Made by a program: the position numbers and the translations under genes
In this document: positions 1 through 64,000 of the stretch, one piece after another
Layout of the letters: every line of letters starts with the position of its first letter
How positions within the stretch are numbered: the first letter of the stretch is position 1
Origin: Chondrosia reniformis
Lineage: Eukaryota; Porifera; Demospongiae; Chondrillida; Chondrillidae
Assembly: GCA_947172415.1 (NCBI GenBank)
Contig: OX359202.1
Coordinates: 4,264,899-4,328,898, forward strand
Direction: 5' to 3'
DNA length: 64,000 nucleotides
Notes under the pieces: model-generated
The model's input: only the letters and a program-made list of their open reading frames with translations
Told to the model about the DNA's origin: nothing
The model's database searches: none

Positions 1-3000
1 TTAAGAACAACAAAGAACACACTCCAAAGACTATTCCCAAGGAAAAAGGAGAATGTAGGTGCACACATGTTGTCAATTATAAGTGTTTCTTTCATAGGAG
101 GACAAGTAGACTATTAATTCCTTCCTATTGTAAGATCTTTAAATTTGTTCACTTGGAGGCCTCAAAGAATAACCCATGCCACACTTACACTATGAGACTT
201 TTGTAAAGGAAGGTCTTGTCACCAAGTAGTTGTAGTTATATTGGGGTGAGCCTGAGCAAGCCCCACACTTACATATGTGGTGAACAGCAATTTTGTCATG
301 AATACAATTATTGCCCAATGAATATCATACATTTAATTATTGTTCTAGATTGCCCCTCGATGCTATGCGTCTGCCTAGTTTATGCTGCAGGAGAGTGTTC
401 AGTTATGATTACCTCCATCATCATGCTTACCGAGGGGCATGACCCAGCCCGCACTTTATATGATTCATTTGCACACTGTTTTCAGTGTTCTGTTGGTTCA
501 TTGTCTGAGTCACATCACATTACCAGCCACACTCCCACAGGAAATGGGCTGGATGGGTTACTGATAGTGAGCTGGTTACACTGCCAACTGCCAAATAATG
601 AATCAATGATTAAGGCTTGTAATAGTGATTCGTTAATGATAAGTTGTGATTGGCCTCTGAGAGAGATTTTCAATATGTAGATACTAAGCATGTACATAAT
701 TTATGTTGCTGCCCAAAGCTACATACTTGTGGTTACTTATTTCTGCTGTAATATTTTATACTGCTTGTTCCTTAAACTATAATTCAGCAAATATACTTTC
801 TCTATTATCTTGTTCTTATATAGTTATACCACCTGAAATAAGGAAAAGAGGAAAGGAGGCAGTTAGGATTTACAAGGAAGCCCTTAGAGATGGGAAATCA
901 AAGATCCCTCATGTAAAAATGGTGATTCTTGGGGAAGCACGTCATGGAAAGACTAGCTTGTTGAGACTTTTGGAAAATGAAAAATTTATTTCTGACTCTA
1001 AATCAACGGAAGGAATAGAAACAGATTTAGTCTCCACTCAAAGTCTCAGTGACTGGACAAAGCGAAAGCCAATAACATACTCACACGCATTAGCCAAGCA
1101 TGTTAAAGAAGTAGCTCCTGATTCTGTTCAAGGTAGAAATAAGCCAGAGACAAAGCAGAGACCCAAGGAACAGATTGAACAGGAAATTAATAATATTTTT
1201 CCCAAACCAAAGCGACCGCCACCACCTCATCATCCGAATCTAAAGATGCCTGCTCCTAATGTTGTTAATCCTGCTTCCTTCAGAGAAAAATTTCAGCTTC
1301 CCACTCTCCCACCAGTAGAAACAAGAAGCTCAACTTCCAAACCAGCCCCTGATCCTAATCCAAAAAAGGTAAACCCAGTTCCTAAAGCTGAAAGCAGCTT
1401 ACCAAAACCAGCTCCTCCACCTGATGTTCCAAAGGTAAAACCAGACAAGGACGTCTCCACTGCAGTGCAAACACCAAAAGCCACACCCTCAGACCCACCC
1501 AGAGATCCTGTTCCTGCAAGTGAAAGTGAGGCAGTAGTTCCAGACAAAGGTTTGGGTAGAAAGGTTCAGAAAGACATCAACAAAGATTTTCCTAAACTGG
1601 TTTTCACAGTTTATGACTTTGCTGGTCAAGAGTTGTATCGCCCCATGCATCACTGCTTCATTACTCAAAGATCTGTCTTCCTGATAGTGTTTAATAGCCG
1701 CATCTTCCTTGATATGCTGAATGCTAAAGACAAGGATTCTCACCGCCACATACAGTATTGGTTCAACACCATAAGTGCCTACACTAAAAAGTTTGAAGGA
1801 GAAAGGGGAAAGGGAAGGAAGCCACCAGTCATCCTTGTGGGGACTCATCGTGGGCCATATGAGAAAGATGAAGAGGCAGTGTTTGAAAGGATTTCAGAAG
1901 AGGATGAAAAAAACATAAGAGATGAGCTTGATGATTTTTACTTTACAGTTGATGTCAGGGAGCGCTACATCTCTCATTTGCTCAAAGGATCACTGGAGGA
2001 AAGGTTTCAATTTGTCGAATGCTCTTTAGAAAATGAAAAAGAAAGTGGAGCAGAGTCTCTGAAGAAGGTGATAGAAGAGACAGCTGATTCCCTGCCCTTC
2101 ATGGATGAGGAGTATCCAATGAAATGGCTGCAATTCCAAGAGAGGTTACAAGAAGAACCCGGTCTAAGGAAACTGGAGGCAGTTGAGAAAATGGCACAGG
2201 AGCTTGGTTTAAGTAAAGAGGCAACAGATCTTGCTCTCCAGTTCTTTCATGATATTGGTGTGATCACAGTACCAGGTATAGACTTTAATAAAATATTTGA
2301 ATTAGTTACATTCACATGCAATAAAGTAATGTAGATATTGCCTTTTAATCCTATTTCTAAATTGACATTTTTGTAGAGTAATGTGTGCACTTTGCCATGG
2401 ATAAATTACATAGGATGAATGTATAATTTAAACATATTTATATTAAATTTATTATTTTATTTAGTTATACTTTGGCTGTACCCTTCATCTGCTGATAAGG
2501 AAACCACAAGCTCTTTAGCTTTTGGGAGTATTTATTAGCAAGTTAGCCATTCATATGCCTCACTGACGAATCCTAAAAACTAAACAGCTTAGTATGGCTC
2601 AACCATCTCTTGAGTGGCTGAGGGAGACTCTGGTTCCCATCAAGTCCACTTCAGTTCCACCCATTACCTTATTGTGCTCCTCTGTATGTGTGGGTAAATC
2701 CAGAGTTAAATGATGTGAATAAATGTATTCAAATCAAACTTTTCTCAATAAAGCTGAATTACCTCAAGTATTCCTGTCTGAGGAGGAAAGAGAAACCTTA
2801 AAAGAAGTAATACTTTGTGGCCCACAGCTGCTTGCTGACATTATGAAGGAACTACTTATGTTTAAAGAAAAACATGTGGATAAGCTGGATATTGGTGGGT
2901 TACACTGGCTGTTCATTGTGACTGAGAGAATAGGTTAACGTTTAAGGTTACTCTTTTTAGAGGATGCTGTATTGCTCAAACAAAATGACATACTGAAAAA

Positions 3001-4290
3001 GAAGGCACTAAAAGATATGTTGCCAGAAAGGTGGAATAAAGATGATTTTGAGTACATCTTCCTCTTTTTGAAAGCTTACAGTTTGCTCTTTGCAATAGAA
3101 GAAGAAAGTAGGGCAACTGAAAAATGGTTTGTCCCCAGTTTGCTGAAACCTTTTAAAGGGAACCCAGAACTTCCCAAGCGATACTTCACATTTTATGTTG
3201 ATTTTCTTGGATACCTTCCTCCTGAGGTCTTCAACAGGTTCATCTGCCTAGCTACCCTGGAATCAGAATGTAGTCATCTCCGAAAAGGCCACAAAAAACC
3301 ACCATCCTACATTACCCTGAAGGCTGACTGCTGTGGTGTGAGAGGCTGGTGTGCAGAGAAAGATACCTGGGTGATTGTAAAGAAGGGAGAAGTAATGTCC
3401 TTATTTGTCAGGTAGGTTTTACCTAAGCTGATTCCATTCATGTATTAAGAAGTAATTTATCTAAGGTTTAATCCAGAAATGGTGACCGTACATAATAGCA
3501 TAGGAAAGGAACACTAATGCATGCATTGATATGTATATTTATATAAAAGTTAACTTTACTTGAATCATTAATTGTTAGCAAGATATTATTAAGTGGCCTT
3601 ATACAGTCCTTCACTACAGATCAATGGAAAACATTACACTGACTACATCAAATTTGCGACAGAAAAGTTACAAAGTCTCTTTACAGATATGAAGCTTAAT
3701 GGGATATTGTATGAGGTCAACATGGAAGCTCCCTGTTGCACGGAGGAAGAAGGGTCACTTATATTGGGTGAATATGTGGAAGAAACGTTCAAAGACTACA
3801 TTAACCAATGGCAGTGTGATTCATGTGATCCTCCTTGTGATGTTGAATTGCTTTTACGTAAAAAGGTGAATTAGGTGATGGGATTATAATAAATGTAAGA
3901 CTTCATTATATTTCTATTATAATACTGTAGTGTCCTCCTCCAAAGGAGAAAAAGATAGAGGTCAAGTCACCAAAGGAGAAGAAAAGGTCACCTAAGGAAA
4001 CAAAGGAGTTTTTGAAAGAAAAAGTGTTTTCTGATCATCTTGTATCTTTCTGTAACATGAAAGGTCTGCACACTCACCTTTGTGTAAGTGGGATCATTTC
4101 TGAGGAGCAGATGCAGGAGATGTCCAGATGTTTGAGTACCAAAGATGCAAATTCAAAGTTATTTGAATATCTTGTTGATGACCCATCCAGCAAAAAATTA
4201 CAGAATCTCTGTAATGTTCTTAAGGAACATACTCCATCACATGAAAATAATCAGGAACTAGTTAAAATGATCGAGGAATTCATTCGGTGA
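1..4290 (+). CDS. Copy A (3' part): ankyrin-Roc-COR-CARD-like GTPase, interrupted by a stop
   Basis: The gene enters from the left. Exons by splice sites and by comparison with copy C are 1-54 (end of last ankyrin exon), 824-2275 (Roc domain plus start of COR), 2769-2894, 2961-3411, 3583-3865 and 3931-4290 (TGA). Phases match at every junction. The Roc exon shows a P-loop GEARHGKTS, a switch I STEGIE, a long proline-rich insertion, the G3 motif DFAGQE and a G4-like GTHRG. The COR-like region follows. The last exon encodes a six-helix CARD-like death fold. Such Roco proteins are intracellular GTPases, often in stress or death signalling; that role is inferred. The exon at 3583 reads A-TAT-TAT-TAA where copies B and C have GAA, so codon 3590-3592 is an in-frame stop removing the end of COR and the CARD. 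No alternative acceptor keeps the frame. Either a recent pseudogene or a truncated product. The 5' part lies outside the window. Confidence 0.8.
2540..2715. repeat. Foldback-MITE half copy in COR intron
   Basis: This intron stretch resembles the right half of the foldback element seen in full at 16346-16665: it has the gagtggctgagggagact core and a decayed arm. Copy B has it at the same place (about 14385-14525), so the insertion predates the A/B split. Copy C's intron (61409-62322) does not show it. Confidence 0.5.
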
Positions 4291-6390
4291 AGTGAGTATC
4301 CATATTATTTCTTGTCAGCCCTCAGCTCTAGTGTACTGAAGTGTACAAGCTTTACTGATAGGTGTCATAATATTACATACTAGATCAGGCCCAGCTACTG
4401 TTGTAGGAATTACATGTATATACGTACGTATATTTGGGAATATAGTAATCATGTATTGGAAAAAATATGGGAACTTTAAGATCTAAAGCTGATCTTAAAG
4501 CATCGATGTCATCATCATGGGTAATACCCAGAGTTAAATGATGATGATAATCATGTATTATTAGATACCTGGCCTTAGCCACATACGTTTATGGTGAACT
4601 TTCAATTATACCTACTTATGCCAGCCATTTTATGACATTTTATTTAAAAAGAAGCCCATGACATTTTGACTTTGTTTTCCTTGAACACCAAAACACATAT
4701 CACAGATCAGAACTGCACATGTACATACCACCACACAATTTATACACTGTTTGGTAAACTGGAATGTATAAGATTGTGTAAAGTTCTTTACCACATGAAA
4801 TTAAATGCAGTAGTAAGGTTTAAATTTGTGGACTTTTCTGTTTTTCATATACCTAAAATAAGTAGGGGCTGATCTAGGATTATTACTAGTCGCTGTGACT
4901 GATCTGATCTATCATATGTGGTTATAGACTTTGAAGTCATTTTCATAGCACATGATAGTGACGTCAAATTGTATTCATTTTTGCTGTTACATGTTACATC
5001 AATCATTAAAAAGCCTCCTCTAGTTACTGGATTCAGTGACTGGTCGCTGTAGATACAATTTGAGAGCTTGGTGAAAGCTGTGGCTAGATCTTTTTTTTAC
5101 AAAATTTTGTGATTGGATGCATGGTGGGGGTACACAGGCATGGATCTGCTCCTGATAAGTGACACTTTTGCACTTTAGTTGTGTAACTGTATCCCAGATG
5201 CTTATAACTCTAAAGTCTCTACCTTCTGGTCTCACCCATTCAATTTGCACTATGCACCACACATCTAATAGGCAGGGAGTGGCACTATATACTATTGTAA
5301 GAATTGGATATTGTTCTCATTGTTTTTTTTTAAATAGATAAAGCAAAAAAATCTTATTTTGCATGTATATTTGTAATTTTCTTCGTATTTTAGGTTGCTA
5401 AATGCTGCAGATATGTATGAATCAATAGATTTGTGTTGATTCTGTACCAAAACCTCTTGTGTAACCTCTTTATATTACATACGTAGTTTAGAAATATATT
5501 ATGAAATAAGGTATATACATATTATACTGTATGCACTCACTAGCATTGCTTTAGGATTCAATGATATTTATTTTAATACATACAGTACAAGGTTGAATGA
5601 ATCATATATATAAGTTAAATGAAAGCATTTGAAAAAGAAGTTAAAAGTAGGGAAGACAGTGCTTGCAACAACTAGCGCATCTTGAAAAATTAATAAAACA
5701 AGACAGTGATCATGCGATACAGAAGTAGTATATATGCTTGTGTATATTTTATATATCACTTAGGTGTTTGGGTACATCATAATCATAGCTATATAAGTAT
5801 ATAGGATGATGTACCCATCCAAATATAGATTTGAGTATATTGAATCAATGATGGTAATTGTTTTGAGCATCAGCACCCCTTATGTGGAAGAGATTTGAGC
5901 ATTTCAACCCTTAAGTCTTCATCAGCCCCAATAATGAGATGGTTAATAAGAGATGAATAAGAGATGAAAATCAAAGGCTCAAAATATTCAAACCTCTTCA
6001 GTAAGTGTTGCTGATGCTTAATGATCATAACAAGTATCCTTTCTCATTGGGTGTGTTAACTTTTAGACGTCATATAATATTGTATGTCACAAATTTAAAT
6101 GAACTCCTCCTTCCATTATCCTGGATATGACCCTGTCATGGGATGTTAGATTATTGAAAGATTTACAGTACATACATTATATACTTGACTGGAGAGCATG
6201 CATTGAACATCGTTGAATTTTGTCATTAAAAAATCATTTCTGGAATGTTGAAACATTGTGATTACAGTAAACACCTGCTGAGTGGAAGGTTAGTTGCAGC
6301 ATAGATTTTATACATTTACTTTACTGGGACAGACAGCAGTTTCTGGGAATTCCACCCTTCATTATAATTAGTGACCTTGGGAATCTTTTT
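4291..6390. other. 3' flank of copy A; paralogous to the segments around the ISL2EU-like element
   Basis: No gene seen. A short derivative of the foldback MITE lies at about 4455-4550 (motif gaactttaagatct). From about 4800 the sequence is recognisably the same as 38160-38357 followed by 42887-43400, for example ctctaaagtctctaccttct at both loci. The block 5590-5760 is one copy of a dispersed repeat (gggaagacagtgctt) found again near 43250, 46555, 56025 and, inverted, 58800. No clear AATAAA signal stands just after the copy A stop codon. Confidence 0.6.
5902..5925 (-). other. Hammerhead-like core motif in a Penelope-type tail remnant
   Basis: On the - strand the motif reads CTGATGA, a short stem GACT/GGTT around TAAG, then GAAA. 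This is the order of conserved boxes in the hammerhead ribozyme core. The surrounding sequence resembles other Penelope tails here. Closing stems I and III are not established. Confidence 0.4.
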
Positions 6391-6394
6391 CTTG

Positions 6395-6645
6395 ATCATA
6401 ATCTTTTGTGGATCCTATCTGGAATGACTTTATTTAATTAACACATGTAATTCATTTTTATCCTCATCAAATATTTGGCGCACTTTTTCATTACATCATT
6501 TGTCACACCTGCCAACCAACTTCTATTTAAACACCAACCTTTCCTCACTTTTTCATATTGCTGATGAAGACCTACGGGTTGAAACGTTCTATTCCAAAAA
6601 TTTAATGTTGCTGTTGCTCAATAAACTTCATATATCGTAACCACA
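6395..6645 (+). mobile_element. Penelope-like element, 3' tail only
   Basis: The segment starts with a fragment that would encode the PIWNDFI terminus typical of the GIY-YIG Penelope protein at 56323-58616. It continues with an untranslated tail nearly identical to 37110-37345 and ends with ttgctcaataaacttcatat. This is a 5'-truncated retroelement copy. A hammerhead-like motif lies at 6561-6585. Confidence 0.65.
6561..6585 (+). other. Hammerhead-like core motif in Penelope tail
   Basis: The sequence shows CTGATGA, then a hairpin GACC-TACG-GGTT, then GAAAC. The boxes fit the hammerhead core. The same motif recurs at 37266-37290 (+), 56200-56224 (-) and 5902-5925 (-) with changes mostly in the loop. 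Penelope-like elements are known to carry hammerhead motifs; activity here is untested. Confidence 0.45.
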
Positions 6646-6858
6646 TATATACGTATATATATAATCAAGTACTACACAGTACAATTTACAAATTTAAGAG
6701 GTCCAAGTGACTACTAATATTATGGAAAAGGGAGTTAATTGCAATGAGCCATGCAAAGGCTAGGATGATAAGCAAAAATAATCACTGGAAGATTTTACGC
6801 CAAACCAGCCAAGTGACCGAAGTCTAATCTTGGCTGGGGGACTGAAGTCCTATTAAAA

Positions 6859-7281
6859 ATGACAACCGGTGATCGCCTCCCAGTCATCCAAGATGGAAAA
6901 CAATTCATCAAAGAACCACAGACAGCTGTTTCGCCCTCATTTGGGCTCATCAGTGTGGTACACTTCAATGATGGTGAGTTGGATGACTGTCTTCACTTAT
7001 TAATCAACCACAAGTTAAACACTTGTGGTTTCATAATAAGCGAAGATGCATATGGAGGCTCCAGTCTAATCGAGACTGAGCGCTCACAATGGAAAAGGGA
7101 GTTAATTGCAATGAGCCGTGCAAAGGCTAGGATGATAAGCAAAAAGGTAGGATTGACCGAAAAAATATCCGCCCTCTTCAATGTATTATATGTATTTTAT
7201 AAAGCCATACAACCGAATCCCAAAATGGAATGTAGGGGGGGGGCTGCCATGCATAGACAGCCCCTTAACACAAAAAATTGA
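6859..7281 (+). CDS. Orphan ORF, 140 aa, family not recognised
   Basis: An open frame with an ATG start lies between copy A's flank and pseudogene B. The protein has no signal peptide or membrane segment that I can see. Its middle contains SPSFGLISVVHFNDGELDD and SSLIETERSQWKREL, which look like ordinary folded protein rather than random translation. A 55-bp part (7090-7145) is repeated at 6722-6778 upstream of the ATG, so the ORF may be one part of a duplicated or transposed exon. An AG|GTAGGA-like junction at about 7146 would make 6859-7145 an exon and the last 45 codons intron. I cannot name a function. It could also be a remnant of a larger gene. Confidence 0.3.
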   Translation: MTTGDRLPVIQDGKQFIKEPQTAVSPSFGLISVVHFNDGELDDCLHLLINHKLNTCGFIISEDAYGGSSLIETERSQWKRELIAMSRAKARMISKKVGLTEKISALFNVLYVFYKAIQPNPKMECRGGAAMHRQPLNTKN

Positions 7282-7489
7282 ACCCACTATCATTAATGGG
7301 AGTACGAAAACTTGTAATGCAGGACGAAAAGGTTAATCTAGTGACACCATGCAAAGCTGGAACTATAGTGTTAAATCTATCTCTTCCAAACATTATAAAC
7401 TTTTAACATTATGGTTGTACTACATACAGCAGCATACCAAATATTTTATATATTGGTACCTGAGCATTGTGGATAACATTTTTTTCTAG

Positions 7490-10400
7490 TCACGTTACGG
7501 AAAGCTGAAAGATCCGAAAAAGAAAGAGAAAGCCAGAAATATTATCATAGAATGTGCTGAGAATAAACAAAAGAAAGCCTTTCCACGTCATGATTACCTA
7601 GGGCCAAGTCCCCGTTAATGAAAAGATTAAGGTGTGCAAACTAGTTAATCCTTTTACTAAGAGATTATATGACAGCGTAGATGAACAAACTTCAGATGCA
7701 GTAAGTACCCATGTCGTCGCTTCCTCAATTCTATACATATAGCAACAGATGTCCGCAATCCATTGCTTAGTGGAGAGGAACCATTATGATATACTATCTC
7801 TCGGAATCTCTCTCAGAAGAGAAACTAAGCAAGGACAAGTGGCTCCAGGTATTGGATGACAAGAAGATGAGTTTTGAAGAAAAGCTGTTGAAAGTAAAGG
7901 AACTCCCTCGACCTAAGGAACTAGGAGAGATTGTTATAAATGCAACTAAGGTATACACATAAATAGTCAAGTAACAAATTTGTAGTGCTGGTAGTAGAGG
8001 TTCACTTGGAGCCTTTCCTATATTTTGTGCTGTTACATTTCTATACATGTGTAAGCAATGCTAAAAGTAAATGTAATGTTATGGACAATTTAAGGAACCA
8101 CTTTTATTGTTAATGTATATATTCTGTGATACAAAAATTATCTAAAACATCATATACTAAAAACTAGATATATATCAGGCCTATGAAGCAAAGGAAATAT
8201 AAAGTAAAGAGACTAAATACACAATTTTTTAGACTTATGACTTAGAGTAAATCTAAAGAGAGCTTTGGATGAGGATACAGTTAGGTTAGTACTGTCATCT
8301 GTACTTTTCTCTGAGTACCCTATCTCCTTCCTGTTTGGGTGCAGAAGGTGCATGGTGCTTATAGTAGTCCTAAATGGATATGTGCTATAAATTTCATTAT
8401 TAGCATAATGAATATTTAAGGAATCCGTACAAATCTTCTTCCTCAGAAATTATTAAAATCAGTGTTCTAAGCAAGAAGGTTATCTTAGAATGCTTATAGG
8501 AAGCTAAGTACAGGAATCTAAGTTATGTTTCCTTGTTTCCAATGTTTCCTTTCCATTTTCACAGGTGGGTTTGAGGCCTCTCCATATTGCTAAGGGTTGG
8601 TGTGTTCTTCATTTTGCTATTGCTGGTGATCCAAAGAAGAAGCTGCCCATCCAAACTCAAAGAGCAGTTTTAGAATGGCTTTTAGAAGATGTCAACAGAA
8701 TGAAAAGCTGTGGTTTGCATGTAGAAATGGCATCAAAGATACGGTCAGACGTTTTTAAAAAGACTGTATAAACATGTTTATAAAACACTGCGTCTTTTAA
8801 TCAGACAACGTTGTTTACATCGTTGGAAATTTTAGACGGTCTAAATAATGGGGCTGCATTTTAGGTATTTTGTATTTAAAAACTATATGCGCCCAGAAAT
8901 ACTTTCTCTTTTTATACCATTATTCTAATTCAAATGCCATTGAAGAATTATGATTGCTTGGAACAGCCTTAAAATTTCATAAGGTTATTGGCCCATAGAG
9001 AATCATTGTGTTAAAATACGTACGTATATAGCTTGTAATGATTGCTTTGATGTTGGGTTAGGGTTTAGATAGAGAATCATATTCCCTTGGATGTTTACAC
9101 ATGCAGTTAAAATGCACAGCTTGAAGCTTGCAGATGGCATTTTCTTGGGCGTTTGTCAAGCTTTATGACGACTTTTACTAGTACAAGGTAGTTTCATAAG
9201 AAGCTAAAGGTGTTATTATTATGTCTAAGTGGTGTAGAATAGATTTTATGTACTGGTGACCATTTAACTTACATTATTACTTTGGTGAACATATTGTCTA
9301 ACTTAGCCAACATTTATTCAGCGTTTTCTTAAGACAGCGTTTAAACTAATCTGAAAATGGTGCTGAAAAAAAAACAACGTTATAAAAAGGTGTGAAAACT
9401 GCAACGGAGTTTACGTAGAACCAACGTTGCACGGCAACGGTATGGGAAGTTTATTTTGACGCCTACCGTACATACTGTATATATGTATGTCTGTACATAC
9501 AGTATTGTACATAATCCAATACATGCAAATCAGTGCCTGCAGTATATGTATGAATAATATACGTACAACTCGTTATTACTGTATAAAAAGGATTGTTTTT
9601 ATATTGTTATACGTATGTTATTAAAGCTTTGAATAAAAGGTTTGTTAAATCCTGTACTTCCTATGTTATATAGAAAGGACACACTCCACTGATCACAGCT
9701 ACTGAATACAAACAAGTTGAGCTAGCTAAATTGTTGCTTGAAAAGAAAGCAAACAAAAATGCTACAGTGGATGTACGTAAGAGTTTACATAGAAATGTCA
9801 TGTAATACTGTTAAAGACTATTAGGTTGCATTTGCTATGTAGTAATTTGTTTCAATATTACAGGATGGTAAAATGGCCCTACATTTCACAGCTATTCATG
9901 ATTACCTTGAGATGGCTGAACTGCTGTGTGATAAGGAAGCTTGTTTAGCCAAAGACAAGGTACAGAAATGGAATTACATAGAATTACTACTTTCATACTA
10001 CGTACGTACATTCATTATAACAGGGTGTCCCCTCTCTGTACTATGTTTCTGTGCTTGTAGGATGGTAACACTCCTTTGCACATTGCATTAAAGAAGCATT
10101 CTTCTGAAGTTGAAGAGTATTTGAGAAGACAATATCCTGAAGCAGATGATATTGAGAACAACAATGGGCACACTCCAAAGACTATCCCCAAGGAAAAAGG
10201 AGAATGTAAGTGCACACATGTTGTCAATCATAAGTGTTTCTTTTAGGGGGAGGTAAGGAGCTAGGGTAGACTATTAATTCCTTCCTATTGTAAGATCTTT
10301 AAATTTGTTCTCTTGGAGGCCTCAAAGCATCACTCACACTTTATACATTAGTAAAGGTCTTGTCACCAAGTAGTTGTAGTTATATTTTATGCTGCAGGAG

Positions 10401-13400
10401 AGTGTTCAGTTATGATTACCTCCATCATCATATCAGACACCTACTGAAGGGCAGGACCGCAGCCAGCACTTTGTATGATTCATTGGCACACACTATGTAT
10501 TCTCAGTGTTCCTTTGAAATTATTTGTCTGAGTCACCTCACAGCTCTTCATTAGTTGATAGTAGGAAGGAAATGGGCTGGATGGGTAACTGATAGTGAGA
10601 TGGTTACACAGCCAATTCAATCAGTTGCTGAAGAAGACCCCCAGGTTGAAGTGTTCAACTTCTCAAGAAGCCAAACCATGTCTCTAAATGCTCAAAAGAC
10701 TAAATATGAACTACTGTACCTATCTACTCTTCTTAGAAAAATAATGGTTAATATATATATATACGTATGTATGAGTACACTGACTCTTTTTTCCTAAACT
10801 TGAACACCAATCTGTACAGTTTTCCAGAAGAGATAATTTAGGCTACACATTTTAAATATAATTATATGCCTATGATTATAGTTGTTCATTATGCTTCATA
10901 GTATTCCTATCTATTTGGGACTACATATATATGTATATACAATAGCTACCTCCTCCTATACACCTAGACAGGAAAGAGGTAGGTAGGTACTATGGGTATA
11001 CTTCAGGGTGACTACTGTAGGTAAACAACAAAGAACTGTCCAGAAAATGAATGCTACGTACATAAATATGCCACGGTCACAAGGAGTTGTGCAAGTAGAA
11101 CTAGGTTGGAAGCAGTAAGCAACAGGTTGGTGAGGAGAATTGGATGAGTAGAGTAGTCAAAAAAGCTCTGCATGGCAGGATGAATGTTAATTTATATCAG
11201 AGGCAGAGGTCCATGAGATTTAGGACCAATTGAAAAGGAAACGATGTCATATCCAATACATCATTTTTTCACTCTAAGTCACCATCATCATTAGAACACT
11301 TCCCCGAAAAGATTCATATAACAAAAAATAGGCAGTAGAGTCTCTGTATGCTCATGGACTAATCATTTGCTACTGTTTAAAGCACATGACAAAGGACTGA
11401 CAATCCATGAACGTAAATGTCTCTCTCTGCATGTGGTTCTGTTCCCCATGCACTCGATCCTGCGCCTTTGAAGATACAAGCTTAAAACTCTACCTAAAGG
11501 GGTAATGTTTTATGGGAAGTGTGATGGGCTATGTGCATAGGCCCAGAAGACTGCTTTCTAGCCAAAAATGGATAAAGTAAAAGAAAATCTAATTATTTGT
11601 AATATATTTGGGATACATCTCTCTCTCTAAAGCTGTACTCTCCAAATGTGGGCAACAGATGCACATTTTTGGGGAATAACATGAGCTCTGTGGAGAAGGT
11701 TTTTAAGAGCAAAAATATCAATTTTATTTACTTTGTATGTATTTCTCTCTTGCCAGCTGCCGACTCCAAACTTGGCTTACAGATGTAACTTCTAGTGGAG
11801 AGAAACATAGTCTATGTATCCAAAGCCATAGGGGACTAAGAAATAAGAAAGTAATTCTGTAATCTGTCTCCATGTGGTTCTGTTTTTTGTATGGCCTCAT
11901 CTTAAGATCAATAAACTATCTGCTCTTATAATTATAGGATGCAAAGTACACATCTAGGCAGCAAATCAATATTTATCACTTCATCTCTTTCTGGGCCTCC
12001 CCTCTCGATCCTTTCCTGGCACAGTTACACTCATTACCATCTCTGTAACAGATCCCTATTTCTCCTCTACCTCCTTCATCCAGACTTCTCTCTTACTGCC
12101 ACTATCCCTACTTGCCCTAACCTCTCCTTGATGACTGTACTTCAGTGAGTTCACATGATCTATTCTCCTTACTCCTGCTATTTTCCTTAGCACTCTCATC
12201 TCCACTGCCTAAACTCTCTACTTCTCACTATCCTTCACCTTCACTCAGTTCTCTGCTCTCCAAAACAAGATTTTTCACCGCACCTTCTACACTCGGTGCT
12301 ACACCAATCCTTTCTCCAGCTCACATTCCATTTTGCCAATTCTCAACCCTTGATCTCTACATTACAATCCACCTGCTTCCTCCTAAAAATATGGTTGTCG
12401 TCTTCTCAATGTTTACACCACTTTATTGCTTTGCTAAACTCTCAAACATTGATTTGCAGGTCTTCTTTTGCCTGAGCGAGGAGGACAGTTTATAAATCAT
12501 GGTTTTCAATATGTACTGTAGATTCTAAGCATTTAATTTATGTTGCTACACATAGCTACATACTTATTGCAGTTTCATCCTTCGTATTTCTGCTGTAATG
12601 TTTTATACTGCTTGTTCCTTATACTATAATTAAGCAAATATACTTTCTCTATCCTACATAGTTATACCACCTAAAATAAGGAAAAGAGGAAAGGAGGCAG
12701 TTAGGATTGACAAGGAAACTCTTAGAGATGGGAAATCAAAGATCCCTCATGTAAAAATGGTGATTCTTGGGGAAGCACATCATGGAAAGACTAGCTTGTT
12801 GAGACTTTTGGAAAATGAAAAATTTATTTCTGACTCTTAAGTCAACAGAAGGAATAGAAACAGATTTTGTCTCCACTCAAAGTCTCAGTGACTGGACAAA
12901 GCAAAAGCCAATAACATACTCACACGCATTAGCCAAGCACGTTAAAGAAGTAGCTCCTGATTATGTTCAAGGTAGAAATAAACCAGAGACAAAGCAGAGA
13001 TCCAAGGAACAGATTGAACAGGACATTAATAATATTTTTCCCAAACCAAAGCGACCACCACCACCTCATCATCAACATCATCCAAAGATGCCTGATCCTA
13101 ATGTTGTTAATCCTACTTCCTTCAGAGAAAAAAATCAGCTTCCTACTATTCCTCCAGTAGAAACAAGAAGCTCAACTTCTAAACCAGCCCCAAGTCCTAA
13201 TCCAAAAAAGGTTAACCCAGTTCCTAAAGCTGAAAGTAGCTTACCAAAACCAGCTCCTCCACATGATGTTCCAAAGGTAAAACCAGACACCACTGCAGTA
13301 CAAACTCCAATAGCCACACTGTCAGACCCACCCAGAGATCCTGTTCCTGCAAGTGAAAGTGAGGCAGTAGTTCCAGACAAAGGTTTGGGTAGAAAGGTTC

Positions 13401-15705
13401 AGAAAGACATCAACAAAGATTTTCCTAAACTGGTTTTCACAGTTTATGACTTTGCTGGTCAAGAGTTGTATCGCCCCAAGCATCACTGCTTCATTACTCA
13501 AAGATCTGTCTTCATGATAGTGTTTAATAGCCGCATCTTCCTTGATATGCTGAATGCTAAAGACAAGGATTCTCACCGCCACATACAGTATTGGTTCAAC
13601 ACCATAAGTGCCTACACTAAGAAGTTTGAAGGAGAAAGGGGAAAGGAAAGGAAGCCGCCAGTCATCCTTGTGGGGACTCATTGTGGGCCATATGAGAAAG
13701 ATGGAGAGGCAGTGTTTGAAAGGATCTCAGAAGAGGATGAAAAAATCAAAAGAGATGAGCTTGATGCTTTTTACTTTACAGGTGATAACAGAAAGCGCTA
13801 CATTTCTCATTTTGTCAAAGGACCACTGGAGGAAAGGTTTCAATTTGTCGAATGCTCTTTAGAAAATGAAAAAGAAAGTGGAGCAGAGTCTCTGAAAAAG
13901 GTGATAGAAGAGACAGCTGATTCCCTGCCCTTCATGGATGAGGAGTATCCAATGAAATGGCTGCAATTCCAAGAGAGGTTACAAGAAGAACCCGGTCTAA
14001 GGAAACTGGAGGCAGTTGAGAAAATGGCACAGGAGCTTGGTTTAAGTAAAGAGGCAAGAGATCTTGCTCTCCCGTTCTTTCATGATATCGGTGTGATCAC
14101 AATGCCAGGTATAGACTTAATAGAATTTTTGAATTAGTTACATTCACATGCAATAAAGTAATGGAGTTGCCTTTTAATCCCATTTCTGAATTGACATTTT
14201 TGTAGAGTAATGTGTGCACTTTGCCACGGCTAAATTACATAGGATGAATGTATAATTTAAGCATACTTATATTAAATTTATTATTTTATTCAGTTATACT
14301 TTGGCTGTACCCTTCATCTGCTAATAAGGAAACCACAAGCTCTTTAGCTTTTGGGAGTATTTATTAGCAAGTTAGCCATTCATATGCCTCACTGACGAAT
14401 CCTAAAAACTAAACAGCTTAGTATGGCTCAACCATCTCTTGAGTGGCTGAGGGAGATTCTGGTTCCCATCAAGTCAACTTCGGTTCCACCCATTACCTTA
14501 TTGTGCTCCTCAGGATGGGTGGGTGGGGTGAGAATAAATGTATTCAAATCAAACTTTTCTCAATAAAGCTGAATTACCTCAAGTATTCCTGTCTGAGGAG
14601 GAAAGAGAAACCTTAGAAGAAGTAATACTTTGTGGCCCACAGCTGCTTGCTGACATTATGAAGGAACTACTTATGTTCAAAGACAAACATGTGGATAAGC
14701 TGGATATTGGTGGGTTACACTGGCTGGTCATTGTGACTGAGAGAATAGGTTAACGTTTAAGGTTGTCTTTTGTTTTCAGATGACATTAGAATGCTCACTC
14801 AAAATCACATACTGAAAAAGAAGGCACTTAGAGATATGTTGCCAGAAAGGTAGAATAAAGAGGATTTTGAGCACATCTTCCTCTTTTTGAAAGCTCATAG
14901 TTTGCTCTTTGCAATAGAAGGAGAAAGTGGGATAACTGAAAAATGGTTTGTCCCCAGTTTACTGAAACCTTTGGAAGTGAACCCAGAACTCCCGAAGCGA
15001 TACTTCACATTTTATGTTGATTTTCTTGGATACCTTCCTCCTGAGGTCTTCAACAGATTCATCTGCCTAGTGGCCCTGGAATCAGAATGTAGTCATCTCC
15101 GAAAAGGCTACAAAAAGCCACCATCCTACATTACCCTAAAGGCTGACTGCTGTGGTGTGAGAGGCTGGTGTGCAGTGAATGATGTCTGGGTGATTGTAAA
15201 GAAGGGAGAAGTAATGTCCTTATTCGTCAGGTAAGCTTTACCTACATAAACTGATTCCATTCAAGTATTAAGAAGTACTTTATCTAAGGTTTATTTAAGT
15301 AAGTGTAAATCCACGACAAATTATGTACATAATAGCATAGGAAAGGAACACTAATGCATGCATTGATGTGTATATTTATATTAAATTCAACTTTACTTGC
15401 ATCATTGATTGTTAGCAAGATGTTATGAAGTGGCCTTATACAGTCCTTCACTGCAGGTCACGAATGGAAAACATTACACTGACTACATCAAATTTGTGAC
15501 AGAGAAGTTACAAAGTCTCTTTACAGATATGAAGCTCACTGGGATATTGTATGAGGTCAAAATGGAAGCTCCCTGTTGCATGGAGGAAGGAGGGTCACTT
15601 ATATTAGCTAAGTATGTTGAAGAAGAGTTTAGCAATTGTATGGAACACTGTCAGTGTGATTCATGTGCAACTCCATGTCAGTTAGAATCATTTTTAAAAG
15701 GAAAG
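7490..15705 (+). pseudogene. Copy B: decayed ankyrin-Roc-COR gene
   Basis: Exon remnants matching copy C are 7490-7631 (frameshift, TAA at 7616), 7749-7950 (20-bp deletion, TGA at 7856), 8565-8771 (two ankyrin exons fused, donor lost), 9674-9772, 9864-9959, 10061-10205, 12662-14108 (Roc), 14584-14709, 14780-15230 and 15420-15705. In the Roc exon one extra T after GACTCT creates TAA at 12838-12840. The P-loop reads GEAHHGKTS. In the 14780 exon the Trp codon of PERW is TAG at 14851-14853. The CARD-like last exon is absent: past 15705 the sequence belongs to an EGF-like gene fragment. No equivalent of copy C's first exon was found. With at least four independent lesions this is a pseudogene, although the middle ankyrin exons and much of Roc stay open. 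Confidence 0.9.
10206..12661 (+). other. Intron between ankyrin and Roc exons of copy B
   Basis: The 2.46-kb intron corresponds to 769 bp in copy A and 10.7 kb in copy C. Its left end matches copy A intron 55-600 and its right end matches copy A near 690-823. The middle (about 10.7-12.5 kb) is extra. A short piece at 12300-12400 resembles 59400-59520 in copy C's intron. A degenerate Penelope-type motif lies near 10626. The open frames at 11939-12495 are low-complexity T/C-rich sequence and are not supported as genes. Confidence 0.6.
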
Positions 15706-16345
15706 GTGGGTTTGTTACATGCAGGTGATTTACAGTGCAGGTGAATGTGTATTACGTGTGTCCCACCCCACCACCCACAGGTGGAAGTGGTCCAGATGGA
15801 CACAAGCTGGGTGAAGGATGATATTTGTGTGTACACTGACTCCCAGGTGGTTGGGAATCTGGCCAGTCTATGAGATTTTGCACGTTTTTGTTTTCACAAG
15901 TATGTATGTGCGTGTGCACGGAATGGTGTGGATTGTCTCACTGGCTATGGCTTGGTGTGTTAATTGTGACCTTACTCTGTGTAGGCTCTTCCCCCGTTTG
16001 AAGAAGGCTGTCTATCTGGACTGCAACATTTTGTGTAACATGATATTCATGATTTTAGGAATCCTGGCTTGCATTGCACATTCCTGATGAAATTCGAAGC
16101 ATTATCTCAGGATTGCTTGCCAAAGTAAGGATTCCTGGTTTGCATTGCAGGATTGCACAAATTCCTACTTGTACGGAACATATATAGCCCATTGTGTCCC
16201 CACTTCCATTTTCACTTTCTGGATTTGAATGGCTATGGGTGCTTGGTGTTTTTGCTTCAGATGCCAAGAAACTGTTCAAACAGAGATATAGGTATGGAAA
16301 AAATAGGGGAACTTTAAGATTTAAAGCCGATCTTAAAGCATCGAT

Positions 16346-16665
16346 ATCATCATCATTGAACTCTGGATATTACCCCTGCCCACTCATGTCCCCTGAGGAG
16401 CGCAATGAGCTAATGGGCGGAACTGAAGTTCGCTTGATGGCAACCAGAGTCTCCCCCCTTTCTTCCCTCCAAACTTCCATCGTATGCCATACTGATGAGT
16501 CCTAATAAGGATGAAACAGCTGTCTATGGCTCGACCATCTTTTTGAATGGCTAGGGGGAGACTCTGGTTCCCATCAACCGAACTTCGGTTCCGCCCATTA
16601 GCTCATTGTGCTCCTCAGGGGACATGAGTGGGCAGGGGTAATATCCAGGGTTCAATGATAATGAT
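16346..16665. mobile_element. Foldback MITE, full copy 1
   Basis: Two arms of about 105 bp are inverted copies: left from tatcatcatcattgaactc to about 16458, right from about 16554 to gttcaatgataatgata. Inside each arm is gcccattagctcattg or its complement. The spacer of about 95 bp is non-coding. The flank gaactttaagat...gatcttaaag to the left is shared by other copies and may belong to the element. Confidence 0.75.
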
Positions 16666-16982
16666 AGAGATATAGATAATTCACAGGTGAAGTGGAGGTG
16701 GTCCTGGTATAGTATGACAAATACATATGTGACTGTCTAACAAGGTGTTCTCCCCTCTCCCTCCCTCCCATTTCATGACATAACTGCCACCTTGTACACA
16801 AATGTACAGGTATGACTACATCTTTGGGAACCATGATCCCACTTTCAATTATGGTGTATTTGGAAGAAGTTATGAAGTCTGGCATGAGAGGGCCATGACT
16901 ACTGGTAGCACTCTGTCTCAAAACATGCACTGTAGGGCAGAGTGGTCAGTGGATAGCTTCCACATGTGCATGGACATGTATA

Positions 16983-17515
16983 GGGCCAGTAGTGGGGTGG
17001 AGGTAGATGTGGTGAGTAGTGGGGTGGAGGTCGATGCGGTGAGTAGTGGGGTGGAGGTAGATGTGGTGAGTAGTGGGGTGGAGGTCGATGCGGTGAGTAG
17101 TGGGGTGGAGGTAGATGTGGTGAGTAGTGGGGTGGAGGTAGATGTGGTGAGTAGTGGGATGGAGGTAGATGTGGTGAGTAGTGGGGTGGAGGTTGATGTG
17201 GTGAGTAGTGGGGTGGAGGTAGATGTGGTGAGTAATGGGGTGGAGGTAGATGTGGTGAGTAGTGGGTAGGAGGTCGATGTGGTGAGTAGTGGGGTGGAGG
17301 TAGATGTGGTGAGTAGTGGGGTGGAGGTAGATGTGGTGAGTAGTGGGTAGGAGGTCGATGTGGCGAGTCGTGGGGTAGAGGTCGATTTGGCGAGTAGTAG
17401 GGTGGAGGTAGATGTGGTGAGTAGTGGGTAGGAGGTCGATTTGGCGAGTAGTAGGGTGGAGGATGATGTGACCAGTAGTAGGGTGGAGGTCAATGTAGCC
17501 AGTAGTGGTGTGAAA
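16983..17515 (+). repeat. 27-bp minisatellite encoding SSGVEVDVV repeats
   Basis: About 19 units of 27 bp (core agtggggtggaggtagatgt) lie in frame within the EGF-like exon and would give repeats of SSGVEVDVV. The version 2 exon has only about four units (32936-33070). A unit type reading gggTAGgag is repeated at exactly 81-bp spacing, so a three-unit block was amplified. Confidence 0.9.
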
Positions 17516-17866
17516 GTCGGGAAATTCCAGTACAGCTGTGTGTGTTACCTTGGCTACAGTGGCTCTCTCTGTGACCAAATGGAAAGATAGACCAGCAACA
17601 TTTGTTCATATTCACAATGTTACTTTCTGATATCGTTCAAGAATCACCTTTCCCAGGTTATTCAAGATGGAAAATATCCATATGAATTGCAATTAGTTAA
17701 TTCCACTATCAGTCATGCTCATGCATTGTATACATATATTATGCTGCCTATCACTGATCTGGGCATGTGAAACATGTGCATTGCATACAGACATGGCCAC
17801 AAATGCCACACACTTGGACATCAAATCAATTAATGTTTAAATAACAACCATCATTGTACAGTATTA

Positions 17867-20635
17867 TTAGTTCATGTACATGTATATACCATATAGCTCT
17901 TGCATTGCTTGCTTGTAGTCCTGAGGAACCTTTCTACCACCTTGTATGCTGTTTATCACCTTGCACCAGTTATGGAGCAGTTCTTCCTTCCTTTGATTCA
18001 ATGTCTCAACCATTAGCTTATGGATGTTATTGAAATCTGCTGCCTCCAACTTCTGCTCCAGGTCTTTGAAATCGTCAAAATGTACAATGTGGGGCCACTG
18101 AAAGAAGTCTGCAAACTGCATCCAATAGTACTCCGCCTCAGGGTCATCTTTAGCTTCAACATTGGGGCTGTAAGGGTGAGTGCTACAAGGATGTGGCTGA
18201 ATTTCTTTGTCCAGCTCCGGCTTCTTACAGTAGCGAGCACTTAGGGATGATCTGTCTGGTCCAAGGGGCTTAAGAGTTTGCATAAATTTCATGCTAGGCA
18301 TAAAAAGAGGTAAGGCCAGTGAGTACAGCTCTGACATGGCATAGCCCATTACAGAGTGAGGCATGTACACCACTGCACGATGCTTAACCAGATCAGAGAG
18401 CTGGTAGTGAGGATACAGATCCCGGACATTCTTCAATTGGAACTTTTGTATGTCTGTACTGAACTGATTGAGCCAATCAAACACTAAGATTTCATCCCTT
18501 GTCGGATTGTATGAGTTGTTTGCAGTGTAGAACAGGCAGGAACTAAACAGTGGAATGGGGTCCAAGCCAGTATAGTGGTGGAGGTATTCAGAGTCGTAAA
18601 CACTGGAAGCTGCAATGATGTGTTTGGGGCTGTCCATTGAAGCCAGGGTGTGGAGATGATCATCTAATCGACCCCATTCCTCTTTGGTGCATCTGCCCAA
18701 GTTGTATCGGTGAGCAGGTGCGAAGATGATTGTTTTATTGAACGGCATCCACAACTGGCACATGGCGGGAGGAAATTCACATATAAAGGCATCTACTGAT
18801 GCAATCTGTGGATCATTCTTGAAAAAGTTGAAGTTCCTTACTATCATGTTCTCTGTCAGAGCTGTGGAATGCGTGAGGTATTCATAGTTAATCACAGGAG
18901 AGAGCTTTGTGTATACACTAATTCCCTTCATGTTAAGCACAAAGGGATAAGGAGACCTTTGCTTCTTGTGTCCTGCAAGAACAACCTTTTGATCAAGACT
19001 GGACAACAGAGATGGCTTGTCAATACGAGAACCATCATGTAAATCTGAAGTCCAGAATGTCAGAGACTTTCTTACTTTGCAGTCGCTATCATCAACTTCT
19101 GTGTCATCTCTTCTATTTGCGACTACATTGGAAGGACCTGTTGCTGGAGTAGGTATGAGGCTGGGAAACTCATAGCCGGCATCAAGGAGACTCTGGACCC
19201 ACAACTGCATGAGCTCTACATCCTTTAGGTCAATGTACTCACGTTCGTACAATGCAATCCACAATTGTTCCATTCGCTCCACCAGGGTTGTTCCCTTTCC
19301 CTTCCATTCACCCAAGAAGTGAACTAACTGTTCACTCTTCATGTACAGGTCTTGCTCAGCTTTCAAATCACCTAAATTGCTGTGGTCATTGCGGTCTTGG
19401 ACGACAAGAGGCCGTGAAATGAATCCAAATTTAAGCCCTACTTCCCAAAACAACCGCTGAGCAATGTAGCTACGCCATATGTCTGATACACGTCCATTAA
19501 CTGTGACTGGCAAGAAGAGAGCAAAGAATGCTGACTTGAAATGTAGTGTTGCTTGAGCATTGTAAGGTGTCAGGACACCACTTGGAATCATGAGGGGTTT
19601 GGTCTCTTTGGACCTCTTGAACCAGACTGGAATAGGCATTGTGATTCGGTATATGGCATCAACATCAGGTTGGTAGTCAGCCAGAGACTGCAAGACACCA
19701 AAGGACTTTGAGGGCACCTTTACATCTTTCAGTGGGGTATTGCTACACTCAGGATCTTTGATATAATCCAGCGGCAATCCTCGAGGCCATGATGGTAGTG
19801 AAGTTGCACCAAGGATAGGGTATGGATTGTAAACTGGTAAGGCATGGCCCAGTGGTTCAAGAGCATCTATTGTTTCCTCATTCCCTACTGTGGCAATAGC
19901 ATCGTTGATTGACGGGGCTCCTGGAGGTGCTGATCCAGGAATCCAAAACTTAAGCATGTTATCATCATCAAAGTCCCATATGATAGAAGCACCCCGGGAC
20001 AAAGCATATATATAACCTATATTCTTGCGACCAAAATGGTTCCAGGGAATTGCTTCCACAAAAGAATCCTTCATTGTTTTTTGGGTGTCAGAGCTCAAGT
20101 AAACGACCTCCTTATTACCCTCTCCCTTGATCCATCCCGTCTCATACGTCTTGGGGCCTTTCAAATCAGCAACAATCACCAAACACCAGTCCTTAAGACG
20201 TACTTGACGCCGAACAGTATCTGAAGGTCGGAATATCGTAGTTACCACGGCCCAGCGTTCGCACCAAGGTTCACGTCTGGCCGACGTCTTGACGGGTGAG
20301 GGTAGCTGAAATGACTCAAATTTCACTTTCTCTGGCGGGAAAGTACGAGTAGCATAGCCGGAAAAAACCAATCCTGTCATTCCACTTTCCCTTGAGGCTG
20401 AAGAGAGTTTCACTTTCTGGCGTGGAGGAATACAAACACCATTACTATTAAAGAAGATCTTCTGTTGAGCCATATGTGACGGCAACCGTTCTGCGTTCGT
20501 CCTCCCTGAATGACTAAAGGTGCTCATCATGTAGATGAAAACAATTGCTACAATCGTAATGATGGCCAACAGATATAGCACTTTTTGACTTGTACACCTC
20601 TTCGTCAGTATGCACGTTCGAAACAGCTTCCACAT
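17867..20635 (-). CDS. DUF288 (STELLO-like) type II membrane glycosyltransferase-like protein
   Basis: This is a single open frame of 922 codons without introns. The first ATG is at 20635; the frame is open 18 codons further to 20689, but only by a TTG within a transposon end. Residues about 19-37 form one hydrophobic segment after a basic stretch (MWKLFRTCILTKR), as in a type II Golgi protein. A luminal part follows with WAVVTTIFRPSDTVRR, LKDWCLVIVADLKGP and DFDDDN (about residues 221-226), typical of the DUF288 family. Plant members (STELLO) act in the Golgi on cellulose synthase assembly; the role in animals is not established. DFDDDN may be the metal-binding DxD motif of a GT-A fold, which is inference. 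A decayed partial copy lies at 33941-35340. Family assignment is fairly sure, substrate unknown. Confidence 0.85.
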   Translation of the reverse strand: MWKLFRTCILTKRCTSQKVLYLLAIITIVAIVFIYMMSTFSHSGRTNAERLPSHMAQQKIFFNSNGVCIPPRQKVKLSSASRESGMTGLVFSGYATRTFPPEKVKFESFQLPSPVKTSARREPWCERWAVVTTIFRPSDTVRRQVRLKDWCLVIVADLKGPKTYETGWIKGEGNKEVVYLSSDTQKTMKDSFVEAIPWNHFGRKNIGYIYALSRGASIIWDFDDDNMLKFWIPGSAPPGAPSINDAIATVGNEETIDALEPLGHALPVYNPYPILGATSLPSWPRGLPLDYIKDPECSNTPLKDVKVPSKSFGVLQSLADYQPDVDAIYRITMPIPVWFKRSKETKPLMIPSGVLTPYNAQATLHFKSAFFALFLPVTVNGRVSDIWRSYIAQRLFWEVGLKFGFISRPLVVQDRNDHSNLGDLKAEQDLYMKSEQLVHFLGEWKGKGTTLVERMEQLWIALYEREYIDLKDVELMQLWVQSLLDAGYEFPSLIPTPATGPSNVVANRRDDTEVDDSDCKVRKSLTFWTSDLHDGSRIDKPSLLSSLDQKVVLAGHKKQRSPYPFVLNMKGISVYTKLSPVINYEYLTHSTALTENMIVRNFNFFKNDPQIASVDAFICEFPPAMCQLWMPFNKTIIFAPAHRYNLGRCTKEEWGRLDDHLHTLASMDSPKHIIAASSVYDSEYLHHYTGLDPIPLFSSCLFYTANNSYNPTRDEILVFDWLNQFSTDIQKFQLKNVRDLYPHYQLSDLVKHRAVVYMPHSVMGYAMSELYSLALPLFMPSMKFMQTLKPLGPDRSSLSARYCKKPELDKEIQPHPCSTHPYSPNVEAKDDPEAEYYWMQFADFFQWPHIVHFDDFKDLEQKLEAADFNNIHKLMVETLNQRKEELLHNWCKVINSIQGGRKVPQDYKQAMQELYGIYMYMN

Positions 20636-20661
20636 CGCAAAGCGTACCGGGTAATACAGTA

Positions 20662-20690
20662 CAGTGGACCCTCGCTTATCCGGATTCAAC
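20662..20690. mobile_element. Tc1/mariner-like MITE terminus at the 5' end of the DUF288 gene
   Basis: The sequence TACAGTGGACCCTCGCTTAT is a typical end of Tc1/pogo-type MITEs. It lies 27 bp upstream of the DUF288 ATG and overlaps the extended open frame. No matching opposite end was found, so it is a solo terminus. Confidence 0.45.
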
Positions 20691-20724
20691 TAGTCTGACC
20701 AGTTAGTCTGGCGTAATGGTGAAG

Positions 20725-20771
20725 TCAGACCCAAAACTTATGCAATAGTATTGCGTAAGTTTTGGGTCTGA
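20725..20771. repeat. 23-bp near-perfect palindrome upstream of DUF288 gene
   Basis: Left arm 20725-20747 and right arm 20749-20771 are reverse complements with one mismatch and a one-base centre (core gacccaaaacttatgcaata). An outer pair ctagtctga/tcagactag extends it. It may be the centre of a transposon end-to-end relic or a regulatory site; it lies about 90 bp upstream of the ATG. Confidence 0.7.
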
Positions 20772-20969
20772 TTTCATCAGACTAGACCCAACGGGACCGG
20801 ATGTGTGAAGCGAAAGAAACGCCGCCTCGATCGAGATTTTCAAGCGAGGAACGAGTAGTATTTCAGTTGATCTCGTCGAGTGGTTAGTTCAAATAAGTTA
20901 GTTTTATAGCCCTTCTGTGAGTACTGCGCACCCGTTTTATAGCCTTCTATGCTATGAGCACTGTGCCCT

Positions 20970-21110
20970 AACCGTGTGGTGTGTGTGGGAAAGATGTAGA
21001 GGATGGCACTAAGGCTATTCAGTGCGAGAGTGACTGCATGCTGTGGTTTCACGCGATATGCGTCCATATCACTGACGACGAATACGAAGACAGTATTTGG
21101 AGTGCACATC
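20970..21110 (+). pseudogene. PHD-finger-like fragment
   Basis: A short frame on the + strand shows VCGKDVEDGTKAIQCES then CMLWFHAICVHIT. The spacing of Cys and His (CxxC, C-x4-C variant, WFH, C) is that of the first part of a PHD finger. The frame then runs into unrelated sequence. PHD fingers of this kind are common in transposon-derived ORFs of invertebrates. No gene structure can be drawn. Confidence 0.4.
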
Positions 21111-21879
21111 GTGCAGAAGCAGCGAATTGCCTGAACTTAACAGTAAAGACACTGTGGACACTTTTTATTTCGACTTCCAGCAGAACATGCCTACTCCAAA
21201 GCTAACAGTTGGCGCGCAATTCTATTTAAGATTGCTGTGGACTTACCTGTTTGGAATATACTCTGCTTCTACTCAGATGACAGCAGCATTTATGTGGCAT
21301 GAACTCTGCCTCTGTAGCTGCCTCAAGTTGGACTGTAAGGCCATCACAAGTATATACTCCAACAAGTATATACCACAGCTATCTGAATGAGGGTACCCAA
21401 AATGAATGTTAAATTCTGTTGCAGTAGCCGGACCACGGCGTTATCACTGCGATGACGTCACTTATGACGTCACTGACAGGTGACCATCCATTATGACCAT
21501 AGTGATGTCATTACAAAACTAATAAACAAAGAACTGAACGGCAAGACAAAAGTTGAGGGAGTTACGAAACAGAATAAGAAGACTACAAGGATACAGATCT
21601 AAAAGCTAAGTGTAACGGTTCAAACTAGACAATGCATGCAGCTTAGATGGGATAAATATTGGCGATGTGATAGATAATGTTGTTAACCCTTTATGCGCGA
21701 GATAATTACGTGGGCGTAATAATCACCTGAAGCGATATTAAATTGTCACGAGACGCCATGAGGCAGGAATTAACATTCGTCACCTCGATAGGAATGTGAC
21801 AACTCTTTATGACGGTAAAACTTTGATGCCAATTTTTAGACATATTTTTTTGCTCTATTGGCTTCTAAGATGTGAGATA

Positions 21880-22363
21880 TAGTGGAACCTCACAAATGCG
21901 ACCACCTTTGGGACCACATTTTTTGGTCTTAATTTTGAGGTGGTCCTAATTCTGAAATTATTACGTACATGTACACGTAGGAAATATCTGTCAACAAAAT
22001 GGCGGACGCTCGGCTGGCTTTTGTTTTCTTCCTTAACGTCGAGCATTGAACCAGCGAAAGGGATTTAGAAAGTACTTTTACTAAGGTAAAGCTTGCACAA
22101 ACGTTTTCTATGAGATATGGCATTGGCGACGACCGGAACTCGAACTTTGTTTTCACACTTGGTCGTTATACTGAGGTTATTTGCCGGTTATTTTAATAAT
22201 ATCGGTCCGAAAATAGTGGTCGTAAAAGTGAATTCCGAGGTGGTCGCTTTTCTGAACACCTAAAGCACAGCGCAAGATACAAGAATTGCTCGGGACCAAA
22301 AAAATGTGTTGCAATTTTGAGGTGGTCTTAATACTGAGGTGGTCGTTAAGCGAGGTTCCACTG
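21880..22363. mobile_element. Tc1/mariner-type MITE nested in the Merlin-type element
   Basis: The ends TAGTGGAACCTC and GAGGTTCCACTG are inverted, flanked by TA on both sides (21878-21879, 22364-22365). Interior arms repeat gaggtggtc in inverted order. No coding potential. Its position inside the 21421-24056 element shows that it came later. Confidence 0.75.
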
Positions 22364-22726
22364 TATTGCCTCTTTTAGTGAAGAAAGTAAGCACGGCTAT
22401 GTTTTTTAAGTTTCTTCGGGTAAGAAGCTTTCTCTGACTATCTACGGAAGCAAATTCGGTCAGGAAGAGCCCTGGTTATCCTTTTGTAACGGTATATCTT
22501 TATGTAGTCTTTTCAAAGCCCTAGAACATTGAAGAAGCGTCGTAGCCTCAAACAAATTGTTTACCAAACCGTCAAGTGAAGCGTGGCAAGCAGAATAAGG
22601 CGCACAAATAAACCACCGTCTTTAGTCTTTGTATTGCCAACATTTCGGCTGCAGCAGTGTTATGTAGCTCTGTAAATCTTACTACAAAACGTTCATGGTA
22701 TCTTTGACGCAAATATGCGGCACTCG

Positions 22727-23605
22727 CTATTGAAGATACCTAATTAATTGACGCAAATATGCGTCACTCACGCATAAAGGGTTAAAGGCGTCTTGTGTGC
22801 TTTTACCGTATCTCTCCCGCCACATAAATTCGTCGAGATACGAAGGGAGTTGGCCCCCATCTATGCCTTTCATTCTTTTGAATTTCAGCTTAACTCGCGA
22901 CCAGTAGGACTCCACATTTTGTGTGTGGACACCAGTCATTGGTCGACGAAGTGGAGGGAGTGGTTGACGGTTTGATGTGTCTGAACATTGTTAAGCCATT
23001 GGACTCGGCGATAGGCACTCCATTCATTGGAATGTATGGTTGTTCCCGGGCATACATGGTCTTGTATGATGGGGAGGAGGGTGATTGCTGTTCAATTCGG
23101 GACAATCTCCGATCCATGTAGCCCAATGCTGGGCTTTGCATGGCTGCAGTCAACCAACCCAAACACCCAAATTTCTTGACTTGTAGCACGCCCCCGATGG
23201 TTCTATTGGGATTCATAATTGATTGTGGTTAATCAATTATCAAAAGTTTGACATTTTGGCTTTTTTTACCTTGGGCTTGTGCCGAAACAGGCTCTCATCG
23301 ATCTGAACAATCGAGCCTGGTCCGCCAAGTTGGATGTTTTGCCTGTTCAGCCTTGTTGAGCAAATCTCATTCAGCCATTGATATACATCAACAGCCACAC
23401 GTTTAGATACCTCCGCCTCTTCCATTGCATCTGTAACGCTATACTCCCTCACCCACCAATAGATCAGAATTAGCCACTTCTGGAGGCTGATTCTTGTCCT
23501 CTCAAAGAAAGTTTTATCGCGAATAGCAATGCTCTTCCTGCATGTAGTTGATGGACATCGCCAACGATATCCATCGACCACATCCCGACGAACTTCCCAG
23601 TTCAT
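22727..23605 (-). pseudogene. ISXO2-like (Merlin) DDE transposase, frameshifted
   Basis: Three - strand frames join to one protein: 23605-23240, 23216-22890 and 22939-22727. Visible landmarks are a Cys pair in WRCPSTTCRKSIAIR, the catalytic region GGPGSIVQIDESLFRHKPK, ALGYMDRR, and TGVHTQNVESYWSRVKLKFK followed by LPSYLDEFMWRERYG. The IDES Asp and the VES Glu fit the DDE triad of the ISXO2/IS1595 and Merlin group. Two frameshifts and a missing ATG context show it is dead. Transposases of this type move the element that carries them by cut and paste. Confidence 0.8.
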
Positions 23606-24795
23606 GGGCTGCGAATTGCCTGGAGTACTGCAGTTGGGACACTCCTTACTAGTTGCAAGGAGTTTTTTCCCTGTGTGTTGTGAATACCATTATAAATAGA
23701 TATTTACTGTATTCATTTCACTCCTCTATTTTATTTACAGTTCTTTACCCTTCATATAGCTAATGATGCCATCATTACCAGCAAAAAGAACAGATCCAAG
23801 ACTGAGAATCGACATGCTGCAACCGTTCGCGCGCCAAAATAATAATTAGATTCATTTTCGGGTCTAATCAACTCCATTTCCTTTATACTTCCTTTATAAA
23901 ATCGTTTAATTATTTTTTTAGATTGAATTATTATAATTATAAGCAAAACGTCAATTACGTAAGTTAGTCACGTGTGTTGTCACCTGTGATGATGTAATGG
24001 ATGGGTCATGTGTCAGTGACGTCATTGCAGTGATAATGCCGTGGTCCGGCTACTGCACCTGATCCCAAAAATATTATGATACATGCATATGTGTTCAGAT
24101 ACCAGAGGCTTCCTCTGTTCTTCAGCTGGCTCATGGCACATTTTACATCGTCGGCCCTTATCTTCAAGCTGTATGTACTCAGGATCATGCTTCTCTAAGA
24201 ACTCATGATACAATCTTGCTATTGATAGCTCAGCAGACAGGTAAACACGCTCTGAGTTATCCTTTCTGGAGTAATGGCAGTGTGTCTATATAGTTGGGTA
24301 TGATTTTATGTACTCTCTGATTAGGTGTTTTAGGTCTTCATCAACTCTTGGGTGGCAGCCATGCCTTACTCGTTTATCTGGTTCAAGCTCTCCATGGCCA
24401 CTTTGCACTTTTCATCTCAAGACTTGTAAGCTCTTAGGCCCAAATCCATGCACAGAGCAGAATGTCTTTTGACATATATGGACATTAACACCATTTTTGT
24501 TTCTAATTGTGTATTCAAAACTGAATTGACTCTCCTCAGCTGGTGGTCTGCCAAGCCTCTTCCCACCAAAACTAGCAGAAGGATTTGCCTTCCTTGCATG
24601 ACCACTAGTTTATTTAGTTTCACGACGATGTAATAAACCATGCAAGTACACATTCTGGTGCTCATAGAAAAGTGCTTGAAACTCACTTCTTACTTTGTGC
24701 AAATGTGATATACTACCCTGCAAGCACTTCTTTTTACAACATTCCTTGTTGTCTGAAATAGCAATCAACAGTGAGTTTTTGCGTAGACCAGGGCA

Positions 24796-25112
24796 TTTCA
24801 CATGCTTTGCCTTCCAGTTCTCTGGATTTCGTTGCCTTTTCTACCGATGCAAGACTCTTCCTGCTCTTCTGACAGCTGGAACTCATGAGCAACGTCCGAG
24901 GCAACTTCAGGTGAATCTTTCTATTCCCTACCATCGAAAGGAAGAGTGCTGTTGAAGAGTGTGAGTTTCACATGCTTTGCCTTCCAGTTCTCCGGATTTC
25001 GTTGCCTTTTCTACCAATGCAAGACTCTTCCTGCTCTTCTGACAGCTGGAACTCATGAGCAACGTCCGAGGCAACTTCAGGTGAATCATTCTATTCCCTA
25101 CCATCGAAAGAA
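24796..25112. repeat. Tandem duplication of about 146 bp
   Basis: The segment 24796-24942 (starting tttcacatgctttgccttcc) recurs almost unchanged at 24966-25112, offset 170 bp. The second copy joins directly to the DUF1647-like fragment at 25113. The duplication is inside the 5' part of the - strand transposon-type ORF. Confidence 0.85.
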
Positions 25113-25745
25113 AGGCAGCCATTATCAGTGAGGTTTTGAAGGAGCATGAAGAAGTATTTTGGGTTGATACTAGCATTCGATTTCACCACCTAGTACCAGA
25201 GTCTATTCTGACTGATCTAATGGGATTCCATTGCTAGCAAATTAAATAATCTATCCAAATGGCTACTTTACAGATGATACAACCTTTAAATATTTTAAGG
25301 TGGACAGAGCCAAGTTTGGAAGTTTGAGGCAGGTGGAAGGAGGCATGCTTCTCTTAAGAAATAATACCTATCTACAGAAACTTATTATATTCCAACCCTG
25401 GGTTGATTGTGCAATGGAGAAGCAGTGTATAGCTGCAGATGGCCTTGTGCGTAATGGTTGTGACCTGCATAAAATGGGTGCACTACTTAAAAGAGAGACT
25501 GAATCTGGATCTATAAATCCTATCTTTTATGGTTGTCATCATTTTGATCTACCTTATTGGCTGGATAATTTGGCAAAAAGGGATGATCTATATGCTAGTT
25601 TATTTCTTGTTTTTTTTTATCAGTTTTTCGTTGGCCTACAAGTTTGTTTGAAACATGTACTGTATCTCCATAATCCTCCTCACTTGTATATACACATTTG
25701 TTAGGTAGTGCTTGTATATGTAGAAGATATAAGATGCATAGTAAA
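25113..25745 (+). pseudogene. DUF1647-like glycosyltransferase-type fragment, copy 1
   Basis: It matches 35460-36085 closely, including FWVDTSIRFHHL, FQPWVDCAMEKQCIAADGL and NPIFYGCH. A one-base deletion after gggattcca and a stop break the first part, and the HxFDQSA part of the other copy is deleted. The PWVxCAxxxxCI and H(R/Y)FDQS patterns point to the DUF1647 family, probably GT-A-like transferases; the activity is not established. No ATG or 5' exon is seen. Confidence 0.6.
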
Positions 25746-26250
25746 GTAAACTATGGATGATCGACCACCATCAAAATTGGACGCTTGTAGGAAAGCAAAG
25801 AAGGCAAAACTCTAGCCCCTTTCTTTTGCCAAATGATGAAGATTTGGCATAAATATAGCTTTATCCTTTAACTTTAACAGGAGAAAAATTGAGGCTCAAT
25901 CGTTGCATCTGAGCCAAACGGCAGCCTTCTATTTGAGGACGTTCACATGATCAAATCTCGGACACATATTGATTGATATAATGCGGCTGTTTTTTAAGCT
26001 AGTTTTGATATTTAAGGAGCAAGCACTGATTCGTTAATGTGAGTGATAATATAAAAGCAGTGATTTATCAGATAAACAAAAATTATGCATAGAGAGTATT
26101 ATTTTTGTATGCATAAATGCAGTGGCTCTTCCGTACGATATCCAAGTTGTGTGCTAAAATGTCAGTCTAATAAAAACATCATGATTAATCTTGTAAACAT
26201 CCTGCATGAAATGGCACCACTGCCCTAATCAGCATCAAGTACTATACAAT
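25746..26250. other. No feature seen
   Basis: AT-rich sequence without an open frame, known repeat end or structured motif that I can support. Confidence 0.5.
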
Positions 26251-26251
26251 A

Positions 26252-26610
26252 CACTCCACTTAATCGGGACGCCTCGGGAGTAGGGAGAATGTCCCAATTA
26301 ACCAGTAGACCCAATTAAGCAGGAGGTAAAGAAAAATGTAATAGCTACATATTAAACTTTATTGTACATTTCCACAGCTTTCCTCTTTCCCAACTCGCTG
26401 TCGCTTACGCTCACGATTGCAGGCCGCTTTCAAACTGCTCCAAGATTTCTTCCTTAGCCTTTGCCAAACGTGACACCTGAGATATAGAAACACCGAACTT
26501 CCTGGCAAGAGCTGCTTGTTTTACACCAGGGGAGTCTAGTTCCTTCAGCAGTACTACTGATCCTACTGATTTGGCACTGGAATTTGGTCTAGGATCCATT
26601 GAAATCATCA
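26252..26610 (-). mobile_element. Tigger/pogo-type element fragment with HTH N-terminus
   Basis: The left end cactccacttaatcgggacg and its internal aattaaccag repeats look like a Tigger terminal repeat. On the - strand an ATG at 26602 opens MDPRPNSSAKSVGSVVLLKE followed by GVKQAALARKFGVSISQVSR and a basic tail RERKRQRVGKRKA. This is the CENP-B/psq-type helix-turn-helix that begins Tigger transposases. The DDE domain and right end are missing, so it is a fragment. Confidence 0.65.
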
Positions 26611-26849
26611 TATATATAGGCACAAATGTTTTTATATATATCATATATTGCACACATTGTATATGTCAGTATTATTATATGCATATACAAGTTTCAAGAC
26701 ATAATATTAATAATATATATAAGTCATGATCATGTGAAGCAACTACTACAAATGCACATATATGTATGTATGAGTAATATCAGCTATATCAGCATATGTT
26801 ACTGGTTACTGCATAATAGCTACAGTAAACTGTTCAGATATCACATAGT

Positions 26850-27770
26850 TGATGCACAGAGCTGACACATCCATTCATGATCATTTTCTTCAGATGCTAA
26901 AACATCCTCTGGTACAGCTTCTACAATGCATATGGTGTGATACCATTCACCACAATTATCACAAAGTATCATTTCCACTTCCTCCAACAGCCAACAAGTG
27001 CAAAATATAATGTCTGATTCAGCATACAAGGGCACAGCTAGTGTTTCTGAGGGATATTTTGTTATTTTCCCATGCAGTTTCAATGCATTGCAACAGATGA
27101 TTTTGTATTTCCTTTTTATCATACTTGCAAGCTATATACTAGATCTTGTTTTGGCCAAAGACTTGTTGCAAATGCAACAGAAAAAAGACCACAGTCTGCA
27201 GTGCCTTTCTGAGTTTGAACATAATTTAATAGATTTCTGGTCTGATCTCAAGATGGCTGCAGCTGTCTTTCGCAACTGAAAACCTGGTTTACTGTAGCTC
27301 AAACTGTCATAGACATTGATCGTATCAGGCTTCAACTTCTGTTTACTACCAAAGTTAGACAATGTAATCCAATGTTTAGCATTTCCATCATGCACTATTT
27401 GTATGAAGCGTCCTTTTTGTGGTTTAAAGGCCATTAATTCTCCAAGCAATGGATTCTGAAATCCTCATATTTTTGGAAACTGCTCCTTCAACATCAATTG
27501 TGCTGCAGTTATGATGCTATCATCTAACCAAACTGCCTTAGAGTGCTATAGATCTGTGCCTTTTGGTAAGATCAATCCCACAGCAATGTTTCCATAGGTG
27601 AACCATCTATTCAGATTGACATAACTGATCATGAGTAGACAAAGCTCTGCATCTGTAATGTTTCTGACCATGACTTCTGGAAGTGCAGGAGCATGGCCTA
27701 TGAGCTCTCTTTGAGTTGCTGATTGTTGCATTCCTTGCCACTGTATAAAATAAATAAGACGTGAATGCAT
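26850..27770 (-). pseudogene. Ulp1-like protease plus PHD finger remnant of a transposon-type ORF
   Basis: The - strand reads GLILPKGTDL, a stop, WLDDSIITAAQ, a stop, GELMAFKPQKGRFIQIVHDG then HWITLSNFG and INVYDSL (His-Trp and Asp-Ser of a C48/Ulp1-type fold, HWITLSN ... VYDS). Then a PHD finger FCTCWLLEEVEMILCDNCG, EWYHTIC and WMCQLC. Stops and frameshifts separate the parts. Fusions of Ulp1-like proteases and PHD fingers are common in invertebrate DNA transposons, which is why I read it as transposon-derived. Not functional. Confidence 0.6.
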
Positions 27771-27954
27771 ATATTATATTTATATACACATGCATCCCAT
27801 GCAGTTTAGATATGTTGCTGGACATTTTCATCAAAACTTACTGAATCTAGCTATAGTGTTTCTCTGAGCAGTTGCAATTTTAGGCTTTGAGGAACTTGGC
27901 CAAGCAGTATGTTGGAGAACCGATGGTTGAGACAATGGGTCTCAGTGGTATGTT

Positions 27955-28260
27955 CTCCTTATGGACCCTAATTGGGGAGTTCATACATCTGGGGTGGGTC
28001 TGAGTAGTGGTGAATGAGTTGATCCATCAGCTTGTCAGAGATGTGTCCGTCACGGTGGAGGAGCTTCAAGGATATAGTGACCTTCTCTCAATTGTGAGGG
28101 TTGGGTCCTTTTTAGGGTATGGTACTTGTCATCATTTAGGATTTCTTCCTTTTTACTGGTGTAATCCTTGCTGTACATTACAGCAGTGGCTCTGCCTTTA
28201 TCTGCTGGCAGGATCACTATGGTCTAATCTCTCTTGAGGACTTGGATGGTTTGGCGCTGT
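27955..28260 (-). mobile_element. Penelope-like element fragment (5' part of RT ORF)
   Basis: On the - strand the frame shows ILPADKGRATAVMYSKDYTS followed by SDKLMDQLIHH. This corresponds to IIPADKGKATVVLDAAEYY in the Penelope protein at 57627-58616. Only this portion is left. Confidence 0.6.
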
Positions 28261-28990
28261 TGGAAGAACAAGTTAATTGGGTCTGCATGGGAAGATTGGC
28301 CTTTTCAGGACACCGCTAACTTCCAATCTGAGGGAGTCTGCTGTGGGCTTGTCCAGCCTCTGCGATGTTGCTTCCGTGGCAGCAATGATTTCATGGTGTC
28401 CACACACCTATTCACTAGCAGTACTTGGAGACATGTCAGGCCACTTTTCTGGTGTATTAAGTGCTATATACCCAATTCTGAGTCATCACATTGGTTAAGT
28501 ATATTTCATACACATAATCATAATACAGTTTTTCACCATTGATTTAACGCTTTTCATTTGAACATGTTCTGTAGTATGATATTAAATTCTGTTTTATTTA
28601 AAATTGGATGAAAATGTTATTTAGTTACACCAATTGTTGACAAACCTTGATAATTCTTTTTGAATAGCTTAAATTTAGGAATGTCACTTTATGCTTTATA
28701 TATGAGAATATCATGATTTGTTGAAGTACATTAGTAGTCAATACTAAATAATACACATATATACTAAATGTCTTCTACTAAATGTGGAGTTATAGATAGC
28801 AGTTGTAGTTCTGATAGAACTACTTCCTCTTCATCTAAAGTTATAGACTGCCTTCCTAATTTCAATGCTACAGATGCAACAGCTCCTAGAGAATATACAG
28901 TATTTGGTGAAATTAAGCAAACCAAAATGTTTTATCATTACAGATTTTCTTGGATGCTCAATAAATTGAAATTAGGCTATGTCTAGTGTA
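28261..28990. other. Non-coding stretch with one dispersed repeat
   Basis: No gene seen. The piece 28395-28510 (gtccacacacctattcacta onward) recurs in intron 3 of copy C at 47135-47245. Confidence 0.5.
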
Positions 28991-29556
28991 TTAAAACCCA
29001 AATTTGGCTTTTCGGAGCTATAAAAACCCAAATTTGGCTTTTTGGATATACAAAACCCAAATTTGGCTTTTTGGATATACAAAAACCCAAATTTGGCTTT
29101 TTGGATATATAAAAACCCAAATTTGGCTTTTTGGATATATAAAAACCCAAATTTGGCTTTTTGGATATATAAAAACCCAAATTTGGCTTTTTTGATATAT
29201 AAAAACCCAAATTTGGCTTTTTGGATATATAAAAACCCAAATTTGGCTTTTTGGATATATAAAAACCCAAATTTGGCTTTTTGGATATAGAAAAACCCAA
29301 ATTGGGCTTTTTGGATATATATATAAAAACCCAAATTTGGCTTTTTGATATATAAAAACCCAAATTTGGCTTTTTGGATATATAAAAACCCAAATTTGGC
29401 TTTTTGGATATATAAAAACCCAAATTTGGCTTTTTGGATATATAAAAACCCAAATTTGGCTTTTTGGATATATAAAAACCCAAATTTGGCTTTTTGGATA
29501 TATAAAAACCCAAATTTGGCTTTTTGGATCCATAAAAACCCAAATTTAGCTTTTCA
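28991..29556. repeat. 30-bp minisatellite, about 19 units
   Basis: The unit is about aaaaacccaaatttggcttt plus ttggatatat. Units are nearly identical in the middle and diverge at both ends. One unit has a short ATAT insertion (about 29318). The core CCCAAATTTGG is palindromic. Because 30 is a multiple of 3 the array is open in several frames on both strands, so none of these frames is taken as a gene. Confidence 0.95.
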
Positions 29557-30050
29557 GTGTATGTATTGACCCTATAAAATTGTTATAATAGTTGCTTATA
29601 CACCCATAATATTTATGTATTACTTATGAGAATCGAAATACCAAAATTTTTAAGTAGCCATTTTACCAATTAAAAATGGCCAACATCGACTGAACACGTG
29701 CTGAAGTGTGGTTGTTCAGGACAGAAGGCATCACGTAATCAATACTTGGTCAGAAGATTTCATGAGCCCTAATCACTATATCGCCATTCAGAATGGATAA
29801 TATTGATGCGGTAATGAAGAGACATTGCCCTAAAGTAAGTTTTAACCGATGTTTGAATTGATTTAACAGATGTACGCGTTCATGTTAATGAAACATTTTT
29901 TCGATTAGTATTAAAGCTTTTTTGTTTGCTTTTTTAATGTACTTTATATATGCATGCACACACACACACATAACACCACCACCACCAAGAGCACATACAC
30001 ACAGAAACACTAGCATACTCTTTTTTGCTTGCCCAATCCATGCTCTGCAG
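29557..30050. other. Flank of EGF-like version 2
   Basis: No gene seen. A short CA-rich microsatellite lies at 29957-29970. The stretch before 30051 is pyrimidine-rich and ends tgctctgcag, a good splice acceptor. Confidence 0.5.
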
Positions 30051-30968
30051 ATGTGCATTCGTCAGTGGCTGAGACAGTTCACCATGACACAAACCCCTTC
30101 ACCGGCGGACATCCATGCCCAGTTCCACCTTATTATGTCTGGTGTGCCACAAGCTGAACTGGTTGGGCACCTCACTGTTAGAGCTTTGTTAAGCAGGAAC
30201 AGGTGTGTGTGTGTGTGTGGTGTGACTGTTAGAGTATGCATGTGTGTGGGCTCATGCAGGTGAATGTGTATTGAGTGTGTCCGACCCCACCACCCACAGA
30301 TGGAAGTTGTCACTGGCAGATGGACACAAGCTGGGTGAAGGATGATATTTGTGTGTACACTGACTCCCAGGTGGTTGGGAATCTGGCCAGTCTTGGAGAT
30401 TTTGCACGACTTTGTTTTAACAAGTACGTATGTGCATGTGCACGAGATGGTGTGGATTGTCTCACTGGCTATGGCCTGGTGTGTTAATTGTGAGCTTACT
30501 CAGTGTAGCCTCTTCCCCTGTTTGAAGAAGGCTGTCTATCTGGACTGCAACATTTTTGTGCAACATGATATTCATGATTTCTAGAAACCCTGGAAATCAT
30601 TGAATTTGTGCTATGCACACCAGAAATCCTTACTTTGGCATGCAATCCTAAGATTGTGCATTGTTTTGTGGAATACACGAAGATTCCTGGCTTGCATTGC
30701 ACATTCCTGATGAAATCCAAAGCATTATCTCAGGATTACTTACCAAAGTAAGGATTCCTGGTTTGCATTGCATAAATTCCAGGATTACACAAATTCCTAC
30801 TTTGTACGGAACATATATAGCCCATGGTGTCCCCACTTCCATTTTCACTTTCTGGATTTGAATGTCTGTTTTTGCTTCAGATGCAAAGAAACTGTTCAAA
30901 CAGATATATATATAGGTATGGAAAAAATAGGGGAACTTTAAGATCTAAAGCCGATCTTAAAGCATCGA

Positions 30969-32613
30969 TATCATCATCATTGAACTCTGGATATTACCCC
31001 TGCCCACTCATGTCCCCTGAGGAGCGCAATGAGCTAATGGGCGGAACCGAAGTTCGCTTGATGGGAACCAGAGTCTCCCCCTTTCTTCCGCTTCCTTTCT
31101 TCCCTCCAAACTTCCATCATATGTCATACTTATGAGTCCTAATAAGGATGAAACAGCTGTCTATGGCTCGACCATCTTTTTGAGTGGCTACGCATGTGGA
31201 ACATGTCTACGAATTTCCGATTTTTGTAAATCGTCATATTAGCGCCTACAGAAGTGTCACATTCCAGGCGGAAGTGTCTCTAGCGTGTGACCTGCGCGTG
31301 AAGCGGAGCACCAGCCACTGAAACGTCACGAATTGTCATGAGTCGTTATCGATGTTAAATTATCAATTATGAAAACTTATGAGCAATTCATATGGTATAG
31401 CAGAGGAAGGCCAATGACAGAGGAAGGCCAATAAAGGCCTACGTGACCGAAACGTTCTATTTCTCTTTTGATTATACTACGTTAATAATCAAAAGAAGAT
31501 TAGAACGTTTTTCTTTTGATTATACTACTTTAATAATCAAAAGAAGAATAGAAGGTTTCGGTCACGTAAGCCTTAATTCCTCAGCTATTATTAACGTAGT
31601 ATAATAGCTGAGGAAGTAAGGCCTACGTGACAGAAACGTTCCATTTTCTTTTGATTATACTTGGTTAATTGCTCATACATTTTCGCCATTGATAATTACA
31701 TAGATATTAGTAGACATGCAATATGCTTACTGTTTCCACTTACCTCTTACGACACCAAAAAACTTCGATCAAGGAAACTGTACATGTATTGCTACCGAGA
31801 AGCCTTACTTGACATATCAACTTCGGAAGTTTAATGTTTGTATAACGTGTTAACAAATATTTGGGTGCATATGCAACGTCATAAGACTTCATTGTATGAT
31901 GGCTAAGCTATACTACTAATTTTGGCTGATAATCACATGACAATACCATTACTCGAAGGAGAAGAGACAAATGGAAAACGAACCGATTATTAGACAGTGG
32001 AGGATTGTATATCTAACTATTTTTTGACATCAATCTCTTCAGTTAGTAACAGCCTAAAAGTTGTATGTATACTCCTGTAATATTCCCTTATTTAACTGAG
32101 ATATGAAGTACTAGAGGCGCCTGATAAAGGTACGAAAATACATTTTCGATTATAATTCGAAAACTAAAGGGAATTTAAAAGGAGTATACATACAATCGTT
32201 AGATATCATTATCCTTCATAGATTGGTGTCACCATTTATTCTGTATTCGTATTTTCCACTGTCTAATAAAACATTTTTGGCGATTTGGCACCTATCACTT
32301 ACGGCCGCTTACCTTCTCATTTAAGCCTGCAATCCTGACGCTGTTGTAACCAAAATATTACGAAAGAATAGCGCTTCAATTCTATATAATTTGTTTAGCG
32401 ATACGATGTTTCTAAAGTAAAATAGAATAAATTAAAAAGAGTGTTAGTTAACGATTTTTATTGAAAATTTCCGGAAGTGTGGACATGTTCCACTAGCGTA
32501 GGGGGAGGCTCTGGTTCCCATCAAGCGATCTTTGGTTCCGCCCATTAGCTCATTGCGCTCATCAGGGGACATGAGTGGGCAGGGGTAATATCCAGAGTTC
32601 AATGATAATGATA
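30969..32613. mobile_element. Foldback MITE, copy 2, interrupted
   Basis: The arms match copy 1 (16346-16665). The left arm starts tatcatcatcattgaactc, the right arm ends gttcaatgataatgata. The spacer is split at gagtggcTA by a 1308-bp element. Confidence 0.75.
31191..32498. mobile_element. Non-autonomous TA-flanked DNA element, 1308 bp
   Basis: Ends are CGCATGTGGAACATGTC and GACATGTTCCACTAGCG, flanked by TA at 31189-31190 and 32499-32500. Copy 1 of the foldback MITE has the uninterrupted site ggcTAggggg. There is no open frame of note. The part 31400-31660 has several nested hairpins, with ctacgtgac(c/a)gaaacgttc repeated directly and inverted. Confidence 0.85.
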
Positions 32614-33157
32614 GAGGTATAGGTAATTCACAGGTGAAGTGGAGGTGGTCCTGGTATATATAGTATGACAAATGCATATGTGACTGTATAACAAGGTGTC
32701 CTCCCCTCTCCCTCCCCTCCCATTTCATGACACAACTGCCATCTTGTACACAAATGTACAGGTATGACTACATCTTTGGGAACCATGATCCCATTTCAAT
32801 TATGGTGTATTTGGAATAGGTCTTGAAGTCTGGCATGAGAGGGCCATGACTACAGGTAGCACTTGGTCTCAAAACATGCACTGTGGGGTAGAGTAGTCAG
32901 TGGATAGCTTCCACATGTGCATGGACATGTATAGGGCCAGTAGTGGGGTGGAGGTCGATTTGGTTAGTAGTGGGCAGGAGGTCGATGTGGTGAGTAGTGG
33001 AGTGGAAGTCAATATGGCGAGTAGTAGGGTGGAGGTCAATGTGGCCAGTATATATAGTGGGGTGGAAATCAGGAAATTCCAATACAGCTGTGTGTGTTAC
33101 CTTGGCTACAGTGGCTCTCTCTGTAACCAAATGGAAAGATAGACCAGCAACATTTGT

Positions 33158-33670
33158 GACCGTCCATGGGAAAAGGGGCATATTCACGATGTAGCAATAT
33201 GTTCAATACAGGTGTTTTAAAAATGTCGTGGCAAAATAGTCAAAAGTGCGATTTTGTTTCAATATTATTAAATATTCATTACTCTAACCTTTCCCAATGT
33301 CGCCGTCTTTATTTAGGTCTTCTTTGTGCGATAAATCCGATCTTATTAAATAGAAGCTACCGGAAATACGCCATTTTGTTCTATATACAGAACGGTGAAT
33401 ATCATTATCGTTCAATAGTTTTGATTTGATTTGCTTGAGATTGCGCTATCAACAATGTCATCACTTTATTAACTAAATGGAAGTAAAGCTGTTTTACATA
33501 TTGCGTTTGGCAACGGTTCTGTTTCAAAGTGTCGTAACTTCGGATCCATAACAGCTATGACACTTCTGATTGTACCATTCGCTAGTATATACTATGGAAA
33601 CCCTTTCAAATGATATCAAAAACGCAATTTCCGTTGCACACGTGAAAATGCCCTTTTCGCATGGACGGTC
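33158..33670. mobile_element. MITE with 8-bp target duplication
   Basis: Ends GACCGTCCATGGGAAAAGG and CCTTTTCGCATGGACGGTC are inverted. The flanking ACATTTGT is present on both sides (33150-33157 and 33671-33678) and once in version 1 (about 17598). The 8-bp duplication fits hAT- or Merlin-type transposition. No coding potential. Confidence 0.85.
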
Positions 33671-33940
33671 ACATTTGTTCATATTCACAATGTCTCTTTC
33701 TGACATCGTTCAAGAATCATCTTTCCCAGGTTATTCAAGATGGAAAATATCCATATGAATTACAATTAGTAAATTCCACTATCAGTCATGCTCATGCATT
33801 GTATGCTGCCTATCACTGATCTGAGCATGTAAAACATGTGCATTGCATACAGAAATGGCCACAAATGCCACACACTTGGACATCAAATAAATTAATGTTT
33901 AATTAACAACCGGTATAACAACCATAATTGTACATTATTA

Positions 33941-35340
33941 TTAGTTCATGTACATGGATACACCATATAGCTCTTGCATTGCTTGCTTGCAGTCCTGAGG
34001 AACCTTTCTACCACCTTGTATGCTGTTTATCACCTTGCACCAGCTATAGAGCAGTTCTTCCTTCCTTTAATTCAATGTCTCGACTATTAGCTTATGGATG
34101 TTACTGAAATCTGCTGCCTCCAACTTCTGCTCCAGGTCTTTGAAATCGTCAAAGTGTACAATGTGGGGCCACTGAAAGAAGTCTGCAAACTGCATCCAAT
34201 AGTACTCTGCCTTAGGGTCATCTTTAGCTTCAACATTGAGGCTGTAAGGGTGAGTGCTACAGGGATGTGGCTGAATTTCTTTGTCCAGCTCCGGCTTGTT
34301 ACAGTAGTGAGCACTTAGGGATGATCTGTCTGGTCCAAGGGGCTTAAGAGTTTGCATAAATTTCATGCTAGGCATAAAAAGAGGTAAGGCCAGTGAGTAC
34401 AGCTCTGACATGGCATAGCCCATTACAGAGTGAGGCATGTACACCACTGCACGATGCTTAACCAGATCAGAGAGCTGGTAGTGAGGATACAGATCTAGGA
34501 CATTCTTCAATTGGAACTTTTGTATGTCTGTACTGAACTGATTGAGCCAATCAAACACTAAGATTTCATCTTTTGTCGGATTGTATGAGTTTTTTGCAGT
34601 GTAGAACAGGCAGGAACTAAACAGTGGAATGGGGTCCAATCCAGTATAGTGGCGGAGGTATTCAGAGTCGTAAACACTGGTAGCTGCAATGATGTGTTTG
34701 GGGCTGTCCATTGAAGCCAGGGTGTGGAGATGTTCATCTAATCGACCCCATTATTCTTTGGTGCATCTGCCCAAGTTGTATCAGTGAGCAGGTGTGAAGA
34801 TGATTGTTTTATTGAACAGCATCCACAACTCGCACATGGCGGGAGGAAATTCACATATAAAGGCATCTACTGATGCGATCTGTGGATCATTCTTGAAAAA
34901 GTTGAAGTTCCTTACTATCATGTTCTCTGTCAGAGCTGTGGAATGCGTGAGGTATTCACATTTAATCACAGGAGAGGGCTTTGTGTATACACTAATTCCC
35001 TTCATGTTAAGCACAAAGGGATAAGGAGACCTTTGCTTCTTGTGTCCTGCAAGAAGAACCTTTTGATCAAGACTGGACAACAGAGATGGCTTGTCAATAC
35101 GAGAACCAATCATGTAAATCTGAAGTCCAGAATGTCAGAGACTTCCTTACTTTGCAGTTGCTATCATCAACTTCTGTGTCATCTCTTCTATTTGCAACTA
35201 CATTGGAAGGAGCTGTTGCTGGAGTAGGTATGAGGCTGGGAAACTCATAGCCGGCATCAAGGAGACTCTGGACCCACAACTGCATGAGCTCTACATCCTT
35301 TAGGTCAATGTACTCACGCTCATACAATGCAATCCACAAT
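33941..35340 (-). pseudogene. Decayed 5'-truncated copy of the DUF288 gene
   Basis: The segment matches 17867-19266 of the intact gene. Lesions include TAA at 34067-34069 (Gln in the intact gene), stops at 34751-34753 and 34781-34783, and one extra base near 35108. The match ends abruptly at 35340 (aatccacaat), where it meets the DUF1647-like fragment in opposite orientation. All of the transmembrane and DFDDDN parts are missing. Confidence 0.9.
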
Positions 35341-35363
35341 AATTTATTTTAATTGCGGGTAAA

Positions 35364-36032
35364 GTGTCAAGGATTAAACATTTCTGCAACCTAGAGTTCA
35401 GACAACTTGATATGAAGAAATACACTGCTCATGTTGCCAAACTTCATACCTATTCCTTTAAGGCAGCCATTATCAGTGAGGTTTTGAAGGAGCATGAAGA
35501 AGTGTTTTGGGTTGATACTAGCATTCGATTTCACCACCTAGTACTAGAGTCTATTCTGACTGATCTAATGGGATTTCCATTGCTAGCAAATCAAATAATC
35601 TATCCAAATGGCTACTTTACAGATGATACAACTTTTAAATTTTTTAAGGTGGACAGAGCCAAGTTTGGAAGTTTGAGGCAGGTGGATGGAGGCATGCTTC
35701 TCTTAAGAAATAATACCTACCTACAGAAACTTATTATATTCCAACCCTGGGTTGATTGTGCAATGGAGAAGCAGTGTATAGCTGCAGATGGCCTTGTGCT
35801 TAATGGTTGTGACCAAAAGGAAATGCATGCACTACTTAAAAGAGACCCTGAATCTGGATCTATAAATCCTATCTTTTATGGTTGTCATCGTTTTGATCAA
35901 AGTGCTCTATCTCCCTTATTGGCTGGAAAATTTGGCAAAAAGAATGATCTATATGCTAGATCATTTCATGTTTTTTTATCAGTTTTTCGTTGGCCTACAA
36001 GTTTGTTTGAACCATGTACTGTATCTTCATAA
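35364..36032 (+). pseudogene. DUF1647-like glycosyltransferase-type fragment, copy 2
   Basis: An open frame of 222 codons without an in-frame ATG near its start. It shows KYTAHVAKLHTYSFKAAIIS, VFWVDTSIRFHHL, FKVDRAKFGSLRQVDGGMLL, PWVDCAMEKQCIAADG and CHRFDQSALSPLL. PWVxCAxxxxCI and the H-x-x-DQSA end are DUF1647 features. The protein is usually type II membrane-bound in this family; the anchor is missing here. The 5' end is the breakpoint with the DUF288 relic. I think it is a 3' exon relic rather than a working gene. Confidence 0.6.
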
Positions 36033-36143
36033 TCCTCCTCTCTTGTACACATTTGTTAGGTAGTGCTTGTATATGTAGAAGGTATATAAGCTGCATAGTA
36101 ACAAAAATAAAATCAGTAATGAATTAAAAAATTCATGGCTTAA

Positions 36144-37416
36144 TTGCACAGGATCAAATGTCAGGTTTCAGAGGGCGTGAAACCTATTCAAAACTCTTTG
36201 AACAGCCAGTTTCAAAAGGTATGAAAGTATGTATAAAACTGGAAAGGGGGCTGTTAAAAACTTGAAACCCAAGTATCATATAGAGTAACCAATCAATAAT
36301 TGACCAGATCGATTTTCGGCCACTCATATCTCAAACACTCTGAAAGCTATCAACTTCGAATAGGTCTCATTAGACAGGTCTTTCTGAGTGAACATAGTGT
36401 GCGTAATCAGGGAATTCCATCTCACTGTATCTTTGCGCTAGAGACGATTGAGGAGGATGGCCGATATTTTTGGCCGATCCGATCGATATTCGGTCAAAGC
36501 ACTGTAATCAAGTGGAATATTGAGGAATGTCCACCAAATCTCCTCCACGTATAGCTATACATGTCTCCTTTAAAGTGTATATGCTAGAATCTGAAACTTG
36601 AAGTATTGACTAAACCCTAACAGCCTATCCACTGCTGATTGGCAAATCAATTATTTTCGGCCCCGATAATTTACGTTTTTCATAGATTCTGTACTAGGTA
36701 GAGAGATTTTTCTATCAAAAGAAGTGGAAGTTACACTAGAACTCTTTTTCGTTCCATTTTGATCACTGGATTCCAAATAAATGTCTGATTCTTTACACAG
36801 GCAGTGCTGTATAATAATTTTTGCTTGTGTACTATAATCATCATTTTATATATTATGATTAATATTAAATGTAGCAGTTTTTCACAGAAATTTGTACAAA
36901 GTGTCTATTGTTTATATACAGGTGGTTGTGGTGTGACATCAAGGGAGATATGGAGGCCACAGTCCAAGTTCATTGTGCAGTGTTGCCTTCGGATCTGAAT
37001 AGCCTCCAGGGTTCTCCTATTCCAGTATCTGCGAGCTGTCATCCGCACCCTGGTGAAGAGGCAATCAAGATTAAGACCATCCCCTGTTTCAATATGGACC
37101 AAGGAATCTATTTGGTTCCTATCTGGAATGACTTTATTTAATTAACACTTGTAATTCATTTTTATCCTCATTCAATATTCGGCGCAATTTTTCATTACAT
37201 CATTTTTTCACACCTGCCAACCAACTTCTATTTAACCACCAACCTTTCCTCATTTTTTCGTATTGCTGATGAAGACCTTCGGGTTGAAACGTTCTATTCC
37301 AAAGATTTAATGTTGCTGTTGCTCAATAAACTTCATATATCATCATGATCGCGGCAAATAAACCCTATCACTTCAGGTTTCATACCATATGAAACTTGAA
37401 ATTTGATCCTGTGCAA
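36144..37416. mobile_element. Candidate TIR-bounded segment
   Basis: TTGCACAGGATCAAAT at 36144-36159 and its exact complement at 37401-37416 bound the segment, which contains two Penelope remnants. No target duplication was seen. The 37417-37640 piece reads as Penelope and seems cut at this end. Confidence 0.4.
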
Positions 37417-37640
37417 GGTCCTCTGTGGTTTAAACACAGCCTTGATTCCAAGAGGGGCCCATACCTTCTGAAGCTTCTCACTGGTGACAAGCTTAAGGAT
37501 ATATGGTGTATATATATACAGGATCTTTGGTTTCTCCTCTGGCTGGTTGTTTTCCTCTAGGTTCCTGGGCAAGCGTGAGAGTGTCATCTTCACTCTCTTC
37601 CAGGTGCTGTATCTCTGCTGGTCTAATGGTGTCATCACTA
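36905..37640. mobile_element. Overlapping Penelope-like fragments
   Basis: On the + strand 37050-37141 gives EEAIKIKTIPCFNMDQGIY and ends PIWNDFI, followed by the tail to about 37345. On the - strand 37640-37417 gives PYILKLVTSEKLQKVW and KPQRTLHRI, a motif found between the RT and GIY-YIG domains of Penelope proteins. 36905-37010 (-) also has RRTLEAIQIRRQHCTMN, a typical Penelope C-terminus. Confidence 0.6.
37266..37290 (+). other. Hammerhead-like core motif in Penelope tail
   Basis: CTGATGA, hairpin GACC-TTCG-GGTT, GAAAC. Same as 6561-6585 except for the loop, here a stable TTCG tetraloop. Confidence 0.45.
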
Positions 37641-37699
37641 ATTTGGAGAGCTTGGTAGGTCCAATTAACTTTTATGAATTAAATCTATTAGTAATCTTG

Positions 37700-37925
37700 C
37701 TTGTATAGGTAAAACAGACTCAGCAAACCTATAGACAGATGTAGGACATATTACATAAGTCTACCCTTAGGTCTTCTAGTAGTAGCATTTCTTGAAAGGT
37801 GGGGCAAGACAGTCCTTAAGCATACTAGCTACTTTTTGCTTATATTTGATTCTAACTAGAGGCTGCCGGGATAGGAAGGTTTTAAAGGTTGATTTTAGCT
37901 TAAAGTATTTGTAACCCTGGTTAAT
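37700..37925. repeat. Dispersed repeat, inverted copy at about 53610-53900
   Basis: The stretch with aagacagtccttaagcatac and ggataggaaggttttaaagg recurs on the opposite strand at 53610-53900 in copy C's intron 9. Ends were not determined. Confidence 0.6.
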
Positions 37926-38549
37926 AAGCCTACTTCATAACTGCAAACGTTTAGCCTAAAAACTGAAGAAGTCATTACATATTCTGGAATACCTAATTAG
38001 TTGTGAAATAAAGACACCATAGACTGGGATATTAGGAATATTACTATCTAAATGGGGAAATTTACTATATCAAAGTTAAAGTCCTCTTGCTTAACTGGGC
38101 CTCATGAAAAGTATATAGCCTTTGGCTAATTTGGTATCCCAGTATAAATAAGATTAGTGAAGTAAAGTGAATTGAAGTTTAAAGTTGTGGCCGTTTCTGT
38201 TTTTCAAATGCCTAAAATGACAATTCACTTTAGTTGTGGTCTAACTGTTTCTTCAAGGTGTGTATTACTCTAAAGTCTCTACCTTCTGGCCTCAACCATT
38301 CATTTTGCAGTATATATGCACCACGCATCTAATAAGTACTATACTATTGTAAGATTAGACCTTTTGCCAATTAAACGTCATAATTACTTCCGGAGTTAAA
38401 GTCTTCGTCCGTAAGACATGACCAACATATAGGTAAAGCCATGAAATGCTTTTTATTTCTTCCTGTAATGAAGAAGGAATGAACGAATAGCCTGATGCTG
38501 ATATAAATATGTATAGGAACATAGCGCGAGACGTTAACGTTTGAAAATG

Positions 38550-40510
38550 ACGATTTTAGTAGATGCAATGTCCCTTTTGCCAGTTGTCCTCATGAAAGAC
38601 AATGTTCCTGGTGCGAAGCTGGCCAAACCACTGGTGAGACACACCATACGCGAGCTTTCCTGGTGGATTGAATGACGCGGATGCCGTCCTCCCCCTACGA
38701 GTGCTTCTAAGACTGTTTACTGCCGTGAGGTATGCAAAATCATGGCAGCAAATCCACCAGTTATCGACATAGACGGTAGCTATACAGAAAGGAAACGAAA
38801 GGTGATGCAGGAGGCAGGTCTACACGTAGAACCATTCATTGAGACATCTGCCCCACCCTTCCCCCATTGGGCTGGATTTTTGACAGGGGAGAAGTTGCAT
38901 GCCGAATTCCACAGCTTCCAAGGGATACCCTGTATGACTACCTATCGGGTAAATCACTGCAACCAGGTGCTAAAACATTTCATGCTTGAAAAAGGGCCAC
39001 GTATTCTGGATGCCAGGAAGAGTTGAGAGCATTCATATCAATGACCACCATCCACACCTGCTCTTTGTAAAGTCTAAGATTGCACCATCAATGAAGGAGG
39101 GCATCTACACCGTGCAAATTTGGATGAAGAAGAGGGATGCATCCATTAGCCATGCAGTGTGACAGTGTCCAGCAGGGTGAGTGAATACTGTACTGTATTA
39201 GGTCATGATAGATTTAGACTGCATGTTTTCTATGGTACTGGGTTAATAAGTTTAGGAAGTTCGCTGGTACTTCATCTATAGAGACATGGGTCCCATGTTT
39301 ACATCATCAGTGTATAATATTGCAAAATAATGCTTGGTGCATCTTGTTTTGCAGGTTATCTGCAAGCTGTGTGCACATCTCCGCTTTGCTCCATCCCTTG
39401 CTGACATCAGACCAGAAGTTGCTCCCACTTCTTTGCCATGCAAGTGGGTGCAATCACGCAAAAGGAAGGCACCTTTTGCCTTGTTCTCACAGGGCAGTTT
39501 CAGAAAATATGACATTAACAAACAAGAGAAAAAGGAGAGGCACAACATTCTTCTCACAGACCAATGAGTGCAGCTCATTGGTCTGTAGAGAAGATGCCAC
39601 CAAGACCTTGCTACAGCTACTAAATGCCCTGGACGGCACCAGTTCATTCATGGCACTATTGTTTGATGTGATGTGAGCAAAGGAACAGGGAGCTCATGCG
39701 CCAGCGGAGAACCCACAAGAAAAATAGGGACTGATCATGAAATGACTCAGAAGACATATTAGAAGAAATGAAAGTGACCGAGGAGGAGATAAAGAAGATA
39801 GAGAAGGACACAAGGGGCCAAAGCACAATGAAAACTGGTTTGTTCATAGACAGCTACGTTTGACAGCATCGCAATTCAGTAGAGTGTGCAAAAGAAGGGA
39901 AACAACATTACCCAAATATTTAGTGGAGGATATTCTTTCTCCCAAGAAGTAATGGTCCAAGACTCCAGCATCCATCCAGCACGGCATTGACAATGAACCA
40001 CTTGCGAGGGCGCTGTATGTCAAAGAGAGGGGACTTCAGTTTCAGGTAGACAAGTGTGGCCTTTACGTACACCCTGTACACTCATGACTGGCAGCATCAC
40101 CAGATGGTCTAGTTACATGCAGATCCTGCTGCCAATCCACCACAAGGGCTCCTAAAAATGAAATGCCTGCATGCAGCGGACCAAAAGGGCTATGATGCTT
40201 TATGTGTATGTGATGAGCTGGGCAGAATCTCACGATTTTGCTGCATCATGGATGACATTGGACAACTATCCTTGAAAATTAATCATGCATACCACTACCA
40301 GATACAGGGACAGATGACTATCACAGATCGGAATTGGTGTGACTTTGTGGTGATGTCTGCCGGTAAAATAGCTATACAAAGGATTCACTTTGACCAGCCG
40401 TTCTGGAATGACTGCTTCATTAAACTGAGACACTTTTATTTCACATTAGTATTACCAGAAATTTTTATATATATAGGAGGAGGAATGTTGCATGGCATTG
40501 CATGAATAAA
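38550..40510 (+). pseudogene. SWIM zinc finger and YqaJ-like exonuclease ORF of the ISL2EU-like element
   Basis: Pieces in changing frames: VPGAKLAKPLVRHTIRELSW, then MAANPPVIDIDGSYTERKRK and FHSFQGIPCMTTYRVN. Around 39085-39170 KEGIYTVQIWMKKRDAS and a SWIM-type QCPAG where the first Cys is TGA. At 39350 LCAHLRFAPSLADIRPE. At 39980-40130 HGIDNEPLARALYVKERGLQ and, after a stop, LAASPDG, a YqaJ hallmark. At 40158-40480 KINHAYHYQIQGQMTI, WCDFVVMSAG and QPFWNDCF complete it. In ISL2EU elements this protein accompanies the transposase; its exonuclease role in transposition is not proven. Dead here. Confidence 0.7.
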
Positions 40511-40829
40511 TGTTTGGTTTACTATTCATGTTCAAAGTATGAAAATGTACTAAAATCAATATCATCGCAGACAGCTTGTTCCATAAATAAGCACATCACC
40601 TCATCATGTGTCTGCAGTACAATCCTCTGGTTCTGGTGTGATTGGAACAACTCCGGTGCCACACATGCTGGATGTACTTGCTACATCTGTATACAGAATC
40701 CAGAGTGGATGGGTTGGTGTCCACTGCAGTTGCAACAGATTCAGGGCTAGGTGGAACAAGGGGTGGTTGAATGTTTGTGAGCAATGCGCACACTTTGAGA
40801 GTGGGGTTAGCCAATCGTGACAAGGTTAT

Positions 40830-42835
40830 CGGTATATGATGAAGGATTGCAAATTCTTTATCCTGCCTATGCAGCGCTCAACATGAATGCAGCGCAGTGA
40901 TGCAATTTTCCGTTCCTCAAATGCCTCCTTGACTGACCTTTTCCCTCTAGGAAAGGTGGAATGTTAAGACCCACACCAATCTTCTTCAGGTTGTCATTAA
41001 TCAAAAAACCACAATCAGCCATCACTGAGGAACCTGGGGCATCCTTCAGCAGCTGCAGCAATCCAGACTTCTCAGTTAATTCCTTGTCTGAAATACTGCC
41101 CATAAACGGATCAGAAATAAAGGACACTGCTCCATTCGGTGTGCACACAATGAGAAATTTGAAAATTTGTGTTGTGGTGCTTGTATGATGACAATGTTCA
41201 ACCTTGCAGGTGAAGGTCAGTAGGAGTCTCAATGTATATCTCCGAAGCGTCCACAATGCAAATGGTAGTGGGATACTTTTCTTTGAAGGTTGTTGGAAAA
41301 TGCTGCAGTACAACTTCTTTTCCTGGGCCACCATGTTAGCTTTGCTAGGTAATCATCCAAGAAGCAGATCCATGTTATCACAAGCCTTGACACAGTGGAC
41401 AGTGATACTCCAAAGTGAAAGGCCAAATCTTCTCTAAGGGCAAGGCGAAGCCTAATAAGTGTCAGGAAGAGCTGGTCCTGCAATGCCATTTTCATTTTTC
41501 TACCACATCCATCTTTCTTATCCTTCACCACCTAAGCACTTTCACTGTGGTAGTAGTTCAAATTTTCTGCTGCAGGCAATAAGAATTGGTAGAACGCCCG
41601 AAATACAGAAAAGTAGTGTAGAATGACACCCATCTGTCATTGCCCTTGAGTCACGTATATACACAGAAGTTTCTACAGTGGAACCTGTGTCAGCAGGCAC
41701 CTGAGGTAGGCGGTCGCCTAGTATAAGCCGGTCACTAGGGGAAGTCCCGAATGAATACGTATTGATTTGTGTGCATTATTAACCTGTCTATAGTAACGGT
41801 CACCCTCTATTATGTTAAACGGCCATTGCATCAAGTACAAACAAAAAATATATGTACTTGTTAACAGCGGTCAGTAAAGTTCTTTGTTACGGCAAGAGGT
41901 TCTTGAGCCTCTCTATGTAGGCCAGGCTTCCATAAAACCGGTACACGCACGGAATTTCCAGGCTGCGGTTAACCATCCCCCCAGTCACTTCACAGAAGCT
42001 GACACTCTCATCCTTCCTGAGGAAAAATGAAACTGCTCGGCGTTGGAACAAGGTAGATCGTCAACACTTTTAAGTGTGGACGAACGCCAGTGCAGGCGAT
42101 TTTGAAGGCGAAGGAGTTGATCATCGCCGACTTTGAAATTATACTGTTTTGCCATATTATTATGTATTGTAATTATATTTGATGCAAACTCTATAAGCAG
42201 GCCACCTCTGTATAACAGCCAGTTGGTCAGGTCCCAAGGGTGACCGTCTTATACAGGTTCCACTTTACTATCAACTACTTTTTCCCTCAACTCCTTATTC
42301 TCCTCACTCAAACTCTTCACAATACCTCTCCAATCAACCTCTTCATTTGTGATCCAAACCTCATCCTCCTTCCTGAAAGTGTTCAGCTGCTTCTTAGGGG
42401 ATGATCTGCTCGGCCCAGGTGGTTTTCGTGGTGATCCAAAGCGTGCACCAATATTTGCTCGCGGCATTGGTTGCTCTCCATTTTATCGTTGTGCAATAAG
42501 TGTTGGCTGCACACCCTATGGTGCTCTTCTACGACAAAATTGGACGGAAGCTTGAGGGATGCGCACCACAGATCTCTTGTCTTGCGATCCTGGGGGAAAT
42601 TGATAGAAGCTCAGCTTCTTCCCCGTGTTCTTCTAAGTTGATCCACACACCGCGCAGGAGCTTGGCATTCTTCATTCGAAAAGTATCTCAACACTGGTCA
42701 ATTAACACCAGACGGCAACCATCTAGAAGCACTTTGTGCACTCTACAATACTGCCTTAACCAGATTGTGGGCTTCCGCTTCCTGTACTTGCCATGCATGC
42801 ATGCACGAAAGCGGTCATTTTCCCTATACACATAA
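40830..42835 (-). pseudogene. THAP-HTH-DDE_Tnp_4 transposase of the ISL2EU-like element
   Basis: On the - strand, in changing frames: a THAP-like start (LSFYQFPPGSQDKR, VCSQHLL), MPRANIGARFGSP and a coiled piece EENKELREKVVDS. After the nested MITE: FRAFYQFLLPAAENLNYY, DQLFLTLIRLRLALREDLAF and HFGVSLSTVSRL (HTH_Tnp_4), TPNGAVSFISDPFMGSISDK, SVMADCGFLINDNL, GLNIPPFLEGKGQ. The SDxxxGSISDKE and ADxGFxI motifs belong to the DDE_Tnp_4 (HARBI1-like) catalytic domain. Several frameshifts and the MITE make it inactive. It faces the SWIM/YqaJ frame tail to tail. Confidence 0.8.
41676..42265. mobile_element. Tc1/mariner-type MITE nested in the transposase frame
   Basis: Ends CAGTGGAACCTGT and ACAGGTTCCACTT are inverted and flanked by TA (41674-41675, 42266-42267). 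Inside, ggtcgcc/ggtgacc-type sub-repeats recur. The ends resemble the MITE at 21880-22363, suggesting one family. No coding potential. Confidence 0.8.
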
Positions 42836-42886
42836 CTGGAGTGTGCTGGACTCTGGAAGTAATCAAAATTTATTTGGCAAAAGGTC

Positions 42887-43990
42887 TATTGGATATTATG
42901 CTCATTGGTACTTTAAATAGGTATAGCAAAAAATCTCATTTTACATGTATATTATTTTCTTTGTATTTTAGGTTGTTAAATGTTGCAGATATGAATGAAT
43001 CAATAGATTTGTTTTGATTTCGTACCAATACCCATTATGTAGCCTCTTAGATTTAAATATATATGCTATGTATGTACATATATTCTGTTGCACTCACTAG
43101 CTTATATGATTCAATGATATTTATTTGAATGCATACAGTTCAGGTTATTATTTTCAGTGCACCGTATGCATACTCCACACTAGGGCTACTTGCCCAGTCT
43201 TGCACTGTACAAGAGTATTAAAAACGTTTTAAAAATTATGTTAGAAGTAGGGAAGACAGTGCTTACAACAACTACGTCTTGAAAAGTAATGAAACAAGAT
43301 AGGGATCATGTGATAAGGCTAATTATACAGACGTAGCATACCAAAATTTATATATATACATCATTAGTATGTTTAGGTGGATCGTCATAGCTATATAAGT
43401 AGCTATAGGGTTGTAAGTATATAAGAATTAGCTATAGGGATGATGCACCCACCCAAATACGAATTGAAGAGATCGATCTTTAGGTCTTTTTCACAATATA
43501 ATACGTAATCAGTTGCTGCTGCTCATTATCAACCGTAATGACAACTACCCCGTTTTATCATTCAAGTGATCATTATAAAATCCGTCATTGTACGTCACAA
43601 ATGTAGACTCGCCATAAAAATCTATGCCCCTACTTCCATACAATTATTCTGGATCCGCCCCTGCAGGGGGATAGATCGGTGGAAGATTTATATAATTACA
43701 GTACGTGCTTGACTGTAGAGTGCGGTGGACGTCGTTGAATTTTGCTGAGTAGAAGGTAATTATAAGTTGTATATAGCATATATCAACGAAATGTGGACCC
43801 AATTCATTTCTAGCGACTGTCCAATTAAGAATTGCTGACTGACTATGAAGTGAATCACGTGATTGGTAAGCATGAGGCTTCGAATTCGTTAGTGTCGTTC
43901 TTGTTATCATGGTGCTGAACACACTACTCTTTTTATTGTTATTATATCTACCAGCAATCTCCTGCGTAGCTTAGGCCCACTGCTATAGGC
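42887..43990. other. Continuation of the copy A-type 3' flank upstream of copy C
   Basis: No gene seen. It matches 5310-6200 downstream of copy A (for example atgaatcaatagatttg). The 43240-43370 stretch is a dispersed-repeat copy. This shows that the duplicated unit included the gene's 3' flank, although the gene copy that should precede it is missing. Confidence 0.6.
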
Positions 43991-44013
43991 CTCCGATCCA
44001 ATTAACCTTCCAT

Positions 44014-44025
44014 TGCGCATGCGCC
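44014..44025. promoter_or_regulatory. NRF-1-type palindromic motif, candidate promoter of copy C
   Basis: TGCGCATGCGCC matches the NRF-1 consensus, which is frequent in animal core promoters. The surrounding 44000-44130 is less AT-rich than its environment. A consensus donor (at|gtaagt) at 44250 and an acceptor at 45023 would make 44030-44249 a 5' untranslated exon of copy C. This is inference without transcript evidence. Confidence 0.35.
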
Positions 44026-45038
44026 CCTTCTGTTCCGTGCACTGGGATCGATGGGAGTTCTTTACCCCTAAGCCCATAAACTCAACCCTGCATGCTTCAA
44101 GTTTTCGTGGCCGACCCGCTTTTGACTTGCCAAAAATTTATATTAGTGGGGAGCTGAACCACGTGACTAGCTTCTTCGTTGAGAATCTATGGTTGTACCC
44201 AGGGTGCGCTCTAGTGTTTCTCAAGAATTGGTACGGATTGAGTTTTTATGTAAGTATCCTATAATAACCTCCATGAGGACGAAAATCTAGCTCTAAAATA
44301 GGTTTATGGGGCCTAAATAATCTTTGTTATTTTTAATTAAGATGTATATTTTTTATCTGCACATTCTACTCTTGCTTGTGTTTAGTTCCCCTATAGGCTC
44401 TTTTACAGAATAGGCATAGCATGTAGAAAAATGGTATCTTAATTGTGTATCCTTTTGCCATGATTATACATCTGCGATATCCAGTACCCTCCTGATAATT
44501 CTAAGTTATAATTTGCGCTGTAGTTAATCCAGTGACGCTAGTCTATGCAAAGTTAATATCTTTGTTAGTCTTGTACAGTGTTACTACAGTAAGTTTTATT
44601 TAAGTGACGCTTAACAATTAACAGCCAGTCTTTTTGTATCAACATAAGTCTAAGAGATCATTCCGGATTGTAGAGGTTGTAAATTATTGAGCAAGTACAA
44701 ACAGATTAATTGTGGTCTGGTTTTGTTCCAGAATAGTCGGCTAAATTTATGACGCTGATAAACTAACTTTTTTATCTTTAAAAGTTTGTATATATAGCAC
44801 CAAATACTTCTAGTCACACAATGAGAATTCCAATTACTGAGTAAAGCAGGATTTGTGATTTGTTTCAAACTCAAATGTTTTTCAGCTTTCTTGCAAATAC
44901 TTTATTCTATGTACACACTGACATGGATCCCTAATCCATTTCATGAATGAATATTGAGCTATATATTAACCTGATGACAGTATGTTATAACTGCATTTTC
45001 ACCTTTCTTAACATGGTGTTTAGATATTGAACCTTGCA

Positions 45039-48000
45039 ATGGCAACTCCTGTTGCCAATCCACTGCCAGAAAAGGGTGATGTTGAATTGACACAAGATCT
45101 TGTTCAGCAAGATGCCAGGCCTGATGACACACTGAGGGGGCCTATTAATTCTTCACGCTCTGGAACTAAGAAAGAGAAAGTATATACATTTTCTATATGT
45201 GTAGTTGATACTACCATACATCAATAATCAATAACTTCTCGGGAATTTAGTAAATGGAGCACATTTGTGAATGCTTTTGTCACAAACATTCTGTTGGTGT
45301 GTATGTACGTATGCTATTGCAATATTATGTATGGTGATGTCTAATAAAGATGGCAAACTCTTGTTGGTGTTAATAGTGGCCAATAACATTTGTATAGCTT
45401 ATCATTTGGCACATAATCATTGTTGCTTATATCGTATACTAGTCACCTTATGGAAAGCTGAAAGATCCAAAAAAGAAGCAGGCCCGAAAGCTTATCTTTG
45501 AATGTGCAGAGAATGAATACAAGGATGCTTTTATGAAACTGTACCAAAGGAAAGTCCCCATTAATGAGAAGATTAAGGTGTGCAAACTACAGTTAATTTT
45601 TACTAGGAATAATGTCACGCAGTAGGTACCTAATTTCGTCTCTTCCTCAATTCTATATATAGCAACAGATGTCCGCAATCCATTGCTTAGTGGAGAGGAA
45701 CCATTATGATATACTTTTGGAAGTAATCAAGCACTCTCTCTCAGAATCTCTCTCAGAAGAGAAACTAAGCAAGGACAAGTGGCTCCAGCTATTGGATAAC
45801 AAGAAGATGAGTTTTGAAGAAAAGCTGTTGAAAGTAAAGGAACTTCCAAGACCTAAGAAACTAGAGGAGATTGCTAAATATGGGACTAAGGTACACATAT
45901 GTAGTACTTGCAATAGGGCTCAGTCATCACTTTGCAATTATACACATTTTATGCATACAGGTTTTATGATATAACCACTTTTATATGTCAATATAAGCAT
46001 AATATCGGAGAGTACGTGTAGTACTCTCTAAGTAGGTATGGCCCGAAAAAACATGGTGGCCGTGATCAATGTATTACTGATTAACACCTTATAAATCGGC
46101 AGTGAATGCGTCTTTAGTTCTTTTAAACATCTAATATTTCTTTTTGTACAATGTGATTTGAAGGAATGTTGTTTTGAAGAGCGCATAAAGGCTCGAAGTT
46201 GGTAAAACAATTCCAGGTCTGCTTCGGTTTTCCTCTTCTTCTTCTTCCATTCACGCTAGTGCATAAACGCACGTATAGATGACTACATCTAAAGGGCATA
46301 TCGTTGAAAAACTTTAGGAACTAGGGAATAGGTGCGCTTCTGTTTTAAAACAATTTAAGCAGAAACAGTTACTGATAGCACGTCAGATTAGAGGAAGCTT
46401 TCTGTCGCCATTTTTTTATTAAGAGATCTCGGTTATCTCTTTGACTGCGACGTTATTTCGAATTGTTGCAAAGGAAACTTTCAAAACAAATTCTAACAAG
46501 AAGAAAAAAGAGGGAATACAAGATAAATAAAACATTTAAAAAAATGAAATTTGAAGTAGGGATGGCAGTGCTTCCAACAGTGGTTAAGTTACTTAAATTT
46601 CAGTATATATGCCACTTCTGTATGGCTATCCTTGTTTTTACTTTTTCCAGATCTGCTAGTGACATACACATCACTTCCATGTTTGGACACACCATCTATA
46701 CTTTAGCTATAGCCGATGTACCCAAGCATGGTACGTATATATTAAGGCCAAGGCCTTAATATATACGTACCATACAATACCCTTAATTGTGTGCAAGTTA
46801 CCAAATGGTCTCTAACCCAGTTGAATATGTCAATGCATGCAACCAACCATCGGTATTCCTAGCTCTCTCTCAAGGTATATCAAATCTGCTGTGGTTATTA
46901 GGTGAGACCCCTTTAAGACTGGAACGTTTGTTGATATATGGTATGCAGAGGCATCATCTTCAGTCTATACTAAGGTGTATTTGTGTGAAAATTGGTAGAT
47001 GAATGTAACCTGTAACCTATGTAAGGATCAGGGGTGGTTTCATTGATTATTTTCAGATACATTCTGCAAATAAGACATACGTACGTATATACAGAATTCA
47101 TGATCATTCACTGTAAACTGTTGCAGTGGTGAATTGTGTCCACTCACCTATTAGTGAATTCACTACTTTTAGACATGTCCAGGCCACATTTCTAGTGTTA
47201 TTAAGTGCTACTCAATTCTGAATCACTGCATTGGTTAAGTATATTTTCATATATATAATCATAATAACGCCAAGCATATGTTATGTATGTGACTGTAACT
47301 CTGACCTTAGTGATATAGCTGTGTTCACATTGACATCAGCTATTGGTTCCCACCTATTTTGTTCACAATAAAATCAATAATAGTAAAATATGACTTACCA
47401 TGTACAACCAATAGAACTCAATCCTAGACCAATGAGCTCAGCTTACGTGACTTGCTTCCTTAAAGGAGATCCCTCATCCATGCTCACCATTTGAACTATG
47501 AATCAGCCTGCAATGCAATCAAGTCCCTTCACTCAGAGCCAATGCACAAATACTAGTTATACTGAAGTGTAATTCAGCAAGTTGCAATGTACAGTGCTTG
47601 TTTGCGTATATTAATAATAGAGTGACTGTTTCACATGTGGGACTAGTATTGTTACCTAATGAGACAGGAGACAATGCAAACCAACTGTCAAATTAATTTG
47701 CATCAGTTAAATACTTACAATGCACCAAATTCTTGGCAAGATATATAGTACAATAAACTGGTTAAATACGATGTGCCAGATTGTAGTGGTTTCACTAACC
47801 ATGTGGCCATGGTACCTATATCTAGTTTATCATTCATCTCTTTGTAATCATATGCAAATGGCCTGACAGGCAATAAATAATCTTCCTGCTTCAGCCATTT
47901 TATTTATGGCGACCTACTTTCTTATCCCATTATTCCACTATCTACGTTATCAACTGTTTGTTTGCCACATCTTCACAGTTGGGTTGGAGGCCTCTCCATA

Positions 48001-51000
48001 TTGCTATCAAGAATGGATATCATGAGATGGTCCAACTCCTGCTTTTGATTCAAGGGAAGAAGGACTTTCCTGGAACAAGAAAGCGACATAGGAAGAAAGA
48101 AGGAGATAATAATAGTGAAGAAATAGTGAGATACACAGTTTTATTTGTTTGCTATAGCCTGTACTAACTTTGTCGTCCTGTTAGATAACATTATAATGTA
48201 TGCTCTTTAAATATTAACAGGCTGGTGGGATGACTCCAGTACACATTGCTGCAAGATCAGCCGATTTAGAGATACTTAAATACCTCTGGGCATGGTGTGG
48301 TATAATCCGTGAGGGAGAAGAAAACCAGTTTGGTCCTTTCTCTGAGGAAGATAATGTAAGTTTATTCAATTTTTGAATCTGTAAACTTGTAAAAGCTATG
48401 CTGTAAATATCCACAGAAAGGTTGGTGTGTTCTTCATTTTGCTATTGCTGGGGACCCAAAGAAGTTATCTATCCAAACTCAAAAAGCAGTTTTAGAATGG
48501 CTTCTAGATGATGAAAGAATGAAATGTGGTTTACATGTAGAAAAGGCATCCAAGGTAAATACATATACGTATTTCTGTACATAATCTCATTACGTATATA
48601 CATAAAAGGCAGTGACTACAGTATAAGAATAAAACAAGTACTTATATTACTATGTATATAAAGTGGATTGTTTTTACATTGTATAATACATGAAACTTTA
48701 AAATAAATGTTTGTTCACTCATCGATAGAAAGGACACACTCCCCTGATCACAGCTACTGAATACAAACAACTTGAGCTAGTTAAATTGTTGCTTGAAAAG
48801 AAAGCAAACAAAAATGCTACAGTAGATGTAAGAGTTTCCATAGAAATATCATGTAATACTGTTAAAGACTATTAAGTTGCATTTGCTATGTATATAGTAA
48901 TTTGTTTTACTATTACAGGATGGTAAAATGGCCCTACATTTCACAGCTATTCATGATTACCTTGAGATGGCTGAACTGCTGTGTGATAAAGAAGCTTGTT
49001 TAGCCACAGACAAGGTACAGAAATGGAATTACATAGAATTACTACTTTCATGCTACGTACGTACATTCATTATAACAGGGTGTCCTCTCTCTGTACTATG
49101 TTTCTGTGCTTGTAGGATAGTAATACTCCTTTGCACATTGCATCAAAGAAGCATTCTTCTGAAGTTGAAGAGTATTTGAGAAAACAATGTCCTGAAGCAG
49201 ATGATATCGAGAACAACAATGGACACACTCCGAAGACTATCCCCAAGGAAAAAGGAGAATGTAAGTGCACACATGTTGTCAATCATAAGTGTTTCTTTTA
49301 GGGGGAGGTAAGGAGCTAGGGTATTCATTCCCCATATAGTAAAATTTATTCCCCACACTTAATAACTTAAGGGCTGCTCACTTACTATATGTGACTCATA
49401 GTTGTAATTAGAATGCAAGACCCTAACGTTTCATAGTATTATTCAATAGCTAATAACTACAAAATTACTAATTTGTACGTTTTTAACTGTAAATATACCA
49501 TACTGTATGCGTACAAATTTTCCCAGGACGTAAATTTCATGATTTTCACAAATCAGCATGGGTTCATGAAAATAACAACCCGAAAAATTCCCCATACCTA
49601 GGCCTTTCTGTCGATTTCCATAAATGTGCACACTATTGAGCCACTTCGCTGTAGAAACACGGAGCAAATGCAGGATATGGTACGCGGAACGTGACCAACA
49701 GTTAGACCATCTTTCTTGACTGCCACCGAGTGAGGATCTTCCATGTTCCTAGCTTCCCGTTGGCACTGAAGAACTGCTCCTACTGAAGCCAACTAGACAT
49801 CCTTGTATACATGATACCCACGAATGCAGCTATGTAGATAAAACAAAGAGCCCGTCAGCAGTGTTCCTCCAAAGTGTCTGTAGTGAGATTATTCGGTAAA
49901 CGTCTGAGTTCTCCGGATGTTGATACCACGTGCACAAAAGGAGTCAATCTTCAGGCACACTCAGGGCTTCACGAAAAAAATTGTTAAAATCCCCACTTGA
50001 GGGGCTTTCACGAAATATACGTCCCACGAAAATTTGTATACATACTGTATTTTCCTTATAAATTTTTAATTGGCGAGGTGAATGACGGAAGATAAAAGAT
50101 GGAGGAAGTGTGATCTCCCCACCTGATCTAATCCTGAACCCAAGACTGATCTTATCCTGGTTCCTTAAGTTTGAGTTAGTTCGAGTTAGTCTGATTAGGC
50201 GAGCCTTCACCATAGTTTCATTTGGGTCAAGTCTCCAAGCTATCCCAGCCTGATTGGTACGATGAACGAGAAGCCTGCATGCACAGCATCTGTGGAACTG
50301 CCTTCACTAATGAGCATGTAGTGACGCGGGCACTCTGTAACATCTGCCTCTGTCAGATGCCCCTGAGAAAGGACGGTGCCATATACGCATGCATGGCCCA
50401 GTTGACGAGCGATGCCCAGGATCGGGCACTCTGACACTCTCACGTGACACCTCTTTTTTGAATTTTTTTAATCTTATTTAATGTGGGAAGCCTTTAGCCA
50501 AGAGGCTACTCTTCCGTGCACCCACAATAGTACAAACAACATAAACACAACATACAGTAAATCAGTCAATAATCAGTTTGTTCAATGGGCAATGTTTGTT
50601 GTCAAGGGGGTGCTGTCACTGAAAAACTGCTGCCAAGGTCTGGGCTCGAACTTGGGACATCTCATAATAGCTTGATCTTGAATTTTCTGCTTTAGCTCCA
50701 GACCACCAGCACCCCTCTTCTGTCAAGGCTCCTCCACAAACTGACAGCCAAACATCCACAGAGGATCTTTCCACACTGCCATATGTGAGGAACTTGAAGA
50801 GGCTCCCACACACCTAATGAGACCAATCGGCAAGGAAGCTGGCCACCATCCTAGATGAAGTGACATCTGCCAGCAGTGTCAACAGCTGACAATTTTCCCA
50901 GACGCTGTCTCCGCATCCCTATTAGAGGGGGTTGATGCTTGAATCTGGCTAAGCATGTCAACCATCAGCTGGCTGAGAAGAGTGACCCCACTTGTTCCCC

Positions 51001-54000
51001 TGGGTCGTAGGAAGGCCAACCCCTCCACCCGCAAGCCCCAGGAACCGCTGCAGCTGTTGGCCAAAAGGGTTTCAGAGACATTGGAGGAGCGAGACTTCAA
51101 GGGAGCTGTACGTCTAGCGTGCTCAGAGGATTCCATTGCAAGTAATAGTGAAGACACCTTAGCTGCTTTGAGATCAAAGCATCCACCCCTCCACTCTGAA
51201 TCCATACCACCTGAGGTGCCTAGGGGAAGTGCAATGACAGTTAATGAAGCAGATGTAATGTAGGCGATCCTTCCCCAAAAGCTCAGCAGGTGGCCCTGAT
51301 GGCCTTCAACCACAACATCCCCAGGACATGGTCGGGGCATCAGCAGATGCTGGGGGTGTCATGCTACTGCAATCTCTTACTGCTTTCACCAACCTTGTGC
51401 TTACAGGAGTTATCCCTGCTGAGACATGACCCTTCTTCTTTGGAGCCTCCCTCATGGCATTAAATAAGAAGGATGGAGGGGTAAGACCCATTGAGGTGGG
51501 TTGCACCCTTCAACGTCTTGTATCAAAGGTGGCCAGCAGAGCAGTCATGGAGAGAATGGGCCAGTACCTAGCACTCTTACAACTTGGCTATAGAACCCCC
51601 CTCGATGCGGAGACGACAGTCCAGATTGTATCTGCATCTTTTGCCACCTGATCATGTTCTCCTGAAACTCGATTTTAGAAATGCCTTCAATACAGTCAAA
51701 AGAGATAAGATTTTACCAGCTGTTAAAGATATGGTTACTGAAATTTTCCCCCTCATGTTTGCATCCTACTATGCACCTTCAACCCTATTCTTCCAAGACA
51801 CCACCATGCTGTCTGCTGAGGGAGTTCAGCAGGGGGACCCCTTTGGCCCGTTACTGGTCTGTCTGATGATCCACCCATTGGTACTCCAGTTGCAGTCAGA
51901 GCTTCACCTCTTGTACCTGGATGATGGCACTTTGGGTGGTCCTGAAGAGGAGGTCCTACAAGACTTTGACCATATAGCCATCCCAAGGATACTGTACTTG
52001 CTAAGGACTGCCCCATGTTTCCGATTTCCCCTTCTCAAGTCCTTTGACCTAGAGCTTTGCTCCTGCCTCAGTGCCATCCTCAATGTTGATTTGGTCGATG
52101 ATTCGGCATGGACCCAAGCAACCCTCCTAGATTGGGAGGTATTGGGGTCCGCAACACAACACAGCTTGTGCCGTCTGCCTTCCTGGCTTCTGCTGCTGGT
52201 TGCATGACCCTCATCGAACAGATCCTGCCACCTAGGCTTCATGGTACCTCCTACTCAGCAGTTGGGGAGGCTGTACAAGAGTGGAGAATGGGTCATAGTC
52301 ATTAGCCTCCAGCCTCCCCTGGAAACACCCACCAAAGGTCTTGGGACCAGCCTCGTTTCCAAGCTGCCCTTAATGTTCTCCTTGATGCCACCACCGATCC
52401 CAAGGACTGTGCAAGGCTCTTGGCAGCCTCCACAAAAGAGTGGGAGCCTGGTTGAGTGCCCCACCAATCACATCTCTGGGTCTCCACATGGATGACGAGG
52501 TGGTACGTATAGCTGTTGGGCTCCCCCTGGGTATTCCACTGAGCCACCCAATACCCATGCTGCCATTGTGGTATCCTGGTGGATGAACGGGCCACCCATG
52601 GTCTCAGCTGCTACAAAAGTGAGGGACGCCATTCCCATCATGCAACATCATCAAGTGCTCCTTGGTGGCGGTACAGATCCCCTCAGTGCTGGAACCTACA
52701 GATCTTTGCAGGTCAAATGGCAAGAGACCCGATGGTGTGACAATCATCCCCTGGAAGTCTGGCCGCACCCTTGTTTGGGACGCCGCATGCACGGATACCT
52801 TTGCTGCGTCACATCTGGCCCAAGCCATGAGGGAGGCTGGGGCTGTTGCAGCGTTGGTAGAGGAGAGGAAGAAAGCATAGTACCTTGATTTGGTCCAGAT
52901 GCACCACTTCCTGGTGGTTGTTGTGGAGATGGCCAGTGCCATGGGTAGCAATGTCCTCAATTTTTCATTGACATTGGCAGCGGTGGCCGAGGCAACGCTG
53001 CCTCAGTCCTGGGGACCTTTGGGTGACCTCCCTCCCAAAGTCCCAATTTAGTTTAGTTAAATCATTTAGCAAGTAATTGAAAGCAGTCAACAGTGAACCT
53101 GAAATTTTAAATTAACTGCATTATATTATTTTATTATTCTATTATTGTATAAAATGTTAAGCAAAGGTTCCATATAAATGTAAATGAATAACTATAAATT
53201 ATGGAAGTGTGTACATAGAATGAAAGTATACAAAATAATAAAATATATAAAATTAAATGGTCTTTCAAGTTTTATAATAATTTCTATAAAGACTTTTGTT
53301 GTTGCTGTTATGTGTTTTTTATTATGAAATACGCATTACACCTCTATAAAGTGTAGAACAATGTCCAACAGGGAACTAGGCAAAAATAGTCAAAATGGAA
53401 CAAAAATTCACATCACTAATAGTAAAGCGCTCTAAAAGCACTGAAAAACTTTCGGATATTTTAGTGCTTAATTTTTTGTTCTGTAAGTATATGTGCAAAG
53501 AACATGGACAACTAAAGGTAATATTCGATGTTCAGCCAACTTCTGTACTGATTAGACGGATGACAGTAGGTACCAGGGAGCTATACATAGACTTATTCTT
53601 AAAAAGATAAATTCCAGCCCTAGGAAATCCCCTTTTTAGACTTATATAGATATAACCATCACTAGTAACCAATTTAAAGCTAAAATCAACCTTTAAAACC
53701 TTCCTATCCTGGCAGCCACTAGTATATATATATAGCTAGTACGCTTAAGGACTGTCTTGTGTTACCCCATATACTGTGTTACTCCACCTCCAAAGAAATG
53801 TTACTACTATAAAACCTAGGGGTAGACTCATGTAATGTTCTCTATATACATGTATCTTGTATGTAATACATGTGCAGGAGTCTGTTTTGCCTGTGCAAGT
53901 CAGTTTACTAATATAATTTTATCCCAAACATAAAATTTAATTAACATTCCTTAATTAGATAGATTTCATCATGTCTCTGAATTAACACCTCTTTCAACAT

Positions 54001-54271
54001 CTAAAATTATGTACATAAGGCCCTAGATTTAGCATAGAGGGCCACAAAAGGTCAAGAAAGAGACAAAAAATCCCAGGGTCACTGATAAAGGGTGGAATTC
54101 CCAGAAATAGTTGTCTGGTCTGGTGTAGATTCCTGCATTTTCATGCAAAGCTCTCTCCGGTTTAGTTCCCTGTGGGCTTTTTAATTTATAACAGAGTAGG
54201 CATAACATGCATGTATGAAATGGTGTGCTAGATTATTCATGCATTATATATATATATATATATAACTTGTA

Positions 54272-54303
<32 letters not shown>

Positions 54304-57300
54304 CCTCCCTTGAGTCTGGGGACTACCTAACCTATATACAGTTGAGTCCAAATAAGTTGAACTTGCTTGATTCGAATTTCTGCTTAAATCAAATAATTTT
54401 ATAGTCCCCTTCCAGAATATGGACAATCACATACAAATTTCATCAGATAACTCGATTTTCAATTACTCGATTTCCGCATAACTCGAGTCAATTTACAAAC
54501 CCGCCCTCACACAAAAGTGTTAATCTTGAAGAACGACAGTTATGTCTGGTTGAAAACTTCACACTTTGCCTTTAAAGAGGAAGATCGAACTCATTGATGC
54601 TGTTGAGAAACACCCAGCTGGGGAGAAGAAGAAACGCCCAGCTGGGAAGAAGAAGAAGGAAATTGTTGAAGAATTCGGTATCGTTCCGAACACCCTTTCT
54701 ACGATTGTGAAGGACAAGGAGAAGTATCGCCAGACACTTTTTGGAGGGCAAATAAACATCAGCAAACAAAGGCAGCGGGCTCCAACCCACGATGATATCG
54801 ACGAGGCACTCTTATGCTGGGTTTCCCCTGCTCGATCGGAGAATGTACCCATCAGCGGTCCCATTCTATCTGCCAAAGCTGACTCACTTGCTGAAGTCAT
54901 TGTACACTTGCATGTGTTATTTAATATTTCTTGTGTGAATGTATTTGGTGCACCCCACATAGAGCCTATCCTAGAAATTTTGGATAAGTAGAACTTCTGA
55001 TAAATAGAAGTTTTTTATTTCCCCAAGAGATTCGACTTATCCAGACTCAACAGTATATCAGTATAACCAACCTCTGATTATTTAAGCCTCTGTAATACAT
55101 TATACTACAAAACTTACCACAACCCCGAAACTCACTACATGCATACTACCCTGTATATGTCCATGTAAGGGACTCCAAGGGGACTTCCTTGACGTATGGG
55201 GGTAGGGGCACAGACCCATGCAAACCCCAAAGGGGCCCACCCCCCTTATAATTTGAACATACAGATGTATCAGAGTGTACAGCAGTACTCTCTAAATAGG
55301 GATGGCCGAAAAATACATGGCTGTCCTATCCTATCCAATGTATTATCAATTAACACCTCGTAAATTAACAACCATAGGATTTTCGGTTGTATTCGAGTAT
55401 TTGCTGTCGTTTTTGCATGTGTGTGTGTAAATGGCAAAACATGTATCGATGCTGTACAACCTTCGCAAAATGGTTAAACCAAAATAGGCCAAATTCTGAA
55501 ATTCCTCATTTTTTCTTCTTTTTTCAAGTGCTAACATGCGAACTTACACAGGTACATACAAGTACTAAATCGTCATTAAATGTTTCCAAACTAGGGAATA
55601 GGCTACCCTAGATTTCAATGCATTCTATCCGAAGCGTGAAGGTGCCAAATAGAGGGCCTCTTCAAACGCCATTTATTAATTAAGTTTCAAATTTAAGTAA
55701 CTTGAGTTAAAAAATGGTGGTACTGTTGCCCCCACAATCAAATTACTTAGTTGCTCTGCAGGGCCTATATACAGTCGTAATCTTAACGATTATGGTCCCT
55801 TTAATATCCTAGACTGAATGTTAAAGAACGGTAGAAGACTTACTTGACAAATTTCGGGCATTTTCAGATGCCATTTAATTTTTGTTTAATCTAGAGCTCT
55901 CGATTATATCGTCTATTCTGCTACTTTATTTCGAGTTTTCGCCAAGAAAACCTTCAAAACAGATATTAACAAGAAAAAAAGGGGCAATACAAGTTAAATT
56001 AAAACATTCAAAAATGAATTTAAAAGTAGGGGTGGCACTATAACAGTGATTGGCACATCTAGAAAAAGTAATGAAACGAGACAGTGATCATATGGTAAGG
56101 CTAACATTGCAGAAGTGGCATACTGAAACTTAACTATACACATCCCTTAGTAAAGGGATTCAAATGAGTCTCAGCAACACAATTTTATCAAATTTGAACG
56201 TTTCAACCCGAAGGTCCTCATCAGCAATGAGGAGATGACTACAAACCAGGTTTAAATTGGGAAGGTGACAAGGAATGAATAATGATGTAATGCTACATAA
56301 TGAATAGAAGTAAATTACTGTGTTATTTAATAATGTCATTCCAAATTGGATCTAAATGTAATCCTGAGTCCATGTTAATACAGGGAGTCTTCTGAATCAG
56401 CATGGCTTCTTTAATCTTTCTCTTTAGTCTGTGGGTCTCCTGGGTTATGATGGTAGCTTGGTCCCATGCGATGTCGTGTGAAGTATTCATAACATGAACA
56501 GCTATAGAATTGTTTGTGTCCATTCTACACACGGACCTCTTGTGCTCCTTCACTCTTTCATTGATGGTTTTGCCTGTCTCACCGATGTATACTCCACTGC
56601 AACTACAGGGAATCTGGTATATGACACCAGTCTTCTGATAGCTGTCTAAGGGTGTCTTGACTTTAGTTAAGATTGATCTCAAGGTGTTCGTAGCTTTGTT
56701 GGCAATCCTGATATTCAATGGTTGGCAGGTTCTCTGTAAAGTTTCACTCAAGCCTTTGATATAAGGAAGACAAAGGGTCAGCTCCTCCTTATTGTTTGTT
56801 TGGCAGTCACTGCTCTTCTTTTTTCTTGTGTAATGCTTTCCTGATGAGTTTCATAGGATATCCATTAGATCTGAAGGTTGACGTGAGGTGTTCTAACTCT
56901 TCTTTAAAATATTCTCCTTTGCATACACTGATAGCTCTTTTCTTCAGACAAGTGATGATACCAATTTTGGTAGCTGGGTGATGGTTGGATGCGTAATGTA
57001 TGTAGCTGTCTGTGTGAGTGGCTTTGCGGTAAACACTGGTCTCTAATTGTTGTTCCCTCCTTCTAACCAAGACATCAAGAAAAGGTATTGACCCTTCTGA
57101 TTCCTCCTCCATGGTAAACTGGATAGATGGTCTTATTGAGTTGAGATGGTTCCAGAATGAATGCAGGTGTTTGTCCCCATGGGTCCAGATGACAAACGTG
57201 TCATCTACATACCGTAGCCATAAAGATGGTTGAAAACTACTTGTGTTAATGGCAAGATCCTCAAATATTCCATAAATAGGTTAGCTATGACAGGTGACAG

Positions 57301-60300
57301 GGGGGACCACATGGCTGCTCCTTCTGTTTGCTCATAGAAGGTATCCTCCAGTTGAAAATAGGTAGTCGTTAAGCACTTTTTGAGGAGGTCTACTATGACA
57401 CTAGGAGGAAGGTCAGTCCTATCACTGAGTGTCGAGTCATTCAGCAATCACTCATTGACCACCTCAACAGCTTCTTGAATGGGGACTTTTGTAAACAAAT
57501 TACGCACATCAAAACTAATCAACTTGCATTCTCCTTCCAATTTGATACCTGCAAGTAGTTGGACGAAATGGGAAGAGTTATGGACAGTATGTGTGGTCTT
57601 ACTGGACAAGGGGGAGAGAATTCTGGTTAATGCCTTAACTTGGAGAGTTGATATGTTGGAGAGCCAATGGAAGATACTATTGGTCTGAGAGGTCGGTTTG
57701 CTTTGTGTATTTTCGGAAGACCATAAATACGAGGGGGTTGGCAATGAGGTGGTGCTAGTCTCAATCTGGTTTGTCTATCCATCAATCCATTCTCTTCAAT
57801 AACTTTTAACTTCTGATTCAGTTCCCTCACAATTTTGGCTGTTGGGTCTTTTTTGATTCTCCTATATGAACTGTCTTTTAGAAGTTCCTCCATTTTTCTG
57901 TAGTATTCAGCAGCATCCAGAACCACAGTTGCTTTGCCTTTATCTGCAGGTATGATTTTGATGGTTGTGTCCTGTCTTAATCTTTGAACTGCTTTAATTT
58001 GTTGCCTTGTGAGGTTAGGCTTGGGTGTCCTGGAGTGTTTGAGACACCATTTGACTCTCGACTTTAGGTCTTGTGCTTTGTTTTCATCCATATTCCTTGT
58101 CAAGGCCTCAGTTTGAATGATGATGTCACTGTATGGAATGGATCTTTGAGCAACTGAATAGTTTAACCCAAAGGAGAGAACTTCTTCTTCAGCTTTATCT
58201 AGACTCCTACTGCTGTAATTGTAGATGATTGTCCTTGTATCTTTGCACTTTTGTGCTTCCAGGGTCAGTTTCTCAAATTTCTTCAGGTGCCTTTCCTTGA
58301 GAGTTTTGTGAGTTTGTTCTCTATGGTGAAGGATCCAATCTTCCATTTGTCTGAATTGTGATTGATCCAGTCTTCTGAGTAGATTTTGGTGGATTGTGGC
58401 CTTTTCCTTGGACAGCTGGGCAAGTCTGGTATGAGCTAAACTGATGCTCTCTTGGAGTAGTGAACGACTTATCTTCTGTGAGAGAAGGTGGGCATTGTGG
58501 GACTTGAGAGGTAGCTTGACTCTTAAACCTCTAGGAGTGAGACCTGAGGATTTGCATCTGGTAAGGAAAGTGATCTGGTTCCTGGTTGTGGATATCTTCT
58601 TGGTTAGATTCCTCATTTTATGGGTGGCTTTGACAGTAGCTTGCTCAGAGCGTTGAATGAAATGGTATGGATTGTTTGTTGCGATTATATTAGTAAAGTA
58701 GAAGTGATGTGTATAGTTAAGTTTCAGTATACAATGTTAGCCTTACCATATGATCACTGTCTCGTTTTGTTACTTTTTCTAGATATGCCAATCACTGTTA
58801 TAGTGCCATCCCTACTTTTGACTTCATTTTTAAATGTTTTTATTTAACTTTATTGATATAAATTATATTTATAACAGTACAATCTCTTGTAAATGAAACC
58901 TCTAAAGCAATTAGAGTCCAAGAGATGCTGTAACCTAAGAAACTATGTGAACTACGAAAACAAACTAAACAACACAATCAAATAAAGACTACACTGGGAA
59001 GACACAGCACACCACAACTGCAAGAGCTATATAGAAGCACCTGTGAACATGTCAAATTGAGGTCAATGGAGAATAATGAACTGGCATACTGAGGAGCCCA
59101 ACCAAAGGCTGCATATGAGGTCCCACCAAGCGAGATTCTGGTTAGGCTCCAGATCTCGCATTAGAGGGAATAAATGGTTCAAGAATGCCTTTCATATAGC
59201 AGTATTACTTTTATTGCATGAACGAGGTGTCCAACCAATGATTGAAAACCTCAGAATTACAGATACATCCAGTACCATGAAATGACTGCAGCAACTCTGA
59301 ACTTAATTAGTTTGTCAACTGGATAAGACACTTATTTGGGATAACATCTAGGTGGCTGGTAAGGATGTCAGTGCTCTCTGCAAGGGACAAGTGGTGTACC
59401 AATCCTTTTCTCCAGCTCACATTCCATTCTTCCATCCTCACTCAAAACCACCCCAATACGTCTGCTCTCTCACCTTTGCCAATTTCTCAGCCCTCAATCT
59501 CTACATTACCGTCCGCCTTCTTCCTCCATTATTTTCAATAATAGACTTTTACGCTTTGACTATTTATTGCAATTGACGTTGAAGTGTCTCTAATGTCTTT
59601 TAAGTGATTGACCTTTTCAAACTTATTCAAATCAGAATTTAATACTTAAACATGCATTTTATACATAATGATAGTCTGTGCTGGTTGCCCTGTGAGACAT
59701 CCACAGAACTACTGTACATATGTATACATATACTGCAAAAAGATGACTTACTTCATGTACATACGATGTATGCAATCTTCTTAAAGCTGTACAATATAGA
59801 CTAGAGACCACTTTTAATTGATTCAAAATAATATTTAGATGCTAAGCATGTAATTTATGTTTTTGCACAAAGCTACATGGTTTCATCCTGTTGTAATGTT
59901 TGTTCCTTATACTATATATAATTAAGCAAATATACTTTCTCTATTATCTTGTTCTTGTATAGTTATACCACCTGAAATAAGGAAAAGAGGAAAGGAGGCA
60001 GTTAGGATTTACAAGGAAGCCCTTAGAGATGGGAAATCAAAGATCCCTCATGTAAAAATGGTGATTCTTGGGGAAGCACGTCATGGAAAGACTAGCTTGT
60101 TGAGACTTTTGGAAAATGAAAAATTTATTTTTGACTCAAAATCAACGGAAGGAATAGAAACAGATTTAGTCTCCACTCAAAGTCTCAGTGATTGGACAAA
60201 GCAAAAGCCAATAACATACTCACATGCATTAGCCAAGCATGTTAAAGAAGTAGCTCCTGATTCTGTTCAAGGTAGAAATAAGCCAGAGACAAAGCAAAGA

Positions 60301-63300
60301 CCCAAGGAACAGATTGAACAGGAAATTAATAATATTTTTCCCAAACCAAAGCGACCGCCACCATCTTATCATCAACATCCAAAGATACCTGATCCTAATG
60401 TTGTTAATCCTGCTCCCTACACAGAAATATTTCAGCTTCCTACTCCAGTAGACACAAGAAGCTCAACTTCCAAACCAGCCCCAAATCCTGATCCAAAAAA
60501 GGTAAACCCAGTTCCTAAAACTGAAAGTAACTTACCAAAACCAGCTCTTCCACCTGATGTTCCAAAGGTAAAACCAGACAAGGACGTCTCCACTGCAGTA
60601 CAAATTCCAAAAGCCACACCATCAGACCCACCCAGAGATCCTTTTCCTGCAAGTGAAAGTGAGGCAGTAGTTCCAGACAAAGGTTTGGGTAGAAAGGTTC
60701 AGAAAGACATCAACAAAGATTTTCCTAAACTGGTTTTCACAGTTTACGACTTTGCTGGTCAAGAGTTGTATCGCCCCATGCATCACTGCTTCATTACTCA
60801 AAGATCTGTCTTCATGATAGTGTTTAATAGCCGCATCTTCCTTGATATGCTGAATGCTAAAGACAAGGATTCTCACCGCCACATACAGTATTGGTTCAAC
60901 ACCATAAGTGCCTACACTAAAAAGTTTGAGGGAGAAAGGGGAAAGGGAAGGAAGCCGCCAGTCATCCTCGTGGGGACTCATCGTGGGCCGTATGAGAAAG
61001 ATGGAGAGGCAGTGTTTGAAAGGATTTCAGAAGAGGATGAAAAAGGCATAAGAGATCAGCTTTATGATTTTTACGTTACAGGTGATAACAGAAAGCGCTA
61101 CATCTCTCATTTACTCAAAGAACCACTGAAGGAAAGGTTTCAATTTGTCGAATGCTCTTTAGAAAATGAAAAAGAGAGTGGAGCAGAGTCTCTGAAGAAG
61201 GTGATAGAAGAGACAGCCAATTCCCTGCCCTTCATGGATGAGGAGTATCCAATGAAATGGCTGCAATTCCAAGAGAGGTTACAAGAAGAACCCGGTCTAA
61301 GGAAACTGGAGGCAGTTGAGAAAATGGCACAGGGGCTTGGTTTAAGTAAAGAAGCAACAGTTCTTGCTCTCCAGTTCTTTCATGATATCGGTGTGATCAC
61401 AGTACCAGGTAAATATATAGATGCCATACAATATTATAGAATCAGTTACATACTGTAGATCTTGCCTCAGTGAATTTGACTTTCTGTGTACATATACAGT
61501 ACATTATTCTGTATGGCTTCATAGCTGACTATGTGCGTATATTGTTAACACTGGATTAATGCGTTTTCACATTCAATTGGTAGACGATTGGATTGGTTTA
61601 ACATTTTGCATTTGCAAGTATCGCTTTTCATTTGCTTTTCATTAGTCAGATGTTCAGGATTAAACAAATATTTGTAGATACATGTGTATTATAAATCACC
61701 ATCCCAAATTCTTCTAAACTTGTCTACAACACGGAGAATCTCTTTTGACAGAAAGCTATATACATTATGTAATGCTTACAGAATGCATGATATATATATA
61801 TATAAAAAATATATATATATATAGAAAAGTCTAAAACCACGTCTTCCTCCTCTTCTTCTGTGTATATATGGAATGATTCTCTTCCAATAGGAGTAGGACT
61901 TTAGTAATCTCGAATGCTATAAATGGTGTATTCTTTAGTCAGGATCGTTTTTAGATACGTACCTGTTAGATAATGTCATATAATGCATTAATTGCAACTA
62001 CAAAACATTAAACCAATCTGAATGTCTGTTAAATCAATATAAAAATCCTTAAAACCAATCAAAAATCCGTGAAACCATGCAATGTGAAAAACTGCAATAT
62101 ATGACTTTAGTTTGTAAATGTATGTGTATTCATTACTGTAAAAGAGATCACCTTTATTCAGAACCTATGACTAGTTTGACCTATCAGATAAAACAGAGAG
62201 ATTACAGTTTATGCAACCATGATCATATTTAAAACCCTTTAAATTCACTAGAGATACATGCAGATTATACTGTACTTTTTATTCAAATCAAACTTTTCTC
62301 AATAAAGCTGAATTACCTCAAGTATTCCTGTCTGAGGAGGAAAGAGAAACCTTAAAAGAAGTAGTACTTTGTGGCCCACAGCTGCTTGCTGACATTATGA
62401 AGGAACTACTTATGTTCAAAGAAAAACATGTGGATAAGCTGGATTATGGTAGGTTACACTGGCTGTCCATTGTGACTGAGAGAATATAGATCTAAGTATA
62501 AGGTTGTCCTTTCTTTTAGGTGATGCTGTACTGCTCATTCAAAATCATATTTTGAAAAAATGTGCACTTAGAGATATGTTGCCAGAAAGGTGGAGTAAAG
62601 AGGATTTTGAGCACATCTTCCTCTTTTTGAAAGCTTATAATTTACTCTTTGCAATAGAAGAAGAAAGTGGGGCAGCTGAAAAATGTCTCGTTCCCAGTTT
62701 GCTGAAACCTTTGGAAATGAACCCAGAACTCCCCAAGCGATACTTCAAATTTTATGTTAATTTTCTTGGATACCTTCCTCCTGAGGTCTTCAATAGGTTC
62801 GTCTGCTTAGCTACCCTGGAATCAGAATTTAATCATCTCCGAAAAAGCCGCAGACCACCATCCTACATTACCCTGAAGGCTGACTGCTGTGGTGTGAAAG
62901 GCTGGTGTGAAGAGAAAGATGCCTGGGTGATTGTAAAGAAGGGAGAAGGAATGTCCTTATTTGTCAGGTAAGTTTTAACTAAGCTATCTCCATTCATGTA
63001 TTAAGAAGTAATTTATCTAAGGTTTATGTTAAGTGTAAATCCAGAAATGGTGACTGTACATAATGGCATAGGAAAGGAACACTAATGCATGCATTGATGT
63101 GTACATATTAAATTGCATCATTGATTGTTAGCAAGATATTATGAAGTGGCCTTATACAGTCCTTCACTGCAGGTCACTGGAAAGCATTACACTGACTACA
63201 TCAAATTTGCGACAGAGAAGTTACAAAGTCTCTTTACAGATATGAAGCTCACTGGGATATTGTATGAGGTCGAAATGGAAGCTCCCTGTTGCATGGAGGA

Positions 63301-63824
63301 AGGAGGGTCACTTATATTGGGTGAATATGGGGAAGAAACATTCAAAGACTACATTGACCAATGCCAGTGTGATTCATGTGATGCTCCTTGTGATGTTGAA
63401 TTGCTTTTACGTAAAAAGGTGAATTAGGTGATGGGATTATAATAATTGTAGGACTTCATTGTATTTCTATATAATATAGTGTCCTCCTCCAAAGAAGAAA
63501 AAGATAGAGGTCAAGTCACCTGAGGAAATAAGGGAATTTTTGGAAGGAAAAGAGTTTTCTGATCAGCTTTTGTCCTTTTGTTGCTTCAAAGACCTACAAT
63601 CCTATTTATTTACCAATGGGGTCATTTCTAAGGAACAGATGGAGGTGATGTCTCAATGCAAGAGCACTAAAGAGGCAAATTCACAGTTATTTGAATTTCT
63701 TATTGGTGATCCATCCATCAAGAAGTTACAAAAGCTCTGTGATGTCCTTAGGGAACACAGTAAATCACATGAAAACAATCAGAAGCTAGCTGACATGATT
63801 GAAAAATTCCTTTACTACAGTTAG
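45039..63824 (+). CDS. Copy C: intact ankyrin-Roc-COR-CARD-like GTPase, about 1301 aa
   Basis: Fourteen coding exons join in phase without a stop: 45039-45179, 45443-45577, 45669-45890, 47979-48125, 48221-48355, 48417-48554, 48729-48827, 48919-49014, 49116-49260, 59963-61408, 62323-62448, 62520-62967, 63136-63418, 63480-63824. Start: the ATG at 45039 has G at -3 and +4; an AG just upstream suggests a 5' UTR intron. Residues 1-166 are Lys-rich and helical. About 167-420 hold ankyrin repeats (GWRPLHIAI, GMTPVHIAA, GHTPLITAT, GKMALHFTA, SNTPLHIAS), most one per exon. Roc: P-loop GEARHGKTS (456-464), switch I T481, DFAGQE (682-687), GTHRG (757-761, usual Asp absent); a Pro-rich insertion separates T481 and D682. 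COR-like region about 830-1187, then a Lys-rich linker and a CARD-like fold (about 1208-1301). No kinase domain. Probably a cytosolic signalling GTPase; partners unknown. Confidence 0.88.
45891..47978 (+). other. Intron 3 of copy C, repeat-rich
   Basis: The piece 46000-46700 is a dispersed element shared with 55265-56146 (gtactctctaagtagg; atggccgaaaaa). 47135-47245 is shared with 28395-28510. A palindrome lies at 46728-46773. The open frames here are not supported as genes. Confidence 0.6.
46728..46773. repeat. Perfect 22-bp palindrome with 2-base centre
   Basis: Left arm 46728-46749 (atggtacgtatatattaagg plus cc) is exactly complementary to 46752-46773. The centre is AA. It lies at the edge of the dispersed element in intron 3 of copy C. 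Confidence 0.95.
49501..50049. mobile_element. MITE in intron 9 of copy C carrying a short protein-like segment
   Basis: Ends TACTGTATGCGTACAAATTT and the complement of TACAGTATGTATACAAATTT are inverted; further in, ggacgtaaatttc pairs with gaaatatacgtcc. On the - strand, 49790-49600 reads CQREARNMEDPHSVAVKKDG and TVGHVPRTISCICSVFL, a peptide often seen in invertebrate transposon copies. It is a fragment. Confidence 0.7.
50878..53050 (+). mobile_element. LINE-type reverse transcriptase remnant in intron 9 of copy C
   Basis: The + strand carries, in several frames, KKDGGVRPIEVGCTLQRLVS, LGYRTPLDAETTVQ, DHVLLKLDFRNAFNTVKRD, GVQQGDPFGPLLVCL and LYLDDGTLGG. These are reverse-transcriptase blocks, with the YxDD motif as YLDD. 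Downstream come APPITSLGLHMDDEVV, SNGKRPDGVTIIPWKSGR and DTFAASHLAQAMREAG, the usual C-terminal part of this RT family. Frameshifts and stops occur throughout. A short related piece with CGTAFTNEH is at 50270-50434. The clade is not assigned. Non-LTR elements insert by target-primed reverse transcription; this copy is inactive. Confidence 0.75.
54245..54302. repeat. (TA)n microsatellite
   Basis: Two TA runs, about 54245-54264 and 54275-54302, are separated by acttgtactg. Confidence 0.9.
54339..55053 (+). mobile_element. Tigger/pogo-type element with CENP-B-like N-terminus
   Basis: Ends CAGTTGAGTC...ATAAGTTGAA and TTCGACTTAT...GACTCAACAG are inverted, flanked by TA (54337-54338, 55054-55055). 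Inside, 54566-54910 (+) encodes a CENP-B-type HTH start: RKIELIDAVEKHPAG, EIVEEFGIVPNTLSTIVKDK, then APTHDDIDEALLCW and NVPISGPILSAKADSLAE. The DDE domain is deleted, so it is non-autonomous. A direct repeat in its Lys-rich part (caccc/cgccc agctggg) adds extra residues. Confidence 0.85.
55265..56146. repeat. Dispersed element shared with 46000-46700; right part inverted at 58707-58850
   Basis: Left part matches 46000-46110 (gcagtactctctaaatagg). Middle matches 46480-46530 (ttaacaagaaaaaa). The last 150 bp (55992-56146) recur inverted at 58707-58850, on the other side of the Penelope-like element. Both ends of the family are unresolved. Confidence 0.7.
56150..58660 (-). mobile_element. GIY-YIG Penelope-like retroelement, nearly full length, decayed
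   Basis: The - strand codes for one protein in broken frames: 58616-57627 (helical N-terminus, IIPADKGKATVVLDAAEYY, PRIYGLPKIHK), 57744-57448 (KLISFDVRNLFTKVP), 57447-57205 (EGAAMWSPLSPVIANLFMEY), then LWLRYVDDTFVIW around 57200, 57112-56807, and 56751-56323 with VIYQIPCSCSGVYIGETGKT (GIY-YIG nuclease) ending PIWNDIIK. The RT catalytic YVDD and the GIY-YIG residues are present. Lesions are frameshifts near 57650 and 57270 and a TGA at about 57445. The 3' tail (56150-56320) includes a hammerhead-like motif. It lies in intron 9 of copy C in opposite orientation. Confidence 0.88.
56200..56224 (-). other. Hammerhead-like core motif in the Penelope 3' region
   Basis: On the - strand: CTGATGA, GGACC-TTCG-GGTT hairpin, GAAAC. 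It lies about 100 bp after the ORF end of the element. Confidence 0.45.
58851..59962 (+). other. Right end of intron 9 of copy C
   Basis: No gene seen. 59400-59520 resembles 12300-12400 in copy B's intron (ctttctccagctcacattcc). From about 59835 to 59962 the sequence matches the acceptor side of the same intron in copies A and B. The acceptor is ttgtatag at 59962. Confidence 0.6.
61790..61823. repeat. (TA)n microsatellite in COR intron of copy C
   Basis: Two TA runs are separated by AAAAA. It lies in the 61409-62322 intron. Confidence 0.85.
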
Positions 63825-64000
63825 TATGTAAAAATACATGTACCTATACGTATATAGTCATATTTCTGTTAGCACTTACCATACCAAGCTATACAGCCTG
63901 TCCAAAGATGGAATTGTTACAATAGACATAGACACAACTTCTAATAATCTGAAATGCAATATACAACATTCTATAATTTGTTCCTGTACAATACATTTTC

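Follow-up and report, generated by a model that had tools for sequence, protein, structure and literature searches.

A tandemly arrayed ankyrin-Roc-COR-CARD gene of Chondrosia reniformis, a candidate component of innate-immune or cell-death signalling

On balance, the gene called copy C here is probably a coding gene for a Roco GTPase with the order ankyrin-Roc-COR-CARD, located in a tandem array, whose CARD feeds innate-immune or cell-death signalling. This reading draws on its gene structure, its domains, the CARD fold of its structural model, and the relatives of that CARD that adjoin NACHT and Roc-like frames elsewhere in the genome. Positions below refer to the window, which is the whole 64,000-nucleotide stretch of Chondrosia reniformis DNA that was analysed, and the gene parts listed lie on the forward strand.

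Copy C comprises 14 exons that encode 1303 amino acids, or 1301 if the start of exon 3 shifts by 6 bases. All 13 introns have GT-AG sites, the phases are all compatible, and the sole stop is at the end, which bears out the in-phase, 14-exon reading frame proposed by the first-pass annotation. Exon 1 (45039..45179) carries the start codon and a lysine-rich end; its 3′ end aligns with sequence upstream of exon 2 in copy A, while the first exons of copies D and A, compared by eye, are unlike that of C. Exons 2 (45458..45577) and 3 (45663..45890) are followed by six ankyrin exons: 4 (47979..48125), 5 (48221..48355), 6 (48417..48554), 7 (48729..48827), 8 (48919..49014) and 9 (49116..49260), the last ending in phase 1. 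Intron 9 (49261..59962) has a length of 10.7 kb and contains transposon remains, in particular a reverse transcriptase match (51572-52204) and a CENP-B/Tc5-type DNA-binding match (54554-54988). Exon 10 (59963..61408) encodes the Roc GTPase and then the start of the COR region, which continues through exons 11 (62308..62448) and 12 (62520..62967), whose equivalents in copy D carry a COR-A match; exon 13 (63136..63418), with no Pfam match of its own, is considered to complete the COR region. Exon 14 (63480..63824) contains the CARD and the stop codon.

Pfam scans of pieces that jointly covered all 14 exons, at E up to 1, support the earlier domain reading (ankyrin, Roc, COR and a CARD-like tail, without a kinase and unlike DAPK1), with COR-A matched in copy D at a score below its cut-off. 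The spliced model scores 112.6 bits for Ank_2 (cut-off 27.3) and 55.3 bits for Roc (PF08477, cut-off 27), and the PDB matches of the Roc are Roco-type proteins, namely bacterial Roco and LRRK2. In copy D, COR-A (PF16095) scores 34.7 bits over the full model (1-143/143), just under the cut-off of 35.3, and this match runs across exons 10-12. Pfam returned no COR-A match in copy C itself, and the window family is absent from the 28 matches listed in a genome-wide COR-A search. No kinase was matched over the 14 exons at E up to 1, and the same threshold gave no NACHT match in the gene; NCBIfam returned a GTPase match only, which was sub-threshold. Further, exon 10 retains the GTPase motifs G1 (GEARHGKT) and G3 (DFAGQ), with a 194-amino-acid proline-rich insert flanked by a switch-I-like motif on one side and DFAGQ on the other. 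The site that we take to be the G4 motif reads THRG rather than THxD in C, A and D, and the G4 aspartate is missing in all four local copies. The nucleotide specificity of the Roc is doubtful because this aspartate is absent, and the Roc switch may bind guanine poorly or serve as a scaffold.

The C-terminal death fold is closest to CARD. Exon 14 scores 22.5 bits and the trimmed domain 23.1 bits against Pfam CARD; this is the best match, although both values fall below the cut-off of 23.9, and no Death domain was matched in the exon at E up to 1. Its structural model has a six-helix CARD fold with a broken helix 1. Moreover, a profile of the family to which it belongs matches CARDs in PDB. This divergent CARD family occupies no fewer than 150 places genome-wide, none of them shared with the 25 places at which Pfam's own CARD model hits; at E up to 0.01, Pfam CARD matches 5 of 26 family members. 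The same genome has at least 101 places with NACHT genes and at least 77 with Roc-COR-like genes of one subfamily, the latter from 96 rows after dropping 19 that were second pieces of the same frames. The whole-genome lists behind the figures of 150, 101 and 77 score part of their candidates, and these three counts are lower bounds.

CARD neighbourhoods were read in 20 regions of 10 kb (L016-L035), which were top-of-list and hand-picked, a non-random sample; with the window array added, they take in 25 of the 150 modules at a 1.5 kb margin. Some family members lie beside NACHT genes, Roc-like frames and other receptor-like genes, and relatives of the copy C CARD occur N-terminal to NACHT. Two regions, L030 and L031, contain intronless single open frames that combine ankyrin repeats, a Roc-like GTPase and a CARD. 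Their GTPase region has no PDB match up to E 0.1 and they have no Pfam COR at E up to 0.5, so that a COR in these frames is assigned by eye; an L021-type alignment gave one weak Roco match in PDB. Among 19 caspase matches, 3 have a CARD-like place no more than 10 kb away; one of these is on the opposite strand and two belong to the paracaspase gene of L018.

The ankyrin-Roc gene is present in at least four tandem copies (A, B, C and D) rather than the three local copies counted earlier, the fourth being outside the window. The window begins 23 kb downstream of copy D (C14:4232319-4241942). Exons 2-14 of D are intact, and because of this the view of C as the lone surviving member is rejected. 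The description of the neighbouring copies as decayed holds clearly for B but not for D, while A has a single in-frame stop. Copy A retains its splice sites for exons 2-14; exons 2-9 lie upstream of or across the window start, followed by exons 10 (824..2275), 11 (2754..2894), 12 (2961..3411), 13 (3583..3865, with the in-frame stop) and 14 (3931..4290, with the CARD and stop codon). Copy B (7505..15705) has frameshifts and internal stops; its exons 4, 5 and 14 were not found, and its exon 6 lacks GT-AG flanks. The exon 2-14 junctions are in phase throughout in C, A and D. Between C and D, pS is 0.146 and pN is 0.076 (Fisher p 6e-9, from rounded counts); the protein is under constraint in aggregate, beyond chance. 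The array is recent, and it offers a compact test case in which C and D are intact (D over exons 2-14) and A and B are naturally broken.

In the proposed mechanism, the ankyrin repeats would bind a ligand or partner, and the nucleotide state of the Roc-COR, a proposed nucleotide-dependent dimerisation device in Roco proteins, would govern whether the C-terminal CARD is free. A freed CARD could seed homotypic assembly with CARDs of the same family, including those N-terminal to NACHT (NLR-type) genes, and such assembly may lead to innate-immune or cell-death signalling. The gene is probably part of a large, little-studied sponge innate-immunity toolkit, as its CARD family is large and also adjoins NLR-type genes. 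It is plausible that the gene would act in danger sensing or regulate cell death, and the CARD relatives placed N-terminal to NACHT in this genome give that idea a better footing than the first-pass annotation had. A broader and distinctly tentative proposal is that Chondrosia reniformis might have, in its Roco GTPases, another class of intracellular immune sensors in addition to the NLRs. The Roc-COR-like and NACHT genes would then share one divergent CARD family, missed by the standard CARD model, as a signalling currency, with a MALT1-like paracaspase among the possible outputs.

Other explanations account for parts of these observations. Roco proteins have also been linked to trafficking and the cytoskeleton (PMC4104024), and copy C could belong to a fast-turnover tandem family of LRRK-like scaffold or trafficking Roco proteins with no special immune role, using the CARD for self-association only. 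The tandem copies, one of them decayed, and the loss of the G4 aspartate from all four are consistent with this, but the size of the CARD family and the members that adjoin NACHT or other receptor-like genes make it rather unlikely. Immune arrays typically show birth-and-death turnover, and the turnover itself therefore fits an immune array as well. A DAPK1 relative that lost its kinase is highly improbable: DAPK1 has the order ankyrin, Roc, COR, death fold, which copy C matches minus the kinase, but this origin is rejected because the tail is a CARD and not a Death domain. The 14-exon scan, which found no kinase exon, also speaks against it, as do the Roc's PDB matches, the latter a weak argument because the DAPK1 Roc may be missing from PDB. 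Least credible is a misjoining of two adjacent genes, ankyrin (exons 1-9) and Roc-COR-CARD (exons 10-14), over the long, transposon-bearing intron 9; it is rejected because ankyrin exons precede Roc exons in the same order in all four copies, with shorter ankyrin-to-Roc spacing in D, A and B than in C, while the phase-1 junction 9/10 with its GT-AG sites is conserved in C, D and A, and the L030 and L031 frames fuse ankyrin, Roc-like GTPase and CARD.

Counts of sponge CARD proteins depend on domain models such as Pfam's. According to a Dysidea avara NLR survey (PMC12909245), the CARD-bearing NLR category is missing in 7 of 11 sponge genomes. Should the divergent CARD family prove widespread among sponges, CARD receptors could no longer be regarded as a minor component of sponge immunity, and the switches that drive death-fold signalling would include Roc-COR GTPases as well as NACHT ATPases.

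Among known systems, the combination of Roco and CARD is itself already reported in Trichoplax adhaerens, in the available text of PMC4104024, and the present gene is a variant of it. Both are multigene in early animals (at least 17 genes in Trichoplax) and join Roc-COR to CARD or death domains. The Trichoplax partners named there are TPR, LRR, AAA, CARD and death, with ankyrin together with CARD not among them; the Chondrosia CARD differs in also being found beside NACHT genes. No ankyrin-Roc-COR-CARD protein of sponges appeared among the matches listed from the open-licence literature. DAPK1 shares the ankyrin-Roc-COR-death-fold order, but it has a kinase at its N-terminus and its death fold is a Death domain, where copy C has a CARD and no kinase. 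The death domain of DAPK1 and its lack of LRR are described in PMC6337361. LRRK1 and LRRK2 have a Roc with ankyrin repeats upstream in common with copy C, and the LRRK2 Roc was matched in PDB, whereas copy C has no Pfam match to LRR, kinase or WD40. Brown-algal ROCO genes likewise show large lineage-specific expansions and are proposed immune receptors, but those described in PMC11378527 are LRR-Roc-COR only, without CARD, and number at most 47 per species. The Amphimedon death-superfamily and TRADD-N expansion is a similar sponge-specific mixing of death folds with ankyrin and other modules; it is TRADD-N based with N-terminal death folds, and Roc-COR is not among the partners named in the available portion of PMC8195603. 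Finally, copy C differs from sponge NLRs (NACHT genes; PMC12909245) in having no NACHT, a Roc GTPase as its switch and a C-terminal CARD, and is linked to them in the Chondrosia genome by the relatives of that CARD that stand N-terminal to NACHT.

The ankyrin-Roc-COR-CARD gene (copy C) was rebuilt as 14 exons with GT-AG at every intron, compatible phases throughout, a single stop and 1303 residues; beginning exon 3 six bases later yields the 1301 residues of the first-pass annotation, whose in-phase model is upheld. Its kinase-free architecture also holds: the spliced N-terminal part matches ankyrin at 112.6 bits, exon 10 matches Roc at 55.3 bits, and no kinase match occurs across all exons. 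A Pfam scan of the spliced pieces gave no COR-A match in copy C; in its tandem relative, copy D, COR-A scores 34.7 bits, just short of the 35.3 cut-off, with the whole model covered. Within window 50943-58736, intron 9 contains a reverse transcriptase match (51572-52204) and a CENP-B/Tc5-type match (54554-54988); its minus strand, judged by eye, also carries a Penelope-type GIY-YIG-like frame that has no Pfam match. Upstream of the gene, on the minus strand at window 41232-41531 and 42386-42610, two matches, one to a DDE-transposase helix-turn-helix and the other, near threshold, to THAP, are probably the remains of a DNA transposon.

A tblastn search with the exons of copy C against 133.8 kb around the window (C14:4264899-4328898) finds four copies, not the three first annotated, with copy D outside the window at C14:4232319-4241942. 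In copy D, exons 2-14 retain their AG/GT flanks, any length differences are divisible by three, and the single stop is at the end. The neighbours had been called decayed, which is true of copy B (frameshifts and stops, an exon 6 lacking GT-AG flanks, and exons 4, 5 and 14 absent) but less so of copy A, where all splice sites of exons 2-14 are kept and one in-frame stop lies in exon 13. Judged by eye, the first exon of D and A is a different short exon from that of C, likewise lysine-rich at its end; the exon-1 end of C is joined to A by a 53-base match (E = 1e-4). Across the genome (117,379,552 bases, 15 contigs), the Roc exon has high identity only at these four copies, the next match being 28% identical. 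Between D and A, within C14:4245473-4251857 (region L012), lie two CARD-like stretches, one with in-frame stops over its matched part (L012:474-800) and one 38% identical to exon 14 (L012:6298-6858). Elsewhere on this contig, at 5.58, 5.71, 5.98 and 6.30 Mb, four other open frames of 1217-1319 aa have Roc and COR-A matches above cut-off; as predicted proteins, they are a Roco group separate from the window family.

The window-family protein has been under past constraint. By the Nei-Gojobori method over exons 2-14, synonymous differences between C and D number 113.2 and non-synonymous ones 225.8 (dN/dS 0.49), the ratios for C-A and A-D are 0.44 and 0.485, and pS exceeds pN in Fisher tests on rounded counts (p = 6e-9 for C-D, 4e-10 for C-A and 1e-6 for A-D). 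C is not distinguished by this test, since the A-D ratio is equal although A carries a stop. In C, the CARD exon stands unusually far from its counterparts: dS is 0.47 against D and 0.61 against A, compared with 0.05 between A and D (dN/dS 1.27, few changes), a disparity from which we infer probable exchange or conversion of this exon.

A profile of the Roc exon from C, A and D matches 29 distinct PDB sequences at E up to 0.01: 24 are LRRK2 by title, one is a 'non-specific serine/threonine protein kinase', and four are titled 'Rab family protein' or 'Leucine-rich-repeat protein', which we take to be bacterial Roco proteins. In copy C, the G1 motif GEARHGKT (residues 453-460) and a switch-I-like STEGIE (477-482) are followed by 194 residues with 36 prolines, and then by VYDFAGQ at 677. 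Among 10-kb regions chosen around CARD-like places elsewhere in the genome, the G1-G3 gap is also long in L019, L021 and L033 (164-175 residues) and is short in L030 and L031 (56 and 57 residues). The G4 motif is THRG in C, A and D and THCG in B, against THKD in L028 and THLD in L033; among the copies read, loss of the G4 aspartate marks the window family.

With exon 14 as the query, at least 150 CARD-like places were found, all with E of 1.4e-7 or better, a lower bound since 150 of 386 candidates were scored; the Pfam CARD model finds 25 places in the genome, none of them among the 150. For 21 of the 150, 20 of these being on contig C7, the NACHT list has an entry at most 5 kb downstream in the same orientation; for none does it have one within 5 kb upstream or on the opposite strand. 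When the CARD places were displaced by 20-200 kb in 2000 rounds, a mean of 4.4 and a maximum of 12 had such a NACHT neighbour, versus the 21 observed, counts that are descriptive as tandem copies are not independent. NACHT itself occurs in at least 101 places, and L024 is a further CARD-NACHT neighbour outside that list.

Other partners were surveyed in 20 chosen 10-kb regions, or 19 loci (L033 and L034 join; L017 is counted without any frame scanned), where linkage means same-strand proximity, not a proven transcript, except in L030 and L031, whose ankyrin, GTPase and CARD share a single open frame. A Roc-like GTPase frame adjoins the CARD in 9 of 19 loci (L019, L021, L023, L025, L028, L030, L031, L033/34 and L035), with L025 entered through its 99% identity to L021. 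Pfam Roc and COR-A matches in the scanned GTPase loci are all below cut-off, the best being 23.0 of 27 for Roc (L031) and 26.7 of 35.3 for COR-A (L035); L028 has no Pfam match, and has G3 and G4 without G1. The partner is NACHT in L024 and L032 and Kelch in L016 and L020; L027 and L029 have ankyrin with no GTPase detected. Three loci, L017, L022 and L026, have no assigned partner; the one frame scanned in each of L022 and L026 gave nothing clear.

In L018 (C13:342300-352299), the CARD lies in a putative receptor-like gene beside a paracaspase. The MALT1-like paracaspase gene (4200 to 627, minus strand) has two Ig frames, two caspase-like pieces, each with MALT1 in all 10 of its listed PDB matches (best E 1.9e-16 and 2e-5), and no more than a hint of a Death domain. 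Immediately upstream on the same strand, the frames from 8492 to 4884, presumably one gene, begin hydrophobic and include a stretch resembling a transmembrane segment, both judged by eye; the CARD-like exon that comes next shares 44% identity with exon 14 of copy C. According to PMC5978004, type 1 paracaspases (death plus Ig) predate the bilaterian-cnidarian ancestor, and sponges are named for type 2, without death or Ig domains.

The L035 frame, as a query, finds at least 77 main places, 71 of them on contig C2, mostly at 0.6-3.55 Mb (out of 96 rows, 19 were set aside as further pieces of frames already counted; 203 candidates, of which 77 were scored). Their putative 'Roc-COR' label denotes sub-threshold matches in the right order: COR-A, where listed, scores 25 to 30 bits against a cut-off of 35.3, and some predicted frames contain stops. 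The 150 CARD-like places seldom fall within 10 kb of the 77: in 5 cases the GTPase is downstream and in 4 upstream, with one place counted both ways, which is evidence against a tight link between this array and the exon-14 CARD branch. For comparison, PMC11378527 gives a maximum of 47 ROCO genes for a single brown algal species, and more in brown algae than in other organisms reported.

The most likely reading, which we hold with moderate confidence, is that ankyrin would act as the sensor, Roc-COR as the switch and CARD as the output, functional steps that we infer throughout, and that CARDs common to Roc-COR and NACHT genes would connect the two. The architecture and the sharing of the CARD family are observed, and the CARD fold is predicted by modelling. 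A Roco-based second sensor class in this sponge is a more doubtful proposition. Sea anemones combine Roc-COR either with LRR plus TIR or with kinase, death and TIR together (PMC5094078), Aplysia has Roco domains in proteins resembling Toll and MyD88 (PMC9334734), and Amphimedon has death-fold mixing (PMC8195603). CARD and death domains have previously been reported on Roco proteins of Trichoplax (PMC4104024), and among the search results listed from an open-licence library no ankyrin-Roc-COR-CARD protein of a sponge appeared; the window gene is therefore a variant of an already described Roco-CARD kind.
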